Source: Xenophilus azovorans DSM 13620
Lineage (GTDB): Bacteria; Pseudomonadota; Gammaproteobacteria; Burkholderiales; Burkholderiaceae_C
Assembly: GCF_000745855.1 (NCBI RefSeq)
Contig: NZ_JQKD01000030.1
Coordinates: 1-64,000, forward strand
Direction of reading: 5' to 3'
DNA length: 64,000 nt
Part shown: one piece after another, positions 1-64,000 of the stretch
How positions within the stretch are numbered: the stretch's first letter is position 1
Layout: the number at the start of each line of letters is the position of its first letter
Translations under genes and position numbers: made by a program
The notes under the pieces: model-generated
What the model was told of the DNA's origin: nothing
The model's database searches: none
What the model saw: only the letters and a program-made list of their open reading frames with translations

Positions 1-782
1 GAGATCCCCGCCGCGATGTACAGCTGCGGCGCCACGATCTTGCCCGTCTGACCCACCTGCAGGTCATTGGGGGCGTAGCCCGCATCCACCGCCGCGCGGC
101 TCGCCCCGATCGCCGCACCCAGCTTGTCCGCCAGCGGCGTCATCACCTCCTGGAACTTCTCCGCGCTGCCCAGCGCTCTTCCGCCCGACACCACGATCTT
201 GGCCGCCGTCAGCTCCGGACGGTCGCTCTTGCTCACCTCCCGGCCCACGAACGCGCTCTTGCCGCTGTCGGCCACCGCGTCCTTCGTTTCGATGGCTGCG
301 CTGCCGCCCGTGGCCGCGGCCGCATCGAAGCCCGTCGTGCGCACCGTGATCACCTTCTTGGGATCGTTGCTCTGCACCGTCGCGATCGCGTTGCCCGCAT
401 AGATCGGCCGCTCGAAGGTGTCGGCACTGACCACCTTGGTGATGTCGCTCACTTGCGCCACATCCAGCTTCGCCGCCACCCGCGGCGCCACGTTCTTGCC
501 GCTGGCCGTGCTGGGGAACAGGATGTGGCTGTAGTCGCCCGCCAGGGCCAGCACCTGGGCTGCCAGGTTCTCGGCCAGGCCGTCCGCCAGGCTGGCCCCA
601 TCCGCATGGATCACCTTGCCCACCCCGGCGATCTGGCTGGCCGCCTTGGCCACCTCCCCGGCGTTGTGCCCGGCCACCAGCACGTGGACGTCGCCGCCGA
701 TGGCGCTGGCTGCGCTCACCGTGTTCAGCGTCGCGGGCTTGAGGCTCTGGTTGTCGTGTTCTGCAATGACGAGTGTGGTCAT
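1..782 (-). CDS. etfA: Electron transfer flavoprotein subunit alpha (partial, C-terminus beyond window)
   Basis: This is the FAD-carrying alpha subunit of the soluble ETF heterodimer, which takes electrons from acyl-CoA and other dehydrogenases and passes them to ETF:ubiquinone oxidoreductase. About 260 codons are visible. The N-terminus MTTLVIAEHDNQSLKPATL opens the alpha/beta domain, and VSGGRALGS, typical of the FAD-binding half, lies near residue 200. Family members have about 310 residues, so roughly 50 C-terminal residues lie left of the window. The ATG sits 10 nt after the etfB stop and has an AGGAG ribosome site about 6 nt upstream, so the two are co-transcribed and probably translationally coupled. 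Identification is secure. Seen: sequence, spacing and ribosome site. Known: family role. Confidence 0.96.
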   Translation of the reverse strand, partial: MTTLVIAEHDNQSLKPATLNTVSAASAIGGDVHVLVAGHNAGEVAKAASQIAGVGKVIHADGASLADGLAENLAAQVLALAGDYSHILFPSTASGKNVAPRVAAKLDVAQVSDITKVVSADTFERPIYAGNAIATVQSNDPKKVITVRTTGFDAAAATGGSAAIETKDAVADSGKSAFVGREVSKSDRPELTAAKIVVSGGRALGSAEKFQEVMTPLADKLGAAIGASRAAVDAGYAPNDLQVGQTGKIVAPQLYIAAGI

Positions 783-792
783 GGTCGGCTCC

Positions 793-1542
793 TCAGATCA
801 CCTTGGCTTCGTTCTTGAGCTTGTCCACCAGCGTGGCCACGTCCGGCACCTTCACCCCGGCGCCGCGCTTGGGCGGCTCGCTGACCTTCAGGGTCTTCAG
901 GCGCGGGGCCACGTCCACCCCCAGCTCTTCCGGCTTGAGCGTGTCCAGCTGCTTCTTCTTGGCCTTCATGATGTTCGGCAGCGTCACGTAGCGCGGCTCG
1001 TTCAGGCGCAGGTCCGCCGTGATCACCGCCGGAACGCTCAGGGTCACGGTCTCCAGGCCGCTGTCCACCTCGCGGGTGACCTTGACCTTGTCGCCTTCCA
1101 CTTCCACCTTGCCGGCGAAGGTGCCTTGCGGGAGATCGGCCAGCGCGGCCAGCATCTGGCCGGTCTGGTTGGCGTCGTCGTCGATGGCCTGCTTGCCCAG
1201 GATCACCAGGCCGGGCTGCTCCTTGTCCACCAGGGCCTTCAGCAGCTTGGCCACCGCCAGGGGCTGCAGCTCCTCGGCCGACTCCACCAGGATGCCACGG
1301 TCCGCGCCGATGGCCATCGCCGTGCGCAGCGTCTCCTGGCACTTGGCCTCGCCGCAGCTCACCGCGATCACCTCCGTGGCCACGCCCTTTTCCTTCAGCC
1401 GAACCGCCTCCTCCACCGCAATCTCGTCGAACGGGTTCATGCTCATCTTCACGTTCGCTATGTCCACCCCCGATCCATCGCTCTTCACGCGGACCTTGAT
1501 GTCCTTGTCCACCACCCGCTTGACGGGCACCAGTACTTTCAT
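793..1542 (-). CDS. etfB: Electron transfer flavoprotein subunit beta
   Basis: This is the 249-aa beta subunit of ETF, partner of the alpha subunit encoded immediately downstream. The N-terminus [19 protein letters not shown] and the segments [19 protein letters not shown] and [19 protein letters not shown] are typical of the family, and the [19 protein letters not shown] stretch corresponds to the nucleotide-binding loop region. Length matches the family (about 250 aa). The ATG has AGGAG about 9 nt upstream. A TATAAT box overlaps the stop codon of the upstream mscS gene, so etfB-etfA probably has its own promoter rather than depending on readthrough. It acts in the cytoplasm in fatty-acid and amino-acid oxidation. 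Confidence 0.97.
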
Positions 1543-1692
1543 GGCTTGACTCCTAGGAAATGAAATCGGAAATCAGTGAGGCGGGGCGCTCGGAGCCCGC
1601 AGGGTCCGGGGCATTCTAGGGTTCGGGGTCTTCCGCGATCCCCATGCGCCGCATGGACGGGATGCGCAAAAAAGAACGATCGTGCTTTTTCG

Positions 1693-1698
1693 ATTATA
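1693..1698 (-). promoter_or_regulatory. Probable -10 box for etfBA overlapping the mscS stop codon
   Basis: On the minus strand the context is GCCTATAATCG, a perfect TATAAT hexamer about 150 nt before the etfB start. It overlaps the TAA stop of mscS. No convincing TTGACA-like -35 lies 16-18 nt upstream. The leader below it is AT-richer than its surroundings (AAAAAGCACGATCGTTC). Seen: the hexamer. Inferred: promoter function. Confidence 0.55.
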
Positions 1699-2986
1699 GG
1701 CGAGCCTCGTCCACCGCCCCGGAAAGCCGACCGTCCGGCATGGACTCGATGCGCACCACGCGCTGCGGATACGGGATGTCGATGCGCGCGGCGCGCAGGC
1801 CTTCCAGGAGGGCGATGTTGATGGCCGAGCGCAGGTTGTCCCTGCCCTTCTCCGGGTCGCGCACCCAGAAGTGCAGCGTGAACTCCAGCCCGTCGGCCAC
1901 GAAGCCGGTGAGGTAGGCCACGGGCGCCGGCTCGGCCAGCACCCGCGGCTGCGCCCGGGCCGCGCCGGTGAGGATGGCCTGCACCTGCGCCACGTCGCTG
2001 CCGCCGCCCACCACGATGCTGGTCGTGATGTTGAACTTCTGGTCGGCCAGCGAGAGGTTCTCCACCCGGCCGGTGATGATCGACTCGTTGGGCACGATGG
2101 CCTCGCGCCCGTTGCCGGCGCGGATGAGCGTGTAGCGCGTCTTGATGTCGGTGATGCGGCCCTCGAAGGTGTCGACCTTGACGTTGTCGCCGATGCGGAT
2201 GGAGCGCTCCAGCAGGATGACGAAGCCGCTCACGTAGTTGGCCGCCAGTTTCTGCAGGCCGAAGCCCAGCCCCACACCGAGCGCGCCGCCCAGCACCGAC
2301 AGCGCCGTGAGGTCCACCCCCACCGCCGACAGCGCGAACAGCAGGCCGATCAGCAGCAGGAAGGCGCGCACCGCGTTGGAGGCGACCTTGCGCATCGATA
2401 GGTCGGCCACCGCCTCGCGCAGGACGCGCTTCTCGATGGTGGCGGCGATCCACAGCGCGATGGTCAGCACCACGGCCGCCGAGAGCGTGCCCTCGAAGAT
2501 CGTGCGCACGCTCACGCTCGTCTTGCCGAAACCCAGGGTGATCTCGTCGAGCTCGGCCAGCACCGGCGGCAGCAGCCCGACGATCCACAGCACCGCGGCG
2601 ATCCACGCCAGCCAGGAGACGGTGCGCTCGATCAGCCGCGCCAGGGTGGAAGCCGGGAACACCGCATGCAGCACCCGCGCGAAGAGGCGGATGACCGCCA
2701 GCGCCAGGAACACCGAGACGCCCACGCGCAGCACCAGCACCGGATGGCCCAGGCCTGCCAGCCCGCGGCGCGACAGGTCGGCCAGCAGCAGGGCCAGCAG
2801 CGGGAACAGCAGCCCGTCGATGGTGCGCACGCCGAACCACACCGAGTCCCTGGGCTGATCGCGCCCGAACCAGCGGGCCACGGCCCAGGCCAGCGCCACG
2901 GCGGCCAGCAGCAGCGCCACTTCCAGCGACAGGCTGCGCGCGTCGGCGCGCGACAGCCGTTCGACGAAGCCGTTCCAGTCGGTCAT
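1694..2986 (-). CDS. MscS-family mechanosensitive ion channel
   Basis: This is a 430-aa inner-membrane protein of the small-conductance mechanosensitive channel family, which releases solutes on hypo-osmotic shock. The N-terminal half has about five hydrophobic segments (for example SLEVALLLAAVALAWAVA). The pore helix and beta domain follow: GGALGVGLGFGLQKLAANY, then LLERSIRIGDNVKVDTFEG and TRYTLIRAGNGREAIVPNE, which are hallmark MscS stretches. It is longer than E. coli MscS (286 aa), with extra N-terminal transmembrane helices. I chose the ATG at 2986 over an in-frame TTG at 2998; no clear ribosome site separates them. It begins about 20 nt after the upstream amidohydrolase stop, so the pair may be co-transcribed. 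Substrate and gating threshold cannot be read from sequence. Confidence 0.92.
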   Translation of the reverse strand: MTDWNGFVERLSRADARSLSLEVALLLAAVALAWAVARWFGRDQPRDSVWFGVRTIDGLLFPLLALLLADLSRRGLAGLGHPVLVLRVGVSVFLALAVIRLFARVLHAVFPASTLARLIERTVSWLAWIAAVLWIVGLLPPVLAELDEITLGFGKTSVSVRTIFEGTLSAAVVLTIALWIAATIEKRVLREAVADLSMRKVASNAVRAFLLLIGLLFALSAVGVDLTALSVLGGALGVGLGFGLQKLAANYVSGFVILLERSIRIGDNVKVDTFEGRITDIKTRYTLIRAGNGREAIVPNESIITGRVENLSLADQKFNITTSIVVGGGSDVAQVQAILTGAARAQPRVLAEPAPVAYLTGFVADGLEFTLHFWVRDPEKGRDNLRSAINIALLEGLRAARIDIPYPQRVVRIESMPDGRLSGAVDEARL

Positions 2987-3007
2987 GCGCGCGGGCAACG
3001 GGCGGCG

Positions 3008-3964
3008 TCAGAGATCGGCCAGCACGCGCACGTGGGTCTCCACGCTGCGCGCCAGGGCGTCGAGGTGGTAGCCGCCCTCCAGCAACGACACGATCCGCCC
3101 CTTGGCATGGCGCCTGGCCACGTCGCGGATGCGCTCGGTGATCCAGGCATAGTCGTTCTCGTTCAGGCCCAGCTGGCCCAGGTCGTCCTCGCGGTGCGCG
3201 TCGAAGCCGGCGCTGACGAAGATCATCTGCGGCCTGAAGGCCTCCAGCCGCGGCAGGCAGACCATGTCGAACACCTCGCGCACGTCCATGCCCTTTGTGT
3301 AGGCCGGCACCGGCACGTTGGCCATGTTCTCGGCCGGATGCTCGGTGCCGCTGAAGGGATAGAAGGGGTGCTGGAAGATGCCGGTCATCAGCGCGCGCGG
3401 ATCGCCGGAGAGGATGTCCTCGGTGCCGTTGCCGTGGTGCACGTCGAAGTCCACGACGGCCACGCGCGAGAAGCCGTGCTCGTCCAGCGCATGGCGCGCC
3501 GCGATGGCGACGTTGTTGAGGAAGCAGAAGCCCATGGCCTGCTCGCGGCAGGCATGGTGGCCGGGCGGGCGCACGGCGCAGAAGGCGTTGGCCAGCTCGC
3601 CCCGCGCCACCGCGTCGGTGGCGGCGATGGCGGCGCCGGCCGCCCGGCGCGCCGCCAGCAGCGTGCCGCGGTTCAGCGCCGTGTCCGGGTCGACCTGGGC
3701 GTATTCGGGGCCGCCCACGCCTTCGTCGGCCACCAGGCGCTGGTGCAGGGCTTCGAGGTGTTCCAGGTGGGCCGCCGAATGCGCCCGCGTGATCTGCGCC
3801 AGCGTGGCCAGCGGCATGTCGTCGTGGCGGGCCAGCGCATCGGCCACGCCAGTGACGAGCAGGCGGTCCTCGATGGCGTCCAGCCGCTGCGGGCATTCGG
3901 GGTGGCCCCGGCCCATCTCGTGCTTCCAGAAGTCGCGATGGATGTAGTAGCCGGTGGATGCCAT
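3008..3964 (-). CDS. Histone deacetylase family (acetoin utilisation / acetylpolyamine amidohydrolase-like) protein
   Basis: This is a 318-aa zinc-dependent deacetylase of the class II HDAC-like bacterial family. RPPGHHA (132-138) carries the catalytic His pair. FDVHHGNGTED (173-183) supplies Asp and His zinc ligands, SAGFDAHRED (251-260) the second Asp ligand, and EGGYH (296-300) the transition-state Tyr. All key residues are present, so it should be active. The physiological substrate (acetylated polyamine, lysine or other amide) is unknown. An in-frame extension to 4069 exists, but the start MASTGYYIHRDFWKHEMG fits the family N-terminus and leaves a 76-bp divergent gap to moxR. It lies directly upstream of the MscS gene on the same strand. 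Confidence 0.93.
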   Translation of the reverse strand: MASTGYYIHRDFWKHEMGRGHPECPQRLDAIEDRLLVTGVADALARHDDMPLATLAQITRAHSAAHLEHLEALHQRLVADEGVGGPEYAQVDPDTALNRGTLLAARRAAGAAIAATDAVARGELANAFCAVRPPGHHACREQAMGFCFLNNVAIAARHALDEHGFSRVAVVDFDVHHGNGTEDILSGDPRALMTGIFQHPFYPFSGTEHPAENMANVPVPAYTKGMDVREVFDMVCLPRLEAFRPQMIFVSAGFDAHREDDLGQLGLNENDYAWITERIRDVARRHAKGRIVSLLEGGYHLDALARSVETHVRVLADL

Positions 3965-4040
3965 GTCTCGGGGCTCGTGCGCGCTATCGCTATACCTCAC
4001 ACGGCACGGGGCGATGGCCGTGGGGTATCGTCTGCAGCAT

Positions 4041-4969
<929 letters not shown>

Positions 4970-4973
<4 letters not shown>

Positions 4974-5941
4974 ATCCGGCCGCCGCGCTGCGCCGCCGGC
5001 TCGACGGCTGGTTCCTGTCCCGGCGCCCGCCATCGGACCGCCTTCGGCTGACCCAGCGCAACGTCTACATCGTGCCCAGCCGCGCCGGCTGGATGCTGGG
5101 CGCGACGCTGGGAGTGCTGCTGCTGGCCTCCATCAACTACCAGCTCAACCTGGGCTACCTGATGACCTTCCTGCTGGCCGGCTGCGCGGCGGTGGGCATG
5201 CACGTGTGCCACGCCACCCTGCGCGGCCTGGGGCTGCACCTGGCGCCGCCGGAGCCACAGTTCGCCGGTGACAGCGCCACGCTGCGCGTCACGCTGCACA
5301 ACGAGCGGCGCGGCACGCGCCACGGCATCGGGCTGGCGGTGCGCGGCAGCGGCCAGTGGTCGTGGACCGACGTGCCGGCCCAGGGCACGGCGACGGTGGA
5401 CGTGGCCTTCCGCGCGCCGCGGCGCGGGCGGCACCCGGTGCCGGTGCTCACCGCCGAGACGCGCTTCCCGCTGGGCACCTTCCGCGTCTGGACGGTCTGG
5501 CGGCCGGCGGCGCAACTGCTGGTCTACCCGAAGCCCGAAGCCCATCCGCCGCCCCTGCCGGCGCCCGAGCCGCGGCCCGGCGAGGCGCCCGCCAGCCTGC
5601 GCGCACGCGCCGGCGGCGACTTCGACGGCGTGCGTGCCTACCACCGCGGCGACCCGCTCAAGCTGGTGGTGTGGAAGCGCGTCGCGCGCGCCCAGGCGGC
5701 CGGGTCGGACGAACTCGTCAGCCGCGACGCCGACGAGGCCCGCCGGCACGAACTCTGGCTGGATGCGCAGGCCGCCGGCCTGGCCGACCCCGAGGCACGC
5801 CTGGCCCGCCTCGCGGCCTGGGTGCTGCAGGCCGAGCGCCTGGGGCTGGACTACGGCCTGCGCGCCGGCGGCCGCACGATCGCGCCGGCGCAGGGCGAAG
5901 CCCACAAGCGCAGTTGCCTGGAGTGGCTCGCCACATGCTGA
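4970..5941 (+). CDS. DUF58 domain-containing protein
   Basis: This is a 323-aa membrane-associated DUF58 protein. Two closely spaced hydrophobic segments (about residues 33-75, for example GWMLGATLGVLLLASIN and LMTFLLAGCAAVGMHVC) anchor it. The C-terminal half carries the diagnostic motif GDFDGVRAYHRGDPLKLVVW around residues 218-237. The start codon is GTG, and GTGA overlaps the moxR stop, so translation is coupled. The gene in turn overlaps the transglutaminase gene by 7 nt. DUF58 proteins pair with MoxR ATPases and membrane transglutaminases; their biochemical role is not established. Identification of the family is firm, the function is not. Confidence 0.92.
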
Positions 5942-7947
5942 AGCTGCCGCGCCAGATGCCGCGCGACACGCGCGACACGCTGTTCCTGCTCGGCGTGATC
6001 GCGCTGATCGTGCTGCCGCAGTTGCCCAACCTGCCGCTGTGGTGCATCGCGCTGGCGCTGGTCGTGCTGCTGTGGCGCGGCGCGCTGGCCTGGCAGGCGG
6101 CGCCGCTGCCCGGGCGCTGGTGGCGCATCGGCCTGCTCGCGCTGGCGCTGGGCGCCACCTTCGCCACCCACCGCACGCTGCTGGGCAAGGACGCGGGCGT
6201 GACGCTGGTCGTCGTGCTGCTGGCCCTGAAGACGCTGGAGCTGCGCGCGCGGCGCGACGCCTTCGTGATCTTCTTCCTGGGCTTCTTCGCGATGCTCACG
6301 AACTTCTTCTACTCGCAGTCGCTGCTCACCGCGGCGGCGATGCTGGTCGCCCTGCTGGGCCTGCTGACGGCGCTGGTCAACGCCCACATGCCGGCCGGCC
6401 GGCCGCCGCTGATGCAGGCGGCGCGCACGGCGGGCTGGATGGCGCTGGCGGGCGCGCCGGTCATGCTGGCCCTGTTCATGTTCTTCCCGCGCCTGGCGCC
6501 GCTGTGGGGCACGCCCAACGACAACATGACGGGGCGCACCGGCCTGTCGAACACCATGCAGGTGGGCACCATCGCCGAGCTGGCGCTGGACGACGGCATC
6601 GCGGCGCGCGTGCGCTTCGACGACGGGCGCATGCCGCCGCGCGACCGGCTGTACTTCCGCGGACCGGTGCTCTCCAGGTTCGACGGCCGCGAATGGACGG
6701 CGCTGCCGCCGTGGGAGCGCGGCTTCCTGCCGGCCAACCTGCGCGTGCGCGGCGAGCCGGTGCGCTACGAGCTGACGCTCGAACCCAGCAACCGCCCCTG
6801 GCTGCTGACGCTGGACGCCACGCCCCAGGCGCCGGCCGTGGAGGAACTGCGCATCTTCCAGACGCCCGACCTGCAGTGGATGAGCAGCCGCCCCATCGGC
6901 GACCTGCTGCGCTACCGGGCCGAGAGCTGGACCGACTTCGACAGCGGCCCGCAGCGCCGCCTGCCCGGCCTGCAGGTCTACACGGCGCTGCCGCCGGACC
7001 GCAACCCGCGCACCGCCGAGCTGGCGGCGCAGATGCTAGCGCAGGCGCGCGCCGAGGCCGGCGGCGGCGACGCCACCGCGGCGCTGGTCGCCCTGGCCCT
7101 GCAGCGCCTGCGCACCGGCGGCTACAGCTACACGCTGGAGCCGGGCGTCTACGGCGACGAGACCGCCGACGAGTTCTGGTTCGACCACAAGGCCGGCTTC
7201 TGCGAGCACATCGCCTCGGCCTTCGTCGTGCTGATGCGCGCCGCCGGCGTGCCCGCGCGCATCGTCACCGGCTTCCAGGGCGGCGAGATCAATGCCGTGG
7301 ACCGCTACTGGACCGTGCGCAACAGCGACGCCCATGCCTGGGCCGAAGTGTGGGAGGAAGGCCGCGGCTGGGTGCGGGTGGACCCCACCGGCGCCATCTC
7401 GCCCGACCGCATCGGCCAGTTCCGCCGGCTGTCGCCGCAGCCGGGCCTGCTGGCCGGCGCCATCGGCGCCATGAGCCCCACGCTGGCGCAGAACGTGCGC
7501 GCCATCTGGGAAGCGATCAACAACGGCTGGAACCAGTGGGTGCTCAACTACACAAAGAGCCGCCAGCTCGACCTGCTGAAGAAGCTCGGCTTCGACAGCC
7601 CCAGCCTGGCCGACCTGGCCTGGGTGCTGCTGTGGCTGCTGGTCGGCGCCAGCCTGGCCGGCGGCGCCTGGACGCTGTGGGAGCGCAGCCGCATCGACCC
7701 CTGGCTGCGCCTGCTCGGCCGGGCGCGCGCCCGGCTGCTGCGCGCCGGCATCGAGCTGCCGCCCCAGGCGGCGCCGCGCCTGATGGGCGAGCGCCTGGCC
7801 GAGCGCTTCGGCGCCGAGGCCAGCGCGCCGGTGCGCGCATGGCTGCTGCGCCTGGAGGCGCAGCGCTACGGCCGCGCGCCCACCGAGTCGCTGCGTGCGC
7901 TGCGCGCGCAGTTCCGGCGCCTGCGCTGGCCCGCGGCCGGCGGGTGA
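5935..7947 (+). CDS. TgpA-like membrane transglutaminase (DUF3488 and DUF4129-type)
   Basis: This is a 670-aa integral membrane protein with a periplasmic transglutaminase core. The first ~170 residues hold five or six transmembrane helices (for example LFLLGVIALIVLPQLPNL). The catalytic Cys is C423 in KAGFCEHIASAF, the His is H467 in SDAHAWAEVW and the Asp is D483 in VRVDPTGA. All three are present, so it is predicted active. A further transmembrane helix near residue 560 (LAWVLLWLLVGASLAGG) precedes a cytoplasmic tail. Length and layout match Pseudomonas TgpA. It is the third gene of the moxR-DUF58-tgpA operon and starts 7 nt before the DUF58 stop. The natural acceptor substrate is unknown. 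Confidence 0.93.
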   Translation: MLKLPRQMPRDTRDTLFLLGVIALIVLPQLPNLPLWCIALALVVLLWRGALAWQAAPLPGRWWRIGLLALALGATFATHRTLLGKDAGVTLVVVLLALKTLELRARRDAFVIFFLGFFAMLTNFFYSQSLLTAAAMLVALLGLLTALVNAHMPAGRPPLMQAARTAGWMALAGAPVMLALFMFFPRLAPLWGTPNDNMTGRTGLSNTMQVGTIAELALDDGIAARVRFDDGRMPPRDRLYFRGPVLSRFDGREWTALPPWERGFLPANLRVRGEPVRYELTLEPSNRPWLLTLDATPQAPAVEELRIFQTPDLQWMSSRPIGDLLRYRAESWTDFDSGPQRRLPGLQVYTALPPDRNPRTAELAAQMLAQARAEAGGGDATAALVALALQRLRTGGYSYTLEPGVYGDETADEFWFDHKAGFCEHIASAFVVLMRAAGVPARIVTGFQGGEINAVDRYWTVRNSDAHAWAEVWEEGRGWVRVDPTGAISPDRIGQFRRLSPQPGLLAGAIGAMSPTLAQNVRAIWEAINNGWNQWVLNYTKSRQLDLLKKLGFDSPSLADLAWVLLWLLVGASLAGGAWTLWERSRIDPWLRLLGRARARLLRAGIELPPQAAPRLMGERLAERFGAEASAPVRAWLLRLEAQRYGRAPTESLRALRAQFRRLRWPAAGG

Positions 7948-7954
7948 GCCCGGG

Positions 7955-7960
7955 CACAAT
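7955..7960 (+). promoter_or_regulatory. Probable -10 box (CACAAT) immediately before mltB
   Basis: CACAAT ends 6 nt before the ATG of the lytic transglycosylase gene. If used as a -10 element, transcription would start at or next to the A of the ATG, giving a leaderless mRNA. The same arrangement recurs at other genes in this window. Promoter function is inferred. Confidence 0.4.
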
Positions 7961-7966
7961 CGGCGC

Positions 7967-9058
7967 ATGCGCTTCCCGCCCTTCCGACGACTGCGCCCGC
8001 TGGCGCTCGTGCTGATCGCCGCCACGGCCCACTTCGCTGCCGCCGCCCCGAAGGGCGCTCCCGCCAAGAAGCGGCCTGCCGCGGCCGCGCCGGCCGCCCT
8101 CTTCTACGCCCAGCGCGGCGACGCGATGCAGTTCGCCGACGAGGTGGCCCGCCGCCACGGGCTGGATGCCGCCTGGGTGCGCGACACCATCGGCCAGGCG
8201 CGCTTCCTGCCCAACGTGCCGCGCCTGATGCTGCCGCCGCCGCGCGGCACCGCCAAGAACTGGGTGCGCTACCGCAGCCGCTTCGTGGAGCCGGTGCGCA
8301 TCGCCGCCGGCGTGCGCTTCTGGCGCGACAACGAGGCCACGCTGGCGCGCGCCGAGCGCGAGTTCGGCGTGCCGCCGGAGATCGTTGTCGGCATCATCGG
8401 CGTCGAGACCATCTACGGCCGGAACATGGGCAGCTTCCGCGTGCTGGACGCGCTGGCCACGCTGGCCTTCGACTTCCCCGACGCGCATCCGCGCGCGGAC
8501 CAGCGGCGCAGCTTCTTCCGCGAGGAGCTGGAGAGCTTCCTCTCGACCGAAAGCCGCACGCACGACGACCCGACGCGCCCGCTGGGCAGCTACGCCGGCG
8601 CCATGGGCATGCCCCAGTTCATGCCCAGCAGCATCGCCAAATACGCCGTGGACTACGACGGCGACGGCCGCATCGACCTGGTGAACAACCCGCAGGACGT
8701 GATCGGCTCGGTGGCCAGCTACTTCAAGGCCTTCGGCTGGCAGCGCGACGTGCCCGCCACCTTCGGAGTGCAACTGGACGGCGCCCGGACCAACCTGCCC
8801 GTGCTGCTGGAGAAGGACATCCTGCCCAGCCTCAGCGCCGACGCCTTCGTCGCCGCCGGCGCGCAGCTCGACCGCGAGGGCCAGCGCCACCCCGGCCTGC
8901 TGGCGCTGGTCGAGCTGCAGAACGGCCCCGACGCGCCGCCCACCTACGTGGCCGGCACGCAGAACTTCTACGTCATCACCCGCTACAACTGGAGCAGCTA
9001 CTACGCGATGTCGGTGCTGGACCTGGGGCAGGAGGTGAAGGCGGCGATGGCGCAATGA
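7967..9058 (+). CDS. mltB: Lytic murein transglycosylase B
   Basis: This is a 363-aa periplasmic or outer-membrane-associated enzyme that cleaves the MurNAc-GlcNAc bond of peptidoglycan with formation of 1,6-anhydro-MurNAc. The N-terminus (RPLALVLIAATAHFAAAA) is a Sec signal peptide; no lipobox Cys is evident, so it is probably soluble, unlike E. coli MltB. The catalytic Glu is E147 in GVETIYGRNMGSF. The signatures GAMGMPQFMPSSIAKYAVD and DYDGDGRIDLVNNPQDVIG are typical of the family. The start was chosen at the ATG that gives the signal peptide. The next gene overlaps its stop by 4 nt. The enzyme probably works in cell-wall turnover. Confidence 0.95.
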   Translation: MRFPPFRRLRPLALVLIAATAHFAAAAPKGAPAKKRPAAAAPAALFYAQRGDAMQFADEVARRHGLDAAWVRDTIGQARFLPNVPRLMLPPPRGTAKNWVRYRSRFVEPVRIAAGVRFWRDNEATLARAEREFGVPPEIVVGIIGVETIYGRNMGSFRVLDALATLAFDFPDAHPRADQRRSFFREELESFLSTESRTHDDPTRPLGSYAGAMGMPQFMPSSIAKYAVDYDGDGRIDLVNNPQDVIGSVASYFKAFGWQRDVPATFGVQLDGARTNLPVLLEKDILPSLSADAFVAAGAQLDREGQRHPGLLALVELQNGPDAPPTYVAGTQNFYVITRYNWSSYYAMSVLDLGQEVKAAMAQ

Positions 9059-9675
9059 GCGATTTGCCGCGGACGCACTGGACCGAGGCCTGGCGCGCGC
9101 TGGACACCGAACCGCCTGCCGGGCTGCTCGAGCAGCTGCTGGCCGCCTACGCCGAGCCGCAGCGCCACTACCACGGCCTGCAGCACCTGGCCGAGTGCAT
9201 GGCGCACTTCGGCCGCGAGCGCGTCGCCGCCGCGCATCCGGCCGAGGTGGCGCTGGCCCTGTTCTTCCACGACGCCGTCTACGACGTCCACGCGCACGAC
9301 AACGAGGCGCGCAGCGCCGACTGGGCCCGCGAGGCGCTGCGGCAGGCCGGCGCCGGCGACGAGGCCGCACAGCGCGTGCATGCCCTGGTGATGGCCACCT
9401 GCCACGACGCACAGCCCGAGGGCGCCGACGCGCAGCTGCTGGTCGACATCGACCTCGCCATCCTCGGCGCGCCGCCGGCGCGCTTCGCCGAATACGAGCA
9501 GCAGATCCGCCGCGAGTACGCCCACGTGCCGCCCGAGGTGTTCGAGCCGCGCCGGCGCGCCATCCTGGGCCGCTTCCTGGCGCGCGATCCGCTGTACCTC
9601 ACGCCCGGCCTGCGCGCGCGCTGCGAGGCGCAGGCGCGAAGCAACCTGCGCGGCGCGACGGCGCAGGCGGGGTGA
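9055..9675 (+). CDS. HD-superfamily metal-dependent phosphohydrolase (COG4339 type)
   Basis: This 206-aa protein resembles the predicted HD-domain family often mislabelled as an NMDA-receptor subunit. Probable metal ligands are H44 in HGLQHLAEC, the HD pair H72-D73 in FFHDAVYDV, H117 in ATCHDAQ and D131 in LVDIDLAILG. There is no signal peptide, so it is cytoplasmic. ATGA overlap with mltB means coupled translation, although no functional link between the two is obvious. The substrate of this family is unknown. Its 3' end faces the aldoxime dehydratase gene with only 29 bp between stops and no clear terminator hairpin. Confidence 0.88.
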   Translation: MSDLPRTHWTEAWRALDTEPPAGLLEQLLAAYAEPQRHYHGLQHLAECMAHFGRERVAAAHPAEVALALFFHDAVYDVHAHDNEARSADWAREALRQAGAGDEAAQRVHALVMATCHDAQPEGADAQLLVDIDLAILGAPPARFAEYEQQIRREYAHVPPEVFEPRRRAILGRFLARDPLYLTPGLRARCEAQARSNLRGATAQAG

Positions 9676-9704
9676 GCAGCCGGCCTCGCGCCCGGTGCCC
9701 GCAC

Positions 9705-10763
9705 TCAGGCGCCCAGGCCGTTCATCAGCCCGGTGCGCGGATGGCAGTTGACGTATTCGTAGAACTGCTCGTCCGGCCCGAGCACGGCCACCTCGTGGTA
9801 CAGACGCAGCTTCAGGTCGAGATTCAGCGCCTGCACGTAGCGCATGAAGGCGCCGAAGATCTCGACATGGGTGGGGTGGGATTCGGACCAGCGCTCCATG
9901 TCGGCCAGCGCACGCCAGAAGCTCAGCCCGAATGACTTCTCCTGCGGCTGGCCCGCCGCGTCCAGGTGCCGCATGTAGCGGTTGCTGTAGCAACCCACCT
10001 GCAGGCCCTGGCGCTCCAGGAAATCCATCCCCGCGCGCAGCACCGGCTCGATCTGCTCCAGGTACAGCATGCGCTCCCTGCCTTGGGTCCCGCTCCAGTC
10101 CTGGCCCGAGCGGATCAGCGCGAGGTGGTCGTGGCCGGCGATGCGAACGCGCCGGCCGGGCTCCGGCACATCGGCGGCCACGGCACGCGCGCCCGACGGC
10201 CTCATCGCATCGGTCTGCGACAGCGGCAGGCGGTCGCGCATCGATCCCCAGTAGCCATGCTCCTGGATCTCGCCGCTCAGGCGCCCCATCGCCACGCCCG
10301 CGCCCTCCAGGGCGTCCGGCGTACTGAACAGGGTTTCGAAACGCGCCACGTGCGGCGTGGCGATCTCCCTGAAGTAGCCGATTCCCTCGTGCAGCCGTTC
10401 CTCCGACTGCCACCAGCCGCGCACGGCCGGCGCATCCCGCCAGCGGGCGAAGGCCTGGGCATCGGTCCAGTAGCCGATGGCCACCATGTTGTCGAATCCA
10501 TCGGCGTCGACGCCATGCGTCAGGTCGTGATGCAGCGGGCCGTCGGGCGCCGCGAACCCGGCGGCGATGCCGCGCAGCGCGGCACAGGCCTGCCCCAGCC
10601 GCCCGGCACCCCGCGACTGCACGCCGAACAGGCCGATCACGACGCGGGTGACCGCGGCCGGTGCGTGCGCCGCCCAGGCCGGATAGGGAGGCGCATAGTC
10701 GTCCTCGACGCGGCGCTGGCGCGTCCGGGGGCATCGCAGGTGCTCGGCGATCGCGGATTCCAT
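9705..10763 (-). CDS. Aldoxime dehydratase (heme-containing)
   Basis: This 352-aa protein dehydrates aldoximes (R-CH=NOH) to nitriles. It has the Oxd family layout: start ESAIAEHLRCPRTRQRRV, the segment NMVAIGYWTDAQAFARW, GYWGSMRDRLPLSQTD, HDHLALIRSGQDW (with R178 and S219 at positions matching active-site residues of the family), SHPTHVEIFGAFMR (proximal heme His region, 295-308) and LRLYHEV with H323 as the likely distal catalytic His. Length equals known Oxd enzymes (about 351-353 aa). It lies 17 nt downstream of the nitrilase gene on the same strand, so nitrile product can be passed to hydrolysis. Aliphatic or arylacetaldoxime preference cannot be told from sequence. Confidence 0.93.
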   Translation of the reverse strand: MESAIAEHLRCPRTRQRRVEDDYAPPYPAWAAHAPAAVTRVVIGLFGVQSRGAGRLGQACAALRGIAAGFAAPDGPLHHDLTHGVDADGFDNMVAIGYWTDAQAFARWRDAPAVRGWWQSEERLHEGIGYFREIATPHVARFETLFSTPDALEGAGVAMGRLSGEIQEHGYWGSMRDRLPLSQTDAMRPSGARAVAADVPEPGRRVRIAGHDHLALIRSGQDWSGTQGRERMLYLEQIEPVLRAGMDFLERQGLQVGCYSNRYMRHLDAAGQPQEKSFGLSFWRALADMERWSESHPTHVEIFGAFMRYVQALNLDLKLRLYHEVAVLGPDEQFYEYVNCHPRTGLMNGLGA

Positions 10764-10780
10764 GGCAGGCTCCCCGTGCG

Positions 10781-11821
10781 TCAGGCCGCCACCGGCACGT
10801 GCACCGCCGGCGTAGGCTCGGAATCGTCCTGCGCGATTTCGACGGCATCGGCCTCCGGCCGGCCCTGCAGGACGACGGGCCGGCGGCGCGTGCGGTCCAG
10901 CAGCAGCCGCGTGACGTCGGGGCGGGCGTAGTGGCCGCTGGGGTCCGCGGCGGTCTTGGCCAGCGCGATCGCGCCGAGGTCGATGTCGACGACCAGCAAG
11001 CCCTCCTGGTCCTCGGCCAGCGGCGTTCCCAGCGAGGTGCCGTCCGGGCCGTAGATGCGCGCGAAGCCGCCGCCCGCCTTGAGCAGTTGCTGCTTGGCGG
11101 GGTCGGTGCACATCAGCTCGACCATGGCGGGAGAAACCGTGGCGCAGGGCGCGAGCACGAAGCACTGGCCCTCCACCGCGTAGATCTGGCTCGCGGCGTT
11201 GTTGACCTCCGGGCCCAGCGCATGCGCGGCGCCGCGGTACAGCGAGAAGCTCGGCCAGGCCGCGCAGTGGATCTGCTCGTTCTGCGCGTACAGCGCGTAC
11301 TTGCTCAGCGGCTGCAGGTGCTCCCAGCAGCACAGCGAGCCGATGCGGCCGAGCGGCGTGTCCACCACCCCCAGGTCCGAGCCGTCGCCCTCGCCGTAGA
11401 CCGTGCGCTCCACGTGCGTGGGCTTGAGCTTGCGCCGCGCCTGCACGGTACGGCCGTGGTCGTCGATCAGGGCCTGCGCGATGTACAGGCTGCCGCCCGC
11501 CTTCTCGCTGTAGCCCAGCGAGACCCACAGGCCATGCTCGCGCGCGGCCTGTGCGATGCGCTCGAATTCCGGCGAGCCCACCACCAGCGAGTTGTCGGCA
11601 TAGCGCTGCGCGAACTGCATGCCCCAGGCCGGCGAGTCCAGCCAGATCCACCAGGGATAGCCCGGAATCCAGGTCTCGGGGAAGGCGATGAGCTTCACGC
11701 CCTGCGACGCCGCCTGCGCCATCAGGGCCAGGGTCTTGTCGATGGCGCCGTCGAGGTCGAGGAAGGCGGGTGCGGCCTGAACGGCGGCAACGCGGAGTTG
11801 GGGATGGATGGTGCTGGGCAT
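10781..11821 (-). CDS. Nitrilase (aliphatic/aromatic nitrilase branch)
   Basis: This 346-aa carbon-nitrogen hydrolase converts a nitrile to the carboxylic acid and ammonia. The catalytic triad is visible: E49 in FPETWIPGYP, K131 in ARRKLKPTHVERT and C165 in GSLCCWEHLQPLSKY. These spacings match plant-associated and Rhodococcus-type nitrilases rather than amidases or cyanide hydratases. The start MPSTIHPQLRVAAVQAAP is preferred over an upstream in-frame Met because it fits the family. It is the first gene of a two-gene operon with the aldoxime dehydratase and is divergent from an AraC regulator across 170 bp, so control by that regulator is likely. It is cytoplasmic. Confidence 0.95.
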   Translation of the reverse strand: MPSTIHPQLRVAAVQAAPAFLDLDGAIDKTLALMAQAASQGVKLIAFPETWIPGYPWWIWLDSPAWGMQFAQRYADNSLVVGSPEFERIAQAAREHGLWVSLGYSEKAGGSLYIAQALIDDHGRTVQARRKLKPTHVERTVYGEGDGSDLGVVDTPLGRIGSLCCWEHLQPLSKYALYAQNEQIHCAAWPSFSLYRGAAHALGPEVNNAASQIYAVEGQCFVLAPCATVSPAMVELMCTDPAKQQLLKAGGGFARIYGPDGTSLGTPLAEDQEGLLVVDIDLGAIALAKTAADPSGHYARPDVTRLLLDRTRRRPVVLQGRPEADAVEIAQDDSEPTPAVHVPVAA

Positions 11822-11991
11822 GCGGGCCTCCGATGCGTGTGGTGGATGCGGTCCCCGTGCCGCACGCGCCGGGTTTGCGCTGTGGCATGCGGGTTGCATG
11901 AAGCGTAGATTTGCCGTGCCGCGACGCCTTGACCACGGCTTGCAGCGTTCTTGTCCCTGCGTCGCATTCCGCTCCCCAGGAGGTTTCCACG
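11822..11991. promoter_or_regulatory. Divergent control region between nitrilase and AraC regulator
   Basis: This 170-bp gap holds both promoters of the aldoxime-nitrile module. The words GTGGCATGCGG and GTTGCATGAAG lie next to each other around 11880-11903 and could be half-sites for the AraC protein. CCAGGAGG at about 11976-11983 is a strong ribosome site for the regulator gene. No confident -35/-10 pair was found. Confidence 0.4.
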
Positions 11992-12972
11992 ATGACCCCG
12001 TTGCTCAGCACCGATGCCGTGCCGCGCGCCCAGCGGCTGGCCTACTGGACGGACATGATCTGCAACGTCTACGTGCAGCTCGGCTGCGACCCGGTGCGCG
12101 GCGAGCGGCCCGGCGACTTCCAGGGCAGCATCCATCAGCACGCGCTGCCGGGGCTGGACCTCTCGGTGGTGCGCTCGGAGCCGCAGAGGGTGCTGCGCAC
12201 GCCCGGCCACATCGCCAGATCGGGCGACGACTGCTTCCTGGTGAGCATCCAGGCGCGCGGGCGTGGCGTGGTGCGCCAGGACGGCCGCGACGCGATGCTG
12301 CAGCCCGGCGACTTCGCGCTCTACGACAGCACGCGACCGTACGAGCTGCTGTTCGAGAGCCGCTTCGCGCAGATCGTGCTCAAGCTGCCCGGCGAGCGGC
12401 TGCGCGGCGAACTGCGCGACACGCAGGCGCTGACGGCCACCACCGTCTCGGGCCGCGAAGGCGCAGGCCATCTGCTGCTGGGCATGGTGCGCACCCTGCA
12501 CGAAGACGTCCATCGGCTGCCGCCGGCCTCGGCGCTCGCCGTGGCACAGGGCGTGCAGAGCATCCTGGTGGCGGGGCTGCAGAGCCTGCCGGCGGCGCGC
12601 GTGCCGGCGCCGAGCCGCCTGGCGGCCTACCACCTCGCGCGCGTCAAGCAGTGCATCGAGGAGCGGCTGTGCGACCCGGAGCTATCGGTGAGCCGGCTGG
12701 CGGCGGGCCTGGGCGTCTCGGCGAGCCACATCCACCGGGTCTTCCGCAGCGAGCCGCTGACGCCGGCGCAATACATCTGGGAGCAGCGGCTGCAGGCCTG
12801 CAGCCGCGACCTGCTCGACCCGCGCCTGGCGGGCCGGCCCGTGGCCGACATCGCCTATGGCCGCGGCTTCAGCGACGCGGCACACTTCAGCCGCGCCTTC
12901 CGCGAACGCTTCGGCCGCACGCCGCGCGAATGGCGGCGCCAGCAGGCCGCGCCTACAGCAGGAACGGAATGA
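11992..12972 (+). CDS. AraC-family transcriptional regulator of the aldoxime-nitrile operon
   Basis: This is a 326-aa regulator. The N-terminal ~170 residues form an AraC-binding-like domain (RSGDDCFLVSIQARGRGVV, then LQPGDFALYDSTRPYEL). The C-terminus has two helix-turn-helix motifs: LSVSRLAAGLGVSASHIHR and VADIAYGRGFSDAAHFSRA, followed by FRERFGRTPREWRR. The ATG follows AGGAGG at good distance, which decides the start against an upstream in-frame Met. It is divergent from nitrilase and aldoxime dehydratase genes, so it probably activates them in response to an aldoxime or nitrile; this is inference from position. Its last 20 nt overlap the 3' end of the convergent methyltransferase gene. 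Confidence 0.93.
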   Translation: MTPLLSTDAVPRAQRLAYWTDMICNVYVQLGCDPVRGERPGDFQGSIHQHALPGLDLSVVRSEPQRVLRTPGHIARSGDDCFLVSIQARGRGVVRQDGRDAMLQPGDFALYDSTRPYELLFESRFAQIVLKLPGERLRGELRDTQALTATTVSGREGAGHLLLGMVRTLHEDVHRLPPASALAVAQGVQSILVAGLQSLPAARVPAPSRLAAYHLARVKQCIEERLCDPELSVSRLAAGLGVSASHIHRVFRSEPLTPAQYIWEQRLQACSRDLLDPRLAGRPVADIAYGRGFSDAAHFSRAFRERFGRTPREWRRQQAAPTAGTE

Positions 12973-13510
12973 AGCGCCGCGTGCGCGCCATGTAGTCGCG
13001 GTAGGCCTCGCCGAAGTGCGCCAGGCACTCCTGCTCGTCGCGCAGCGCGGTGAGCACCAGCAGCAGCGTGGCGGCCAGCACCAGCGCCGTGCCGGCCCAC
13101 GAGGGCTGCTTGAGGAAGGCGGCCCACGCCAGCGCGATCAGCGCGGCGTACATCGGGTGCCGGATGTAGCGGAAGGCGCCGGAGGTCACCAGCGCGCTGG
13201 TGCGCTCGAAGCCGTAGAGCGCGGGATCGTCGTCGCGCTGCGCACCGGGGCGGCCCTCGCGCCGCAGCCGCCGCACGGCATGCAGCGGCAGCCAGGCCGA
13301 CAGCACCAGCAGCGGCCACGACAGCAGCTGGTGCGGCGCCAGCGGGTCGTCGTGCCACACGGGCAGGTTCAGCACCACCAGGCCCAGGATGCATTCCCAG
13401 GCGAAGAAGCGGTAGAAGCCGTGCGAGCCGGGCCGGCGCAGCGGCCGGCGCGAGGCGTACGCGAGCGCGGCGGTGCCGGCGATGAACAGCAGGACCTGGA
13501 ACTGGAGCAT
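12953..13510 (-). CDS. Isoprenylcysteine carboxyl methyltransferase (ICMT)-family membrane methyltransferase
   Basis: This 185-aa protein has four or five hydrophobic helices and the ICMT/PEMT C-terminal signature: TSGAFRYIRHPMYAALIAL, then RDEQECLAHFGEAYRDYM. These bind S-adenosylmethionine in related enzymes. Bacterial members methylate diverse small or membrane substrates. It is the last gene of the leftward resorcinol-type cluster (9-nt gap after the ketosynthase-like gene), so O- or C-methylation of the cluster product is a reasonable guess. It overlaps the convergent AraC gene by 20 nt at the 3' ends. Family assignment is good; substrate unknown. Confidence 0.82.
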   Translation of the reverse strand: MLQFQVLLFIAGTAALAYASRRPLRRPGSHGFYRFFAWECILGLVVLNLPVWHDDPLAPHQLLSWPLLVLSAWLPLHAVRRLRREGRPGAQRDDDPALYGFERTSALVTSGAFRYIRHPMYAALIALAWAAFLKQPSWAGTALVLAATLLLVLTALRDEQECLAHFGEAYRDYMARTRRFIPFLL

Positions 13511-13519
13511 CGGGCGACT

Positions 13520-14023
13520 CTACTCCGGCACCCAGCGCTGCCAGGCCGTGCGCAGCCGGTCGCCGTCTTCCTCGACGCGGCCGAACAACAGCCCCGCGGG
13601 CGCCGCGCCGGCCAGCGCCAGCCGCAGCAGCGCCTGCGCGTCGCGGCCGGTCACGAAGGCCGCATCGCCGCGCCAGCCGAGCGCCTGCCCCAGCGCCGCC
13701 AGCATCATCGCCGGCTGGCCCTGCATGAAGTGGAAGGGCATGGGCAGCAGGCCGGCGCGCACCTGGCCGATGCCGGTGCGCATGGCGCCTTGCGCGCCGC
13801 TCAGGCTCCACACCCGCACGCGGGCCGCGGGCGGCAGCGCCGCCTCGCCCGCCTCGTCCAGGCAGCGGCATGCGCCGTACAGCGCCAGCTCGGCCCACAC
13901 GCCAATGCGGCGCGGGCGCTGGCCGAGGCGCTGCGCCAGCGCATCGCGCCAGTCGGCAGGCAGCGCGGGCAGGTCCACCTGCGCCGCCAGGCGCCAGCCG
14001 GGCATTGGGGCGATCGCGTTCAT
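13520..14023 (-). CDS. Beta-ketoacyl synthase-like N-terminal-domain protein
   Basis: This 167-aa protein resembles the short ketosynthase-like proteins found beside acyl carrier protein and ketosynthase genes in aryl-polyene and resorcinol clusters. Visible stretches include WRDALAQRLGQRPRRIGVW, RVRVWSLSGAQGAMRTGIG and MPFHFMQGQPAMMLAALGQ. No active-site Cys in a TACS-like context exists, so it cannot act alone as a condensing enzyme. It may be a structural or chain-length partner of the neighbouring ketosynthase. It overlaps the ketosynthase stop by 4 nt (ATGA), indicating coupled synthesis, which supports a complex. The assignment rests on context and weak similarity. Confidence 0.6.
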   Translation of the reverse strand: MNAIAPMPGWRLAAQVDLPALPADWRDALAQRLGQRPRRIGVWAELALYGACRCLDEAGEAALPPAARVRVWSLSGAQGAMRTGIGQVRAGLLPMPFHFMQGQPAMMLAALGQALGWRGDAAFVTGRDAQALLRLALAGAAPAGLLFGRVEEDGDRLRTAWQRWVPE

Positions 14024-15099
14024 GCGTCGCCGTCCTCCAGCACCAGCGCGGCATGGCCGCCGCCGAAACCGATCGACAGGGCCAGGATGTGGCGCGGGTG
14101 CAGGGGCCCGTCACCCGCGAACGCCACGCCCAGCGCGGGTTCGGCGATTTCCTGCATCGCCGGCCAGGCCTGCGCCTCGGCGCAGCCCATCAGCAGCGCC
14201 AGCTCGGCCGCGCCGGAGGCGCCCAGCGCATGCCCGATGGCGCCCTTGAAGCTCGCCATCGGCGGCGGTGTGCCGAACAGCGCACGCAGCGCGCCGGCCT
14301 CGACCGCGTCGTTGGCCGGGCTGCCGGCGGCCTGCGGCTTGACCAGGCCGATGTCGGCCGGCTGCAGGCCGCTGCGCGCCAGTGCCTGCCGGCACACCGC
14401 GACGATCGTGTCGTGCTGCGCGCCCGTCGGGTTGCGGCCGTCGGCGATGTTGGCGCCGCCGCGCAGCCGCCAGCGCGCCGGCGCCGCCGTCAGGTGCAGG
14501 GCGGCCACGGCCTCGCCGAGCACCAGCCCGTCGCGCTCCGCGCCGAAGGGCCGGGCGTGCTGCGGCGAGAGCAGCTGCATCGCGCCGAAGCCGGCCACGG
14601 AGAAGCGGTTGCGCAGTTCCACGCCCAGCACCAGCGCCTGCGTCGCCTCGCCGGCCTGGAGCAGGTCCATCGCCGCCAGCACGGCATTGAGCGACGAGGT
14701 GCAGGCGGTCGAGACGGTGAAGACCGGCCCGCGCCACGCCAGCGCCTGCGCCACGGCCTCGCCGAAGGTCTGCAGGTCGCCGGCGAAGGGGCCGGCCGGC
14801 GCGCCGCCCTCCTCCTCGAAGCCGGCGTCGAGCGAGGAGGAGCCGATCAGGAGCGGCACGTCCGCGCGCGGATCCACACCGCCACACTGCGCCGCCACCT
14901 CGCGCACGTGAGCGACCAGCCGGTCCAGCCACGCGCCGCCCGCATCGGGCAGGCGGTGGACGGGCCACGCGAAGCCTTCCGCCACATCCACATGCTCCGG
15001 CGCACCCTCACCAAGACGCAGCGCCTCAACCACGCCCGGTACGCCCTCGCCCAGTGGGCAAACGAGGCCCATGCCCGCAACGTAGACGCCGTGGCTCAC
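14020..15099 (-). CDS. Beta-ketoacyl-ACP synthase (KAS I/II-like) with altered active site
   Basis: This 359-aa thiolase-fold condensing enzyme has the nucleophile C133 in TVSTACTSSLNA and the second His H290 in KGAIGHALGASGA. The first catalytic His, normally in an HGTGT motif, is replaced by Gln: KPQAAGSPANDAVEA (Q256). The change could shift activity from condensation to decarboxylation or chain-length control, as in ketosynthase-like partner proteins; this is inference. It is shorter than FabF (about 410 aa). The start is GTG, overlapping the ACP stop (GTGA). With the ACP and the 167-aa ketosynthase-like protein it forms the chain-building part of the cluster. Confidence 0.87.
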   Translation of the reverse strand: MSHGVYVAGMGLVCPLGEGVPGVVEALRLGEGAPEHVDVAEGFAWPVHRLPDAGGAWLDRLVAHVREVAAQCGGVDPRADVPLLIGSSSLDAGFEEEGGAPAGPFAGDLQTFGEAVAQALAWRGPVFTVSTACTSSLNAVLAAMDLLQAGEATQALVLGVELRNRFSVAGFGAMQLLSPQHARPFGAERDGLVLGEAVAALHLTAAPARWRLRGGANIADGRNPTGAQHDTIVAVCRQALARSGLQPADIGLVKPQAAGSPANDAVEAGALRALFGTPPPMASFKGAIGHALGASGAAELALLMGCAEAQAWPAMQEIAEPALGVAFAGDGPLHPRHILALSIGFGGGHAALVLEDGDA

Positions 15100-15377
15100 A
15101 CGCGCCGCTCGATCAGGTGCTGCGCCAGGCTGGCGATGGAGGCGAGCGCCCGGCGCGTCTCCTTGCTGTCGGGCATGCGCACGCCGTAGCGCTGCTGGAT
15201 CGCCATGGAGATCTGCAGGGCGTCGAGCGAATCGAGGTCCAGCCGCGCGTCGGGGCCGAACAGCGGCTCGTCGTCGCGCAGGCCGCCTTCGGGCGGCTCC
15301 TTCTCGACGGCCTCCAGCAGCACCTGCCGGAGTTCGTCCGCCAGCGCGGCGGCATCGGGGGAAAGGGCTTCGTTCAT
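15096..15377 (-). CDS. Acyl carrier protein
   Basis: This 93-aa carrier protein has the phosphopantetheine attachment Ser S50 in LDLDSLDALQISMAI, followed by QQRYGVRMPDSKETRRALA, typical of ACP helix II to IV. It is a dedicated carrier of the gene cluster, distinct from housekeeping AcpP, which is shorter and has a DSLD motif in another context. It is 14 nt downstream of the ABC permease gene and overlaps the ketosynthase start. No phosphopantetheinyl transferase gene is in the window, so it would rely on one elsewhere. Confidence 0.9.
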   Translation of the reverse strand: MNEALSPDAAALADELRQVLLEAVEKEPPEGGLRDDEPLFGPDARLDLDSLDALQISMAIQQRYGVRMPDSKETRRALASIASLAQHLIERRV

Positions 15378-15391
15378 TCGTCGTCAGGGAG

Positions 15392-16657
15392 TCAAAAGCC
15401 GCGTCGGCGGAACAGCCAGGCCGCCAGCGCCAGCATGGCCAGGCCGAACACCACCAGCCGCAGCACGTGGGGCGCCGCCTCCGCCAGGCCGCCGCCGCGC
15501 AGCAACACGGCCAGCAGCCCTTCCAGGCCCCAGTTCATCGGCGACCACTCGGCCACGCGCTGCATCAGGGGCGGCATCACGAAGCGCGGCACCATGATGC
15601 CGCCCACCGCGCCCATCAGCACGTTGAGGATCGGCCCCACCGTGGCCGCTTGCGCATGGGTGCGCACGGCGCAGGCCAGCGCCAGCGACAGGCCCACCGC
15701 CGCCACGCCGGTCGCCAGCAGCACCACGGCGAGCGCGGCGCCGTCCACGCCGGCCAGCGACAGCGCCTCGCCGCCCAGCAGCGGCATCACCCACACGCCC
15801 ACCGCCAGCATCAGCAGCGCCTGCAGCGCGTTCACGCCCAGGTAGGGGATGGCCTTGGAGGCGAGCATCAGCGCCGGCGGCACGCCCAGGCTGCGCAGCC
15901 GCGCCAGCGTGCCACTGCTGCGCTCCTGGATGAACAGGCTGGACATCGAGGCGACGACGAAGAACATGCCGAACACCAGCCAGGCCGGCACGTTCTGCTG
16001 CACGGCCGTGGGCCGCACGGCGCCGCCGGCGAAGCGCTCGGCCTGCACCAGCGCGGCCATCGACGCGCCGGGCGAGGCGCCGGCGCTCATGTATTCGAGG
16101 CGCGCCTTGGCGTCGCCGGCGGTGCCGACCAGCTCGGCGCGCAGGGCGTTGAAGAAATGGCCGTCGATGCCCGGTTCGGTCAGCAGGCGCAGGTGGGCGG
16201 CGGTCGGCAGCGCGGGCGCATCCAGCGCGGCGGACAGGCCCGGCTCCAGCACGACGACGTACTTGAGTTCGCCGCTGCGCAGCGCCTCGCGCCAGTCGGC
16301 AGGCAGCGGCCGCGGCTCGCCGTGCGCGCGCACCCACAGGCCCTGCACCAGCCGCGCCGCGTCGCCGGCGTCGCGCACGTCCAGTGCGTACGGCAGCGAC
16401 GCGGCCGGCGGGTTGTAGTAGTGCTGCAGTGCCAGCGACATCAGCACGATGAAGATCATCGGCATGACGAACAGCGCGCCCAGGCCGTGCAGGTCGCGGC
16501 GCAGGGCCAGCAGCTCCTTGCGGATCAGCGCGGCGAGGATGGCCCCCACGCTCCCCGCTTCGCGTGGTTCGCTGCCCCCCGAGGGGGCGCTCGCGCCTTC
16601 GGGCGGCCGGGCGGCGCTCGGGCGCAGCCCATCGTCGGCGGGTCGCCTATTCAGCAT
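15392..16657 (-). CDS. ABC-2 type transporter permease of the resorcinol-type cluster
   Basis: This 421-aa ABC-2 permease has one N-terminal transmembrane helix (LFVMPMIFIVLMSLALQHY), a large periplasmic domain (about residues 75-225) and five C-terminal helices (for example WLVFGMFFVVASMSSLF). It pairs with the ATPase encoded upstream, overlapping it by 11 nt. Direction is probably export of the cluster product. Residues about 11-38 are a low-complexity, Pro/Ser/Gly-rich stretch containing [15 protein letters not shown]; this is encoded by a dispersed DNA repeat (see the repeat entry) and is not typical of the family. A Met after the repeat is absent, so either the protein carries the insert or it starts at another codon. 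Confidence 0.88.
   Translation of the reverse strand: MLNRRPADDGLRPSAARPPEGASAPSGGSEPREAGSVGAILAALIRKELLALRRDLHGLGALFVMPMIFIVLMSLALQHYYNPPAASLPYALDVRDAGDAARLVQGLWVRAHGEPRPLPADWREALRSGELKYVVVLEPGLSAALDAPALPTAAHLRLLTEPGIDGHFFNALRAELVGTAGDAKARLEYMSAGASPGASMAALVQAERFAGGAVRPTAVQQNVPAWLVFGMFFVVASMSSLFIQERSSGTLARLRSLGVPPALMLASKAIPYLGVNALQALLMLAVGVWVMPLLGGEALSLAGVDGAALAVVLLATGVAAVGLSLALACAVRTHAQAATVGPILNVLMGAVGGIMVPRFVMPPLMQRVAEWSPMNWGLEGLLAVLLRGGGLAEAAPHVLRLVVFGLAMLALAAWLFRRRGF
16541..16625 (-). repeat. Dispersed repeat copy A (CCCCCTCGGGGGG core), inside the permease gene
   Basis: On the minus strand this copy contains GCGCCCCCTCGGGGGGCAGC followed by a GAA-CCACGCGAAG-CG stretch and GAGCGTGGGGGCC. 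It shares its core and flanks with copies at about 34473-34553 and 46447-46530. It lies in frame and encodes the [12 protein letters not shown] peptide near the N-terminus of the permease. Confidence 0.7.
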
Positions 16658-17561
16658 CGCGCAGCGAGCGGTGGGTGAGCGCCATGAAGAGCTGCTCCAG
16701 GTTCTGGCGCCCGAAGTCGATGTGCTGCGGCTGCACGCCGGCGGCGTCCAGCGCCGCCAGCACCTCGGCCGGCCGCGCCGCGTCGTCGAGCTGCACGCTC
16801 CACTCCTCGCCCATCCGCGCGACCCGGCCGAAGCGCGCCAGCGTGTCGGCATGCAGCCCCGGCGCGCGCAGGCGCAGGACGCGCCCCCCCTCGGACAGCA
16901 GCTCCGCCAGCGGCCCTTCGCGCAGCAGCCGGCCCTGGTCGAGGATCGCCACGCGGTCGGCGATGGCCTCGATCTCCTCCATGTAGTGCGAGGCGTAGAT
17001 GACGGCCATGCCCCCGTCGGCCAGCGCGCGGATGGCGTCGAGCACGAAGGCGCGCGACTGCGGGTCCACACCCACGGTCGGCTCGTCGAACAGCACCAGC
17101 TGCGGCTCCGCCAGCAGCGCGATCGCCAGGTTGAGCCGGCGCTTGAGGCCGCCGGACAGGCGCTCCGCGCGCACGTCGGCGAAGGCTTGCAGTTGCGCCG
17201 TCGCCAGGCAGGCGTCGACGCGGGCCGCCCGCCGCGCCCCCGTCAACCGCGCCGCGGCGGCGAAGCAGGCCAGGTTCTCGGCCACGGTGAGCATCGGGTA
17301 GAAGGCGTAGTCCTGCGGCGCCACCGCGATGCGCGTCGGGGCCTCGGCGCGCAGCGCGGCAAGCGGCATGCCGTCCACCTCGACGCGCCCCTCCTGCACC
17401 GGCAGCAGGCCGGCCAGGATGGAGATCAGCGTGGTCTTGCCTGCGCCGTTGGGCCCGAGCAGGCCCAGCACCTGCCCCCGCTGCGCGCCGAGCGACACGC
17501 CGGCGAGCGAGCGCCGCGTCGCCGCGGGGTAGCGGAAGCCGAGCCGGTCGAGGACGAGCAT
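16647..17561 (-). CDS. ABC transporter ATP-binding protein of the resorcinol-type cluster
   Basis: This is a 304-aa ABC ATPase of the multidrug/antibiotic export type (CcmA-like). Walker A is GLLGPNGAGKTTL near residue 40, the signature is ERLSGGLKRRLNLA near 135, Walker B is LVLFDEPTVGVDPQ near 160 and the switch His is in VIYASHYMEE. The C-terminal ~80 residues form an extra domain ending in LEQLFMALTHRSLR, common in drug exporters. The ATG at 17561 lies 7 nt after the acyltransferase-like gene. An in-frame extension upstream has no family similarity. It works with the permease encoded next, which it overlaps. Confidence 0.93.
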   Translation of the reverse strand: MLVLDRLGFRYPAATRRSLAGVSLGAQRGQVLGLLGPNGAGKTTLISILAGLLPVQEGRVEVDGMPLAALRAEAPTRIAVAPQDYAFYPMLTVAENLACFAAAARLTGARRAARVDACLATAQLQAFADVRAERLSGGLKRRLNLAIALLAEPQLVLFDEPTVGVDPQSRAFVLDAIRALADGGMAVIYASHYMEEIEAIADRVAILDQGRLLREGPLAELLSEGGRVLRLRAPGLHADTLARFGRVARMGEEWSVQLDDAARPAEVLAALDAAGVQPQHIDFGRQNLEQLFMALTHRSLRDAE

Positions 17562-17568
17562 GGCGTCG

Positions 17569-18573
17569 CTAGGCCACGGCGCGCCGCAGGTCGCGGAAGA
17601 AGGCCTCCTCCTGGTCGGCCTGCGCGCGCAGCAGTGCCGCCAGCCGAGGCGGGTCAACCGCCTCGCGCCCCTTGACCATGCGCGCCGCCTTCAGCGCGAA
17701 GGCGCGCCAGCCGTCGCCGATCGCGGTGAGCCGATCGGAGAAGGCCGCCAGCTGCGGCATCGCCACCGCGTCCGCCGCTTCCTGCAGGAAGGCGGCGTAG
17801 ATGAAGCGGAAGCCCGCGCCGCCGGTGCCGATCTCCTCCTGCATGCGCACGAGGTGGCCGATGTAGTCGACGGTGTGCGCCGCCTGCGGCGGCAGCGCCT
17901 GCAGCCGCGCAGCCAGCCGGCGCATGCCGCGCACGCCCACCAGCGGGATCGGCGCCAGCATGCTGCGCACATTGCGGCGGATCGCCTGCGCCACCATCGC
18001 CTGCGTCAGTTCGGTGCGCGGCACGGCCTCGGGGTAGTACATCATCCCCTTGGGGGCCAGCACGCCCTTGGCGAAGCGGGCGCGCGCCAGGTCGGCGGCG
18101 GCGCAGCGCATCGGCGTCTCGAACACCGGGTCGCTGACGAGGTAGTCGTCGCCGTCCTTGCCGTAGACCAGCAGGTTATGCGCGTTGAAGTGGAAGCGCA
18201 TGTCCGGCGGGAAGTACGGCAGCCAGTACACCGAGGTCTGCAGGCCGACCAGCCGGCCTTCGGCCAGCAGCGCGTCGAGCCGGCGCTGGCCGGCCTCGGG
18301 CGTGCGGAAGGTCTCGAAGCGGAAGCGCGCCGAGAGCGGCCCCAGCAGGCCCTTGATGATCGCGCGCGGCGGCATGCGGTACGAGACCAGCGGCAGCCCC
18401 GACAGCTTGACGAAGGGCAGGTACGCGAAGGACAGGCCCGCCGCCAGCCCGAAGGCCAGCGGCTCGGTCATCGGCACACCGTGGTGGCGCAGCATGTTCG
18501 AGATGACGCCGCTCTCGCAGTGCGCCGCGTGCCGGTGCTCGAAGCGCGTAAGAGTCGGTGCGATGGCGTTCAT
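17569..18573 (-). CDS. BtrH N-terminal domain-containing protein (putative acyltransferase/peptidase-like)
   Basis: This 334-aa protein resembles BtrH, which transfers an acyl chain from an ACP in butirosin biosynthesis. The N-terminus FEHRHAAHCESGVISNML has the conserved Cys (C19) of the papain-like fold, and FHFNAHNLLVYGKDGDDYL supplies the probable catalytic His. It is soluble, with no signal peptide. In this setting it could move or release the ACP-bound chain; that is inference from family and context. It overlaps the upstream 131-aa gene by 4 nt (ATGA). Homologues occur with DarA/DarB-like genes in other Burkholderiales, as far as I recall. Confidence 0.75.
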   Translation of the reverse strand: MNAIAPTLTRFEHRHAAHCESGVISNMLRHHGVPMTEPLAFGLAAGLSFAYLPFVKLSGLPLVSYRMPPRAIIKGLLGPLSARFRFETFRTPEAGQRRLDALLAEGRLVGLQTSVYWLPYFPPDMRFHFNAHNLLVYGKDGDDYLVSDPVFETPMRCAAADLARARFAKGVLAPKGMMYYPEAVPRTELTQAMVAQAIRRNVRSMLAPIPLVGVRGMRRLAARLQALPPQAAHTVDYIGHLVRMQEEIGTGGAGFRFIYAAFLQEAADAVAMPQLAAFSDRLTAIGDGWRAFALKAARMVKGREAVDPPRLAALLRAQADQEEAFFRDLRRAVA

Positions 18574-18965
18574 GGCAGTGTGCGCAGTTGCTGGACGTCC
18601 AGGCCCAGCGCCTCGGCGTAGCGCGCCAGGTGACGCAGCGGCAGGGCCGCGAAGTGGCGCGGCTGCAGGTGGCGCCGCACGCGCCACTGCCAGAAGCCGG
18701 TGACCTGCGAGAGCAGCGCCACGTCCATGCGGCGCCGGTACATCCAGTATTCCAGCGGCGAGGCGGCGCCGGCGCGCACGCGCTCGCGCGCCTCGGCGGC
18801 CTGGGCGTCGATGACCTCGATCGCGTGGCGGGTGACGATCTCCTCGGCCTCCCAGCCGCGTGAGCCGACCGCCACGCTGCGGCCCTCGGCATCGCGCGCG
18901 TACATCAGCTTGCGGTGGCCCGCCAGCGTCGCGTTGCCTTCCTGCGGTACGCCCTCGATGTCCAT
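18570..18965 (-). CDS. Conserved cluster protein of unknown function (131 aa)
   Basis: I do not recognise this protein. It is hydrophilic, Arg-rich and has no signal peptide or transmembrane helix. Visible stretches are HRKLMYARDAEGRSVAVGS, WEAEEIVTRHAIEVIDAQA, PLEYWMYRRRMDVALLSQV and FAALPLRHLARYAEALGLD. The C-terminal half (MDVALLSQVTGFWQWRVRRH) looks helical and could pack as a small helix-turn-helix-like or carrier-docking domain. The start ATG is 2 nt after the KAS III stop, and the stop overlaps the BtrH-like gene, so it is tightly embedded in the operon and very likely part of the pathway. Confidence 0.75.
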   Translation of the reverse strand: MDIEGVPQEGNATLAGHRKLMYARDAEGRSVAVGSRGWEAEEIVTRHAIEVIDAQAAEARERVRAGAASPLEYWMYRRRMDVALLSQVTGFWQWRVRRHLQPRHFAALPLRHLARYAEALGLDVQQLRTLP

Positions 18966-18967
18966 GG

Positions 18968-20104
18968 CTAGACAGCTTCCAAATGGATGAAGCCGCTGCC
19001 GAAGCGGCCGCTCTCGGGCACGAACATCAGCAGCTTGTGGCCGCGCTCGATGCGGCCCGAACGGAACAGCTCGTCGAGCATGATGTACGGCGAGGCCGAG
19101 CCCGTGTTGCCGCGCGTGGCGAGGTTGGTGAACCAGCGCTCGCGCGGGATCGGCAGGCCGACCTCCTCCAGGCACTGCTGCAGCGGCCCGGCGAAGTAGT
19201 GCGAGGACAGGTGCGGCAGGAACCAGTCGATCTGCGCCGCGCGCAGGCCGCGGCGGTCGATCAGCGCGCGCAGCGGCTCGCCGAGCGTGGCGCGCACGAT
19301 GTGCTCGTTGAGCAGGCGCACGTCCTGCTTGATGGCGAAGGTGGACTGCGCCTGCCACTGCTGCGGCGGGATGCGCATGTAGCCCTGCAGCACGCCGTGC
19401 TCGTCGCGCTCGCCGCCGGCGTACATGCACACGGGCAGCTCGTGCGCCGCGGAGGACAGCTCGATCCAGTCCACGCGCAGCGACAGCGGCCCGCGCGGCG
19501 CACGCTCCAGCAGCACCGCGCCGGCGCCGTCGGAGAGCATCCAGCGCAGGAAGTCCTTCTCGAAGGCGATCTCCGGGTGCTGCTCCAGCGCCTGCACCTT
19601 GTGTGCGTGCTCGGCCTCGAAGTGGGAGGCCATCAGGAAGGGCGACACCAGCTCGGAGCCCGTGGCCACGGCACGCTCGGCCTCGCCGGCGCGCACCGCC
19701 AGCCACGCATGGCGCAGCGCCGCGGCACCGGCCAGGCACACGCCGGCGCAGGAGACGACCTCCAGCCGCGGCCAGCCCAGCTCGCCGTGCACCATCACGC
19801 CGTGGTTGGGCAGCAGCTGGTCGGGCAGCGAGGTGCCGGTGGCCAGGCAGTCCACGCGGCCGATGTCCTCGCCGAGCGCGCGCACGGCCTGCGCGGTGAG
19901 CTGCGCGTTGCTCATGGCCGGCAGGCCGGTGGCGCGGTCGATGGCGTAGTGGCGCGAGACGATGCCGTTGCTGCGCAGGATGAGCCGCCGCGCCCGCGAG
20001 GGTTTGCCGCCGACGCGGCCCAGGACGTCCTCGATCTCCTCGTTGCTGACCGGTTCGAAAGGCAGGTGGGCGGCGGTCCGGGTCAGGAAGACATCAGTCG
20101 TCAT
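18968..20104 (-). CDS. darB: DarB-like beta-ketoacyl-ACP synthase III (resorcinol/cyclohexanedione-forming type)
   Basis: This 378-aa KAS III-fold enzyme has an intact triad: C119 in EVVSCAGVCLAG, H298 in WFLPHLSSHYF and N333 in LATRGNTGSASPY. It is longer than FabH (about 320 aa) and is next to a DarA-like gene, the arrangement used to make dialkylresorcinols, in which DarB joins two beta-ketoacyl chains to a cyclohexanedione. SLPDQLLPNHGVMVHGELG is unlike housekeeping FabH. It overlaps the darA-like gene by 11 nt. The KAS III fold is certain; the resorcinol role is inferred from the neighbours. Confidence 0.8.
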   Translation of the reverse strand: MTTDVFLTRTAAHLPFEPVSNEEIEDVLGRVGGKPSRARRLILRSNGIVSRHYAIDRATGLPAMSNAQLTAQAVRALGEDIGRVDCLATGTSLPDQLLPNHGVMVHGELGWPRLEVVSCAGVCLAGAAALRHAWLAVRAGEAERAVATGSELVSPFLMASHFEAEHAHKVQALEQHPEIAFEKDFLRWMLSDGAGAVLLERAPRGPLSLRVDWIELSSAAHELPVCMYAGGERDEHGVLQGYMRIPPQQWQAQSTFAIKQDVRLLNEHIVRATLGEPLRALIDRRGLRAAQIDWFLPHLSSHYFAGPLQQCLEEVGLPIPRERWFTNLATRGNTGSASPYIMLDELFRSGRIERGHKLLMFVPESGRFGSGFIHLEAV

Positions 20105-21074
20105 ACAGGCGGCAGCGGTCGGTGGCCGAGCCGGAAGGGAGCTCGAATCGGTGTTTCATTCTAGTGAGCGCCCCGCGGAACAAGGGCCGCAGCAGGGCCT
20201 GCAGCGCCAGGCTCAGGGGCACCACCGTGACGATCAGCACGAACAGGAAGAGCACGTACAGCGCCACCACCGGCTGGCGCGCCGGATGGCCCGGCCCGCC
20301 GATGGCCATGATCAGCTTGCCCCACAGGTAGAAGCTGCGGGTGCCGGCCTTCTCGCTGACGTACAGGCGCGGCTGCGCCTGGACCGCGCCCAGGCCGGCC
20401 AGCAGCGGGCCGGGGCCGCGCTCCTCGCCGCGCGCCAATGCATCGCGCAGCGCCAGGCCGAAGCGGCGCGCACCGGCGATCTGCGCCGGCGTCAGTCCCG
20501 CATCGGGTAAACCCCAGAAGCCGCGCTTGCGTCCGGTCAGCAGCCACACGGGTGTGGTGAGGAAGGTCGCGAAGGTCGAGCCCGGGTCGGTCAGCACCAC
20601 GTTGTCGATCAGGCGCGCGCCGGTGGCGGCCAGCAGCGCCTTGAGCTTCTCGTGCGCCATCAGCCACATGTTGCGGCAGGCGATCACGGTGACCACCGGC
20701 CGGCCGGCGAGTACCTTCGCCGCCACCGGGTCCTGCAGGAAGGCGGTGACCGGCTGCGAGGGCGCGAGGAACCACACCTGGTACGGCAGGATGACCAGGT
20801 CGAACACCTCGTCGCCGCGCAGGCCCGGCGGCTGCAGCGGCGCCGGGCGCAGGTGGGCCGTCTCGGGGAAGGCGTCGAAGAAGCGCAGGAAGGGCCAGGG
20901 AAAGGGCCAGGGCGTCGCCGGCCGCAGCACTTCCTCGTGGATGTGCACATGGCCGGCCTCGCGCAGCGGCGCGATCAGCCGGTCGGTGACCGCGTCGAGC
21001 TGGCCCGTCTGCGAATAGCGCACCACCAGGATGCGCTTGGGCGGCGAGGCAGGCGGATTCGGCGGGACGGACAT
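20094..21074 (-). CDS. darA: DarA-like dialkylresorcinol condensing/aromatising enzyme
   Basis: This 326-aa protein begins with a flavodoxin-like fold: RILVVRYSQTGQL (14-26) is the phosphate-binding loop. A further motif is VTVIACRNMWLMAHEKLKA. Near the C-terminus a hydrophobic helix (VVALYVLFLFVLIVTVVP) would tether it to the membrane. This layout fits DarA proteins, thought to aromatise the cyclohexanedione made by DarB. It is the first gene of the leftward ten-gene cluster; 108 bp separate it from glpD, and that gap holds the cluster's probable promoter, for which I see no clear hexamers. Family call is moderate to good, the product is unknown. Confidence 0.72.
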   Translation of the reverse strand: MSVPPNPPASPPKRILVVRYSQTGQLDAVTDRLIAPLREAGHVHIHEEVLRPATPWPFPWPFLRFFDAFPETAHLRPAPLQPPGLRGDEVFDLVILPYQVWFLAPSQPVTAFLQDPVAAKVLAGRPVVTVIACRNMWLMAHEKLKALLAATGARLIDNVVLTDPGSTFATFLTTPVWLLTGRKRGFWGLPDAGLTPAQIAGARRFGLALRDALARGEERGPGPLLAGLGAVQAQPRLYVSEKAGTRSFYLWGKLIMAIGGPGHPARQPVVALYVLFLFVLIVTVVPLSLALQALLRPLFRGALTRMKHRFELPSGSATDRCRLYDD

Positions 21075-21182
21075 CGGGAGCAGGCAAACAAAGGGCTCAA
21101 ATGTAGGACAAGCCGGCCCCTGCGCCGCTCCCCCCGGCGCGGGGGCCCGCCGGCCTCCGTCGCGCGGGCGACGGCCGCCCGT

Positions 21183-22814
21183 TCAGGCGCCGCCGCGGGC
21201 GAACCAGGCCTGCACCTGCTCGCGCTGCTGCGGCGTGTAGCGCAGGCCGAGCTTGGAGCGGCGCCACAGCACGTCGTCGGCCTGCGTGACCCACTCCTCC
21301 TCGCGCAGGTAGCGCAGTTCGCGCTCGAACAAGCCCGGCGCCACCTCGGCGCCCAGGTCGGCCAGCGAGGCGGCGTCGCCGAGCACGCGCTCGATGCGCG
21401 CGCCGTAGGCATGCGCGAGGCGCTGCGCCAGCGCCGGCGGCAGCCACGGGTGGCGCTGCTGCACTTCGGCCGCGAAGCGCGCGAAGGCCTCGTCGGGCCG
21501 GGTACGGCGATCGGTCGGGCCGATCCACGGCGACAGGTCGCCGCCGGCCAGCCAGGCGCCCTCGGTCCAGGCCGGGCGCGCCTCGCCCAGCATGCGGCCG
21601 ATCTCGCCGGCTGCGTCCTCCGCCAGCTTGCGGAAGGTGGTGATCTTGCCGCCCCATACCGACAGCAGCGGCGCCGCGTCGGCGTTGGTCTCCAGCAGGT
21701 AGTCGCGGGTGACGGCCGAAGGGTCGCCCGAGGCGTCGTCCAGCAGCGGGCGCACGCCGGCGTACGTCCACACCACGTCGGCCGGCGCCACGGGCCGGGC
21801 GAAGTAGCGGCTGGCCTGCTCGCACAGGTAGGCGACCTCGTCCTCGCCGATGCGTGCGGCGCCCGGGTCGCTGCCTTCCAGCTCCACGTCGGTGGTGCCG
21901 ATCAGCGTGTAGTCGCCCTGGTAGGGGATGGCGAAGATGATCCGCTTGTCGGGGTTCTGGAAGATGTAGGCGTGGTCGTGCGTGAAGATCCGCGGCACCA
22001 CGATGTGGCTGCCCTTGACCAGCCGCAGGTGCCGTGTGGCCAGCGCGCCGCCGCGCACCGGCCGCGCCGTCTGGCGCAGGAAGGACTCGGCCCACGGCCC
22101 CGCCGCGTTGACCAGCGCCCGCGCGCGCACGGTGAAGGCGCGGCCGTCCGCGCCCACCAGCGTCGCCAGCCAGTGGTCCTGGCCGCGCTGCGCCTCCACG
22201 CAGGCGGTGCGGGTGAGGATCTGCGCGCCGCGCTCGCGGGCGTCGATGGCGTTGAGCACGACCAGGCGGGCGTCGTCCACCCAGCCGTCGGAGTAGACGA
22301 AGCCGCGGCGGTAGTGCGCCTTGAGCGGCTCGCCGGCGGGATGGCTGCGCAGGTCCACCGAGCGCGAGCCGGCCAGCACCTCGCGCCGCGCCAGGTGGTC
22401 GTAGAGGAACAGGCCCGCGCGGATCATCCAGGCCGGCCGCATCGACGGGTCGTGCGGCATCACGAAGCGCAGCGGCGCCATGATGTGCGGCGCGCTGCGC
22501 AGCAGCACCTCGCGCTCGGCCAGCGCCTTGCGCACCAGCGAGAACTCGTAGTACTCCAGGTAGCGCAGCCCGCCGTGGATCAGCTTGGTGGAGGCCGAGG
22601 AGGTGTGCGAGGCCAGGTCGTCCTTCTCGCACAGCAGCACCTTCAGGCCCCGGCCCGCCAGGTCGCGCGCGATGCCGCAGCCGTTGATGCCGCCGCCGAC
22701 GACGAGCACGTCGCATTCGAGCGGTGCCATGCGGGCCGAAGGCGCCTGCGCCGCCGGAAAGGTGGGCGCGAAGACGGCAGAATCCGCAGAGGAAGTCGAT
22801 TCGCTTTGGTTCAT
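21183..22814 (-). CDS. glpD: Aerobic glycerol-3-phosphate dehydrogenase
   Basis: This 543-aa FAD enzyme oxidises sn-glycerol 3-phosphate to dihydroxyacetone phosphate and feeds electrons to ubiquinone at the inner membrane. The FAD loop is VLVVGGGINGCGIARDLAG (about 36-54). SSASTKLIHGGLRYLEYYE and YTLIGTTDVELEGSDPG are GlpD/GlpA hallmarks. Length suits the family, with a ~30-residue N-terminal extension before the dinucleotide fold. AAGGA lies about 6 nt before the ATG at 22814, which supports this start. It is divergent from glpR across an AT-rich region, so repression by GlpR is likely. Confidence 0.96.
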   Translation of the reverse strand: MNQSESTSSADSAVFAPTFPAAQAPSARMAPLECDVLVVGGGINGCGIARDLAGRGLKVLLCEKDDLASHTSSASTKLIHGGLRYLEYYEFSLVRKALAEREVLLRSAPHIMAPLRFVMPHDPSMRPAWMIRAGLFLYDHLARREVLAGSRSVDLRSHPAGEPLKAHYRRGFVYSDGWVDDARLVVLNAIDARERGAQILTRTACVEAQRGQDHWLATLVGADGRAFTVRARALVNAAGPWAESFLRQTARPVRGGALATRHLRLVKGSHIVVPRIFTHDHAYIFQNPDKRIIFAIPYQGDYTLIGTTDVELEGSDPGAARIGEDEVAYLCEQASRYFARPVAPADVVWTYAGVRPLLDDASGDPSAVTRDYLLETNADAAPLLSVWGGKITTFRKLAEDAAGEIGRMLGEARPAWTEGAWLAGGDLSPWIGPTDRRTRPDEAFARFAAEVQQRHPWLPPALAQRLAHAYGARIERVLGDAASLADLGAEVAPGLFERELRYLREEEWVTQADDVLWRRSKLGLRYTPQQREQVQAWFARGGA

Positions 22815-22891
22815 TTCGATTCCTTATTGCGCGAATTATCTCAATATTTCCCCTGATTCGCTTCGGTTTTTTTCGTTTTAAAGTGATTTCC
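22815..22891. promoter_or_regulatory. AT-rich divergent promoter/operator region for glpD and glpRK
   Basis: This 77-bp stretch is much richer in A and T than its surroundings. It contains repeated TTCG half-site-like words (TTTCGATT at the left edge, GATTCGCTTCGG and TTTTTTCGTTTTAA to the right), consistent with operators of a DeoR-type GlpR. On the minus strand GATAAT may be the glpD -10. Site assignments are inferred. Confidence 0.5.
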
Positions 22892-23686
22892 GTGAACGAG
22901 TCCAACCCCCGCCAACTGAAGCTGCTGGCCGCGGTGCGCGAGCGCGGCGCCGCCACCGTGGAGGAACTGGCCCAACTGCTCGACGTCACCCTGCAGACGG
23001 TGCGGCGCGACGTGCAGCGGCTGGCCGAGGCCGGCCTGCTGGCGCGCTTTCACGGCGGGGTGCGGGTGCCGGGCTCGACCACCGAGAACATCGCCCACGG
23101 CCAGCGCGAGGCGCTCAACGCCGAGGGCAAGTCGCGCATCGCCCGCGCCGTGGCCGGCGAGGTGCCGAACGGATGCTCGCTGATCCTGAACGTCGGCACC
23201 ACCGCAGAAGCCATTGCCCGCGCGCTGCTGCGCCACAGCGGCCTGCGCGTCATCACCAACAACCTGAACGTGGCGGGCATCCTGGCGGCCAACGCGCAGT
23301 GCGAGGTGATCGTGGCCGGCGGCACGGTGCGCAGCCGCGACCGCGCGGTGGTGGGCGAGACGGCGGTGGACTTCATGCGCCAGTTCCGGGTCGACATCGC
23401 CGTCGTCGGCTGCTCGGGCATCGAGGCCGACGGCACGGTGCGCGACTTCGATCTGCGCGAGGTGAAGGTGGCGCAGGCCATCCTCGCCCAGGGCCGCGAG
23501 GTGTGGCTGGCCGCCGACGCGAGCAAGTTCAACCGGCTGGCGATGGTGCAGCTGGCCGAGCTGTCGCGCTTCGACCGCCTGTTCACCGACGCGCCGCCGC
23601 CGGCGCCCTTCCCCGACCTGCTGGAACGCGCGCAGGTGCGCTGCGTCGTTGCCGGCGCAGACGCTACAGGAGACCCGACACCATGA
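22892..23686 (+). CDS. glpR: DeoR-family glycerol-3-phosphate regulon repressor
   Basis: This ~264-aa repressor has the DeoR helix-turn-helix at its N-terminus: [19 protein letters not shown], then [11 protein letters not shown]. The sugar-phosphate sensor domain includes [25 protein letters not shown] and [16 protein letters not shown]. The start is GTG at 22892, matching the short N-terminus of E. coli GlpR; GTG at 22883 is an alternative, and neither has a clear ribosome site. It overlaps glpK by 4 nt (ATGA), so regulator and kinase are co-translated. It probably represses glpD and its own operon, with glycerol 3-phosphate as inducer. Confidence 0.92.
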
Positions 23687-25176
23687 CCTACCTGCTCGCC
23701 CTCGACCAGGGCACCTCCAGCTCGCGCAGCATCGTCTTCGACGCCGCCGGCCGCATCGTCGCCATGGCGCAGCGCGAGCTGCCGCAGATCTACCCGCAGC
23801 CCGGCTGGGTGGAGCACGACCCGATGGAGATCTGGCAGGGCCAGCTCGCCACCGCGCGCGAGGTGCTGGCCAAGGCGAAGCTCAAGCCCACCGACATCCG
23901 CGCCATCGGCATCACCAACCAGCGCGAGACCACGCTGGTGTGGGAGCGCGCCACCGGCCGCCCGGTGCACCACGCCATCGTCTGGCAGGACCGTCGGGCC
24001 GAGCCGCTGTGCGCGAAGCTGCGCGCCGACGGCATGGAGGACACCATCCGCGAGAAGACCGGCCTGGTGATCGACGCCTACTTCTCCGCCACCAAGCTGG
24101 TCTGGCTGCTGGACAACGTGCCCGGCCTGCGCGCGCGGGCCGAGCGCGGCGAACTGGCCTTCGGCACGGTCGACAGCTGGCTGATCTGGCAGCTCACCGG
24201 CGGCAAGGTGCACGTGACCGACGTGAGCAACGCCTCGCGCACCATGCTCTTCAACGTGCACCGCAACGCATGGGACGCCGACCTGCTCGCGGCGCTGAAG
24301 GTGCCCGCCGCGCTGATGCCCGAGGTGCGGCCGTCGAGCTGCCACTTCGCCGATGCGGATGCCGCGCTGCTGGGCGCGCCGCTGCCCATCGGCGGCGTGG
24401 CCGGCGACCAGCAGGCCGCCCTGTTCGGCCAGGCCTGCTTCGGCCCCGGCATGGCCAAGAACACCTACGGCACCGGCTGCTTCCTGCTGATGCACACGGG
24501 CGAGAAGTTCCAGCCCTCGCGCAACGGCCTGCTGGTGACGAGCGCGGCGCAGACATCGGCGCAGCCGCAATACGCGATGGAAGGCAGCGTCTTCGTCGGC
24601 GGCGCCGTGGTGCAGTGGCTGCGCGACGGCCTGCAGGCGATCCAGGGCAGCGGCCAGGTGCAGGCGCTGGCCGAGAGCGTGCCCGACGCCGGCGGCGTGA
24701 TGGTGGTGCCCGCCTTCACCGGCCTGGGCGCACCCTACTGGAAGGCCGACGCGCGCGGCACCATCACCGGCCTCACGCGCGGCACCACCGTGGCCCACAT
24801 CGCCCGCGCGGCGCTGGAGAGCATCGCCTACCAGAGCGCCGCCCTGCTCTTCGCCATGAGCCGCGACGCCGAAGCCGCCGGCGGCGCCCCGGTGGCCGAG
24901 CTGCGGGTGGACGGCGGCGCCAGCGTGAACGACCTGCTGATGCAGTTCCAGGCCGACCTGCTGGGCATCCCGGTGGTGCGGCCGGAAGTCGTCGAGACGA
25001 CGGCGCTGGGCGCCGCCTACCTGGCCGGCCTCGCCTGCGGCGTCTACGCCGGCACGGAGGAGCTGAGCCGCCAGTGGCGCGCGCAGCGCCGCTTCATGCC
25101 GACCATGAGCCGCGCCCAGGCCGACGAGGCGATGGCGCGCTGGGAGCACGCGGTGCGCCAGGCGACGGCCGCCTGA
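23683..25176 (+). CDS. glpK: Glycerol kinase
   Basis: This 497-aa FGGY-family kinase phosphorylates glycerol to sn-glycerol 3-phosphate in the cytoplasm. [15 protein letters not shown] at the N-terminus is the phosphate-binding loop, and [31 protein letters not shown] and [15 protein letters not shown] are GlpK signatures. Length matches the family. The ribosome site ACAGGAGA precedes the ATG, which overlaps the glpR stop. No glycerol facilitator gene (glpF) is present in the window. Its stop faces the zinc-ribbon gene with a 13-bp gap and no hairpin. Confidence 0.97.
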
Positions 25177-25189
25177 CCCACCCTGCCGC

Positions 25190-25921
25190 CTACCGGCTCA
25201 GCGCCCGCCAGACAAGCTCCACGCCGGCGGCCCACAGGTCGACGGTGCCCTCGCGCCGTGCCTTCTCTTCCTCGCGCAGCGCACGCTGGCGGTCGCGCTC
25301 GATCGCCACCAGCGCATCGGCCAGGTCGACCTGGCCCGCCGCCGGTGCGACCGGCCCGCGGGCCGCGTGCGCGGCGCCGTCGGCGTGGCGCCTGAGGGCC
25401 TGCTCCACCGCCTGCGGATCGAGCAGCGAGAAAGGCGCGCGGCAATGCGGGCAGGCATGGTCGCGGCGGATGTCCACCGGCGCGCCGCAGCCGCTGCAGT
25501 AGATGGCCTGCACCCGCTTGGCCAGGTCCTCGATCTCGGGCTTCGTCATCATCCGCACGAAGCCCTTCTCGATCATGAAGGACGAGAAGGTGGCGAAGCG
25601 CCCGTGCCGCTGCGGGCAGCGGTAGGTGACGTAGCGGCCGCTCTTCACCACGTCGAAGCCGTGCAGCAGCGTGCGCCGGCAGTGCGGGCAGGCCAGCGAG
25701 GCGCCGAGCGGGCCGTGCGCGTCGTCGCGGTGGTCGTGCAGCCGCTCGAACAGCTCCAGCACGGCGGCCGGCGCCAGCCGCTGGCTCTCCTGCGGGTCGA
25801 ACCACAGGCCCTGGCAGGCGAAGCAGATGTCCAGCTCGGTCGGCACGCCGGTGTGCGTGGCGAGCTGGTGCACTTCCATCGGCTGGCGGCAGGAGGGGCA
25901 GGCGGGCGGCGAGGACGACAT
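25190..25921 (-). CDS. Zinc-ribbon (TFIIB-type-like) protein of unknown function
   Basis: This 243-aa soluble protein holds several Cys-x2-Cys pairs: ACPSCRQ at the N-terminus, CFACQGLWFDPQE, LACPHCRRTLLHG, YCSGCGAPVDIRR and HACPHCRAPFSLL. WFD after the second pair is typical of the TFIIB-zinc-finger-like (zf-TFIIB) family. The C-terminal ~70 residues are charged and helical (VAIERDRQRALREEEKAR). Homologues are conserved but not characterised. It is divergent from tag across only 27 bp, so the two promoters overlap. It may bind nucleic acid or act as a metal-stabilised scaffold; no function can be assigned. Confidence 0.85.
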   Translation of the reverse strand: MSSSPPACPSCRQPMEVHQLATHTGVPTELDICFACQGLWFDPQESQRLAPAAVLELFERLHDHRDDAHGPLGASLACPHCRRTLLHGFDVVKSGRYVTYRCPQRHGRFATFSSFMIEKGFVRMMTKPEIEDLAKRVQAIYCSGCGAPVDIRRDHACPHCRAPFSLLDPQAVEQALRRHADGAAHAARGPVAPAAGQVDLADALVAIERDRQRALREEEKARREGTVDLWAAGVELVWRALSR

Positions 25922-25948
25922 GGCCCGTGGAGCATACTGGACGGGACC

Positions 25949-26581
25949 ATGAACACGCCCACCCTGCCCGGCCCCGACGGCCGCCTGCGCTGCCACTGGT
26001 GCGCCGCCACCCCCGAGTACACGACCTACCACGACCGGGAATGGGGCTTCCCGGTCGACGACGACCGGCGCCTGTTCGAGAAGCTGAGCCTGGAGGGATT
26101 CCAGTCGGGACTGAGCTGGCGGACGATCCTCGCCAAGCGCGAGAACTTCCGCGCCGCCTTCCACCGGTTCGACATCGACCGCGTGGCCCGCTTCGGCGAG
26201 CGCGACGTCGAGCGGCTGCTGCAGGACGCCGGCATCGTGCGCCACCGCGGCAAGATCGAGGCGGTGATCCACAACGCCCGCTGCGCGCAGGCGCTCATCG
26301 CCGGCGAGGGCTCGCTGGCCGCCTACGTGTGGCGCCACGAGGCGCCGCCGGCCGAGGCATCGGCGCCGGTCTCGACCTCGGCTGCCTCGATCGCGATGTC
26401 GAAGGACCTGAAGAAGCGCGGCTGGAAGTTCGTCGGCCCCACCACCGTCTATGCCTTCATGCAGGCGATGGGCCTGGTCAACGACCACGCGCGCGACTGC
26501 GTGACACGCGCCGAGGTGGAGCGCGCCCGCGCCGCTTTCCGACGGCCGGGCGGCCAGCCCGGACTCAGAAGGTGTGAATGA
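25949..26581 (+). CDS. tag: DNA-3-methyladenine glycosylase I
   Basis: This 210-aa base-excision enzyme removes 3-methyladenine from DNA. RCHWCAATPEYTTYHDREWG (14-33) contains the zinc ligands C15 and H28, and LVNDHARDC near residue 180 the other two (His and Cys), the spacing seen in E. coli Tag. FEKLSLEGFQSGLSWRTIL carries the substrate-pocket residues. The last five codons (LRRCE and stop) are encoded by the left terminal repeat of a MITE-like element, so the native C-terminus may have been changed by its insertion. A CATACT box lies about 12 nt before the ATG. Confidence 0.95.
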   Translation: MNTPTLPGPDGRLRCHWCAATPEYTTYHDREWGFPVDDDRRLFEKLSLEGFQSGLSWRTILAKRENFRAAFHRFDIDRVARFGERDVERLLQDAGIVRHRGKIEAVIHNARCAQALIAGEGSLAAYVWRHEAPPAEASAPVSTSAASIAMSKDLKKRGWKFVGPTTVYAFMQAMGLVNDHARDCVTRAEVERARAAFRRPGGQPGLRRCE

Positions 26582-26729
26582 ATCCGGCGTGCCCGAGCAG
26601 GCCGTCAGAACGTGCCCGATCAAGGCGCAAAGCGCAGCCATAGCTCGGGCTATGGCGAGCATTTGCAACGCGGAGCGGGTGCGTTTTGGCGGGATGAGCG
26701 GGCATGTCGGTTCGCTCACACCTTCTCAG
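26565..26729. mobile_element. MITE-like element with ~30-bp imperfect terminal inverted repeats
   Basis: The left end CTCAGAAGGTGTGAATGAAT is mirrored at the right end, which reads on the minus strand CTGAGAAGGTGTGAGCGAAC; similarity continues to about 30 bp on each side (...CGTGCCCG versus ...CATGCCCG). Inside is a hairpin CCATAGC-TCG-GCTATGG around 26638-26655, framed by GCAAA and TTTGC. There is no coding capacity for a transposase. The ends give the stop codons of both convergent neighbours (tag and the alpha-E gene). No obvious target-site duplication was identified. Confidence 0.65.
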
Positions 26730-27682
26730 TGCGCCGGCACCAGAAAGTCCTGGCTGATGCGCCCGCCCAGCTCGTTCACCCGGTCGAGGAACTGCGTGAG
26801 GTAGGCGTGCAGCCCGGTGGCGAGGATCTCGTCCACCCGGCCGTACTGCAGCTCGGCCAGCAGCTTGCCGGCGCGGCGCAGCGTCTCGGCGCTCTGGTCG
26901 TTGGCGACCTTGCCGAGGTTGTTGACCACCTCGTTCAGGCTGTGGTGCAGCGAGCGCGGCATGTCCACGCGCAGGATGAGCAGTTCCGCCACGCGCTCGG
27001 GCTTGATCACGTCGCGGTAGACCTTGCGGTAGACCTCGAAGCCGGAGACGCTGCGCAGGATCGCGCTCCAGTGATAGAAGTCGTACTCCTGGTGCTCCTC
27101 GGTGGTGGCGCCGAAGAACTCGCTGCCCATGGCGTGGAACTTCACGTCCACCAGCCGCGCGGTGTTGTCGGCGCGCTCCAGGAAGGTGCCCAGGCGCGAG
27201 AAGTGGAATGCCTCGTCCTGCAGCATGGTGCCCAGCGTCACCCCGCGCGAGAGGTGCGAGCGGTGCTTGACCCACTCGAAGAAGGCGCCGGGGTCGCGCT
27301 CGAACTGGCCCGGGCGCAGCATGCGGTTGACCTCCAGCCAGGTGGTGTTCTGCGTCTCCCACGACTCGGTGGTCAGCGCGCCGCGCACGGCGCGCGCGTT
27401 CTCGCGCGCGGCCTTCAGGCAGGAGATGATCGACGAGGGGTTGCTCTCGTCCCCGACCATGAATTCCATGACGCCCTCGGGCGTGATGGCGTCGTGCTTG
27501 GCGAAGTAGGCCGGCCGCAGCTCGCTGATGGACAGCACGCCCTGCCAGCCGAGCTGCGCGACCTCGGCCGACTGCGGCAGCATCGAGGTCTGGTAGTTGA
27601 CGTCGAGCATGCGGGCGGTGTTCTCCGCCCGCTCGGTGTAGCGCGACATCCAGTAGAGGTGGTCGGCGGTGCGCGAAAGCAT
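26726..27682 (-). CDS. Alpha-E domain-containing protein (DUF403)
   Basis: This 318-aa all-helical alpha-E protein begins MLSRTADHLYWMSRYTERAE, the family hallmark, and has FLERADNTARLVDVKFHAM and LRVDMPRSLHHSLNEVV further on. Alpha-E proteins accompany a circularly permuted ATP-grasp ligase and transglutaminase-like proteases in predicted peptide-ligation systems. The ATP-grasp gene lies 20 nt upstream on the same strand, so they form an operon. The final codons abut the MITE-like element, whose end supplies the stop. Role: probably a partner of the ligase; the reaction is unknown. Confidence 0.92.
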   Translation of the reverse strand: MLSRTADHLYWMSRYTERAENTARMLDVNYQTSMLPQSAEVAQLGWQGVLSISELRPAYFAKHDAITPEGVMEFMVGDESNPSSIISCLKAARENARAVRGALTTESWETQNTTWLEVNRMLRPGQFERDPGAFFEWVKHRSHLSRGVTLGTMLQDEAFHFSRLGTFLERADNTARLVDVKFHAMGSEFFGATTEEHQEYDFYHWSAILRSVSGFEVYRKVYRDVIKPERVAELLILRVDMPRSLHHSLNEVVNNLGKVANDQSAETLRRAGKLLAELQYGRVDEILATGLHAYLTQFLDRVNELGGRISQDFLVPAH

Positions 27683-27702
27683 GTTCTGGTCCTCCCCCGG
27701 GT

Positions 27703-29235
27703 TCAGGCCGACTGGCTCTGCGTCTGGCTCTGGCCGCCGCCCTGGCGCTGCGACTGCGACTGCGATTGGGACTGCGAGCCGAAGCGCCCCTCGGGCTCCA
27801 GGATCCAGGTGTCCTTGGTGCCGCCGCCCTGCGAGGAGTTGACCACCAGCGAGCCCTCCTTCAGCGCCACGCGCGTCAGGCCGCCGGGCACCATCTGCAC
27901 CTCCTTGGCGCTCAGCACGAAGGGCCGCAGGTCGATGTGGCGGGGCGCGATGCCCGATTCGACGAAGGTGGGCGAGGTCGAGAGGCTGAGCGTGGGCTGG
28001 GCGATGTAGCCGTCGGGCTTGGCGCGCACCACCTCGCGGAACTCGTCGATCTCGGCCTGCGTGGCGGCCGGGCCGATCAGCATGCCGTAGCCGCCGGCGC
28101 CGTGCACTTCCTTGACCACCAGGTCCTTCATGTTCGCCAGCACGTAGTCCAGGTCTTCCTTCTGCCGGCACATCCAGGTGGGCACGTTCTTCAGGATCGG
28201 CTGCTCGCCCAGGTAGAACTCCACCATCTTCGGCACGTAGGGGTAGATGGACTTGTCGTCGGCCACGCCGGTGCCCACCGCGTTGCAGATCACCACGTTG
28301 CCGGCCTTGTAGGCGCGCATCAGGCCGGCGCAGCCCAGCGTGGAGTGGGGGCGGAACACCTCCGGGTCGAGGAAGTCGTCGTCCACCCGGCGGTAGATCA
28401 CGTCCACCCGGCGCGGGCCGCGCGTGGTGCGCATGTAGACGAAGTCGTCCTTGACGAACAGGTCCTGCCCCTCGACCAGTTCCACGCCCATCTGCTGCGC
28501 GAGGAAGGCGTGCTCGAAGTAGGCGCTGTTGTACATGCCGGGCGTGAGCACCACCACGGTGGGCTCGGCCGCGGTCGGCCAGGCGCTGGCGCGCAGCGTC
28601 TCCAGCAGCAGGTCGGGGTAATGCGCCACCGGCGCCACACGGTTCTGCGCGAACAGCTCCGGGAAGAGCCGCATCATCATCTTGCGGTTCTCCAGCATGT
28701 AGCTCACGCCGCTGGGCACGCGCAGGTTGTCCTCCAGCACGTAGTACTCGCCCTTGCCCGAGGAGTCCGGCGCGCGGACGATGTCGATGCCGGAGATGTT
28801 GGAGTAGATGTCGTTGGGCACCTGCACGCCGATCATCTCGGGCCGGAACTGCGCGTTGCCCTCGATCTGCTCGGCGGGCACGATGCCGGCCTTGACGATC
28901 TCCTGGTCGTGGTAGATGTCGTGGATGAAGCGGTTGAGCGCGGTGACGCGCTGCACCAGGCCCTTCTCCATCGCGGCCCACTCGTCGGCCGGGATGATGC
29001 GCGGCAGCAGGTCGAAGGGGATGAGGCGCTCGGTGCCGGCACCGTCCTCGTCCTTCGCGCCGTAGACGGCAAAGGTGATGCCGACGCGGCGGAAGATCAT
29101 CTCCGCCTCCTCCCGGCGCGACCGCATCACTTCCGTGGGCTGCTTCGCAAGCCATTGGTCGTACCGTTGATAGTGCTGCCGGATGCCGGCGCCCTCGTAG
29201 GGCAGCCGGTCGTACATTTCATCGAACTTGTGCAT
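27703..29235 (-). CDS. Circularly permuted ATP-grasp protein (DUF404/DUF407 type)
   Basis: This 510-aa protein is a predicted carboxylate-amine ligase with circularly permuted ATP-grasp fold. Signatures are YYVLEDNLRVPSGVSYMLE, TPGMYNSAYFEHAFLAQQM, VDVIYRRVDDDFLDPEVF, NAVGTGVADDKSIYPYV and VKEVHGAGGYGMLIGP. It is the stand-alone counterpart of the fused protein at 35.5-38.2 kb. The C-terminus is an unusual Ser-Gln-rich tail (GSQSQSQSQSQRQ and more, about the last 25 residues) encoded by a short tandem repeat. I chose the ATG at 29235 (MHKFDEMYDRLPYEGAG), 12 nt after AAGGAG; the ATG at 29259 is the alternative. Confidence 0.92.
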   Translation of the reverse strand: MHKFDEMYDRLPYEGAGIRQHYQRYDQWLAKQPTEVMRSRREEAEMIFRRVGITFAVYGAKDEDGAGTERLIPFDLLPRIIPADEWAAMEKGLVQRVTALNRFIHDIYHDQEIVKAGIVPAEQIEGNAQFRPEMIGVQVPNDIYSNISGIDIVRAPDSSGKGEYYVLEDNLRVPSGVSYMLENRKMMMRLFPELFAQNRVAPVAHYPDLLLETLRASAWPTAAEPTVVVLTPGMYNSAYFEHAFLAQQMGVELVEGQDLFVKDDFVYMRTTRGPRRVDVIYRRVDDDFLDPEVFRPHSTLGCAGLMRAYKAGNVVICNAVGTGVADDKSIYPYVPKMVEFYLGEQPILKNVPTWMCRQKEDLDYVLANMKDLVVKEVHGAGGYGMLIGPAATQAEIDEFREVVRAKPDGYIAQPTLSLSTSPTFVESGIAPRHIDLRPFVLSAKEVQMVPGGLTRVALKEGSLVVNSSQGGGTKDTWILEPEGRFGSQSQSQSQSQRQGGGQSQTQSQSA

Positions 29236-29317
29236 GGAACGACCGATCTCCTTGACCATAGCTTAGCAAGTTCAGGACCAGCTTCACGCGCACTGCAGGT
29301 GGCTTTTGTCGGGCATG

Positions 29318-31783
29318 TCACGGCAGCGGCGGCGGCGCGTGGTGCCAGTAGCGCCGCCGCACGCTGCGCTCGCATTGCACGGCACCGGGCTGCGCGCTGT
29401 GCCAGCCCAGGGCGCCGCAGCGCGGTGAATCGACCACCTGCGCGCCCTGCCTGCGCAGGCGCGCCACCACCTCCGGCGCCGGATGGCCGAAGCGGTTGCG
29501 CCAGCCGGCCTGCACGATGGCCAGCCGGGGCCGCACCGCCGCCAGGAAGGCCGCGCTCGACGAGGTCTTGCTGCCGTGGTGCGGCACCAGCAGCACGTCG
29601 GCGCGCAGCGCGGCGGCGCTGTCGGCCACCAGCGCCAGTTCCTGCGGCCGCTCGATGTCGCCGGCCAGCAGCGCGCTGGTGCGGCCGTTGTCCACCCGCA
29701 GCACGCACGACACGGTGTTGGGCCGCGCGCCCTCGACCGCCTGCCCGGGCTGCGGATGCAGCACGGCGAAGCGCACGCCGTCCCATTCCCATTGCAGCCC
29801 GGCCGCGCAGGGCTGCTGCGGGCGCAGCGCCCGCAGCGGATGGCCCGCCTCCAGCGTGCCCAGCAGCGCGGCGCCGGGCTGCATCGCCAGCACGGCGGCG
29901 GCGCCGCCGGTGTGGTCGGTGTCGCGGTGGCTCAGCAGCAGCGTGTCGACGCGCGCGTCCAGCGCGCGCAGCAGCGGCACCAGCACACGGTGGCCGGCAT
30001 CGCTGTCCTGGCTGTAGCGGGGGCCCGCGTCGTACAGCAGCGTGTGCCCCGCGGTGCGCACCAGCACGGCGTTGCCCTGGCCGACGTCGACGGCCAGCAG
30101 TTCGAACTCGCCTGGCGGCGGACGCGGCGCCTGCCACAGCAGCACCGGCAGCAGCAGCGGCACGCCCATCAGGCGCAGCGAGGGCGGCAGCCGCATCACC
30201 AGCAGCAGGCCGCCCAGCACGCCCGCGGCCCCGGCCCACAGCGGCGGTGCGGCGGCCGAGAAAGTGGCGCCCGGCCACGCCGCGAGCGCCTGCAGCAGCC
30301 ATCCGAGCAGCCCGACCGCGCCGGCCGCGGCATCCCACAGCGCCGGCACCAGCACGCCCAGCATCGCCAGCGGCGTGACCACCAGCGTCACCCACGGAAT
30401 GGCGACCAGGTTGGCTGCCAGCCCCACCAGCGACACCTGCTGGAACAGCAGCAGGCCCAGCGGCGCCAGCGCCAGCGTCACGACGGCCTGCTCGCGCAGC
30501 AGGCGTACGAGCCGTGCGCCGGCATGCCGTGCCGCCCCCGCCTGCGCGGGCATGGCGCCGGCATCGGTGGCGAACAGCACCCCCACCGCGACGAAGCTGA
30601 GCCAGAAGCCGGCCTGCATCAGCGCCCACGGGTCCAGCGCGACGACGCCCGCGCACACCAGCAGCCAGGCCAGGGGCCAGGGCCAGCGGCGCGCGCCCAG
30701 GCGCAGCAGCGCCGCCAGCGCCAGCATCCAGACGGTGCGCTGCGCCGGTACGCCCCAGCCGCTGAACAGGGCATAGGCCGCCGCCAGCGCCAGGCCGCCG
30801 GCCAGCGCCGCCTGCTGTGCCGGCAGCCGCAGCATCAGCCGCGTGCTGCGCCGCCACAGCGCGCCGACCACGGCGCCGGCCAGCCAGGCGAACATCGTCA
30901 CGTGCAGGCCCGAGATCGACATCAGGTGCGCCACGCCCGTGGCGCGGAAGATGTCCCAGTCGGCCCGGTCGATGGCGGCCTGGTCGCCGGTGACGAGGGC
31001 CGCGACCACGCCGGCGCGCTGGCGGTCGGCCACCCGTTCGAGGATCGCGTCGCGCACCGCCTCGCGGGCGCGCTCGACGGGCCGGCGCAGGGCGGCGCGC
31101 GAGCCATCCAGGCGCTCGGGCGCCGCATCGCGCGGCCCGGCGCGCACCGTGCCGGCGGCCTGCACGCCCTGCTCCCACAGCCACAGTTCGTAGTCGAAGC
31201 CGTGCGGGTTGAGCGTGCCGTGGGGTGCGCGCAATCGCACGGTGAAGCGCCAGCGCTCGCCCGCGTGCACGGCCGGCAGCGGCGCGGCGGCGTCCGCGTC
31301 CTGCGATCCCGCCCACGTGCCGGGCGCATACCAGCCCAGCGCCAGGCTCGGCGGCAGGCGAGGCGCCGGCGCATCCGGCCCGCCCGCGGGCCAGCGAGCC
31401 GATGCCACGTCGAGGCGGAACTGCTGCCCCGCAGCATTGCGCCGGGGCATCTGCGCGACCACGCCGACCACCTCCACGTCGCGCCCCTCCATCCACGCCG
31501 GCAGGGCATCGGACAGATGCATGCCGGCGCGCAGGCCGGCGGCGGCCAGCCCCAGCGCGATGCCGCACAGCATCGCCGGCAGGAACGCAAGGACCGGCCC
31601 CGGCCGCAGGCGGCGCAGCAGCCACAGCCCGGCGAGCGCACCCAGCGCCCCCGTCGCATAGACCGCGGCCGGCCAGAGCGCCGCCTGCTGCAGTTGCAGC
31701 GCCGCCCCCGCCACCGTGCCCGCCAGGCACGCCATCCGCGCATGCCACGCGGCCGCATGCCGCCCCGCGATGCCTCCCGCCAT
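29318..31783 (-). CDS. comEC: DNA internalisation-related competence protein ComEC/Rec2
   Basis: This 821-aa inner-membrane protein is the channel for single-stranded DNA uptake in natural transformation. It has an N-terminal OB-like extracellular region (VEVVGVVAQMPRRNAAGQQ), the competence domain with ATGVAHLMSISGLHVTMFA, about ten transmembrane helices, and a C-terminal metallo-beta-lactamase domain: LLAVDVGQGNAVLVRT, LLSHRDTDHTGGAAAV and LLVPHHGSKTSSS. All metal ligands of the lactamase-type motif are visible. Length matches family (750-850 aa). It lies between the two amidoligase-type gene sets and is leftward; a functional link is not evident. Confidence 0.95.
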   Translation of the reverse strand: MAGGIAGRHAAAWHARMACLAGTVAGAALQLQQAALWPAAVYATGALGALAGLWLLRRLRPGPVLAFLPAMLCGIALGLAAAGLRAGMHLSDALPAWMEGRDVEVVGVVAQMPRRNAAGQQFRLDVASARWPAGGPDAPAPRLPPSLALGWYAPGTWAGSQDADAAAPLPAVHAGERWRFTVRLRAPHGTLNPHGFDYELWLWEQGVQAAGTVRAGPRDAAPERLDGSRAALRRPVERAREAVRDAILERVADRQRAGVVAALVTGDQAAIDRADWDIFRATGVAHLMSISGLHVTMFAWLAGAVVGALWRRSTRLMLRLPAQQAALAGGLALAAAYALFSGWGVPAQRTVWMLALAALLRLGARRWPWPLAWLLVCAGVVALDPWALMQAGFWLSFVAVGVLFATDAGAMPAQAGAARHAGARLVRLLREQAVVTLALAPLGLLLFQQVSLVGLAANLVAIPWVTLVVTPLAMLGVLVPALWDAAAGAVGLLGWLLQALAAWPGATFSAAAPPLWAGAAGVLGGLLLVMRLPPSLRLMGVPLLLPVLLWQAPRPPPGEFELLAVDVGQGNAVLVRTAGHTLLYDAGPRYSQDSDAGHRVLVPLLRALDARVDTLLLSHRDTDHTGGAAAVLAMQPGAALLGTLEAGHPLRALRPQQPCAAGLQWEWDGVRFAVLHPQPGQAVEGARPNTVSCVLRVDNGRTSALLAGDIERPQELALVADSAAALRADVLLVPHHGSKTSSSAAFLAAVRPRLAIVQAGWRNRFGHPAPEVVARLRRQGAQVVDSPRCGALGWHSAQPGAVQCERSVRRRYWHHAPPPLP

Positions 31784-31926
31784 CCTGCCTGCTCCCTGTG
31801 CTTTGCCGCCCCGGACCGGCAGGCTCCGTGGCGCATTAATTGCTTTTGCGTCGGCTAGTATGACGCCGCGCCTGCACCGGGCGGCTTTGCGTCATGCACA
31901 CGATCCAGCACGAGACCTCATCAGCC

Positions 31927-34900
31927 ATGTCGATCCACGCCGCCCTCCACCACGTCACCCGCTACACCTACGACCGCCCCGTGCAACTGGGCCCGCAGGT
32001 CGTGCGGCTGCGGCCGGCGCCGCACTGCCGCAGCAAGATCGTCTCGTACTCGCTGCGCGTCGAGCCCGCCGAGCACTTCATCAACTGGCAACAGGACCCC
32101 TTCGCCAACTACCAGGCGCGGCTGGTGTTCCCGAAGAAGACCACCGCGTTCACGGTCACGGTGGACCTGGTGGTCGAGATGGCGGTCTACAACCCCTTCG
32201 ACTTCTTCCTCGAACCGCATGCCGAGACCGTGCCCTTCCAATACGCGAAGGCGCAGGCGGAGGAACTGGCGCCCTACCTCGCCGCCGAGCCGCTGACGCC
32301 CCTGGTGGCCGCCTACCTGGAGAAGATCGACCGCAGCGAGCAGCGCACGGTGGACTTCCTGGTCAAGCTCAACCAGCAGGTGCAGCAGGACGTGCGGTAC
32401 CTGATCCGCATGGAGCCCGGCGTGCAGACGCCGGAGGAAACGCTCGCCAACGCCAGCGGCTCCTGCCGCGACTCCGGCTGGCTGCTGGTGCAGCTGCTGC
32501 GCCACATGGGCCTGGCGGCGCGCTTCGTCTCGGGCTACCTGATCCAGCTCACGCCCGACGTCAAGTCGCTCGACGGCCCGAGCGGCACCGACCACGACTT
32601 CACCGACCTGCACGCCTGGTGCGAGGTCTACCTGCCCGGCGCCGGCTGGATCGGCCTGGATGCCACCTCGGGCCTGCTGGCCGGCGAGGGCCACATCCCG
32701 CTGGCCTGCACACCCGCACCCTCCAGCGCCGCGCCCATCGAGGGCCTGGTGGACGAGGCCGAGGTCGACTTCGGCCACGAGATGAAGGTCACGCGCGTGT
32801 ACGAGTCGCCGCGGGTGACGCGGCCCTACACCGACGACCAGTGGGCCGCCGTGCTGGCGCTGGGCGACGCGGTCGACGCGCGCCTGGCGGCCGGCGACGT
32901 GCGCCTGACCATGGGCGGCGAGCCCACCTTCGTCGCCAGCAGCGACCGCGATGCGCCCGAGTGGAACACCGACGCCCTCGGCCCCACCAAGCGCGGCTAC
33001 GCCACCGAACTGGTGCACCGGCTGCGCGAGGAATACGGCCAGGGCGGCTTCCTGCACTTCGGCCAGGGCAAGTGGTACCCGGGCGAGCAGCTGCCGCGCT
33101 GGGCGCTGTCGATCTTCTGGCGCGCCGACGGCCAGCCGGCCTGGCACGATCCGGCCCTGTTCGCCGACGAGCGCCAACCGGCGAACTACACCAGCGCCGA
33201 CGCCGAGCGCTTCACGCACCGGCTGGCGCAGAAGTTGGGCCTCGCGCCCTCCTTCATCCAGCCCGCCTACGAGGACGTCTACTACTACCTCTGGCGCGAA
33301 CGCCGCCTGCCGGTGAACGTCGACCCCTTCGATTCGAAGCTGGACGACGAACTGGAGCGCGCCCGCCTGCGCCGCGTGTTCACGCAGAAGCTCGATGCGG
33401 TGATCGGCTACGTGCTGCCGCTGGAGCCGGCCTCCAACGCGAGCGGCAGCCCGCAGCTCACCGGCCCGCGCTGGAAGACCGGCCCCTGGTTCCTGCGCGA
33501 CGACCGGCTCTACCTCGTGCCCGGCGACTCGCCCATGGGCTACCGGCTGCCGCTCGATTCGCAGCCGTGGGTGAGCAAGGGCGAATTCCCCTACCTGATT
33601 GAGCGCGATCCGAATGCGCCGCCGACGGCACTGCCCCCGGCAGACGACCTGCGCGGGCGCTACGCCGGCCAGAGCGTGCCGGCCACCGACCTGGGCGACG
33701 TGCCCTACGCCTTCGGCCCGCCGCCGCAGCCGGGCGCCGCGCTGCGCATGCAGCACCCCGGCGCCGCCCCGCTGCCGCCGGCCGGCGACGACACGCGAGC
33801 GCCCGGCCGCTTCCAGTCGGCGCACGGGATCACCCGCACCGCCCTGTGCGTGGAGGCGCGCGATCCGCGCCGCGCCAACGGCCCCGCCGCGGAAAAGCAG
33901 GGCAGCGCCTCCGGCATCCTCTACGTCTTCATGCCGCCGCTGGCCTTCCTGGAGGACTACCTCGACCTGCTCGCCGCCGTCGAGGCCACCGCCGGGGAAC
34001 TGAGCGTGCAGATCGTGCTGGAAGGCTACCCGCCGCCGCGCGACGCGCGCCTGAAGCTGCTGCAGGTCACGCCCGACCCCGGCGTGATCGAAGTCAACAT
34101 CCACCCGGCCCACGACTGGGGCGAGCTGGTGCAGCACACCGAGTTCCTCTACGACGCCGCCTTCCAGACGCGCCTGGCGGCCGAGAAGTTCATGACCGAC
34201 GGCCGCCACACCGGCACCGGCGGCGGCAACCACTTCGTGCTGGGCGGCGCCACGCCGGCCGACAGCCCCTTCCTGCGCCGGCCCGAGCTGCTGGCCAGCC
34301 TGCTGCTGTACTGGCACAACCACCCTTCGCTGTCGTACCTGTTCTCGGGCCTGTTCATCGGCCCGACCAGCCAGGCGCCGCGCGTGGACGAGGCGCGCAA
34401 CGACCAGGTCTACGAGCTGGAGATCGCGCTCAAGGAAATCGGGAGGAGCCGCGAGATCTACGGGCAGGCGAGCAGCGCCGGGCCGTCCCACGCCGCGAGC
34501 GCCCCCTCGGGGGGCAGCGAGCCACACGAAGTGGGCGAGCGTGGCGGCTATTTCGCGCCCTGGCTGGTCGACCGGCTGCTGCGCAACATCCTGATCGACG
34601 TCACCGGCAACACGCACCGCAGCGAGTTCTGCATCGACAAGATGTACTCGCCCGACGGCCCCACCGGCCGGCTGGGCCTGCTGGAGCTGCGCGCCTTCGA
34701 GATGCCGCCGCACGCGCGCATGAGCATCGTGCAGCAGCTCCTGATGCGCGCCTTCGTCGCCCGCTTCTGGGACGCGCCCTACCAGGCGCCCGCCACCCGC
34801 TGGGGCACCGAGCTGCACGACCGCTTCCTGCTGCCCACCTTCGTGAAGATGGACTTCGAGGACGTCATCGCCGAGATGCGCCAGGCCGGCTTCGCCTTCG

Positions 34901-35484
34901 AAAGCGAGTGGTTCGCGCCGCACTTCGAGTTCCGTTTCCCGCTGGTGGGCGGGGTGCAGGCCATGGGCATGCAGCTCGGCCTGCGCAACGCGCTGGAGCC
35001 CTGGCACGTGATGGGCGAGGAAGGCGCCGTCGGCGGCACCGTGCGCTATGTCGACTCCTCGCTGGAGCGCATCGAGGTGCGCGTGAACGGCCTGAACCAG
35101 AGCCGCTACGCCGTCACCGTCAACGGGAAAGTGCTGCCGCTGCAGCCCACCGGCGTGGCCGGCGAGTACGTGGCCGGCGTGCGCTACAAGGCCTGGAACC
35201 CGCCCTCCTCGCTGCACCCCACCATCCAGCCGCACGCGCCGCTGACCTTCGACCTGGTCGACACCTGGATGAAGCGCTCGGTGGGCGGCTGCCAGTACCA
35301 CGTGGCGCACCCGGGCGGGCGCAACTACACCACCTTCCCGGTCAACGCCTACGAGGCCGAGAGCCGGCGCCTGGCGCGCTTCTCGCGCATGGGCCACACG
35401 CCTGGACGCATGGAAACGCCGCCGGCCAACATCGAGGCGCCGGGCAGCCGGGAGTTCCCGTTCACGCTGGATCTGCGGCGGTGA
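31927..35484 (+). CDS. Transglutaminase-like protease fused to DUF2126
   Basis: This is a 1185-aa protein. The N-terminal bacterial transglutaminase region ([19 protein letters not shown]) leads to a core with C180 in [14 protein letters not shown]229 in DLHAWCEVY and D245 in IGLDATSG. From about residue 310 to the end lies DUF2126 (for example [19 protein letters not shown], and [19 protein letters not shown]). It occurs with ATP-grasp/alpha-E proteins in predicted peptide-modification systems. Residues about 853-877 ([18 protein letters not shown] and following) are encoded by a dispersed repeat and look like an in-frame insert in DUF2126. The ATG at 31927 fits the family; an upstream Met at 31894 is possible. 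It is cytoplasmic. Confidence 0.92.
34473..34553 (+). repeat. Dispersed repeat copy B, in frame inside the DUF2126 gene
   Basis: It contains GCGCCCCCTCGGGGGGCAGC flanked by GCGCCGGGCCGTCCCA on the left and GAGCCACACGAAGTGGGCGAG on two sides of a short spacer on the right. The translated stretch includes [18 protein letters not shown]. Copies A (16541-16625, opposite strand) and C (46447-46530) share the same order of blocks. Confidence 0.72.
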
Positions 35485-35507
35485 AAGGGCGCCGGTGACG
35501 GCGATGT

Positions 35508-35513
35508 GACAAT
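35508..35513 (+). promoter_or_regulatory. Probable -10 box (GACAAT) before the fused ATP-grasp/alpha-E gene
   Basis: GTGACAAT ends 9 nt before the GTG start, within the 38-bp gap after the DUF2126 gene. It could give a second, nearly leaderless transcript. Promoter function is inferred. Confidence 0.35.
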
Positions 35514-35522
35514 GCCGCCGCC

Positions 35523-38246
35523 GTGGACCCGCTGAACGACTTCCTTTTCGACGCCCAGGCGCTGGAAGCGCCGGCCGCCTTCGCGGCGGCGCTCGCGCCG
35601 CCGGCCCGGCCGGGGCATTTCGACGAGCTGCGCGGCACCGCGACGCCGCTGCCGGCGCCCGCCCGGGTTGCAGCGGCCGCCGCCGCGCCGCTGCACGACG
35701 CCACCCAGCCGCAGCCCGAACCCGCCGACGCCGAACCGGCCGCCGCGCCCGCCGCGCCGCTCACCCCCGCCTGGAGCCGCTTCTTCGAGACATTGGGCCC
35801 CGCCGGCTTCGCCGACCTGCCGCGCCGCGCGCTGAGCCTGGCGCGGCAGATCCGCGACAACGGCGTCACCTACAACGTGTACGCCGACGCCGGCGGCCCG
35901 CAGCGCCCCTGGTCGCTCGATCTGTTCCCCCTCATCGTCGAGCCGCAGACCTGGGCGCGCATCGAGGCCGGCGTGCTGCAGCGCACCCGCCTGCTCGACC
36001 GCGTGATGGCCGACGTGTACGGCCCGCAGCACCTGCTGGCCGAGGGCCTGCTGCCCGCCGCGCTGGTGCGCGGCCACCCCGGCTACCTGCGCGCCATGCA
36101 CGGCGTGCAGCCGCCGGGCGACACCTGGCTGCGCATCGCCGCCTTCGACCTCGCGCGCGGCCCCGACGGGCACTGGTGGGTGGTCTCGCAGCGCACCCAG
36201 GCGCCCTCGGGCCTGGGCTACCTGCTGGAGAACCGGCTGGCCATCGCGCGCCAGTTCCCGCAGGCCTTCGAGTCGCTGCAGGTGCAGCGCCTGGCCGCCA
36301 CCTACAGCGCGATGATGGACGGCCTGCAGGCCATGTGCCCGCCCGGCCCCACGGGTGAACCGCCGCACATCGCGCTGCTCACGCCCGGCCCCTACAACGA
36401 GACCTACTTCGAGCACGCCTACCTGGCCCGCTACCTGGGCGTCACGCTGGTCGAGGGCAGCGACCTCACCGTGCGGGGCGAGCGCCTGTACCTCAAGACG
36501 CTGCAGGGCCTGCAGCCGGTGCACGGCCTGATCAAGCGGCTGGATGACGCCTTCCTCGACCCGCTGGAGCTGCTGCCCGACTCGACGCTGGGCGTGCCCG
36601 GGCTGCTGCAGGCCATCCGCGCCGGCAACGTGCTGGTGGCCAACACGCCGGGCTCGGCCTTCCTCGAATCGCCGGCGCTGCTGGGCTTCCTGCCGGCGCT
36701 GGCCGAGCAACTGCTGGGCGAGCCGCTGGCGCTGCCCTCGCTGCCCACCTGGTGGTGCGGCGAGCGCGCGGCCATGGAGGCGGCACTGCCGCAACTGGCC
36801 GAATGCGCGATCAAGCCGACCTACCCCGGCTCGCGCGTGCACCCCGGCTTCGACGCCGTGCTGGGCACGCAGCTCGACCGCCGCGCGCTCGACGAATGGG
36901 CCGGCCGCATCGTGCGCCAGCCCGAGTCGCACACGGTGCAGAGCCACCTGCCGATGTCGCAGATGCCGACCTGGGCGCAGGACATCGGCCCCGGCCACAT
37001 CGCGCCCAAGGCGGTGATGCTGCGCGTGTTCGCCGTCAACGACGGCCCCCGCTCCTGGCGTGTGCTGCCCGGCGGCATGGCGCGGCTGGCCGGGCCGGAC
37101 GCGCAGATCGCGTCGATGCAGCGCGGCGGCAGCAGCGCCGACGTGTGGGTGCTGACCGACGGCGAGGTGGACCGCAGCACCCGTCTGCACACGCAGGCCA
37201 CGCCGGCCTCGCTGGCGCGCCACCGCGCGCCGGTGACCAGCCGCGCGGCCGAGAACATGTTCTGGCTCGGCCGCTACACCGAGCGCGCCGAGAACACCCT
37301 GCGCCTGGCGCGCCTGGCGCTGGACCTGCTGGGCGGCGAGGACCAGTCCTCCCCCGCCCTGGCGGCCTGGCTCGACGCGGTGGCGCGGCGCAACGCGCTG
37401 GTGCCGCGCGAGCTGCCCGAGCCGCAGGGCGGCGCCCGCGCGGCGCAGGCGCGCCGCGTGTTCCAGCGCGCGCTCGTCGCCGAACTCGGCGACACCGACC
37501 GCGGCCGCAGCGTCGGCTTCAACCTGCACTGCCTGCGCCAGGCCGCCGCCGCGGTGCGCGAGCGCCTGTCGCAGGAGCACTGGAACCAGATCGTGCGCGC
37601 CGAGGACGACTTCCTGCGCCGCATGCAGGAGCAGGCCGGCGAGCCGGGCGAGGCGCGCTACGCCCTGGGCGCCACGCAGCGCACGCTGGAGGCGGCCGGC
37701 ATGGCGCTGGCGGCCATCACCGGCGCGCAGACCGACCGCATGACGCGCGACGACGCCTGGCGGCTGCTGTCCATCGGCCGCCACATCGAGCGCCTGGGCT
37801 TCCTCGCCAGCGCGCTGGCGGCCGGCCTGGAGGCGGGCTCGCTGCACGAGGTGAGCGGCTTCGAGGCCATGGTCGCCCTGTTCGACAGCACCATCACCTT
37901 CCATGCACGGCACCAGCAGCGGCGCGACCTCGCCACCCTGGCCGACCTGCTGGTGCTCGACGGCGACAACCCGCGTTCGCTGGCCTGGGTCGCGCAGACG
38001 CTGCGCGGACGCATCGCGCGCCTGGCCGGCAGCGCGCCGGGCCAGCTCACCGCCCTGTCGCACGAGCTGCCCGACCCGGCCGCCTGGACGCTGGAGGACC
38101 TGTGCGAGCCCGGCGACGACGGCCGCCCTGTACGGCTGCTGGCGCTGCTGCAGGCCTGCGAGGCAGCGGCCTGGCGCGTCTCCGACGCCATCGGGGCGCG
38201 CTACTTCACGCTCACCCACGAGACCGTGCGTTCGGTCGGGGCCTGA
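35523..38246 (+). CDS. Fused circularly permuted ATP-grasp and alpha-E protein
   Basis: This 907-aa protein combines both partners that are separate genes at 26.7-29.2 kb. An Ala/Pro-rich N-terminal stretch (about 1-80) precedes the ATP-grasp region (RQIRDNGVTYNVYADAGG, TPGPYNETYFEHAYLARYL, IKRLDDAFLDPLELLPDST, ANTPGSAFLESPALLGFLP). The alpha-E region starts near residue 575 (AAENMFWLGRYTERAENTL) and runs to the C-terminus. The start is GTG. It is the middle gene between two transglutaminase-like genes on the same strand. Predicted role: ATP-dependent amide-bond formation with an unidentified substrate; the fusion argues that ligase and alpha-E domains work in one complex. Confidence 0.92.
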   Translation: MDPLNDFLFDAQALEAPAAFAAALAPPARPGHFDELRGTATPLPAPARVAAAAAAPLHDATQPQPEPADAEPAAAPAAPLTPAWSRFFETLGPAGFADLPRRALSLARQIRDNGVTYNVYADAGGPQRPWSLDLFPLIVEPQTWARIEAGVLQRTRLLDRVMADVYGPQHLLAEGLLPAALVRGHPGYLRAMHGVQPPGDTWLRIAAFDLARGPDGHWWVVSQRTQAPSGLGYLLENRLAIARQFPQAFESLQVQRLAATYSAMMDGLQAMCPPGPTGEPPHIALLTPGPYNETYFEHAYLARYLGVTLVEGSDLTVRGERLYLKTLQGLQPVHGLIKRLDDAFLDPLELLPDSTLGVPGLLQAIRAGNVLVANTPGSAFLESPALLGFLPALAEQLLGEPLALPSLPTWWCGERAAMEAALPQLAECAIKPTYPGSRVHPGFDAVLGTQLDRRALDEWAGRIVRQPESHTVQSHLPMSQMPTWAQDIGPGHIAPKAVMLRVFAVNDGPRSWRVLPGGMARLAGPDAQIASMQRGGSSADVWVLTDGEVDRSTRLHTQATPASLARHRAPVTSRAAENMFWLGRYTERAENTLRLARLALDLLGGEDQSSPALAAWLDAVARRNALVPRELPEPQGGARAAQARRVFQRALVAELGDTDRGRSVGFNLHCLRQAAAAVRERLSQEHWNQIVRAEDDFLRRMQEQAGEPGEARYALGATQRTLEAAGMALAAITGAQTDRMTRDDAWRLLSIGRHIERLGFLASALAAGLEAGSLHEVSGFEAMVALFDSTITFHARHQQRRDLATLADLLVLDGDNPRSLAWVAQTLRGRIARLAGSAPGQLTALSHELPDPAAWTLEDLCEPGDDGRPVRLLALLQACEAAAWRVSDAIGARYFTLTHETVRSVGA

Positions 38247-38259
38247 GGGTTTTTCAGCC

Positions 38260-39186
38260 ATGCGCCTGCACGTCGTCCACGAGACCCGCTACGCGTACGC
38301 GCCGCCGGTGGAGACGGCGCAGCACATGGCGCACCTGCGGCCGCTGGAACGCCCGGCGCAGCAGCGGCTGCTCGGCCATGCGCTGCACATCACGCCCGAG
38401 CCGGTGCAACGCAGCGAGTCGGTGGACGTGTACGGCAACGTGCGTACCTTCTTCGCGCTGGGTTCGACGCACGGCGAACTGGTGGTGCGGGCCGAGAGCC
38501 TGGTCGAGACCGCCGCACCGCCGACCTTCGTGCCGGACACCGCGCCCGGCACCCCGTGGGAGGCGGTGCGCGAGCGCTTCCGCTACCGCAAGGGCGTGCG
38601 CGACGACCCGGCTTCCGAGTTCGTCTTCCCCTCGCCGCACGTGCCGCTGCACGACGACTTCGGCGCCTACGCGCGCCCGAGCTTCGCGCCCGGCCGGCCG
38701 CTGTTCGAGGCCGCGATGGACCTGACGCTGCGCATGCACCGCGACTTCGCCTACGACGCCGACAGCACCGAGGTGGGGACGCCGGCCGTGCAGGCGCTGG
38801 CCCAGCGGCGCGGCGTGTGCCAGGACTTCGCGCACATCCTCATCGGCTGCTGCCGCGCCATGGGCCTGCCGGCGCGCTACGTCAGCGGCTACCTGCTGAC
38901 GCAGCCGCCGCCCGGCCAGCCGCGCCTGGTGGGCGCCGACGCCTCGCACGCCTGGGCGGAGCTGTACGTGCCGCCCGCCGCCGGCGCCCCCGCGCGCGCG
39001 CCGGGCGGCTGGGCCGGCTTCGACCCCACCAACGGCCGCCAGCCCGGCGAGGACTACGTGCTGCTGGCCGTGGGCCGCGACTTCGCCGACGTCTCGCCCA
39101 TCCGCGGCGTGCTGCACGGCGGCGCGCGGCACGTGCTGCACGTCGGGGTGACGGTGCGGCCCGAGGACGAGGAAAACGCCGGCTGA
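38260..39186 (+). CDS. Transglutaminase family protein (COG1305 type)
   Basis: This 308-aa cytoplasmic protein has a bacterial transglutaminase N-terminal region (LHVVHETRYAYAPPVETAQ) and a catalytic core with C187 in RRGVCQDFAHIL, H230 in DASHAWAELY and Asp in GFDPTNGR. All three catalytic residues are present. It follows the fused ATP-grasp/alpha-E gene by 13 nt. Such proteins are thought to act as proteases on peptides made or modified by the ligase. A run of Pro/Ala (PAAGAPARAPGG) lies in a surface loop near residue 245. Confidence 0.92.
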   Translation: MRLHVVHETRYAYAPPVETAQHMAHLRPLERPAQQRLLGHALHITPEPVQRSESVDVYGNVRTFFALGSTHGELVVRAESLVETAAPPTFVPDTAPGTPWEAVRERFRYRKGVRDDPASEFVFPSPHVPLHDDFGAYARPSFAPGRPLFEAAMDLTLRMHRDFAYDADSTEVGTPAVQALAQRRGVCQDFAHILIGCCRAMGLPARYVSGYLLTQPPPGQPRLVGADASHAWAELYVPPAAGAPARAPGGWAGFDPTNGRQPGEDYVLLAVGRDFADVSPIRGVLHGGARHVLHVGVTVRPEDEENAG

Positions 39187-39259
39187 GTCCCACAGTGGCC
39201 ACGGCCGCAGGCGTCGGACAATGCCCCCAACCCCTCGCCATCCACGCCGAGAAAAAGCC

Positions 39260-39532
39260 ATGACGAACACGCCGAACTCCTCCACCCCGCGCATGACCAA
39301 CCTCTTCCTGCAGCTCGGGCTCGATGCCGACGAGGCCGCGATCGCGCAGTTCATCCGGTCCCATCAGCTGGCGGCCGACGTCGGGCTGGCGGACGCGCCC
39401 TTCTGGAACGAGGCGCAGCGCCAGTTCCTGACCGAGCAGCTCAAGGCCGATGCCGCCTGGGCCATCGTGGTGGACCAGCTCAGCGAATCCCTGCACGAGG
39501 ACGCCGTCAAGGCACGCACCGGGCTGGACTGA
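39260..39532 (+). CDS. DUF2789 protein
   Basis: This 90-aa protein is recognisable as DUF2789: TNLFLQLGLDADEAAIAQF, then VGLADAPFWNEAQRQFLTE and LKADAAWAIVVDQLSESLH. It is soluble and probably helical, with no known function. An ACAAT word about 38 nt before the ATG may mark its promoter. The next gene (RidA) starts 41 nt later with its own AAAGG ribosome site. Confidence 0.87.
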   Translation: MTNTPNSSTPRMTNLFLQLGLDADEAAIAQFIRSHQLAADVGLADAPFWNEAQRQFLTEQLKADAAWAIVVDQLSESLHEDAVKARTGLD

Positions 39533-39573
39533 CCCACCGACACTTCCACACACCAACCAGTAAAGGTCCTTCC

Positions 39574-40029
39574 ATGAGCATCTACGACAAGCTGAAGTCG
39601 CTGAACATCGAACTGCCGCCCGTGGCCACGCCCGCGGCGGCGTACGTGCCCTTCGTGCGCACCGGCAACCTGGTCTTCCTCTCCGGCCACGTGGCGCGCA
39701 AGGGCGGCAAGCCCTGGGTCGGCCAGTTCGGCGTGAACATGGGCACCGACGAGGGCAAGGCCGCCGCGCGCGCGGTGGCCATCGACCTGATGGGCACGCT
39801 GCACGCCGCCGTGGGCGACCTGAACAAGATCCGCCGCATCGTCAAGCTGATGAGCCTGGTCAATTCCGCGCCTGACTTCACCGAGCAGCACCTGGTGACC
39901 AACGGCGCCAGCGAACTGATCGGCGAGGTCTTCGGCGAGCGCGGCGCGCACGCGCGCAGCGCCTTCGGCGTGGCGCAGATCCCGCTGGGCTGCTGCGTCG
40001 AGATCGAACTCATCGCTGAAGTCGAATGA
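39574..40029 (+). CDS. RidA (YjgF/YER057c/UK114) family protein
   Basis: This 151-aa protein belongs to the longer YjgF-like branch. Key stretches are AYVPFVRTGNLVFLSGHVA and ARSAFGVAQIPLGCCVEIE, whose Arg is the position that binds the carboxylate of imine/enamine intermediates in RidA. The enzyme probably hydrolyses reactive enamines such as 2-aminoacrylate. It is cytoplasmic and likely trimeric, as the family is. It overlaps the next SDR gene by 4 nt (ATGA), which suggests shared function. Confidence 0.92.
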   Translation: MSIYDKLKSLNIELPPVATPAAAYVPFVRTGNLVFLSGHVARKGGKPWVGQFGVNMGTDEGKAAARAVAIDLMGTLHAAVGDLNKIRRIVKLMSLVNSAPDFTEQHLVTNGASELIGEVFGERGAHARSAFGVAQIPLGCCVEIELIAEVE

Positions 40030-40730
40030 CGGCCCCGCGCGTGGCCCTCGTCACCGCCGGCGGCAGCGGCATGGGCGCCGCCGCGGCGCGCGGCCTGCGC
40101 GCAGCCGGCTTCGAGGTGGCGGTGCTCTCCTCCTCCGGCAAGGGCGAGGCGCTGGCGCAGGAACTGGGCGGCGTCGGCATCACCGGCTCCAACCGCAGCG
40201 AGGCCGACCTGCAGCGCCTGGTCGATGCGGCGCTGGCGCGCTGGGGCCGCATCGACGCGGTGGTCAACAGCGCCGGCCACGGCCCCAAGGGCGAGCTGCT
40301 GGCGATCAGCGACGAGGACTGGCACCTGGGCATGGAGTTCTACCTGCTCAACGTGGTGCGCATCGCGCGCCTGGTCACGCCGGTGATGCAGCGGCAGAAG
40401 GCCGGCTCGATCGTCAACATCGGCACCTACGCCACCTTCGAGCCGGAGCCTGCCTTCCCCACCTCCGGCGTGCTGCGCGCCGGGCTGGCCTCCTTCACCA
40501 AGCTGTACGCCGACCAATACGCGGCCGACGGCATCCGCATGAACAACGTGCTGCCGGGCTTCATCGACAGCCTGCCCGAGAAGGAAGACCGCCGCGCGCG
40601 CATTCCCATGGGCCGCTACGGCACCGCCGGCGAGGTGGCCGAGCTGATCGTCTTCCTGGCCTCGGACAAGTCCGCCTACATCACCGGCCAGAACATCCGC
40701 ATCGATGGCGGCATCACGCGGTCGGTCTAG
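40026..40730 (+). CDS. Short-chain dehydrogenase/reductase-like protein lacking the YxxxK motif
   Basis: This 234-aa Rossmann protein has the NAD(P) loop TAGGSGMGAAAARGL, VVNSAGHG and the C-terminal GQNIRIDGGITRS of classical SDRs. The usual catalytic Tyr-x3-Lys is not there: the aligned segment reads FPTSGVLRAGLASFTK, with Ser and Arg at the positions of Tyr and Lys. It may be a divergent SDR with altered chemistry or a binding protein. It is translationally coupled to RidA. Cofactor and substrate are unknown. Confidence 0.87.
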   Translation: MTAPRVALVTAGGSGMGAAAARGLRAAGFEVAVLSSSGKGEALAQELGGVGITGSNRSEADLQRLVDAALARWGRIDAVVNSAGHGPKGELLAISDEDWHLGMEFYLLNVVRIARLVTPVMQRQKAGSIVNIGTYATFEPEPAFPTSGVLRAGLASFTKLYADQYAADGIRMNNVLPGFIDSLPEKEDRRARIPMGRYGTAGEVAELIVFLASDKSAYITGQNIRIDGGITRSV

Positions 40731-40785
40731 GGCCCGTGAACGCCATGGAGCGCACGGCGTCGCGCGCCTTGATGGGCAGGCTGCG

Positions 40786-41829
40786 ATGAGCTTCGCGACC
40801 CCTTCCGTCGCGTTCACAGGCCCTGGCCAGGCGCGCACCTGGCTCGCGATCTTCGGCAGCGCTTACGTGCTGGCGCTGGCGCTGTGCGTCGTGACCGTCC
40901 TCACGCCGGCGCCCTACGGCGACCTCACCCGCATCGGGCGCGTGCCGGAATCCGATTTCGGCTGGCGCACGGGCCAGGCGGCCGTCCCGCGGGCCGCGCT
41001 GGCCGATGCACCCCTCGCCGAAGCCGACGTGCTGGTGATCGGCGACAGCTTCTCGGTCGGCCGGCTCTGGCAGTCGGTGCTGGTCGGGCAGGGCCTGAAG
41101 GTCGCGAGCACCCACTGGGACCAGATCGGCAATGCGCTGTGCAGCGACCTGGACGAGTGGCTGCGCAGCCAGGGCTTCCGCGGCCGGACGGTGATCGTGC
41201 AGACCGTGCAGCGATGGGTGGTGCGGCGCATGGACCGCTCGGCGGCATGCGCCCGCACGCAGGGCGTCTACCGGCCGATGGGCGACTCGGCCGCGCCGCC
41301 GGACGAACCGCCCGGCTGGGCGCTGAACGACCGCGCCAAGCTGAGCACCGGCATCACGACCTGGACGCACGGCCTGCGGGTGCGGCGCGACCTGCGCGAG
41401 GTGGTATTCCGCGACCCGGACAACGACATCCCGCTGGTGAGCGTGCGCCCGCTGGCCGACGGCTGCGTCCAGTTCAGCCACCGGCTGTGCGACCGTGGCC
41501 TCTTCCTCGCGGAGGACGTGATGATGGATGTGCCGGGCGACAGGCAGAGCGCCATCGCGCGCCGCATCAGCAGCGCCCACCCGGCGCTGCGGATCGTGTG
41601 GATGATCGTGCCGGACAAGACCACGGTGTACGCCGAACCCGGCCGCGGCGCCGGCTTCGCCCGGCAGATCGAAGCGGCCGGCCTGGGCCCGGACCTGTTC
41701 GCCCACGCCCAGGCCGCCCGGCGCTCGATCCGGGACTTCTACTGGCCCAACGACACGCATCTGTCCACGCGAGGCATGCTGGACGTCGGCGAGGAGATCC
41801 GGCGCTGGATCGAGCGCAGCGCCTCCTGA
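40786..41829 (+). CDS. AlgX/AlgJ-like SGNH-fold putative O-acetyltransferase
   Basis: This 347-aa protein has one N-terminal transmembrane helix (WLAIFGSAYVLALALCVVT) and a periplasmic SGNH-type domain. ADVLVIGDSFSVGRLW contains the nucleophilic Ser region, and FYWPNDTHLSTRGMLDVGE near the C-terminus contains the Asp-x-x-His-like pair of AlgX/AlgJ proteins, which acetylate alginate or other polysaccharides. No alginate or other polysaccharide synthesis genes are nearby, so its acceptor is unknown. The ATG at 40786 is preferred because upstream in-frame codons give a basic stretch ahead of the membrane helix with no homology. Confidence 0.75.
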   Translation: MSFATPSVAFTGPGQARTWLAIFGSAYVLALALCVVTVLTPAPYGDLTRIGRVPESDFGWRTGQAAVPRAALADAPLAEADVLVIGDSFSVGRLWQSVLVGQGLKVASTHWDQIGNALCSDLDEWLRSQGFRGRTVIVQTVQRWVVRRMDRSAACARTQGVYRPMGDSAAPPDEPPGWALNDRAKLSTGITTWTHGLRVRRDLREVVFRDPDNDIPLVSVRPLADGCVQFSHRLCDRGLFLAEDVMMDVPGDRQSAIARRISSAHPALRIVWMIVPDKTTVYAEPGRGAGFARQIEAAGLGPDLFAHAQAARRSIRDFYWPNDTHLSTRGMLDVGEEIRRWIERSAS

Positions 41830-42004
41830 GCGGCATGGCGCACCCGGTCTAGCACGATCCGGCTACGCGCCCCCGGCACCTGCACCTCCGCCATAGCGCG
41901 GCCGTCTGCGGCGCCTGCCCTCCGGCAGGTTCCGCGCCGGCGCACCGCTGCCTAGACTGGCCGCCATCGACGCTCAGCGCAGGCTGCGCAGGAGGAATGG
42001 CACC

Positions 42005-42907
42005 GTGGCTCGATCCATCCAGGCATCCGTGGGGCTGGGCGGCGCCAACCGCGCGGACGACGTCTGCACCGTGCAGTCGCTGCTCAACGACGTGCCCGCG
42101 GGCAGCGGCGGCCCGCCCGCCCCGCTGGACACCGACGGCAAGTGCGGGCCCCTGACCGTCGGGGCCATCCTGCGCTTCCAGCAGACGCAGTTCCACTGGG
42201 CCGACGGGCGCGTCGACGCCGGCGGCCAGACCATCGGGCGGCTGGGCGAGTTCGATGCCGGCACCGGCCCCGCGACGCCGCCGGTGCCGGGCGGCATCGA
42301 TCCGCCGCAGATCGTCACGCCGCCGGGACACGTGCCGCCGGCGCCACCGCCACCGCCGCCCTCCTCGGTGTCCATCCCGGCCGGGCTGTCGGCCCTGCGC
42401 CGGCGCGTGCTGGAAGTGGCGCTGGGCGAGGCGCTGCCCGCCACCGCGGTGTCCGACCTGATCACCAGGCAGGAGGACGGCCTGCTGGTGCGCGCCGGCT
42501 GGCGCCGCCTCAAGCAGTACTTCGACGAAGGCGTGGACGGCTGGAACGAGAACAAGTGGAAGGACAAGTCCACGCTGGACGGCGTGCGCATCCCGGGCCG
42601 GCGGATCCCGCAGCCGGGCACCTCCGGCGTCTCCTGGTGCGGCATCTTCGCCACCTGGGCCGTGCGCACCGCCGGCGTCGAGACGAAGTGGCGCATGGGC
42701 CTGGGCCCCAGCGGGCTGGCGCTGAAGTTCTCCCGCGACTGCCGGCCCGGCGACATCTGCGTGATGAAGGAGCACATCCACCACTTCATCGTCGCCTCCA
42801 TCGACGGCGACAACATGGTCACGGTCAACGGCAACTCGGAGAACCAGGCGATCCTGGTCAAGAACCGCCCGCTGAGCTGCGTGCGCTACTTCTACAGCGT
42901 GGATTGA
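42005..42907 (+). CDS. Peptidoglycan-binding-like plus CHAP/NlpC-type amidase-like protein without signal peptide
   Basis: This 300-aa protein has an N-terminal peptidoglycan-binding-like domain (DDVCTVQSLLNDVPAGS, then DGKCGPLTVGAILRFQQTQ), a Pro-rich linker (PPAPPPPPPSSV at about 112-123) and a C-terminal cysteine-peptidase-like domain with C212 in GVSWCGIFATWAV and His candidates H257, H259 and H260 in EHIHHFIVAS. It has no signal peptide or membrane helix. The start is GTG with AGGAGG 9 nt upstream. Such domain sets occur in secreted cell-wall hydrolases, including type VI effectors, but no secretion genes or obvious immunity gene lie beside it. It overlaps the convergent esterase gene by 16 nt. 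Confidence 0.72.
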   Translation: MARSIQASVGLGGANRADDVCTVQSLLNDVPAGSGGPPAPLDTDGKCGPLTVGAILRFQQTQFHWADGRVDAGGQTIGRLGEFDAGTGPATPPVPGGIDPPQIVTPPGHVPPAPPPPPPSSVSIPAGLSALRRRVLEVALGEALPATAVSDLITRQEDGLLVRAGWRRLKQYFDEGVDGWNENKWKDKSTLDGVRIPGRRIPQPGTSGVSWCGIFATWAVRTAGVETKWRMGLGPSGLALKFSRDCRPGDICVMKEHIHHFIVASIDGDNMVTVNGNSENQAILVKNRPLSCVRYFYSVD

Positions 42908-43923
42908 CCGGACGCGGCCGCGTCGGCCTGCAGGCGGCGCAACTGCCGCGCCACGAAGCCCCAGACCAGCGCCGAGGCGTCGGGCCCGCGCGGGTCGGTG
43001 AAGGGGCTGGCCGTGGCGCCGCCGCTCCAGTCGTGCCCCAGGCCGTGGATGTCCACCTGCACCACCTGCGTGCGGCCGCGCCGGCGGTACGCGGTGACGC
43101 GCATCGGCAGGCGCTGGCCGCGCTGGCGCTGCTGCGCGGCGGCGGGGCGTGCGCCGCCGGCCTCTGCCCAGGCCCGTGCCGCGCGCTCGCCGTTGACCGG
43201 CGCCACCACCGCATCGGCATCGCCCTGCAGCACCAGCAGCGGCGGCAGCGGCACGGCCGGCGACGCGCCCAGCGCGGGTGCACGCCGCCCGGCCATGGCC
43301 GCCAGCGCGCTGTGGCGCGAACGCGCCGCGCCCGGCGCCACGCCGGAGTGCATGGCCACGGCGACGAAGCGCTCCGGCGCGCTCAGGCCCAGCAGCGCGG
43401 CCATGCCCGCGCCGGCGGACAGGCCGGCCACCGCCACCCGCGCCCGGTCGCCGCCGTGGGCCATGCACACCCGGTCGATGGCGGACAGCAGGGTGGCGGC
43501 CTCGGCCAGCGCCTGGCCGGAGCGCAGCTCGAACCAGTTCCAGCAGCCCTGCGGGTTGGCCAGCAGGTCCTGCTCCGGGTAGAGCACGAGGAAGCGCTCG
43601 CGCGCGGCCAGCCGGTTCATGCGCGTGCCGATGGCGAAATCGCGCGCCGTCTGCCCGCAGCCGTGCAGCATCACCAGGAGCGGCAGCCGCTCGTCGGGCG
43701 CCATGTCCGGCGGGCGGTAGACGTGGAAGCCGCGCACGCCGCCCGGCCCCGCGGCCATGCCTGCGATCCACTCGCCCGGGCCCGGCGGCGGCCGCTGGCG
43801 CATGACGCTCTGCAACTGGCCCGCCATGCGCCGGCCGCCCTGGATCGCGGCGCGCGCCAGCGCCCTCACCTGCCTCGGATTGGCGCAACGGAACAAGGCG
43901 GGGACGAAGGGGCGGCGGGCCAT
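42892..43923 (-). CDS. PHB depolymerase-family esterase
   Basis: This 343-aa alpha/beta hydrolase fits the Esterase_phb family. PLLVMLHGCGQTARDF forms the oxyanion region, S169 in VAGLSAGAGMAAL is the nucleophile, LVLQGDADAVV holds the Asp and HGLGHDWSGG the His. There is no clear Sec signal; the N-terminus (RRPFVPALFRCANPRQVRA) is basic. Related proteins hydrolyse poly(3-hydroxybutyrate) oligomers or feruloyl esters. The gene is convergent with the amidase-like gene, with overlapping 3' ends. Substrate is not certain. Confidence 0.87.
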   Translation of the reverse strand: MARRPFVPALFRCANPRQVRALARAAIQGGRRMAGQLQSVMRQRPPPGPGEWIAGMAAGPGGVRGFHVYRPPDMAPDERLPLLVMLHGCGQTARDFAIGTRMNRLAARERFLVLYPEQDLLANPQGCWNWFELRSGQALAEAATLLSAIDRVCMAHGGDRARVAVAGLSAGAGMAALLGLSAPERFVAVAMHSGVAPGAARSRHSALAAMAGRRAPALGASPAVPLPPLLVLQGDADAVVAPVNGERAARAWAEAGGARPAAAQQRQRGQRLPMRVTAYRRRGRTQVVQVDIHGLGHDWSGGATASPFTDPRGPDASALVWGFVARQLRRLQADAAASGQSTL

Positions 43924-44108
43924 GGGCGAAGTGGCGCGACCATAGCAGCCGCGGGCGGGACGGTCCTGCGCCCCCGGGCGGAGAAACCGGCGATCCGTGA
44001 CATCGTGGCGCCGGGCCGACGCCCGCGCGCCACAGGCGCTGTCACATCGACGTCACGCGGCTGACACACGATCGGCCTGCTGCCGCGCCCCGCCGCTCCC
44101 GTCCGACC

Positions 44109-45146
44109 ATGCCCGACCGCCCGCTCCCGCCTCCCAGCCTGTCCTACGGCGGCGACGCCGCCGGCCTGATCTGCGGCTGGCGCTTCGGCCCCGCGGGCGA
44201 TGGCGCCGCCGTGGCGCTGGACGCCGACGAGGCCGCCGCCTGGCTCGCGCAGCCGGCGCCGGCGCCGGGCGAGTTCGCCTGGCTGCACTTCAACCTGAGC
44301 CACGCGCCGGCGCGCCGCTGGCTGGAGCGGCACGCCGCCCTGCCCGACAGCTTCCACGAGGCGCTGGACGGCGGGCTGCACTCCACCCGCGTGGAGCGCG
44401 ACGACGACACGCTGGTCGCGGTCATCAACGACGTGCACTACGACTTCGGCTTCGAGCCCTCGGACATCTCGACGCTGTGGATCGCCGTCGGCCCGCGCCT
44501 GGTGGTGACGGCCCGCACCCGGCCGCTGCGCTCGGTCGACACGCTGCGCACCGCGGTGCGCGACGGCGACGTGCCGCGCTCCCCCGCCGAGCTGCTGGAG
44601 CACCTGATGCGCGCCCAGGCCGACGTGCTGGTGGGCATCGTGCGCGGCGTCACCGCCCGCGTCGACGCGGTGGAGGACGACCTGCTGGCCGGCCGCCCCG
44701 GCCCGCAGCGCGCGCGCCTGGGCGAGCTGCGCCGCGTGCTGGTGCGGCTGCAGCGGCTGCTGGCGCCGGAGCCGGCGGCCCTGTTCCGCCTGCTGACCCG
44801 CCCGCCGCCCTGGATGGCCGAGGCGGACGCGCAGGGGCTGCGCGACGCCTCGGGCGAGTTCTCGGTGGTGCTGCGCGACATGGCCGGGCTGCAGGAGCGC
44901 GTGAAGCTGCTGCAGGAGGAGGTCGCCGCGCGCGTGCAGGAGGGCAACAACCGCAGCCTGTTCGTGCTGACGGTGGTGACGGTGCTGGCCCTGCCGATCA
45001 ACATCCTGGCGGGCCTGTTCGGGATGAACGTGGGCGGCATCCCGCTGGCGGAGAACCGCCACGGCTTCTGGATCCTGGTGGCGGTGGTGGCCAGCTTCAC
45101 CGCGGCGGCGGCCTGGGTGGCCTTCAGGAAGGCCGGCCGGCGGTGA
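44109..45146 (+). CDS. CorA/ZntB-family divalent cation transporter
   Basis: This 345-aa inner-membrane protein has a large cytoplasmic N-terminal domain and two C-terminal helices. The first helix ends with the signature GMNVGG (around residue 303), and the second is WILVAVVASFTAAAAWVAF. The N-terminal features WLHFNLSHAPARRWLE and DISTLWIAVGPRLVVTART resemble ZntB zinc transporters more than Mg-specific CorA. It should form a pentamer. The upstream region is divergent from the esterase gene; TGTCACATCGACGTCAC near 44039 is a dyad-like sequence of unknown use. Confidence 0.92.
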   Translation: MPDRPLPPPSLSYGGDAAGLICGWRFGPAGDGAAVALDADEAAAWLAQPAPAPGEFAWLHFNLSHAPARRWLERHAALPDSFHEALDGGLHSTRVERDDDTLVAVINDVHYDFGFEPSDISTLWIAVGPRLVVTARTRPLRSVDTLRTAVRDGDVPRSPAELLEHLMRAQADVLVGIVRGVTARVDAVEDDLLAGRPGPQRARLGELRRVLVRLQRLLAPEPAALFRLLTRPPPWMAEADAQGLRDASGEFSVVLRDMAGLQERVKLLQEEVAARVQEGNNRSLFVLTVVTVLALPINILAGLFGMNVGGIPLAENRHGFWILVAVVASFTAAAAWVAFRKAGRR

Positions 45147-45158
45147 GCCCCGGCAGGC

Positions 45159-45422
45159 TCAGGCCGGTGCCGAGGTCGACAGCTCGCTGACCTGCACCGA
45201 CAGGTCGAACAGCTTGGCCTTGCCCGCGTAGTAGCGGTCCAGCCGCCACTCGCGCAGGATGTCGATGGCGAGCTGGAAGGCGTCGTAGTCGAGGTCGTAG
45301 AGCGTGACCAGCTCGAAGCCGTGGTCCGTCTCCAGGGCGAGCACCAGGCGCGCGAGGATGCGCGCCGAAGCGTCGTCCGGGTTCTTCTCGATGAAGCGCC
45401 GGGCTTCCTTGATGGCATTCAT
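45159..45422 (-). CDS. Conserved small hypothetical protein (87 aa)
   Basis: I do not recognise a named family. The protein begins MNAIKEARRFIEKNPDDAS, has ARILARLVLALETDHGFEL and ends with FDLSVQVSELSTSAPA. It is acidic, helical at the start and probably cytoplasmic. The gene is convergent with the CorA/ZntB gene (12-bp gap). An in-frame extension upstream to 45713 overlaps the divergent phosphatase gene and is not supported. Codon use is like the neighbours, so it is likely a real gene. Confidence 0.72.
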   Translation of the reverse strand: MNAIKEARRFIEKNPDDASARILARLVLALETDHGFELVTLYDLDYDAFQLAIDILREWRLDRYYAGKAKLFDLSVQVSELSTSAPA

Positions 45423-45581
45423 GGGGTCCCGTCCTCCGCTCCCGCGGCGGCGTCCTGAGTCATTTCGATGGACGTATTCTTGCCGCCACCCCCCGCCAGA
45501 AATATGACAACGCCTGTCACACGGGCGGGTTGCTATGGTTTTCGCAGCAACCCGGCGCCAGCGCGTTCCGGCACCGCTCCG

Positions 45582-45587
45582 TAAAAT
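45582..45587 (+). promoter_or_regulatory. Probable -10 box (TAAAAT) before the PHP phosphatase gene
   Basis: TAAAAT is followed by 7 nt and then GTG, so a start site at the usual distance would yield a leaderless message. No ribosome site is seen. Promoter function is inferred. Confidence 0.45.
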
Positions 45588-45594
45588 CGCGCAG

Positions 45595-46449
45595 GTGAGC
45601 GCCATCCTCAACGCCGACCTGCACTGCCACTCCGTGGTGTCGGACGGCACGTTGACCCCCGAGGAACTGGCCGCCCGCGCCAAGGCCAACGGCGTGGACC
45701 TGTGGGCGCTCACCGACCACGACGAGCTCGGCGGCCAGCACCGCGCCGCCGAGGCCGCCCGCGCGGTCGGCCTGCGCTACCTGACCGGCACCGAGATCTC
45801 CGTCACCTTCGCCGACGAGACGGTCCACATCGTGGGCCTGGGCTTCGACCCGGACGATGCGGCGATGACGCAGGGCCTGTACGACACCCGCGGCGGGCGC
45901 GGCAAGCGCGCGCAGGAGATGGCCGCGCAGCTGGCGCAGGTGGGCATCCACGGCGCCTACGAGGGCGCGCTGCGCTTCGTCGGCAACCCGGAGCTGATCT
46001 CGCGCACCCACTTCGCCCGCTTCCTGGTCGAGCAGGGCCATTGCCGCGACACGTCCGAGGTCTTCCGCAAGTACCTCACCGAGGGCAAGCCGGGCTACGT
46101 GCCGCACCGCTGGGCCACGCTGCGCGACGCGGTGCGCTGGATCAGCGAGGCCGGCGGGCTGGCCGTCATCGCGCACCCGGGGCGCTACAAGTTCACCGCC
46201 AACGAGGAATACGCGCTCTTCACCGAGTTCCAGGCCCACGGCGGGCGCGCGGTGGAAGTCGTCACCGGCAGCCACACGCCGGCCGAATACGTCGAATACG
46301 CCGACAAGGCGCGCGAGTTCGGCCTGGCCGCCTCGCGGGGCAGCGACTTCCACAGCCCCGACGAGAGCCACTGCGACCTGGGCGCCCTGCCGCCCCTGCC
46401 GGCGGGCCTGACGCCCGTGTGGGAGCTGCTGGCGGACCGCATCCGGTGA
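45595..46449 (+). CDS. rnm: PHP-domain 3',5'-nucleoside bisphosphate phosphatase (RNase AM/YciV-like)
   Basis: This 284-aa PHP-domain protein starts at GTG. DLHCHSVVSDGTLTPEE (8-24) and ALTDHDELGG give the first metal-binding motifs; further ligands are in LTGTEISVTF, VIAHPGRYKF and ASRGSDFHSP. The family hydrolyses 3',5'-bisphosphonucleotides and trims RNA 5' ends. It lies near yciO and trpS; in E. coli yciV (rnm) and yciO are also neighbours, which supports the call. Its stop codon lies at the left edge of a dispersed repeat that fills the gap to the next gene. Confidence 0.92.
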   Translation: MSAILNADLHCHSVVSDGTLTPEELAARAKANGVDLWALTDHDELGGQHRAAEAARAVGLRYLTGTEISVTFADETVHIVGLGFDPDDAAMTQGLYDTRGGRGKRAQEMAAQLAQVGIHGAYEGALRFVGNPELISRTHFARFLVEQGHCRDTSEVFRKYLTEGKPGYVPHRWATLRDAVRWISEAGGLAVIAHPGRYKFTANEEYALFTEFQAHGGRAVEVVTGSHTPAEYVEYADKAREFGLAASRGSDFHSPDESHCDLGALPPLPAGLTPVWELLADRIR

Positions 46450-46530
46450 GCGCCGCGCCGGGCCGCCCCCAGCAAGCGAAGGCCCCCTCGGGGGGCAGCG
46501 AGGACACGAAGTGCCGAGCGTGGGGGCCGG
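46447..46530 (+). repeat. Dispersed repeat copy C, filling the phosphatase-EamA gap
   Basis: Blocks seen are GCGCCGGGCCG, GGCCCCCTCGGGGGGCAGCG, GGACACGAAGTGCCGAGC and GTGGGGGCC. It includes the upstream stop TGA and the likely GTG start of the EamA gene at 46511. Copies A and B are inside coding regions. Confidence 0.72.
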
Positions 46531-47470
46531 CTTGAGCGGCCCCGGCGCCACGCCCACGCCGCCCACCATCCTGCGCGACCGCCAGGCCGAGCGCGTGCTG
46601 GCCGGCATCGCCATGGCGGTGCTGGCGGTGGCCTGCTTCGCGGCGCTGGACACCGCCACCAAGCTCGCCGTGATGACGGTGCCGGTGCTCATGGGCGTGT
46701 GGTTCCGCTACAGCTTCCAGGCCGTCGCCACCACCGCCGTGCTGCTGCCGCTGCACGGCCCGGCCCTGCTGCGCACGCGCCACCCGCGCTACCAGGCGCT
46801 GCGCGGGCTGCTGCTGCTGGGCAGCACGGTGTTCGCGTTCCTCAGCCTGCGCTACATGCCGATGGCCGAATTCACCGCCGTCGTGATGGTCGCGCCGCTG
46901 GCCATCACCGTGCTGGCGGCCACGGTGCTCAAGGAGCGCGTGTCGCCGCTGCGCTGGGCGCTGGTGGCCGGCGGCTTCGCCGGCACGCTGGTCATCCTGC
47001 GCCCCGGCGGCAAGGCTTTCGGCTGGGCCATGCTGCTGCCGCTCGGGCTGGTGGTCAGCAACGCCTGGTTCCAGGTGCTCACCAGCCGCATGGCGCAGAC
47101 GGAGAACCCGCTGACCATGCACTTCTATACCGGATGGGTGGGCGCGCTGGCCACCTCCTTCGTGCTGCCGCTGGCCTGGCAGGCACTGCCCTCCTGGCAC
47201 AGCTGGGCGCTGCTGTGCCTGATGGGGCTGCTGGGCACCGTGGGCCACTTCCTGCTCATCCTGGCCTACCGGCGCGCGCCCGCCTCGACGCTCACGCCCT
47301 ACCTGTACGCGCAGATCGGCTTCGCGATGCTGGGCGGCTGGTGGGTGTTCGGCCAGGTGCCGGACGCAGCGTCACTCGTGGGCATCGCGCTGATCACCGT
47401 CTGCGGCGCCGCCGGCGCCTGGCTCACCATGCGCGAGCGGCGCGTGCCCATCGAGCCGGTCGAGACATGA
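46511..47470 (+). CDS. EamA/DMT-superfamily transporter
   Basis: This protein of up to 319 aa has ten transmembrane helices in two EamA repeats (for example VLAGIAMAVLAVACFAALD and WAMLLPLGLVVSNAWFQVL). SLRYMPMAEFTAVVMVAPL is typical of the first repeat. Members export small metabolites such as amino acids; the substrate is unknown. The start is uncertain: GTG at 46511 lies in the dispersed repeat, and GTG at 46520 or TTG at 46532 are alternatives. No ribosome site is clear. It sits between the phosphatase and yciO. Confidence 0.88.
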   Translation: MPSVGAGLSGPGATPTPPTILRDRQAERVLAGIAMAVLAVACFAALDTATKLAVMTVPVLMGVWFRYSFQAVATTAVLLPLHGPALLRTRHPRYQALRGLLLLGSTVFAFLSLRYMPMAEFTAVVMVAPLAITVLAATVLKERVSPLRWALVAGGFAGTLVILRPGGKAFGWAMLLPLGLVVSNAWFQVLTSRMAQTENPLTMHFYTGWVGALATSFVLPLAWQALPSWHSWALLCLMGLLGTVGHFLLILAYRRAPASTLTPYLYAQIGFAMLGGWWVFGQVPDAASLVGIALITVCGAAGAWLTMRERRVPIEPVET

Positions 47471-47489
47471 ATGCCATGGGTGCCGGCCG

Positions 47490-47495
47490 CACAAT
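47490..47495 (+). promoter_or_regulatory. Probable -10 box (CACAAT) immediately before yciO
   Basis: CACAATGCGGCCATG places the hexamer 6 nt before the ATG; the lacI gene on the other strand has the nearly identical TACAATGCGGCCATG. A leaderless transcript is inferred. Confidence 0.42.
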
Positions 47496-47501
47496 GCGGC
47501 C

Positions 47502-48137
47502 ATGGCCCAGCATTTCGAAGTCCATCCCGACAACCCCCAGCCGCGGCTGCTCAAGCAGGCCGCCGCCCTGCTCGCGCGCGGCGAGGTGCTGGCCGTGCCC
47601 ACCGACTCCAGCTACGCCCTCGCCTGCCGGCTGGACGACAAGGACGCGGCCGACACGCTGCGGCGCATCCGCCAGGTCGACGAGCGGCACCACCTCACGC
47701 TGCTGTGCCGCGACCTGAGCGAGCTGGCCAACTACGCGCGCGTGGACAACCGGCAGTACCGCCTGCTCAAGGCCGCGACGCCGGGCCCCTACACCTTCAT
47801 CCTGGAGGCGACCAAGGAAGTGCCGCGCCGCGTGAGCCATCCGCAGCGCAAGACGATCGGCCTGCGCGTGCCGGCGCACCGCGCGCTGGACGAACTGCTG
47901 ATGCTGCACGGCGGCCCGCTGCTGGCCACCACGCTCATCCCGCCGGGCGAGAGCGAGCCGATGAACGACGCCGCCGCCATCCGCGAACGCTTCGAGAAGC
48001 TGATCGGCGGCGTGGTGGATGCCGGCGCCTGTCCGTCGCAGCCGACGACCGTGGTCGACCTCGTGCCGATGGGTGACGGCGGCGAGCCGCAGCTCGTGCG
48101 GCAGGGCCGCGGTACGCTCGCGCCATTGGGTCTCTGA
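47502..48137 (+). CDS. yciO: YciO-type Sua5/YciO/YrdC family protein
   Basis: This 211-aa protein matches E. coli YciO closely in layout: HPDNPQPRLLKQAAALLAR, VPTDSSYALACRLDDKDAA, RRIRQVDERHHLTLLCRDL, ATPGPYTFILEATKEVPRR and TIGLRVPAHRALDELL. The family binds ATP and nucleic acid and is related to TsaC/Sua5, which makes threonylcarbamoyl-AMP for tRNA t6A; YciO itself has only weak activity of that kind, so its role is not firm. It is cytoplasmic. Context with the PHP phosphatase and trpS is conserved. Confidence 0.93.
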   Translation: MAQHFEVHPDNPQPRLLKQAAALLARGEVLAVPTDSSYALACRLDDKDAADTLRRIRQVDERHHLTLLCRDLSELANYARVDNRQYRLLKAATPGPYTFILEATKEVPRRVSHPQRKTIGLRVPAHRALDELLMLHGGPLLATTLIPPGESEPMNDAAAIRERFEKLIGGVVDAGACPSQPTTVVDLVPMGDGGEPQLVRQGRGTLAPLGL

Positions 48138-48250
48138 GACAATGCCCCGCCGGGTGAACACCGCCGGCCCATTGGGCCGTCGCATCCGAAAACCTTCGTA
48201 TCCAATTTCATGATGGACCGTGGCGCGCACGTGCGCCGAACCTGCAATCC
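48138..48250 (+). promoter_or_regulatory. Leader region of trpS
   Basis: The 113-bp gap begins with GAGACAATGCCCC, an ACAAT box that may serve as -10. It also holds GCCGG...CCGGC and a near-palindrome GGCGCGCACGTGCGCC about 30 nt before the ATG. The mRNA leader may fold, but no known RNA element is recognised. Confidence 0.35.
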
Positions 48251-49582
48251 ATGCCTTCCCAGCCCTCCCAGGTCACGCGTTTCCTGACCGGCATCACGAC
48301 CACCGGCACGCCGCACCTGGGCAACTACGTCGGCTCCGTGCGCCACTCGGTGCGCTTCAGCCAGCGCGCCGACGTGCAGAGCTTCTACTTCCTCGCCGAC
48401 TACCACGCGCTCATCAAGTGCGACGAGCCGTCGCGCATCCAGCGCTCCACGCTGGAGATCGCCGCCACCTGGCTGGCCTGCGGCCTCGATCCCGAGCGCG
48501 TGACCTTCTACCGCCAGTCCGACATCCCCGAGATCCCCGAGCTGACCTGGCTGCTGAGCTGCGTGACCGGCAAGGGCGTGCTCAATCGCGCCCACGCCTA
48601 CAAGGCCGCGGTGGACCGCAACGCCGCCGCCGGCGCCGACCCGGACGCCGACGTGACGGTGGGCCTGTTCATGTACCCCGCGCTGATGGCGGCCGACATC
48701 CTGATGTTCAACGCGCACAAGGTGCCGGTGGGCCGCGACCAGGTGCAGCACATCGAGATGGCGCGCGACATGGGCAACAGCTTCAACCACCTGTACGGCG
48801 AGCACTTCACGCTGCCCGAGGCGGAGATCGACGACGCGGTGGCGCTGCTGCCCGGCCTGGACGGCCGCAAGATGAGCAAGAGCTACGGCAACACGATCCC
48901 GCTGTTCGTGCCGCGCGAGCAGCTTCGCAAGCTGATCGGCGGCCTGCTCACCGACTCGCGCGCGCCCGGCGAACCCAAGGACACCGAGGGCTCGGCCCTG
49001 TTCCAGATCTACCAGGCCTTCGCCACGCCGGCCGAGACCGAAGCGCTGCGCAAGGCGTACGCCGAGGGCATCGCCTGGGGCGACGCCAAGCAGCTGCTGT
49101 TCGAGCGCATCGACGCCGAGGTCGCGCCGCTGCGCGAGCGCTACGAGGCTCTGATGGCCGACCCGGCGCAGATCGAGCGCACGCTGCGCGCCGGCGCCGA
49201 GAAGGCCCGCGCGCTGTCGCGGCCCTTCATGCAGCGCCTGCGCGAGGCCGTGGGCCTGCGCAACCTGGCCTCGGCCGCAGCGGCGGCGGCGCCCGCCGCC
49301 GCGGGCAAGCCCTCGGCCAAGACCGGCGCCGCCTTCAAGCAGTACCGCGAGAAAAGCGACGGCCGCTTCTACTTCAAGCTGGTGGATGCGCAAGGCGCCG
49401 CGCTGCTGCAAAGCCGCGGCTTCGCGACGCCGCAGGAGGCAGGCAGCGCCATCGCCGCCCTGCGCGGCCGCCCGGCCGCCGCGCTGGCCGAGCTGGCCGC
49501 GCAACTGGAGGCGCTCGACCCTGCGGCATCGCAGGCCGCCGCCGAGGCCCTGCAGCAGCTGGCCGGCGACGACGCGCACTGA
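48251..49582 (+). CDS. trpS: Tryptophan-tRNA ligase with C-terminal YegP/DUF1508-like extension
   Basis: This 443-aa class I synthetase charges tRNA-Trp. The HIGH-like motif is [11 protein letters not shown] near residue 17 and KMSKS occurs in [34 protein letters not shown] is a typical TrpS stretch. Beyond the core, an Ala/Lys-rich linker ([12 protein letters not shown], around residue 348) leads to about 90 residues that look like a YegP/DUF1508 domain: [19 protein letters not shown] and [15 protein letters not shown]. The extension makes it longer than E. coli TrpS (334 aa). Its role is unknown; it could help RNA binding. Confidence 0.95.
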
Positions 49583-49700
49583 ACGAACACACACGAATGC
49601 AGGGAATGCAACGCCAATGCACTGCCGCTCCGCACACTGCGGGGCAGAACGGTCGCCAAGCCGTCGGCGGGCCTGTCTGATTGAACCAAGCGAGCCAGAA

Positions 49701-50303
49701 ATGAGCATCTACGTCATCGACGACCACCCCCTCATGCGTGACGCCATCGTCATGGTCCTGCGCCGGCTGCGTCCGGCCGAGAACATCGTGGAGATGGAGC
49801 GCCTGGACAAGCTGGAATCCAGCGTCAAGCAGCATGGCGAGCCCAAGCTGTTCTGCCTCGACCTGAAGCTGCCCGACGTGACGGGCGTGTCCGGCGTCAT
49901 CGCGCTGAAGAAGGGCTGGCCCGAGGTGCCCATCGCCGTGTATTCCGCCTCGCCCTCCGCCGACATGGAGGAGGCCTGCATCGAGGCCGGCGCCGACATC
50001 TACATCGAGAAGTCCGCCGGCTCGGGCGAGCTGGCCGCCGCGCTCAAGGGTCTGCTGCAGGCCGACGCCGACGGCGAGGAGCCGGCGCCCGCCAGCCCCG
50101 GCAAGCTGTCCAAGCGGCAGACGCAGCTCATCGCCATGCTCGACCAGGGCATGAGCAACCGCGACATCGCTGCACAGCTGGACATCAGCGAGCACACCGT
50201 CAAGGTGCACCTGTGGCGCCTGTTCCGCCGGCTGGGCGTCAAGAGCCGCACGCAGGCGCTGCACCACGCGCGCAGCCACGGCCTTCTCTCCCCGAATAGT
50301 TGA
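49701..50303 (+). CDS. LuxR-type (NarL family) response regulator
   Basis: This 200-aa regulator has a receiver domain with the acidic pair D7-D8, phosphoacceptor D54 (FCLDLKLPDV), S82 and K104. The C-terminal LuxR helix-turn-helix is LSKRQTQLIAMLDQGMSNR followed by DISEHTVKVHLWRLFRRLG. The ATG follows a weak upstream region with no strong ribosome site. The histidine kinase gene points toward it from 216 bp away; the pair is convergent and may form a two-component system, which is inference. Target genes are unknown. Confidence 0.93.
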   Translation: MSIYVIDDHPLMRDAIVMVLRRLRPAENIVEMERLDKLESSVKQHGEPKLFCLDLKLPDVTGVSGVIALKKGWPEVPIAVYSASPSADMEEACIEAGADIYIEKSAGSGELAAALKGLLQADADGEEPAPASPGKLSKRQTQLIAMLDQGMSNRDIAAQLDISEHTVKVHLWRLFRRLGVKSRTQALHHARSHGLLSPNS

Positions 50304-50337
50304 CCACCCCCAGGCTTCGCGGACTTCGTTCCGCTTC

Positions 50338-50422
50338 GCCCCCCTGCAAGGGGGCTGAGCCCGTACACAAAAGGTCCAGTGGACCTTTTGTGACTGGCGA
50401 AGAGCCGGGCCACTGGCCCGGC
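50338..50422. terminator. Cluster of strong inverted repeats between convergent response regulator and kinase genes
   Basis: Three hairpins follow each other: CCCCCT-GCA-AGGGGG (50340-50354), a perfect 12-bp stem CACAAAAGGTCC with loop AGT (50366-50392) and GCCGGGCCA-C-TGGCCCGGC (50404-50422). The second has T-rich and A-rich stem halves and could terminate transcription from either side. The block also looks like a composite repeat element. Termination is inferred. Confidence 0.6.
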
Positions 50423-50519
50423 GCGGCCTGCAAGGCCTCCCCTACGGTCGGGCAGAGCCCGTTCCGTGGGTGTTCCTGCATGGCCTGCTCCGCGGCCTTT
50501 TGATGGTGTCGGTACCGTC

Positions 50520-51956
50520 TTAGCCGACGGCGCCGGAGATGCGGGTCTGCGCCTGCGCCTCGTCGGCGTCGTGCAGCAGCACGCGGAACACGCTGCCCTT
50601 GCCCAGGCGCGAGCGCACGCTGACGGGGTGGCCCAGGGCGTGCGACAGGCGCGCCACGATCGCCAGGCCGAGGCCGAAGCCGTCCGAGGTGCCGGCATGG
50701 TCGGCCACCTTGTAGAACTCCAGGAACACGTCGCGCAGGTGCTCGCGCGCGATGCCGATGCCCGTGTCCCAGATCTCCACCCGCAGGCCGGCGTGGGTCT
50801 GGCGGGTGCACAGCAGCACCCCGCCCTCGGCCGTGTACTTGATGGCATTGGACAGCAGGTTGCCCAGCATGCGCCGGATGCGGATCGGGTCCGTGAGCAC
50901 CGAGCCGGGCGTCACGTGGACCTTGAAGCGCAGGCCCTTGGCCTCGGCCACCGGGCGGTACTGCAGCTCCAGGTCGTGCAGCAGCTGCGCCACGTCGACG
51001 CGCTCGATGTGCAGCCGCACCTGGCCCGAGTCGATGCGCGCCAGGTCGAACAGCGAGTCGAACAGCGCGTTGACCGCGTGGGTGGCGCGCACGATCTTCG
51101 GCGCGATCTCCTGCACCAGCTCCGGCTCGTTGCGCAGCCAGTCGGCGTACAGCGACAGCGCCAGCACCGGCTGGCGCATGTCGTGCGCCGCGCTGGCCAG
51201 GAAGCGGTTCTTCATCGCCACCGCCGACACCGCCGCCTGGCGCTGCTGCGTGAGCGAGTTGATGAGGATGTGGTTGTGGAACAGCAGCTCGAAGCTGTTG
51301 CGCGCCGTCTCGTGGATGCGCCGCCCGGCGCGCAGCAGCAGCCACCAGTGGAACATCGGCAGCAGCAGGAAGCCGTAGTTGAAGTGCAGTTGCGCGAAGT
51401 CGAGCTGCACCAGCCGCAGGAACACCGAAACCATCATCGCCGCGAACAGCGTGTTGACATAGCGCTTGAGCAGCGGCGGATGCAGCGCCAGGCTGTTGAG
51501 CGGGAAGGTGGCCGCGCCGGCCACGATCAGCCAGCTCATGAACTGGTTCATCAGCGGCACGCGCTCGAAGAACAGCAGCACCGACACGCCCCAGGTGAAG
51601 GCGCTGGCGCTCCACAGGTGCCGGTAGCGGTGGATGAAGCTCTCTTGCGCGCTCGCGTCGCGGCCGGCGTAGCGCCGCGTGTAGACCCGCTCGAAGACCA
51701 TGCGGCCGATGGTGATCGTGGCGCCCAGCGCCAGCCACAGCATCAGCTGCCACATGGGCACGTGGCCCCATGCCAGCCCGACCACTGCCGGCATCAGCGC
51801 GGCGGAGAAGATGTAGCTGCCGCGCGAGGCCCGCATCAGGCTGCGGATGAGCTCGCCGCGCACCCACGGCTCGGCCTCGTCGGCCGAGGCCGGCGCCGGC
51901 GCCAGGTTCGCGAAGGACGAAGTCCCCAGGTTGCCGAACGACGTGTACCCCTTCAT
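50520..51956 (-). CDS. Membrane histidine kinase
   Basis: This 478-aa sensor has about six N-terminal transmembrane helices (for example SAALMPAVVGLAWGHVPMW and MSWLIVAGAATFPLNSLAL) and no large periplasmic domain. The H-box is FLASAAHDMRQPVLALSLY, followed by N-box MLGNLLSNAIKYTAEGG and G-boxes WDTGIGIAREH and SDGFGLGLAIVARL. No receiver domain follows, so it needs a separate response regulator; the convergent LuxR-type gene is the likely partner. The ATG at 51956 has AGGAGG 7 nt upstream, which decides against an in-frame start at 51989. Confidence 0.92.
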   Translation of the reverse strand: MKGYTSFGNLGTSSFANLAPAPASADEAEPWVRGELIRSLMRASRGSYIFSAALMPAVVGLAWGHVPMWQLMLWLALGATITIGRMVFERVYTRRYAGRDASAQESFIHRYRHLWSASAFTWGVSVLLFFERVPLMNQFMSWLIVAGAATFPLNSLALHPPLLKRYVNTLFAAMMVSVFLRLVQLDFAQLHFNYGFLLLPMFHWWLLLRAGRRIHETARNSFELLFHNHILINSLTQQRQAAVSAVAMKNRFLASAAHDMRQPVLALSLYADWLRNEPELVQEIAPKIVRATHAVNALFDSLFDLARIDSGQVRLHIERVDVAQLLHDLELQYRPVAEAKGLRFKVHVTPGSVLTDPIRIRRMLGNLLSNAIKYTAEGGVLLCTRQTHAGLRVEIWDTGIGIAREHLRDVFLEFYKVADHAGTSDGFGLGLAIVARLSHALGHPVSVRSRLGKGSVFRVLLHDADEAQAQTRISGAVG

Positions 51957-52000
51957 GGCCCGCCCTCCTGCTTCACGTGTTTGCCTCATCCGAAATAAGC

Positions 52001-52162
52001 CCCTCGGTCAACCGCTTCGCGCTTGCCCGATCCCGGAGGGGATGCTTCTTGTCCTAGGGCGGCCCGGCGACGAAAAAGACCCCTCGGTCAACCGCTTCGC
52101 GCTTGCCCGATCCCCCGAGGGGATGCTTTTTGTCTTGGGGCGGCCCGGCGACAAAAAAAGAC
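52001..52162. repeat. Tandem duplication, two ~81-bp copies, plus start of a third
   Basis: Copy 1 (52001-52080) and copy 2 (52081-52162) both begin CCCTCGGTCAACCGCTTCGC and end with GGCGGCCCGGCGAC and an A-run. They differ at only a few positions. Each copy holds CCCTCGG near its left edge and GAGGGG about 30 nt later, so a stem can form, followed on the minus strand by a T-run. A third partial copy begins CCCTCCGAGGGG. Confidence 0.82.
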
Positions 52163-52175
52163 CCCTCCGAGGGGG
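52152..52175 (-). terminator. Intrinsic terminator downstream of acnA
   Basis: Read on the minus strand: a short GC stem CCCCT-CGG-AGGGG followed by TCTTTTTTTGTC, seven consecutive T. It lies about 145 nt past the acnA stop. The duplicated units below it offer two further, longer-loop stems with shorter T-runs. Confidence 0.72.
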
Positions 52176-52319
52176 CCCCTGGCCGGCGTCATGCACGCCG
52201 GCATGTCTGTGTCTGTCTGGTGAAGCCGCCGGGACCGCGGGGCCCTGCCGGGCCTCGCGCGTCACCCTGCTTCGCATCGTCGGCCGAGTCTACCAAGGCC
52301 CGGACGGCGGCCGCGGCTT

Positions 52320-55178
<2,859 letters not shown>

Positions 55179-55314
55179 GGGGCGCTCCTTGCAGGTGTGT
55201 TCGTTCGGGTGAGCCCATCGAAGATAGCAGGCTTCGATGACCCGCGCGGTAGGCCCAGGGCGCACCCGGCCGGCGCGAATTGCTACTTTTCCGATAGCAG
55301 GCGAGGCAGCCGGC

Positions 55315-56373
55315 TCAGCGCCGCGGCGGCGCGGTGCTGCCCCGGTGGACGATCTCGATGGGGAAGGACTGGAACAGCGCGTGCTCCTGCCCGTCCAGCC
55401 GCGCGATGAGCTGGGCCGCCGCCGCATGGCCGATCTGCGTGATCGGCGTGCTGATGCTGGTCAGCCCCGGCGTCTGCGTGGCGCCCAGGTCGGTGTTGTC
55501 GACACCGGTGATGGACATGTCCTCGGGGATGCGCACGCCCGCCTTGCGGCATGCCATCATGGCGCCGACGGCGAACACGTCGTTGGTGGCGACCACGGCG
55601 GTGGGCGGCCGATCCTGCGCGAGGATGCGCGCCATGCCCTCCTCGGCCGCGCCCAGCGCGATGGGCGCGTACTGCACGCAACGCTCGTCCAGCAGCAGGC
55701 CGGCCTCGGCCAGCGCCTCGCGCACGCCGGCGCCGCGCGTGCGGGCCCGGTCGTTGCCCTCCACCGGCGCGCTCAGCAGGCCGATGCGCCGATGGCCCAG
55801 CGAGATCAGGTGCCGGGTGATCTCGCGCGTGGCGGCCTGGTTGTCGAAGCCGATGCTGGGATGCCGCCGCGCCGGGTCGGTGCCCCAGGTCAGCACGTAG
55901 GGGCGCCCGTAGTCCTCCAGCAGCGCGAACAGGGCCGGGTCGTGGTCGACACCGACGAAGACGAAGGCGTCCACGCCGCGCTGGGCGAGCTGCGCGGCGA
56001 TGCGCGCCTCGACGGCCAGGTCGTAGTGGTGCTCGGCCAGCACCAGCGCATAGCCGCGCGCGTCCAGCCGCTGCTGCAGCGCGCTGGTGGTGCGGGCATA
56101 CAGCGCGTAGTCGAACGAGGGCACCACGGCACCCACCATGCGGCTGCGCTGGCTGCGCAGCGAGCGGGCGGTGGCGTGCGGCACGTAGCGCAGCTTCTCC
56201 ACCGCCTCCATCACGCGGCGCAGCGTCTGCGGATCGAGCTGCTCGGGGTTGTTGAGGGCGCGCGAGACGGTGGCCGTGGAGACGCCGGCCAGTTGCGCGA
56301 CGTCCTTGGCGCCGGCCCGTGCGCGCGCCTCGCGCAGGACGGGGACGGCGGGCGGGCGCGAGGGGCTCGGCAT
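55315..56373 (-). CDS. LacI-family repressor, probable regulator of the sulfatase/transport operon
   Basis: This 352-aa protein has the LacI helix-turn-helix [19 protein letters not shown] (24-42) and hinge [14 protein letters not shown]. The sensor domain includes [38 protein letters not shown] and [19 protein letters not shown]. It is divergent from the transport operon across 167 bp that hold two ATCGAT-centred sites, so repression of both units is likely, with relief by the imported compound. TACAAT ends 6 nt before the ATG, suggesting a leaderless mRNA. Confidence 0.93.
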
Positions 56374-56379
56374 GGCCGC

Positions 56380-56385
56380 ATTGTA
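56380..56385 (-). promoter_or_regulatory. Probable -10 box (TACAAT) immediately before the lacI-type gene
   Basis: On the minus strand TACAATGCGGCCATG places a 5/6 match to TATAAT 6 nt before the ATG. The ATCGATT site at 56401-56412 lies close upstream, about where a repressor would block polymerase. Confidence 0.45.
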
Positions 56386-56400
56386 GGGAGCTGCTCGCCT

Positions 56401-56412
56401 GCAATCGATTTC
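56401..56412. promoter_or_regulatory. Secondary LacI-type operator candidate (GCAATCGATTTC)
   Basis: It shares the ATCGAT centre and one half with the perfect site at 56491-56504 but is degenerate in the other half. Located close upstream of the lacI-type -10 box, it may mediate autoregulation. Confidence 0.45.
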
Positions 56413-56490
56413 TCGTGGCTGGCAGAAACTGGGGAAATCCCCGAGATTTTCCCTGTGACGAAATCCTGATTCTGTCGCAACATCGGGCTC

Positions 56491-56504
56491 TGTAATCGAT
56501 TACA
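56491..56504. promoter_or_regulatory. LacI-type operator (TGTAATCGATTACA)
   Basis: This is a perfect 14-bp palindrome with a central CG step, as bound by LacI-family proteins, 36 nt before the GTG of the binding-protein gene. It overlaps a TGTAAT hexamer that could act as -10, so binding would block transcription of the operon. Confidence 0.78.
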
Positions 56505-56540
56505 TGACCGCTGCGCCGCAGCCCCCGCAGGAGACATGCC

Positions 56541-57956
56541 GTGAACGATCGCCTCCCCTCCACCGATCCCTCTTCCGCCGCCCGGCGCCGACTGCTGCGG
56601 CAGGGCGCCGCGCTGGGCGCCGCGGGGCTGGCCGTCCCCTGGCTGGCCGGCGCCGCCCACGCGCAGGAGGCCGACCTCGCACCGTACCGCAGCGCGAAGA
56701 TCAACTGGCGGCAGGTCGAGGGCGAGTCCATCGCGGTGGCCGTCATCCCGGCCAGCTACTTCGACCACCTGGGCACGCTGCTGCCGCAGTTCGAGGCGCT
56801 GACGGGCATCAAGGTGCGCATCGAGAAGGTGCCGCCCGGCCAGATCCGCCAGAAGGCGACGCTGGACCTGTCCTCGCGCACCGGCACCTACGGCACGCAC
56901 GCGGCCGACCCGATGTACTACCCGCTGTACGTCGCCAACAAGTGGGTCGATCCGCTGGACAAGTACCTCGACGACGCCAGCCTGACCGACCCGGCCTGGT
57001 TCCGCTACGACGACATCCTCAAGGCCTGGCGCGACGCCGACTCGATCGGCGGCAAGCCCTACGGCATCCCCTACGACGGCGAGGTCACGGTGCAGGTCTA
57101 CCGCAAGGACCTGTACGACGCCAAGGGCCTGAAGCCCGCCGCCACGCTTGACGAGCTGGTGGCCAACGCCAAGGCGCTGCACGACCCGGCCAACCGCCTG
57201 TACGGGCTGGCGCTGCGCGGCTTCGCCGGGGCGGGCCAGAACATGTACATCTACCCTTCGCTGCTCAAGGGCTTCGGCGGCGGCTGGTTCAAGGGCAAGG
57301 ACGTGGTCGTCAACTCGCCCGAGGCGGTGCAGGCGCTGGAGTGGTACGTGAACACGCTCAGCCAGTACGCGCCGCCCGCGGTGCGCAACTGGAACTGGCC
57401 CGACATCGCCGACGCCTTCTCGCAGGGCACGCTGGGCTGCTACATCGATGCCCATTCCTCGGCGGCCGTCATCACCAACCCCGAGAAGTCGAAGGTGGCC
57501 GGCAAGATCGGCTACGCGCGCTGGCCCAAGGGCCCCCGGGACAAGTGCGTCACCTCGATCTGGAACTGGGGCTTCCCGATCAACGCCGCCCTGCCGGAGA
57601 AGGCCAAGAAGGCGACCTGGCTGTTCATCACCTGGGCCACCTCGGCCGAGACGCAGGCGCGCACCTCGTGGAAGTCCGCCGGCGCGGCGAAGCGCTCGGG
57701 CATCAACCGGCTGTCGCTGTGGAAGTCGCCCGAGTTCGCCGACGCCATGAAGGGCGCGGGCGACAACTTCATCCAGGCCGCGCTCGACTCGCTGGAGCAG
57801 GACACCGACGTCGAATGGCGCCCGCGCGTGCCGCAGTGGCCGGCCATCGGCGAGACCATGGCCACCGGCATCCAGGCGGCGCTGGTCGGGCAGAAGAAGC
57901 CCAAGGCAGCGCTGGACGAGGCGCAGGCGCGCATCGCGCAGCTCATGAAGGGCTGA
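56541..57956 (+). CDS. Extracellular solute-binding protein (family 1, Tat-exported)
   Basis: This 471-aa periplasmic binding protein starts at GTG after AGGAGA. The N-terminus ARRRLLRQGAALGAAGLAV followed by AGAAHAQ is a twin-arginine (Tat) signal peptide with a signal peptidase I site. KPYGIPYDGEVTVQVYRKD and IWNWGFPINAALPEKAKKA are typical of sugar-type binding proteins. It is the first gene of the transport-sulfatase operon. The ligand is probably a sulfated sugar or a sulfate ester, inferred from the sulfatase downstream. Its length fits the family. Confidence 0.92.
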   Translation: MNDRLPSTDPSSAARRRLLRQGAALGAAGLAVPWLAGAAHAQEADLAPYRSAKINWRQVEGESIAVAVIPASYFDHLGTLLPQFEALTGIKVRIEKVPPGQIRQKATLDLSSRTGTYGTHAADPMYYPLYVANKWVDPLDKYLDDASLTDPAWFRYDDILKAWRDADSIGGKPYGIPYDGEVTVQVYRKDLYDAKGLKPAATLDELVANAKALHDPANRLYGLALRGFAGAGQNMYIYPSLLKGFGGGWFKGKDVVVNSPEAVQALEWYVNTLSQYAPPAVRNWNWPDIADAFSQGTLGCYIDAHSSAAVITNPEKSKVAGKIGYARWPKGPRDKCVTSIWNWGFPINAALPEKAKKATWLFITWATSAETQARTSWKSAGAAKRSGINRLSLWKSPEFADAMKGAGDNFIQAALDSLEQDTDVEWRPRVPQWPAIGETMATGIQAALVGQKKPKAALDEAQARIAQLMKG

Positions 57957-57960
57957 GCGC

Positions 57961-58848
57961 GTGCGCCCTGCCCTGACGCTGGCGGCGCAGGAGCGCCGCT
58001 TCGCCCTCGCGCTGCTGGCGCCGGCGCTGCTGGCGCTGCTGCTGGTGACCACCGTGCCGCTGGTCTACCTGGCGTGGAACAGCCTGAACCGCATCGACCT
58101 GGGCATGCCCTGGATGTCGGGCTTCGCCGGGCTGGACAACTACGCCCAGATGGGCAGCGACCCGCGCTTCTGGAATTCGCTGTGGCTCACGCTGGTCTAC
58201 ACCGCCAGCACGGTGGTGCTGCAGGTGCTGATCGGGCTGGGCCTGGCGCTGCTGGTGCTGCAGATCCCGAAGGGCCAGGGCGTGCTGCGCGTGGGCGCCA
58301 TCCTGCCGATCGTGCTGGCACCTGTGGTGGTGGGCCTGTTCTGGCGCACGCTGGTGCTGGCGCCCGACGTGGGGCTGGTGGACGTGGCCACGCGCGCGCT
58401 CGGCCTGGGCAGCCACAACTGGCTGGGCGACCCGCAGCTGGCGCTGATCTCGGTGATCGCCATCCACACCTGGCAGTGGACGCCCTTCGCCTTCCTGGTG
58501 CTGCTGGCCACGCTCTCCACGCTGCCCGGCGACATCTACGAAGCCGCGCGGCTGGACCGCGCGGGCGCCTGGCAACGCTTCCGCCACATCACGCTGCCGC
58601 TCATCCGCCCGGCGGTGGTGATGGTGGTGATCCTGCGGACGATGACCGCGCTGTCGGCCTTCGCGGCCATCTTCGCGGCCACCGGCGGCGGGCCGGGCTC
58701 GGCCACCGAGATCCTGAACCTGTATGCCTACCGCACCTCCTTCACCGAACTGAACATCGGCTACGGCTCCTCGCTGGCGATGGTGCTGCTGGGCATCACG
58801 CTCGCGGTGTCCTGGCTGATGTTCCGGCTGCGAAAGGCCCGGTCATGA
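57961..58848 (+). CDS. ABC transporter permease (MalF/UgpA type)
   Basis: This 295-aa inner-membrane protein has six transmembrane helices, starting with LALLAPALLALLLVTTVPL. The EAA loop is YEAARLDRAGAWQRFRHIT near residue 200, which contacts the ATPase. The start is GTG, 4 nt after the binding-protein stop. It pairs with the next gene, which overlaps its stop by 4 nt. Together they form the channel of an importer. Confidence 0.93.
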   Translation: MRPALTLAAQERRFALALLAPALLALLLVTTVPLVYLAWNSLNRIDLGMPWMSGFAGLDNYAQMGSDPRFWNSLWLTLVYTASTVVLQVLIGLGLALLVLQIPKGQGVLRVGAILPIVLAPVVVGLFWRTLVLAPDVGLVDVATRALGLGSHNWLGDPQLALISVIAIHTWQWTPFAFLVLLATLSTLPGDIYEAARLDRAGAWQRFRHITLPLIRPAVVMVVILRTMTALSAFAAIFAATGGGPGSATEILNLYAYRTSFTELNIGYGSSLAMVLLGITLAVSWLMFRLRKARS

Positions 58849-59690
58849 ACGGCCGCAACAAGACGCTGCGCCATGCCGCGCTGTGGGCCGTGGCACTGCT
58901 CCTGCTGGCCGTGTGGGCCTTCCCCGTGCTGTGGGGGCTGCTCACCTCCTTCAAGACCGAGCGCGACGTGCTCGCCTACCCGCCGAAGGTCTTCTTCACG
59001 CCTACGCTGGACAACTACCGCGAGGTGATCTCCGGCGGCTCGTCGATCCTGCCCAACCTGTGGTCCAGCCTCGTGGTCTCGGGCTGGGCCACCTTCCTGA
59101 CCATGCTGTTCGCCGTGCCGGCCGCCTACGCGCTGGCGCGGCTGCGCTACCCGGGCAAGCGCGCCTCGGGCTTCTACGTGCTGGCCACGCAGATGCTGCC
59201 GCCGGTGGGTCTCATCATCCCCTTCTACCTGGTGCTGCAGAAGATCGGCGGGCTCGACAGCTACAGCGGCCTGACGGCCATCTACCTCACCTTCTCGCTG
59301 CCCTTCGCGGTGTGGCTGATGGTCTCGTACTTCGAGGACATCCCCTACGAGATGGAAGAGGCCGCGCTGCTCGACCGCGCCGGCCGGCTGCGCACGCTGT
59401 GGTACGTGATCCTGCCGCAGGTGCGCGGCGGCATCGCGGTGACGACGATCTTCGTGTTCCTCAACGCCTGGAACGAGTTCCTCTTCGCCGTCGTGCTCGG
59501 CGGCAACAAGGTGCGGCCCGTCACCGTGGCCATGTACAACTTCATTTCGCTGGAGCAGACGCAGTGGGCGCGGCTGGCCGCCGGGGCCATGCTGGCCATG
59601 GCGCCGGTCATCCTGATCGGCCTGTTCGCCCAGCGCCACATCGTCAAGGGGCTCACCGTGGGCGCCGTCAAGGGAGGGGGTCGCCGATGA
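58845..59690 (+). CDS. ABC transporter permease (MalG/UgpE type)
   Basis: This 281-aa membrane protein has six helices (for example LWAVALLLLAVWAFPVLWG) and the EAA loop EMEEAALLDRAGRLRTLWY near residue 180. LNAWNEFLFAVVLGGNKV is characteristic of this subfamily. ATGA overlap with the first permease ensures equal synthesis. It is followed by the ATPase gene after 61 nt with a separate ribosome site. Confidence 0.93.
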   Translation: MNGRNKTLRHAALWAVALLLLAVWAFPVLWGLLTSFKTERDVLAYPPKVFFTPTLDNYREVISGGSSILPNLWSSLVVSGWATFLTMLFAVPAAYALARLRYPGKRASGFYVLATQMLPPVGLIIPFYLVLQKIGGLDSYSGLTAIYLTFSLPFAVWLMVSYFEDIPYEMEEAALLDRAGRLRTLWYVILPQVRGGIAVTTIFVFLNAWNEFLFAVVLGGNKVRPVTVAMYNFISLEQTQWARLAAGAMLAMAPVILIGLFAQRHIVKGLTVGAVKGGGRR

Positions 59691-59751
59691 GCCCGCGCCC
59701 GGCCGTTCCGAAGTGGGCTCGCACCGCAGTGCGCAGCACGGAGGTTTTTCA

Positions 59752-60801
59752 ATGAGCCGATACGGAAGCGTCCGCATGGAAGGTGTCGTGAAACGACACG
59801 GCAGCTTCACCGCGCTGCACGGCATGGACCTGAGCATCCGGCCGGGCGAGTTCTTCGCGCTGCTGGGGCCCTCGGGCTCGGGCAAAACCACCACGCTGCG
59901 CATCCTCGCCGGGCTGGAAGAGGTGAACGAAGGCCGCGTCTGGCTCGACGACGCCGACGTGACGCACCAGGAGCCGGGCGAGCGCGACGTGGCGATGGTC
60001 TTCCAGAGCTACGCGCTGTACCCGCACATGACGGTGGCCGAGAACATCGCCTTCCCGCTGAAGATGATCGGCACGCCCCGCGCCGGGATCGACGCCGCGG
60101 TGAAGGAGGCAGCGGCGAAGGTCAACATCGCGCACCTGCTGGAGCGCAAGCCCGGCCAGCTCTCGGGCGGCCAGCAGCAGCGCTGCGCCCTGGCCCGCGC
60201 TATCGTGCGCAAGCCGCGCCTGTTCCTGCTGGACGAACCGCTGTCCAACCTCGACGCCAAGCTGCGCATCGAGACCCGCGCCGAGCTGCGCCGCCTGCAG
60301 CGCGCGCTGGGCGTGACGGCGGTGTACGTCACGCACGACCAGGAAGAGGCGATGACCATCGCCGACCGCGTGGCGGTGTTCATGGAAGGCCGCCTGGTGC
60401 AGACCGGCACGCCCAAGGACATCTTCATGAAGCCGGCGACCGTGGCCGTGGCCGGCTTCATCGGCACGCCGCCGATGAACCTGCTGGACGCCACCGTCTC
60501 CGGCGGCCAGGTGCACGTGAACGGCAACCCCGTCGCGCCCGCCGCGGTGCGCGAGGGCGAGGTCGTGCTCGGCGTGCGCCCCGGCGACCTGCGCCTCGCG
60601 CCCGCCGGCCTGCCGGCCCGCGTGGATTTCGTGGAAGACCTGGGCGACAGCCTGGTGGTCCACCTCGACGCCGGCGGGCAGCGCGCCAAGCTCAAGACCG
60701 AGCCCAACGGCGCCGCGCCGGCGGAGGGCCAGCCGGTGCACCTGGCCTTCGCCCCCGAATCCGCCCACCTGTTCGACCGCGCCAGCGGAGAAAGACTATG
60801 A
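59752..60801 (+). CDS. ABC transporter ATP-binding protein (MalK/UgpC type)
   Basis: This 349-aa ATPase has Walker A GPSGSGKTTTLRI near residue 40, signature QLSGGQQQRCALARA near 135, Walker B LFLLDEPLSNLDAKLR and the switch His in VYVTHDQEEAMTI. The C-terminal ~110 residues form the TOBE-type regulatory domain (GVRPGDLRLAPAG). The ATG at 59752 has GGAGG 8 nt upstream, which excludes the earlier Met at 59713. It overlaps the sulfatase start by 4 nt, binding transport and hydrolysis in one operon. Confidence 0.95.
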   Translation: MSRYGSVRMEGVVKRHGSFTALHGMDLSIRPGEFFALLGPSGSGKTTTLRILAGLEEVNEGRVWLDDADVTHQEPGERDVAMVFQSYALYPHMTVAENIAFPLKMIGTPRAGIDAAVKEAAAKVNIAHLLERKPGQLSGGQQQRCALARAIVRKPRLFLLDEPLSNLDAKLRIETRAELRRLQRALGVTAVYVTHDQEEAMTIADRVAVFMEGRLVQTGTPKDIFMKPATVAVAGFIGTPPMNLLDATVSGGQVHVNGNPVAPAAVREGEVVLGVRPGDLRLAPAGLPARVDFVEDLGDSLVVHLDAGGQRAKLKTEPNGAAPAEGQPVHLAFAPESAHLFDRASGERL

Positions 60802-62447
60802 CCCCCGCCAAGAAACCGAACATCGTCCTGATCCTGAACGACGACATGGGCTTCTCCGACATCGGCTGCTACGGCGGCGAGGTCGACACGCCCCACCTCG
60901 ACCGGCTGGCCGCCGGCGGCCTGCGCTTCTCGCAGTTCTACAACACCGCGCGCTGCAGCCCCTCGCGCGCCTCTCTACTGACCGGCCTGCACCCGCACCA
61001 GACGGGCATCGGCATCCTGACCTACGACTTCGGCCCCGAGGGCTACGCCGGCAACCTCAACCACCGTTGCGTGACGATCCCCGAGGCGCTGAAGGCCAGC
61101 GGCTACCGCACCTACATGAGCGGCAAGTGGCACGTGGCCGGCAACCTCACCGAGCCGACCGACGCCTGGCCGATGCAGCGCGGCTTCGACGCCTTCTTCG
61201 GCACCATCATCGGCGCCGGCAGCTTCTACGACCCCAACACGCTCACGCGCGGCAACGAGAACGTGGAGCACGAGGCCTCGGCCGACGACGGCTGGTTCTA
61301 CACCGACGCCATCAGCGACGACGCGGCCGACACCATCCGCCGCCATGCGAAGGAGCATGCCGGCACGCCCTTCTTCCAGTACGTGGCCTACACCGCGCCG
61401 CACTGGCCGCTGCACGCGCACGAGGAGGACATCGCCAAGTACAAGGGCCGCTTCGACGCCGGCTGGGACGCGCTGCGCGAGGAGCGCCTGCAGAAGCTGG
61501 TGGACAGCGGCATCCTGCGCGACATCTGGCAACTGACCGAGCGCGACCCGACGCAGCCGCCCTGGACCGAAGCCGAGCACAAGACCTGGCTGCTGCGCTG
61601 CATGGAGGTCTACGCGGCGCAGATCGACCGCATGGACCAGGGCATCGGCCGCATCCTGAAGGCGCTGGAGGACACCGGCCAGATGGAGAACACGCTGGTC
61701 ATCTTCCTGGCCGACAACGGCGCCTGCGCGGAGGACATCCCCGAGCACGTGACGGTGGACGAACTGGTGCACAAGCTGCGCATCGCCAAGGCCACCACGC
61801 GCAAGGGCGAACCGGTGCACTTCGGCAACAACCCCGATCTGATGCCCGGGCCGGAAAACACCTACCAGAGCTACGGCACCGCCTGGGCCAACCTCTCGAA
61901 CGCGCCCTTCCGGCTGTACAAGCACTGGATCCACGAGGGCGGCATCTCCACGCCGCTGATCATGCACTGGCCCGCCGGCATCGCGCATCGCGGCGAGGTG
62001 CGCCACACGCCGGGCTACCTGCCCGACATCATGGCCACCCTGCTGGATGTGACGGCCACGCCCTACCCCGCGCAGCACCAGGGCCGCGCGGTCGAGCCGC
62101 TGGAAGGCCACAGCCTGTGCCCGGCCTTCGCGCAGGACCTGCCCGAGCGCCCGCCCATGTTCTGGGAGCACGAGGGCAACGCCGCCGTGCGCATCGGCAA
62201 GTGGAAGCTGGTGCGCAAGTACCCGCAGGACTGGGAGCTGTACGACATGGAGGCCGACCGCACCGAGCTGCACGACCTGGCGGCGCAGCACCCCGCGCGC
62301 GTGGCCGACATGAAGGCGCAGTACGAGGCCTGGGCCAAGCGCTGCGGCGTGATCCCGCGCGAGAAGATCCTGCAGCTCATGAAGGAGCAGCAGACGCCGC
62401 CCGCCTTCTGGGAGGAAGAGATCGTGGAGGAAGCCCGGCGGGGCTGA
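60798..62447 (+). CDS. Arylsulfatase-type sulfatase
   Basis: This 549-aa sulfatase hydrolyses a sulfate ester. The active-site motif is C53-S-P-S-R57 in NTARCSPSRASLLTG, in which Cys is oxidised to formylglycine. Metal ligands include D15-D16 in ILNDDMGFSD and the LADNG motif in VIFLADNGACAED; KWHVAG supplies a catalytic Lys-His. There is no signal peptide, so it is predicted cytoplasmic: its substrate must be imported, which fits the ABC transporter in the same operon. The converting enzyme is encoded next. Which sulfate ester is used cannot be told. Confidence 0.95.
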   Translation: MTPAKKPNIVLILNDDMGFSDIGCYGGEVDTPHLDRLAAGGLRFSQFYNTARCSPSRASLLTGLHPHQTGIGILTYDFGPEGYAGNLNHRCVTIPEALKASGYRTYMSGKWHVAGNLTEPTDAWPMQRGFDAFFGTIIGAGSFYDPNTLTRGNENVEHEASADDGWFYTDAISDDAADTIRRHAKEHAGTPFFQYVAYTAPHWPLHAHEEDIAKYKGRFDAGWDALREERLQKLVDSGILRDIWQLTERDPTQPPWTEAEHKTWLLRCMEVYAAQIDRMDQGIGRILKALEDTGQMENTLVIFLADNGACAEDIPEHVTVDELVHKLRIAKATTRKGEPVHFGNNPDLMPGPENTYQSYGTAWANLSNAPFRLYKHWIHEGGISTPLIMHWPAGIAHRGEVRHTPGYLPDIMATLLDVTATPYPAQHQGRAVEPLEGHSLCPAFAQDLPERPPMFWEHEGNAAVRIGKWKLVRKYPQDWELYDMEADRTELHDLAAQHPARVADMKAQYEAWAKRCGVIPREKILQLMKEQQTPPAFWEEEIVEEARRG

Positions 62448-62453
62448 GCCGCG

Positions 62454-63422
62454 ATGCACGAGGCCGCGCCGCCGCAGCGCAAGGCGTGCTGTTCGCCCAC
62501 GCGGCCGGCCGATGCCGCCGCCATGCCGGCCGCCGCGCCCGCCGACATGCGGCACGCGCCTGGGGCAGCGCTGCACTGGATCGCCCTGCCCGGTGGCAGC
62601 TTCACCATGGGCACCGACGACCGCGACGGCTTCGCGGCCGACGGCGAGGGGCCTGCGCGGCGCGTGCGCCTGCCGCCCTTCCGCATCGCGCCGACGACGG
62701 TGACGAACCACGCCTTCGCCGAGTTCGTGCGCACCACGCGCTATGTCACCGAGGCCGAGCGCATCGGCCACTCCTACGTCTTCGCACACCAGTTGCCGAC
62801 CGCGCTGCGGCAGGCCGCCGCCCCCGCCCCGGGCCTGCCCTGGTGGCGCGCGGTCGAGCATGCGTGCTGGCAGCGCCCCGAAGGCCCGGGCTCGCACGTC
62901 CATGCACGCCCCGGCCATCCGGTGGTCCACGTGTCGTGGAACGATGCGCAGGCCTACTGCGCCTGGGCCGGCGCGCGCCTGCCCAGCGAGGCCGAGTGGG
63001 AGTACGCCGCTCGCGGCGGGCTCGAAGGCCGGCGCCTGGCCTGGGGCGACGCGCTGATGCCGGACGGCGAGCGCCGCTGCAACACCTGGCAGGGCGACGC
63101 CTTCCCCGATGCGCCGGCGCCCGGCTGGCAGCCCGGCCCGGTGCCGGCCGACGCCTTCGCCCCCAACGGCTTCGGCCTGTTCAACGTGTGCGGCAACGTG
63201 TGGGAGTGGTGCGCGGACGCCTTCCACCCCGACTACCACCGCGCCACGCCGCACGAGGCGCCGCTGGACACGCGCGAGAGCGGCCAGCGCTCGATGCGCG
63301 GCGGCTCCTTCCTGTGCCACGACAGCTACTGCAACCGCTACCGCGTCGCCGCGCGCAGCTCGAACGCGCCGCACAGCAGCAGCAGCAACATCGGCTTCAG
63401 GCTGGCAGCCGACGCGGGCTGA
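62454..63422 (+). CDS. Formylglycine-generating enzyme (sulfatase-modifying factor)
   Basis: This 322-aa enzyme oxidises the sulfatase active-site Cys to formylglycine using a copper-binding Cys pair: C288 and C293 in RGGSFLCHDSYCNRYR, with the same spacing of five as known enzymes. Other family stretches are LPGGSFTMGTDDRDGFAAD, VVHVSWNDAQAYCAWAGAR, SEAEWEYAARGG and GLFNVCGNVWEWCADAF. It begins 6 nt after the sulfatase stop, so enzyme and substrate protein are made together. No signal peptide, in agreement with a cytoplasmic sulfatase. Its stop faces the DksA-type gene; GCGGCGCGCCGC at 63423-63434 is a palindrome between them. Confidence 0.95.
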   Translation: MHEAAPPQRKACCSPTRPADAAAMPAAAPADMRHAPGAALHWIALPGGSFTMGTDDRDGFAADGEGPARRVRLPPFRIAPTTVTNHAFAEFVRTTRYVTEAERIGHSYVFAHQLPTALRQAAAPAPGLPWWRAVEHACWQRPEGPGSHVHARPGHPVVHVSWNDAQAYCAWAGARLPSEAEWEYAARGGLEGRRLAWGDALMPDGERRCNTWQGDAFPDAPAPGWQPGPVPADAFAPNGFGLFNVCGNVWEWCADAFHPDYHRATPHEAPLDTRESGQRSMRGGSFLCHDSYCNRYRVAARSSNAPHSSSSNIGFRLAADAG

Positions 63423-63437
63423 GCGGCGCGCCGCGGC

Positions 63438-63806
63438 TCAACGCCGCTCGGCCTTCTCCTGGCACGGCAGGCAGCGCGCCGCGGCAGGCTGGGCCGACAG
63501 CCGCGCGAAGCCGATGTCGACGCCGCAGTCGATGCATTCGCCATAGCTGCCGTCGTCCATGCGCGCCAGTGCGGCGCGCACGGCCACCAGCTCGTCGTGG
63601 TCGCGGCTGGCCTCGGCCTCGCCGACGTCCTCGCGTTCGCGGCGCTCGGCCACCTCGGCCTGGTCGATGACCTCGTGGCCGGCCTCCTGGGCAGCGATGT
63701 CGAGCCGGTCGCGCTGGAACTGGCCGAGTTCGCGCAGCAGTTCGGCCTGGCGCTGCGCCAGCCGGGTGCGAAGCTGCTGCCGTTGGGGTTCGTCGAGTGC
63801 GGTCAT
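63438..63806 (-). CDS. DksA/TraR-family C4 zinc-finger protein
   Basis: This 122-aa protein has a charged N-terminal helical region (RTRLAQRQAELLRELGQFQ) and the C-terminal zinc finger CIDCGVDIGFARLSAQPAA ending in RCLPCQEKAE, a Cys-x2-Cys-x17-Cys-x2-Cys pattern. It is shorter than DksA (151 aa), lacking part of the coiled coil, and resembles YbiI/TraR-like relatives that may bind RNA polymerase. The start MTALDEPQRQQLRTRL is chosen over an upstream Met that has no family similarity; there is no clear ribosome site. Confidence 0.88.
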   Translation of the reverse strand: MTALDEPQRQQLRTRLAQRQAELLRELGQFQRDRLDIAAQEAGHEVIDQAEVAERREREDVGEAEASRDHDELVAVRAALARMDDGSYGECIDCGVDIGFARLSAQPAAARCLPCQEKAERR

Positions 63807-63898
63807 GGAAGGAGGCCTCTGGTGAGATGGTGTCCAGGCCGCCGGCTCGGGGTGCCGGGGCGCGATGCATGCCTCCAGCATGCCAGCGCAGGTTCGCC

Positions 63899-64000
63899 TC
63901 AGGCTTGAGGCAAGTCAAGCGCCGCCCAGCGCCGGGCCAGCGCGGCTGCGTCCCACGGTACATCGGTGGGCACGTCGATGGTGACGGGCAGCTCGTCGGC
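63899..64000 (-). CDS. C-terminal fragment of a gene continuing beyond the window
   Basis: The last 33 codons are visible, ending ALARRWAALDLPQA before a TGA. The reading begins DELPVTIDVPTDVPWDAA. It is too short to identify. It is on the same strand as the DksA-type gene and upstream of it, so the two may be co-transcribed. Confidence 0.6.
   Translation of the reverse strand, partial: ADELPVTIDVPTDVPWDAAALARRWAALDLPQA

Follow-up and report, generated by a model that had tools for sequence, protein, structure and literature searches.

A cluster of ten genes lies in a 64,000-nucleotide stretch of contig NZ_JQKD01000030.1 of Xenophilus azovorans DSM 13620 (hereafter the window), and its resorcinol-type biosynthetic genes raise the question of whether the product is a free lipid or one part of a larger molecule. 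Our analysis suggests that the ten-gene operon very probably produces the resorcinol part of a yellow membrane pigment. Since nine of the genes stand in the same order as in Azoarcus sp. BH72, whose pigment is a polyene-dialkylresorcinol (DAR) hybrid, we consider it probable that the locus is a betaproteobacterial dar operon of the Azoarcus type with an added ICMT-type methyltransferase gene, which would give an arcuflavin-type polyene-DAR ester pigment and not a free resorcinol lipid.

Gene content of the dar operon

ORF calling finds all ten ORFs on the minus strand between 12953 and 21074, where a sequence-only reading had placed them, and most are matched to families by Pfam or NCBIfam (Table 1). 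The same reading had described the genes as following each other without gaps, mostly with overlaps of 4–11 nt; calculated from the coordinates, five of the nine junctions do overlap (by 11, 4, 11, 4 and 4 nt), while the other four are gaps of 2, 7, 14 and 9 nt. Eight dar genes occur in order in 49 of the 61 relative loci with enough flank, and nine in 36 of them. The start of DarI is uncertain, because a GTG at 16549 gives a protein of 385 instead of 421 aa and 24 of the 57 relatives whose length was taken have 383–392 aa. With that start, the darF-darI junction would be a 97-nt gap containing a G+C-rich inverted repeat.

Table 1. Predicted genes of the dar locus in the window
Gene	Position	Strand	Length (aa)	Predicted product	Basis
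darA	20094..21074	-	326	Flavodoxin-like putative DAR aromatase	Homology and position next to DarB
darB	18968..20104	-	378	StlD/DarB-family ketosynthase, putative DAR cyclase	NF005293
darD (NCBIfam DarG family)	18570..18965	-	131	Protein with predicted HTH/XRE-like C-terminal domain	NF053536
darE (NCBIfam DarH)	17569..18573	-	334	BtrH-related acyltransferase	NF053550
darF	16647..17561	-	304	ABC ATPase	PF00005, 109.6 bits
darI	15392..16657	-	421 (or 385)	ABC-2 permease	PF12698/PF01061
darC	15096..15377	-	93	Acyl carrier protein (ACP)	PF00550, 27.5 bits (cut-off 20.8)
darJ	14020..15099	-	359	KS0-like ketosynthase	PF00109/PF02801 (ketoacyl-synt N+C)
darK	13520..14023	-	167	Truncated chain-length-factor (CLF)-like half ketosynthase	Predicted fold
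ICMT/PEMT-type gene	12953..13510	-	185	Membrane methyltransferase, predicted tailoring enzyme	PF04191, PF04140

The proposal of a DarA/DarB-type dialkylresorcinol pathway is supported by DarB, which groups with the StlD/DarB ketosynthases (NF005293, 575.7 bits, cut-off 450), has StlD (5gk0, E 4.7e-121) as its closest PDB relative and keeps the Cys-His-Asn triad (C123 in 84/84 rows, H298 in 83/84 with one gap, N333 in 84/84). It scores 454.5 bits against NF053539, the exception-level NCBIfam model for 'dialkylresorcinol biosynthesis protein DarB', below the cut-off of 550; thus the protein is filed under the StlD/DarB family and the name darB is given by gene order. DarA has no significant Pfam or NCBIfam match and no PDB sequence match, and its putative identity rests on homology and on its position next to DarB: a homologue immediately precedes darB in 78 of 80 loci, and the motifs are kept (YSQ(T/S)GQL-type; CRNMW in 80 of 81 alignment rows). 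From what is established for these families (in part PMC3949708), DarB would form a cyclohexanedione by condensing two acyl chains of fatty-acid origin, and DarA would aromatise it to a 2,5-dialkylresorcinol.

The 131-aa protein DarD, previously taken as unknown, belongs to a family that NCBIfam names 'DarG family dialkylresorcinol biosynthesis protein' (NF053536, DarG_fam, 167.5 bits, cut-off 70). In its AlphaFold2 model (pLDDT 90.9), residues 62–131 resemble the HTH of the DdrO/SinR/434-Cro type with a top Z of 9.8 by structure comparison, and the top Foldseek E-value is only 0.025. DarE is indeed a BtrH-like transferase according to Pfam (BtrH_N, 166.4 bits, cut-off 29.7; DUF4872, 177.6 bits, cut-off 28) and NCBIfam (NF053550, BtrH-related DarH_acyl, 483.9 bits, cut-off 300), with C19, H132 and D148 present in 77/77 alignment rows. 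The expected ABC exporter is likewise recognised, by PF00005 on DarF and PF12698/PF01061 on DarI, and may carry the lipid across the inner membrane.

Aryl-polyene genes and the added methyltransferase

The same genome carries, on a contig other than that of dar, a xanthomonadin-type aryl-polyene gene set, including LolA_3, a XanB2-type chorismatase, AMP-ligase, ACP, acyltransferase, deacetylase, reductase, a class I methyltransferase and an MMPL-like protein. The polyene ketosynthase on contig C31 scores 487.2 bits (cut-off 407), and the chorismatase passes PF21168 and is under the TIGR04444 cut-off (232.1 vs 325). Given these genes, which the sequence-only reading had missed, the product is likely to be a polyene-resorcinol ester: the polyene set would supply an aryl-polyene acyl-ACP, and DarE, with its putative Cys-His-Asp site, would join the polyene to a resorcinol hydroxyl. 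In 200 genomes of the family, LolA_3 occurs in 6/6 DarE-positive vs 47/194 other genomes (Fisher p 2.8e-4), or in 5/5 DarE-positive ones without the window genome (p 1.1e-3); these and the following co-occurrence p-values assume independent genomes, which the genomes are not. A wider set, which includes five of the six family-sample darE genomes, has LolA_3 in 46 of 47 darE-bearing genomes. LolA_3 is also present in 3/3 DarB-positive, darE-negative genomes, and therefore marks polyene genes generally and not the hybrid.

The predicted methyltransferase is a member of the ICMT/PEMT families, as had been claimed (PF04191, PEMT, 38.4 bits, cut-off 25; PF04140, ICMT, 30.3 bits, cut-off 24; PDB ICMT 4a2n_B, E 6.1e-6), and its role in the pathway is probable. 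We take it for a tailoring methyltransferase acting in this pathway, which may methylate a phenolic oxygen of the product. In the sampled genomes its homologue is found almost only where the dar pathway occurs. In the family sample it is present in 3/6 darE-positive vs 0/194 darE-negative genomes (Fisher p 1.5e-5), or in 2/5 darE-positive ones without the window genome (p 5.1e-4); within the genus the counts are 3/3 vs 1/12 (p 0.009) and, without the window genome, 2/2 vs 1/12 (p 0.03), with the same assumption of independent genomes.

A somewhat unlikely alternative is that this enzyme O-methylates the aryl head group of the polyene and not the resorcinol. The methionine-derived methyl label of arcuflavin in Azoarcus sits on the polyene fragment and not the resorcinol one, and in Dechloromonas hortensis the ICMT homologue lies inside a polyene cluster, directly after genes for a class I methyltransferase and a polysaccharide deacetylase and 5 kb from LolA_3. 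However, the polyene cluster of the window genome already has a class I methyltransferase (L091:8109-8975) adjoining its polysaccharide deacetylase gene, as in the arcM-arcN order of Azoarcus (PMC3949708). Moreover, LolA_3 is carried by 53 genomes of the family sample, and among these the ICMT homologue is present in 3/6 darE-positive and 0/47 darE-negative ones; it thus tracks dar, not the polyene genes alone.

It is less likely still that the gene merely happens to lie at the end of the operon and plays no role in the pigment. Only 6 of 80 relatives have the homologue adjoining dar; in the wider set it occurs in 34 of 47 darE-bearing genomes, mostly away from dar, and is missing from the other 13, and one genome of the same genus (G010) has it without full-length DarB. 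Against this stand the co-occurrence in the family and genus samples, as well as the three different placements beside dar and the one inside a polyene cluster. All 20 Variovorax genomes tested carry the homologue, which is beside dar in only three of them. If the link to the dar pathway holds, Variovorax and its relatives are expected to make a pigment with further methylation, for which this is the candidate gene.

Carrier protein, altered ketosynthase and fate of the resorcinol

The serine of the carrier protein DarC (Ser50 of LDSLDALQ) is kept in 68/68 rows. DarJ retains the active-site Cys, Lys and second His (C133, K285 and H290) in 64/64 rows, but the histidine of HGTGT is replaced by Gln in the window protein (Q256) and in 56/64 rows; the remaining 8 have His at the aligned position, which is part of an HGT motif in just one of them (L083). 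Unlike DarJ, the genome's own polyene ketosynthase retains HGTAS. Passages of PMC4661987 that concern type I PKS domains describe KS0 as a non-elongating ketosynthase in which this histidine is lost, and DarJ has the same pattern of lost histidine and kept Cys. DarK has no significant match in Pfam or NCBIfam, and its assignment as ketosynthase-like rests on the predicted fold (AlphaFold2 pLDDT 91.1, pTM 0.86): Foldseek points to 7f28_C/A (E 1.2e-5 and 2.7e-5) and 6qsp_B, the CLF ApeC (E 1.2e-3), with a VIA Z of 12.6 against 7f28_A. The TAC-type nucleophile motif is absent from DarK in 48/48 rows. A CLF-like half-ketosynthase fold without this motif is consistent with the partner subunit of an aryl-polyene-type KS-CLF pair.

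The sequence-only reading took DarC and DarJ as a small synthase of the fatty-acid type, dedicated to making the acyl chain for DarB, the product being a free, exported and possibly methylated dialkylresorcinol lipid. DarC and DarJ do share an operon, and DarJ retains the acyl-binding Cys. DarJ also has a sub-threshold match to the NCBIfam model of AmcF (127.2 vs 325 bits), an enzyme that works in a KS-partner heterodimer for one C2 elongation (PMC10698177). Nevertheless, the Gln in place of the decarboxylative-condensation histidine speaks against this model, and a search of the three darE-negative loci gave no homologue of darC or darJ. In addition, Azoarcus DAR proteins led to a DAR in E. 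coli, and no free DAR was detected in Azoarcus (PMC3949708). Chain building is therefore unlikely, and acyl hand-over fits DarJ better, as the Gln is that expected of non-elongating KS0 enzymes. In our preferred pathway to the ester pigment, DarC and the DarJ/DarK couple would pass an acyl chain to or from carrier proteins without lengthening it. Going further, we tentatively suggest, as a rather doubtful extension, a relay in which DarJ/DarK would act as a free-standing KS0-CLF pair of type II and transfer the completed aryl polyene from the polyene-cluster ACP to DarC, after which DarE would esterify it to the dialkylresorcinol and an SrsB-like ICMT would cap the remaining phenol. The result would be an O-methylated polyene-DAR pigment, of which the literature search found no description.

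The dialkylresorcinols of Photorhabdus and Pseudomonas are free and act as signal or antimicrobial. That the resorcinol here is likewise released, with the polyene genes working separately, is quite improbable: the two sets do lie on different contigs and the three DarB-positive, darE-negative genomes carry LolA_3 too, but the darD-E-I-C-J module, missing from the three darE-negative loci, is part of the dar operon in Azoarcus, which makes the hybrid.

Relation to known systems

In Azoarcus sp. BH72, the arcuflavin producer (PMC3949708), the dar operon (azo0283-azo0293) has the order darA-B-D-E-F-I-C-J-K and the same gene families as the nine genes in the window (Table 1 of PMC3949708), so the combination of BtrH and exporter genes, which had been set apart from the classical three-gene dar set, is not new. 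Both genomes have xanthomonadin-type polyene genes elsewhere. Differences are the prevent-host-death/PilT pair darG-darH between darF and darI, present only in BH72, and the ICMT-type gene after darK, present only in the window. The dar and polyene combination also occurs in Variovorax paradoxus S110, Dechloromonas aromatica and Sideroxydans lithotrophicus, as far as the text of PMC3949708 tells, and Variovorax relatives are the closest found, with DarB identity of 76–82%. What goes beyond the published picture is the Gln of DarJ and the co-occurrence of ICMT with dar. A literature search, mostly at the level of record entries, found no account of how polyene and resorcinol are joined in flexirubin- or arcuflavin-type pigments; the dar locus offers a division of labour for this joining that is concrete enough to test, shared between a conserved ketosynthase lacking the condensing histidine, the ACP dedicated to it and a BtrH-like transferase.

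The flexirubin clusters of Bacteroidota have the DarG family protein in common with the window, whose DarD matches the flexirubin DarG equivalog model (NF053545) at 124.1 bits, below its cut-off of 170. In two Pseudomonas loci with DarA (L075 and L079) and one of Brenneria without a DarA hit (L067), DarB is 56–57% identical, but no counterpart of darD-E-I-C-J-K was found. The best PDB relatives of DarJ are 6qsp_A, the aryl-polyene KS ApeO of the ApeO-ApeC complex, and 7f28_B, and DarK independently matches the opposite chain in both complexes (6qsp_B and 7f28_A); compared with ApeO-ApeC, DarJ has the Gln and DarK is shorter (167 vs 238 aa for 6qsp_B). The alkylresorcinol pathway of Streptomyces griseus resembles the window, by description, in having an ICMT-type methyltransferase, SrsB, beside a resorcinol-making enzyme (srsB is described as ICMT in passages of PMC6669644). 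That enzyme, SrsA, is a type III PKS, unlike in the window. By the title of its paper, SrsB reportedly performs a decarboxylative methylation of alkylresorcylic acid.

Organization of the dar operon and its conserved enzymes

All ten genes proposed by the sequence-only reading were found on the minus strand, spanning 12953-21074 (see table). Adjacent genes overlap by 4 or 11 nt at five of the nine junctions and are 2-14 nt apart at the other four. Profile searches assigned eight of the ten proteins and gave no significant match for DarA and the 167-aa DarK; searches against the PDB by sequence gave no match for DarA and DarE, and for DarK a chance match only (E 0.35). The promoter scan returned no promoter-like site (0.1 expected), and the terminator scan returned two terminator-like sites (1.9 expected). 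A G+C-rich inverted repeat with a CCCCCTCGGGGGG core, single copy within the window, lies at the darF-darI junction (16568-16603) and is perhaps a repeat element. Beside the operon, the region 9705-12972 encodes an AraC-type regulator, a carbon-nitrogen hydrolase (nitrilase type) and a haem-containing dehydratase (PF13816, aldoxime dehydratase type), likely an aldoxime-nitrile degradation set. Upstream of darA, after a gap of 108 nt, is a glpD-type gene (glycerol-3-phosphate dehydrogenase by Pfam; 21183-22814); two relatives also have, upstream of darA, a gene that by eye looks the same (L094:770-2470, 231 nt off; L102:299-1975, about 6 kb off), and thus the operon site seems shared.

Genes of the dar operon in order of transcription
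Gene or product	Position	Strand	Order
darA	20094-21074	minus	1st
darB	18968-20104	minus	2nd
darD, 131-aa protein	18570-18965	minus	3rd
darE, BtrH-like protein	17569-18573	minus	4th
darF, ABC ATPase	16647-17561	minus	5th
darI, ABC-2 permease	15392-16657	minus	6th
darC, ACP	15096-15377	minus	7th
darJ, ketosynthase	14020-15099	minus	8th
darK, 167-aa protein	13520-14023	minus	9th
ICMT-like methyltransferase	12953-13510	minus	10th, last

The closest solved relative of DarB is StlD (5gk0, E 4.7e-121), and Cys123 and Asn333 are kept in 84/84 rows, His298 in 83/84 plus one gap. DarB passes the StlD/DarB model and fails the exception-level DarB cut-off of NCBIfam (454.5 bits against 550). DarE keeps Cys19, His132 and Asp148 in 77/77 rows, which are the residues that a thioester transferase would need, and judging from these sequences both enzymes look active. 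Since BtrH transfers an acyl group from ACP to an aminoglycoside, a natural guess by analogy is that DarE would transfer the polyene from ACP to the phenol. DarD, regarded earlier as an unknown protein, belongs to the DarG family of NCBIfam; its assignment as the flexirubin DarG equivalog was rejected, the score being under the cut-off. Its predicted structure (pLDDT 90.9) has two strands, a long helix and an HTH at residues 62-131, which resembles the Cro/SinR-type HTH, a common small fold, with a VIA-align Z of 9.8 over 64 residues. Foldseek gave no match under E 0.001, so the HTH reading rests on this Z value. Over 55 sequences W94, R98 and H99, located in or beside helix 93-99, the predicted DNA-reading helix, do not vary, in keeping with a fixed partner. 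DarD may be a regulator.

The altered ketosynthase pair DarJ and DarK

The top solved relatives of DarJ are 6qsp_A (E 6.1e-33), from the ApeO-ApeC aryl-polyene KS/CLF, and 7f28_B, from a second complex. In the alignment with solved relatives, VKPQAAGSPAND of DarJ lies over INLHGTGTKLND, so that the HGTGT histidine corresponds to Gln256 of DarJ. Among 64 aligned rows (63 distinct sequences, as L030 and L095 come from one genome), C133, K285 and H290 are invariant, and position 256 is Q in 56 rows and H in eight. The HGT motif is present in only one of these eight, L083 (KSHGTASLLN), whose DarJ groups with polyene ketosynthases. In the tree, 11 of whose 62 inner branches are drawn open, the rows with His occupy three separate positions: L083, L029 with L054, and four Azoarcus-type MAG rows that form a clade with Pseudothauera. 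The source genome's polyene ketosynthase has HGTAS. Loss of the histidine at the HGTGT position marks the non-elongating KS0 domains of type I synthases, as described in PMC4661987, and the prevalence of Gln at this position speaks against the proposal that DarJ builds the chain. The predicted structure of DarK (pLDDT 91.1) is a half-ketosynthase fold, with 7f28_C/A as the best matches and 6qsp_B, the chain-length factor ApeC, as the fifth. A TAC-type nucleophile motif is absent in 48/48 DarK rows, and Cys54, outside any such motif, is invariant in them. DarJ matches 6qsp_A/7f28_B and DarK matches 6qsp_B/7f28_A, so in each complex the two subunits correspond to opposite chains, and they are probably a KS-CLF-like couple transferring rather than extending acyl chains. 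The counter-point is AmcF-AmcG, a remote relative reported in PMC10698177 to elongate once; if AmcF is without the HGTGT histidine and yet elongates, the KS0 argument for DarJ becomes weaker. A plasmid search for DarJ relatives gave seven records, all with <60% identity.

Polyene genes and the ICMT-like methyltransferase across genomes

In the source genome, LolA_3, the marker family for aryl-polyene genes, and an FkbO/Hyg5/XanB2-type chorismatase (PF21168, 140.8 bits; TIGR04444, 232.1 bits, under the cut-off of 325) are both on contig C21. Near them are encoded an AMP-ligase with a FabA-like tail, an ACP passing NF006617 (130.3 bits, cut-off 70), a lipid-A-type acyltransferase, a polysaccharide deacetylase, a class I methyltransferase, a short-chain reductase, an MMPL-like protein (18.9 bits, under cut-off) and a protein without Pfam match, 44% identical to a protein of the relative L042 that we read as a dehydratase. 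Contig C31 carries a polyene-type ketosynthase (NF006618, 487.2 bits, cut-off 407), and after it a partner that shares 36% identity with L042's ArcJ-like protein. Together, the genes on C21 and C31 make up the xanthomonadin/arcuflavin set.

In a family sample of 200 genomes, window genome included, DarE is present in six, and LolA_3 occurs in 6/6 of these vs 47/194 others (p 2.8e-4); a homologue of the ICMT-like protein (E up to 1e-15) is present in 3/200, all darE-positive (3/6 vs 0/194), or in 2/5 darE-positive genomes without the window genome (p 5.1e-4), where both p-values treat genomes as independent and kinship inflates the counts. Among LolA_3-bearing family genomes the ICMT homologue is found in 3/6 darE-positive vs 0/47 others, and 4/194 darE-negative family genomes have a remote DarB relative (37-40% identity). 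In a wider set of 50 genomes drawn from the best 80 of 575 DarB loci, which overlaps with the family sample (G019=L030, G096=L034, G103=L031, G151=L014 and G186=L048, by identical match coordinates), LolA_3 is present in 49/50, that is 46/47 with darE and 3/3 without. Its use as a hybrid-only marker is ruled out by the latter three; LolA_3 thus marks polyene genes and on its own does not tell hybrid producers from those of plain DAR.

The ICMT-like protein matches only itself in the source genome (E up to 0.001). Its homologue is present in 34 of the 50 DarB genomes (from the best 80 of 575), comprising 20/20 Variovorax, 14/27 other darE-bearing and 0/3 darE-negative genomes. Within the genus, window genome counted, it is found in 3/3 members with full-length DarB vs 1/12 without; the sole exception, L133 of genome G010, is 62% identical and is either what is left of a pathway since lost or a case against the link. 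The homologue adjoins dar in six of the best 80 of 575 loci: divergent and upstream in L006-L008 (Variovorax), convergent and downstream in L029 and L054, and on the same strand after darK in L048. In Dechloromonas hortensis (L126) it lies inside the polyene cluster, directly after a class I methyltransferase gene and one for a polysaccharide deacetylase, and 5 kb from LolA_3. Being tied to dar across genomes yet variously placed, it tracks the pathway and not the neighbourhood. It may methylate the resorcinol, like SrsB, which PMC6669644 describes as ICMT-type in alkylresorcinol pathways, or the aryl head of the polyene, the part on which arcuflavin, the polyene-DAR pigment of Azoarcus sp. 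BH72, carries its methyl (PMC3949708). The resorcinol is favoured, since a methyltransferase is already encoded in the polyene cluster itself.

Gene order in relatives and comparison with the Azoarcus operon type

A DarB scan of GTDB genomes confirmed 575 loci, the best 80 of which were compared. DarA is encoded immediately upstream of DarB in 78/80 of them, and the order A-B-D-E is kept in 73/80, some loci being incomplete. Of these 80, 61 extend for at least 7 kb from the darB start to their end; the order A-B-D-E-F-I-C-J is complete in 49 of the 61, and 36 have darK in addition. Six of the 12 deviating loci (L040, L042-L045, L049) carry darC-J-K ahead of darA, four of them lacking darF and darI at the expected place; the remaining ones are L061, L062, L064, L067, L079 and L083. 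None of D-E-I-C-J-K was found in L067 (Brenneria) or L075 and L079 (Pseudomonas), all with DarB and the latter two with DarA. In L083 (9057-17286), an alphaproteobacterial MAG whose DarJ has the HGTAS motif, the same gene set is in two halves on opposite strands.

The layout, set apart in the sequence-only reading from the classical three-gene dar set, is not new but already published for Azoarcus BH72. Table 1 of Schoner et al. 2014 (PMC3949708) gives the order darA, darB, darD (hypothetical), darE (BtrH-like), darF (ABC ATPase), darG-darH (a prevent-host-death/PilT pair), darI (permease), darC (ACP), darJ (ketosynthase) and darK (hypothetical), which without the darG-darH insertion is the gene order of the window. 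The same paper names dar plus polyene clusters for Variovorax paradoxus, Dechloromonas aromatica and Sideroxydans. In L093, darF and darI are separated by a 151-aa gene (6470-6925) whose N-terminus, judged only by eye, resembles the DUF1016/YhcG type. The Azoarcus pair is at this junction too, which is possibly an insertion hot spot. A literature search, mostly at listing level and therefore weak evidence of absence, did not reveal a report of the ICMT link or the DarJ histidine loss. The locus is ordinary in kind, and its place in the published operon type is well supported; the ICMT link and the DarJ histidine loss are two specific, testable additions to it.
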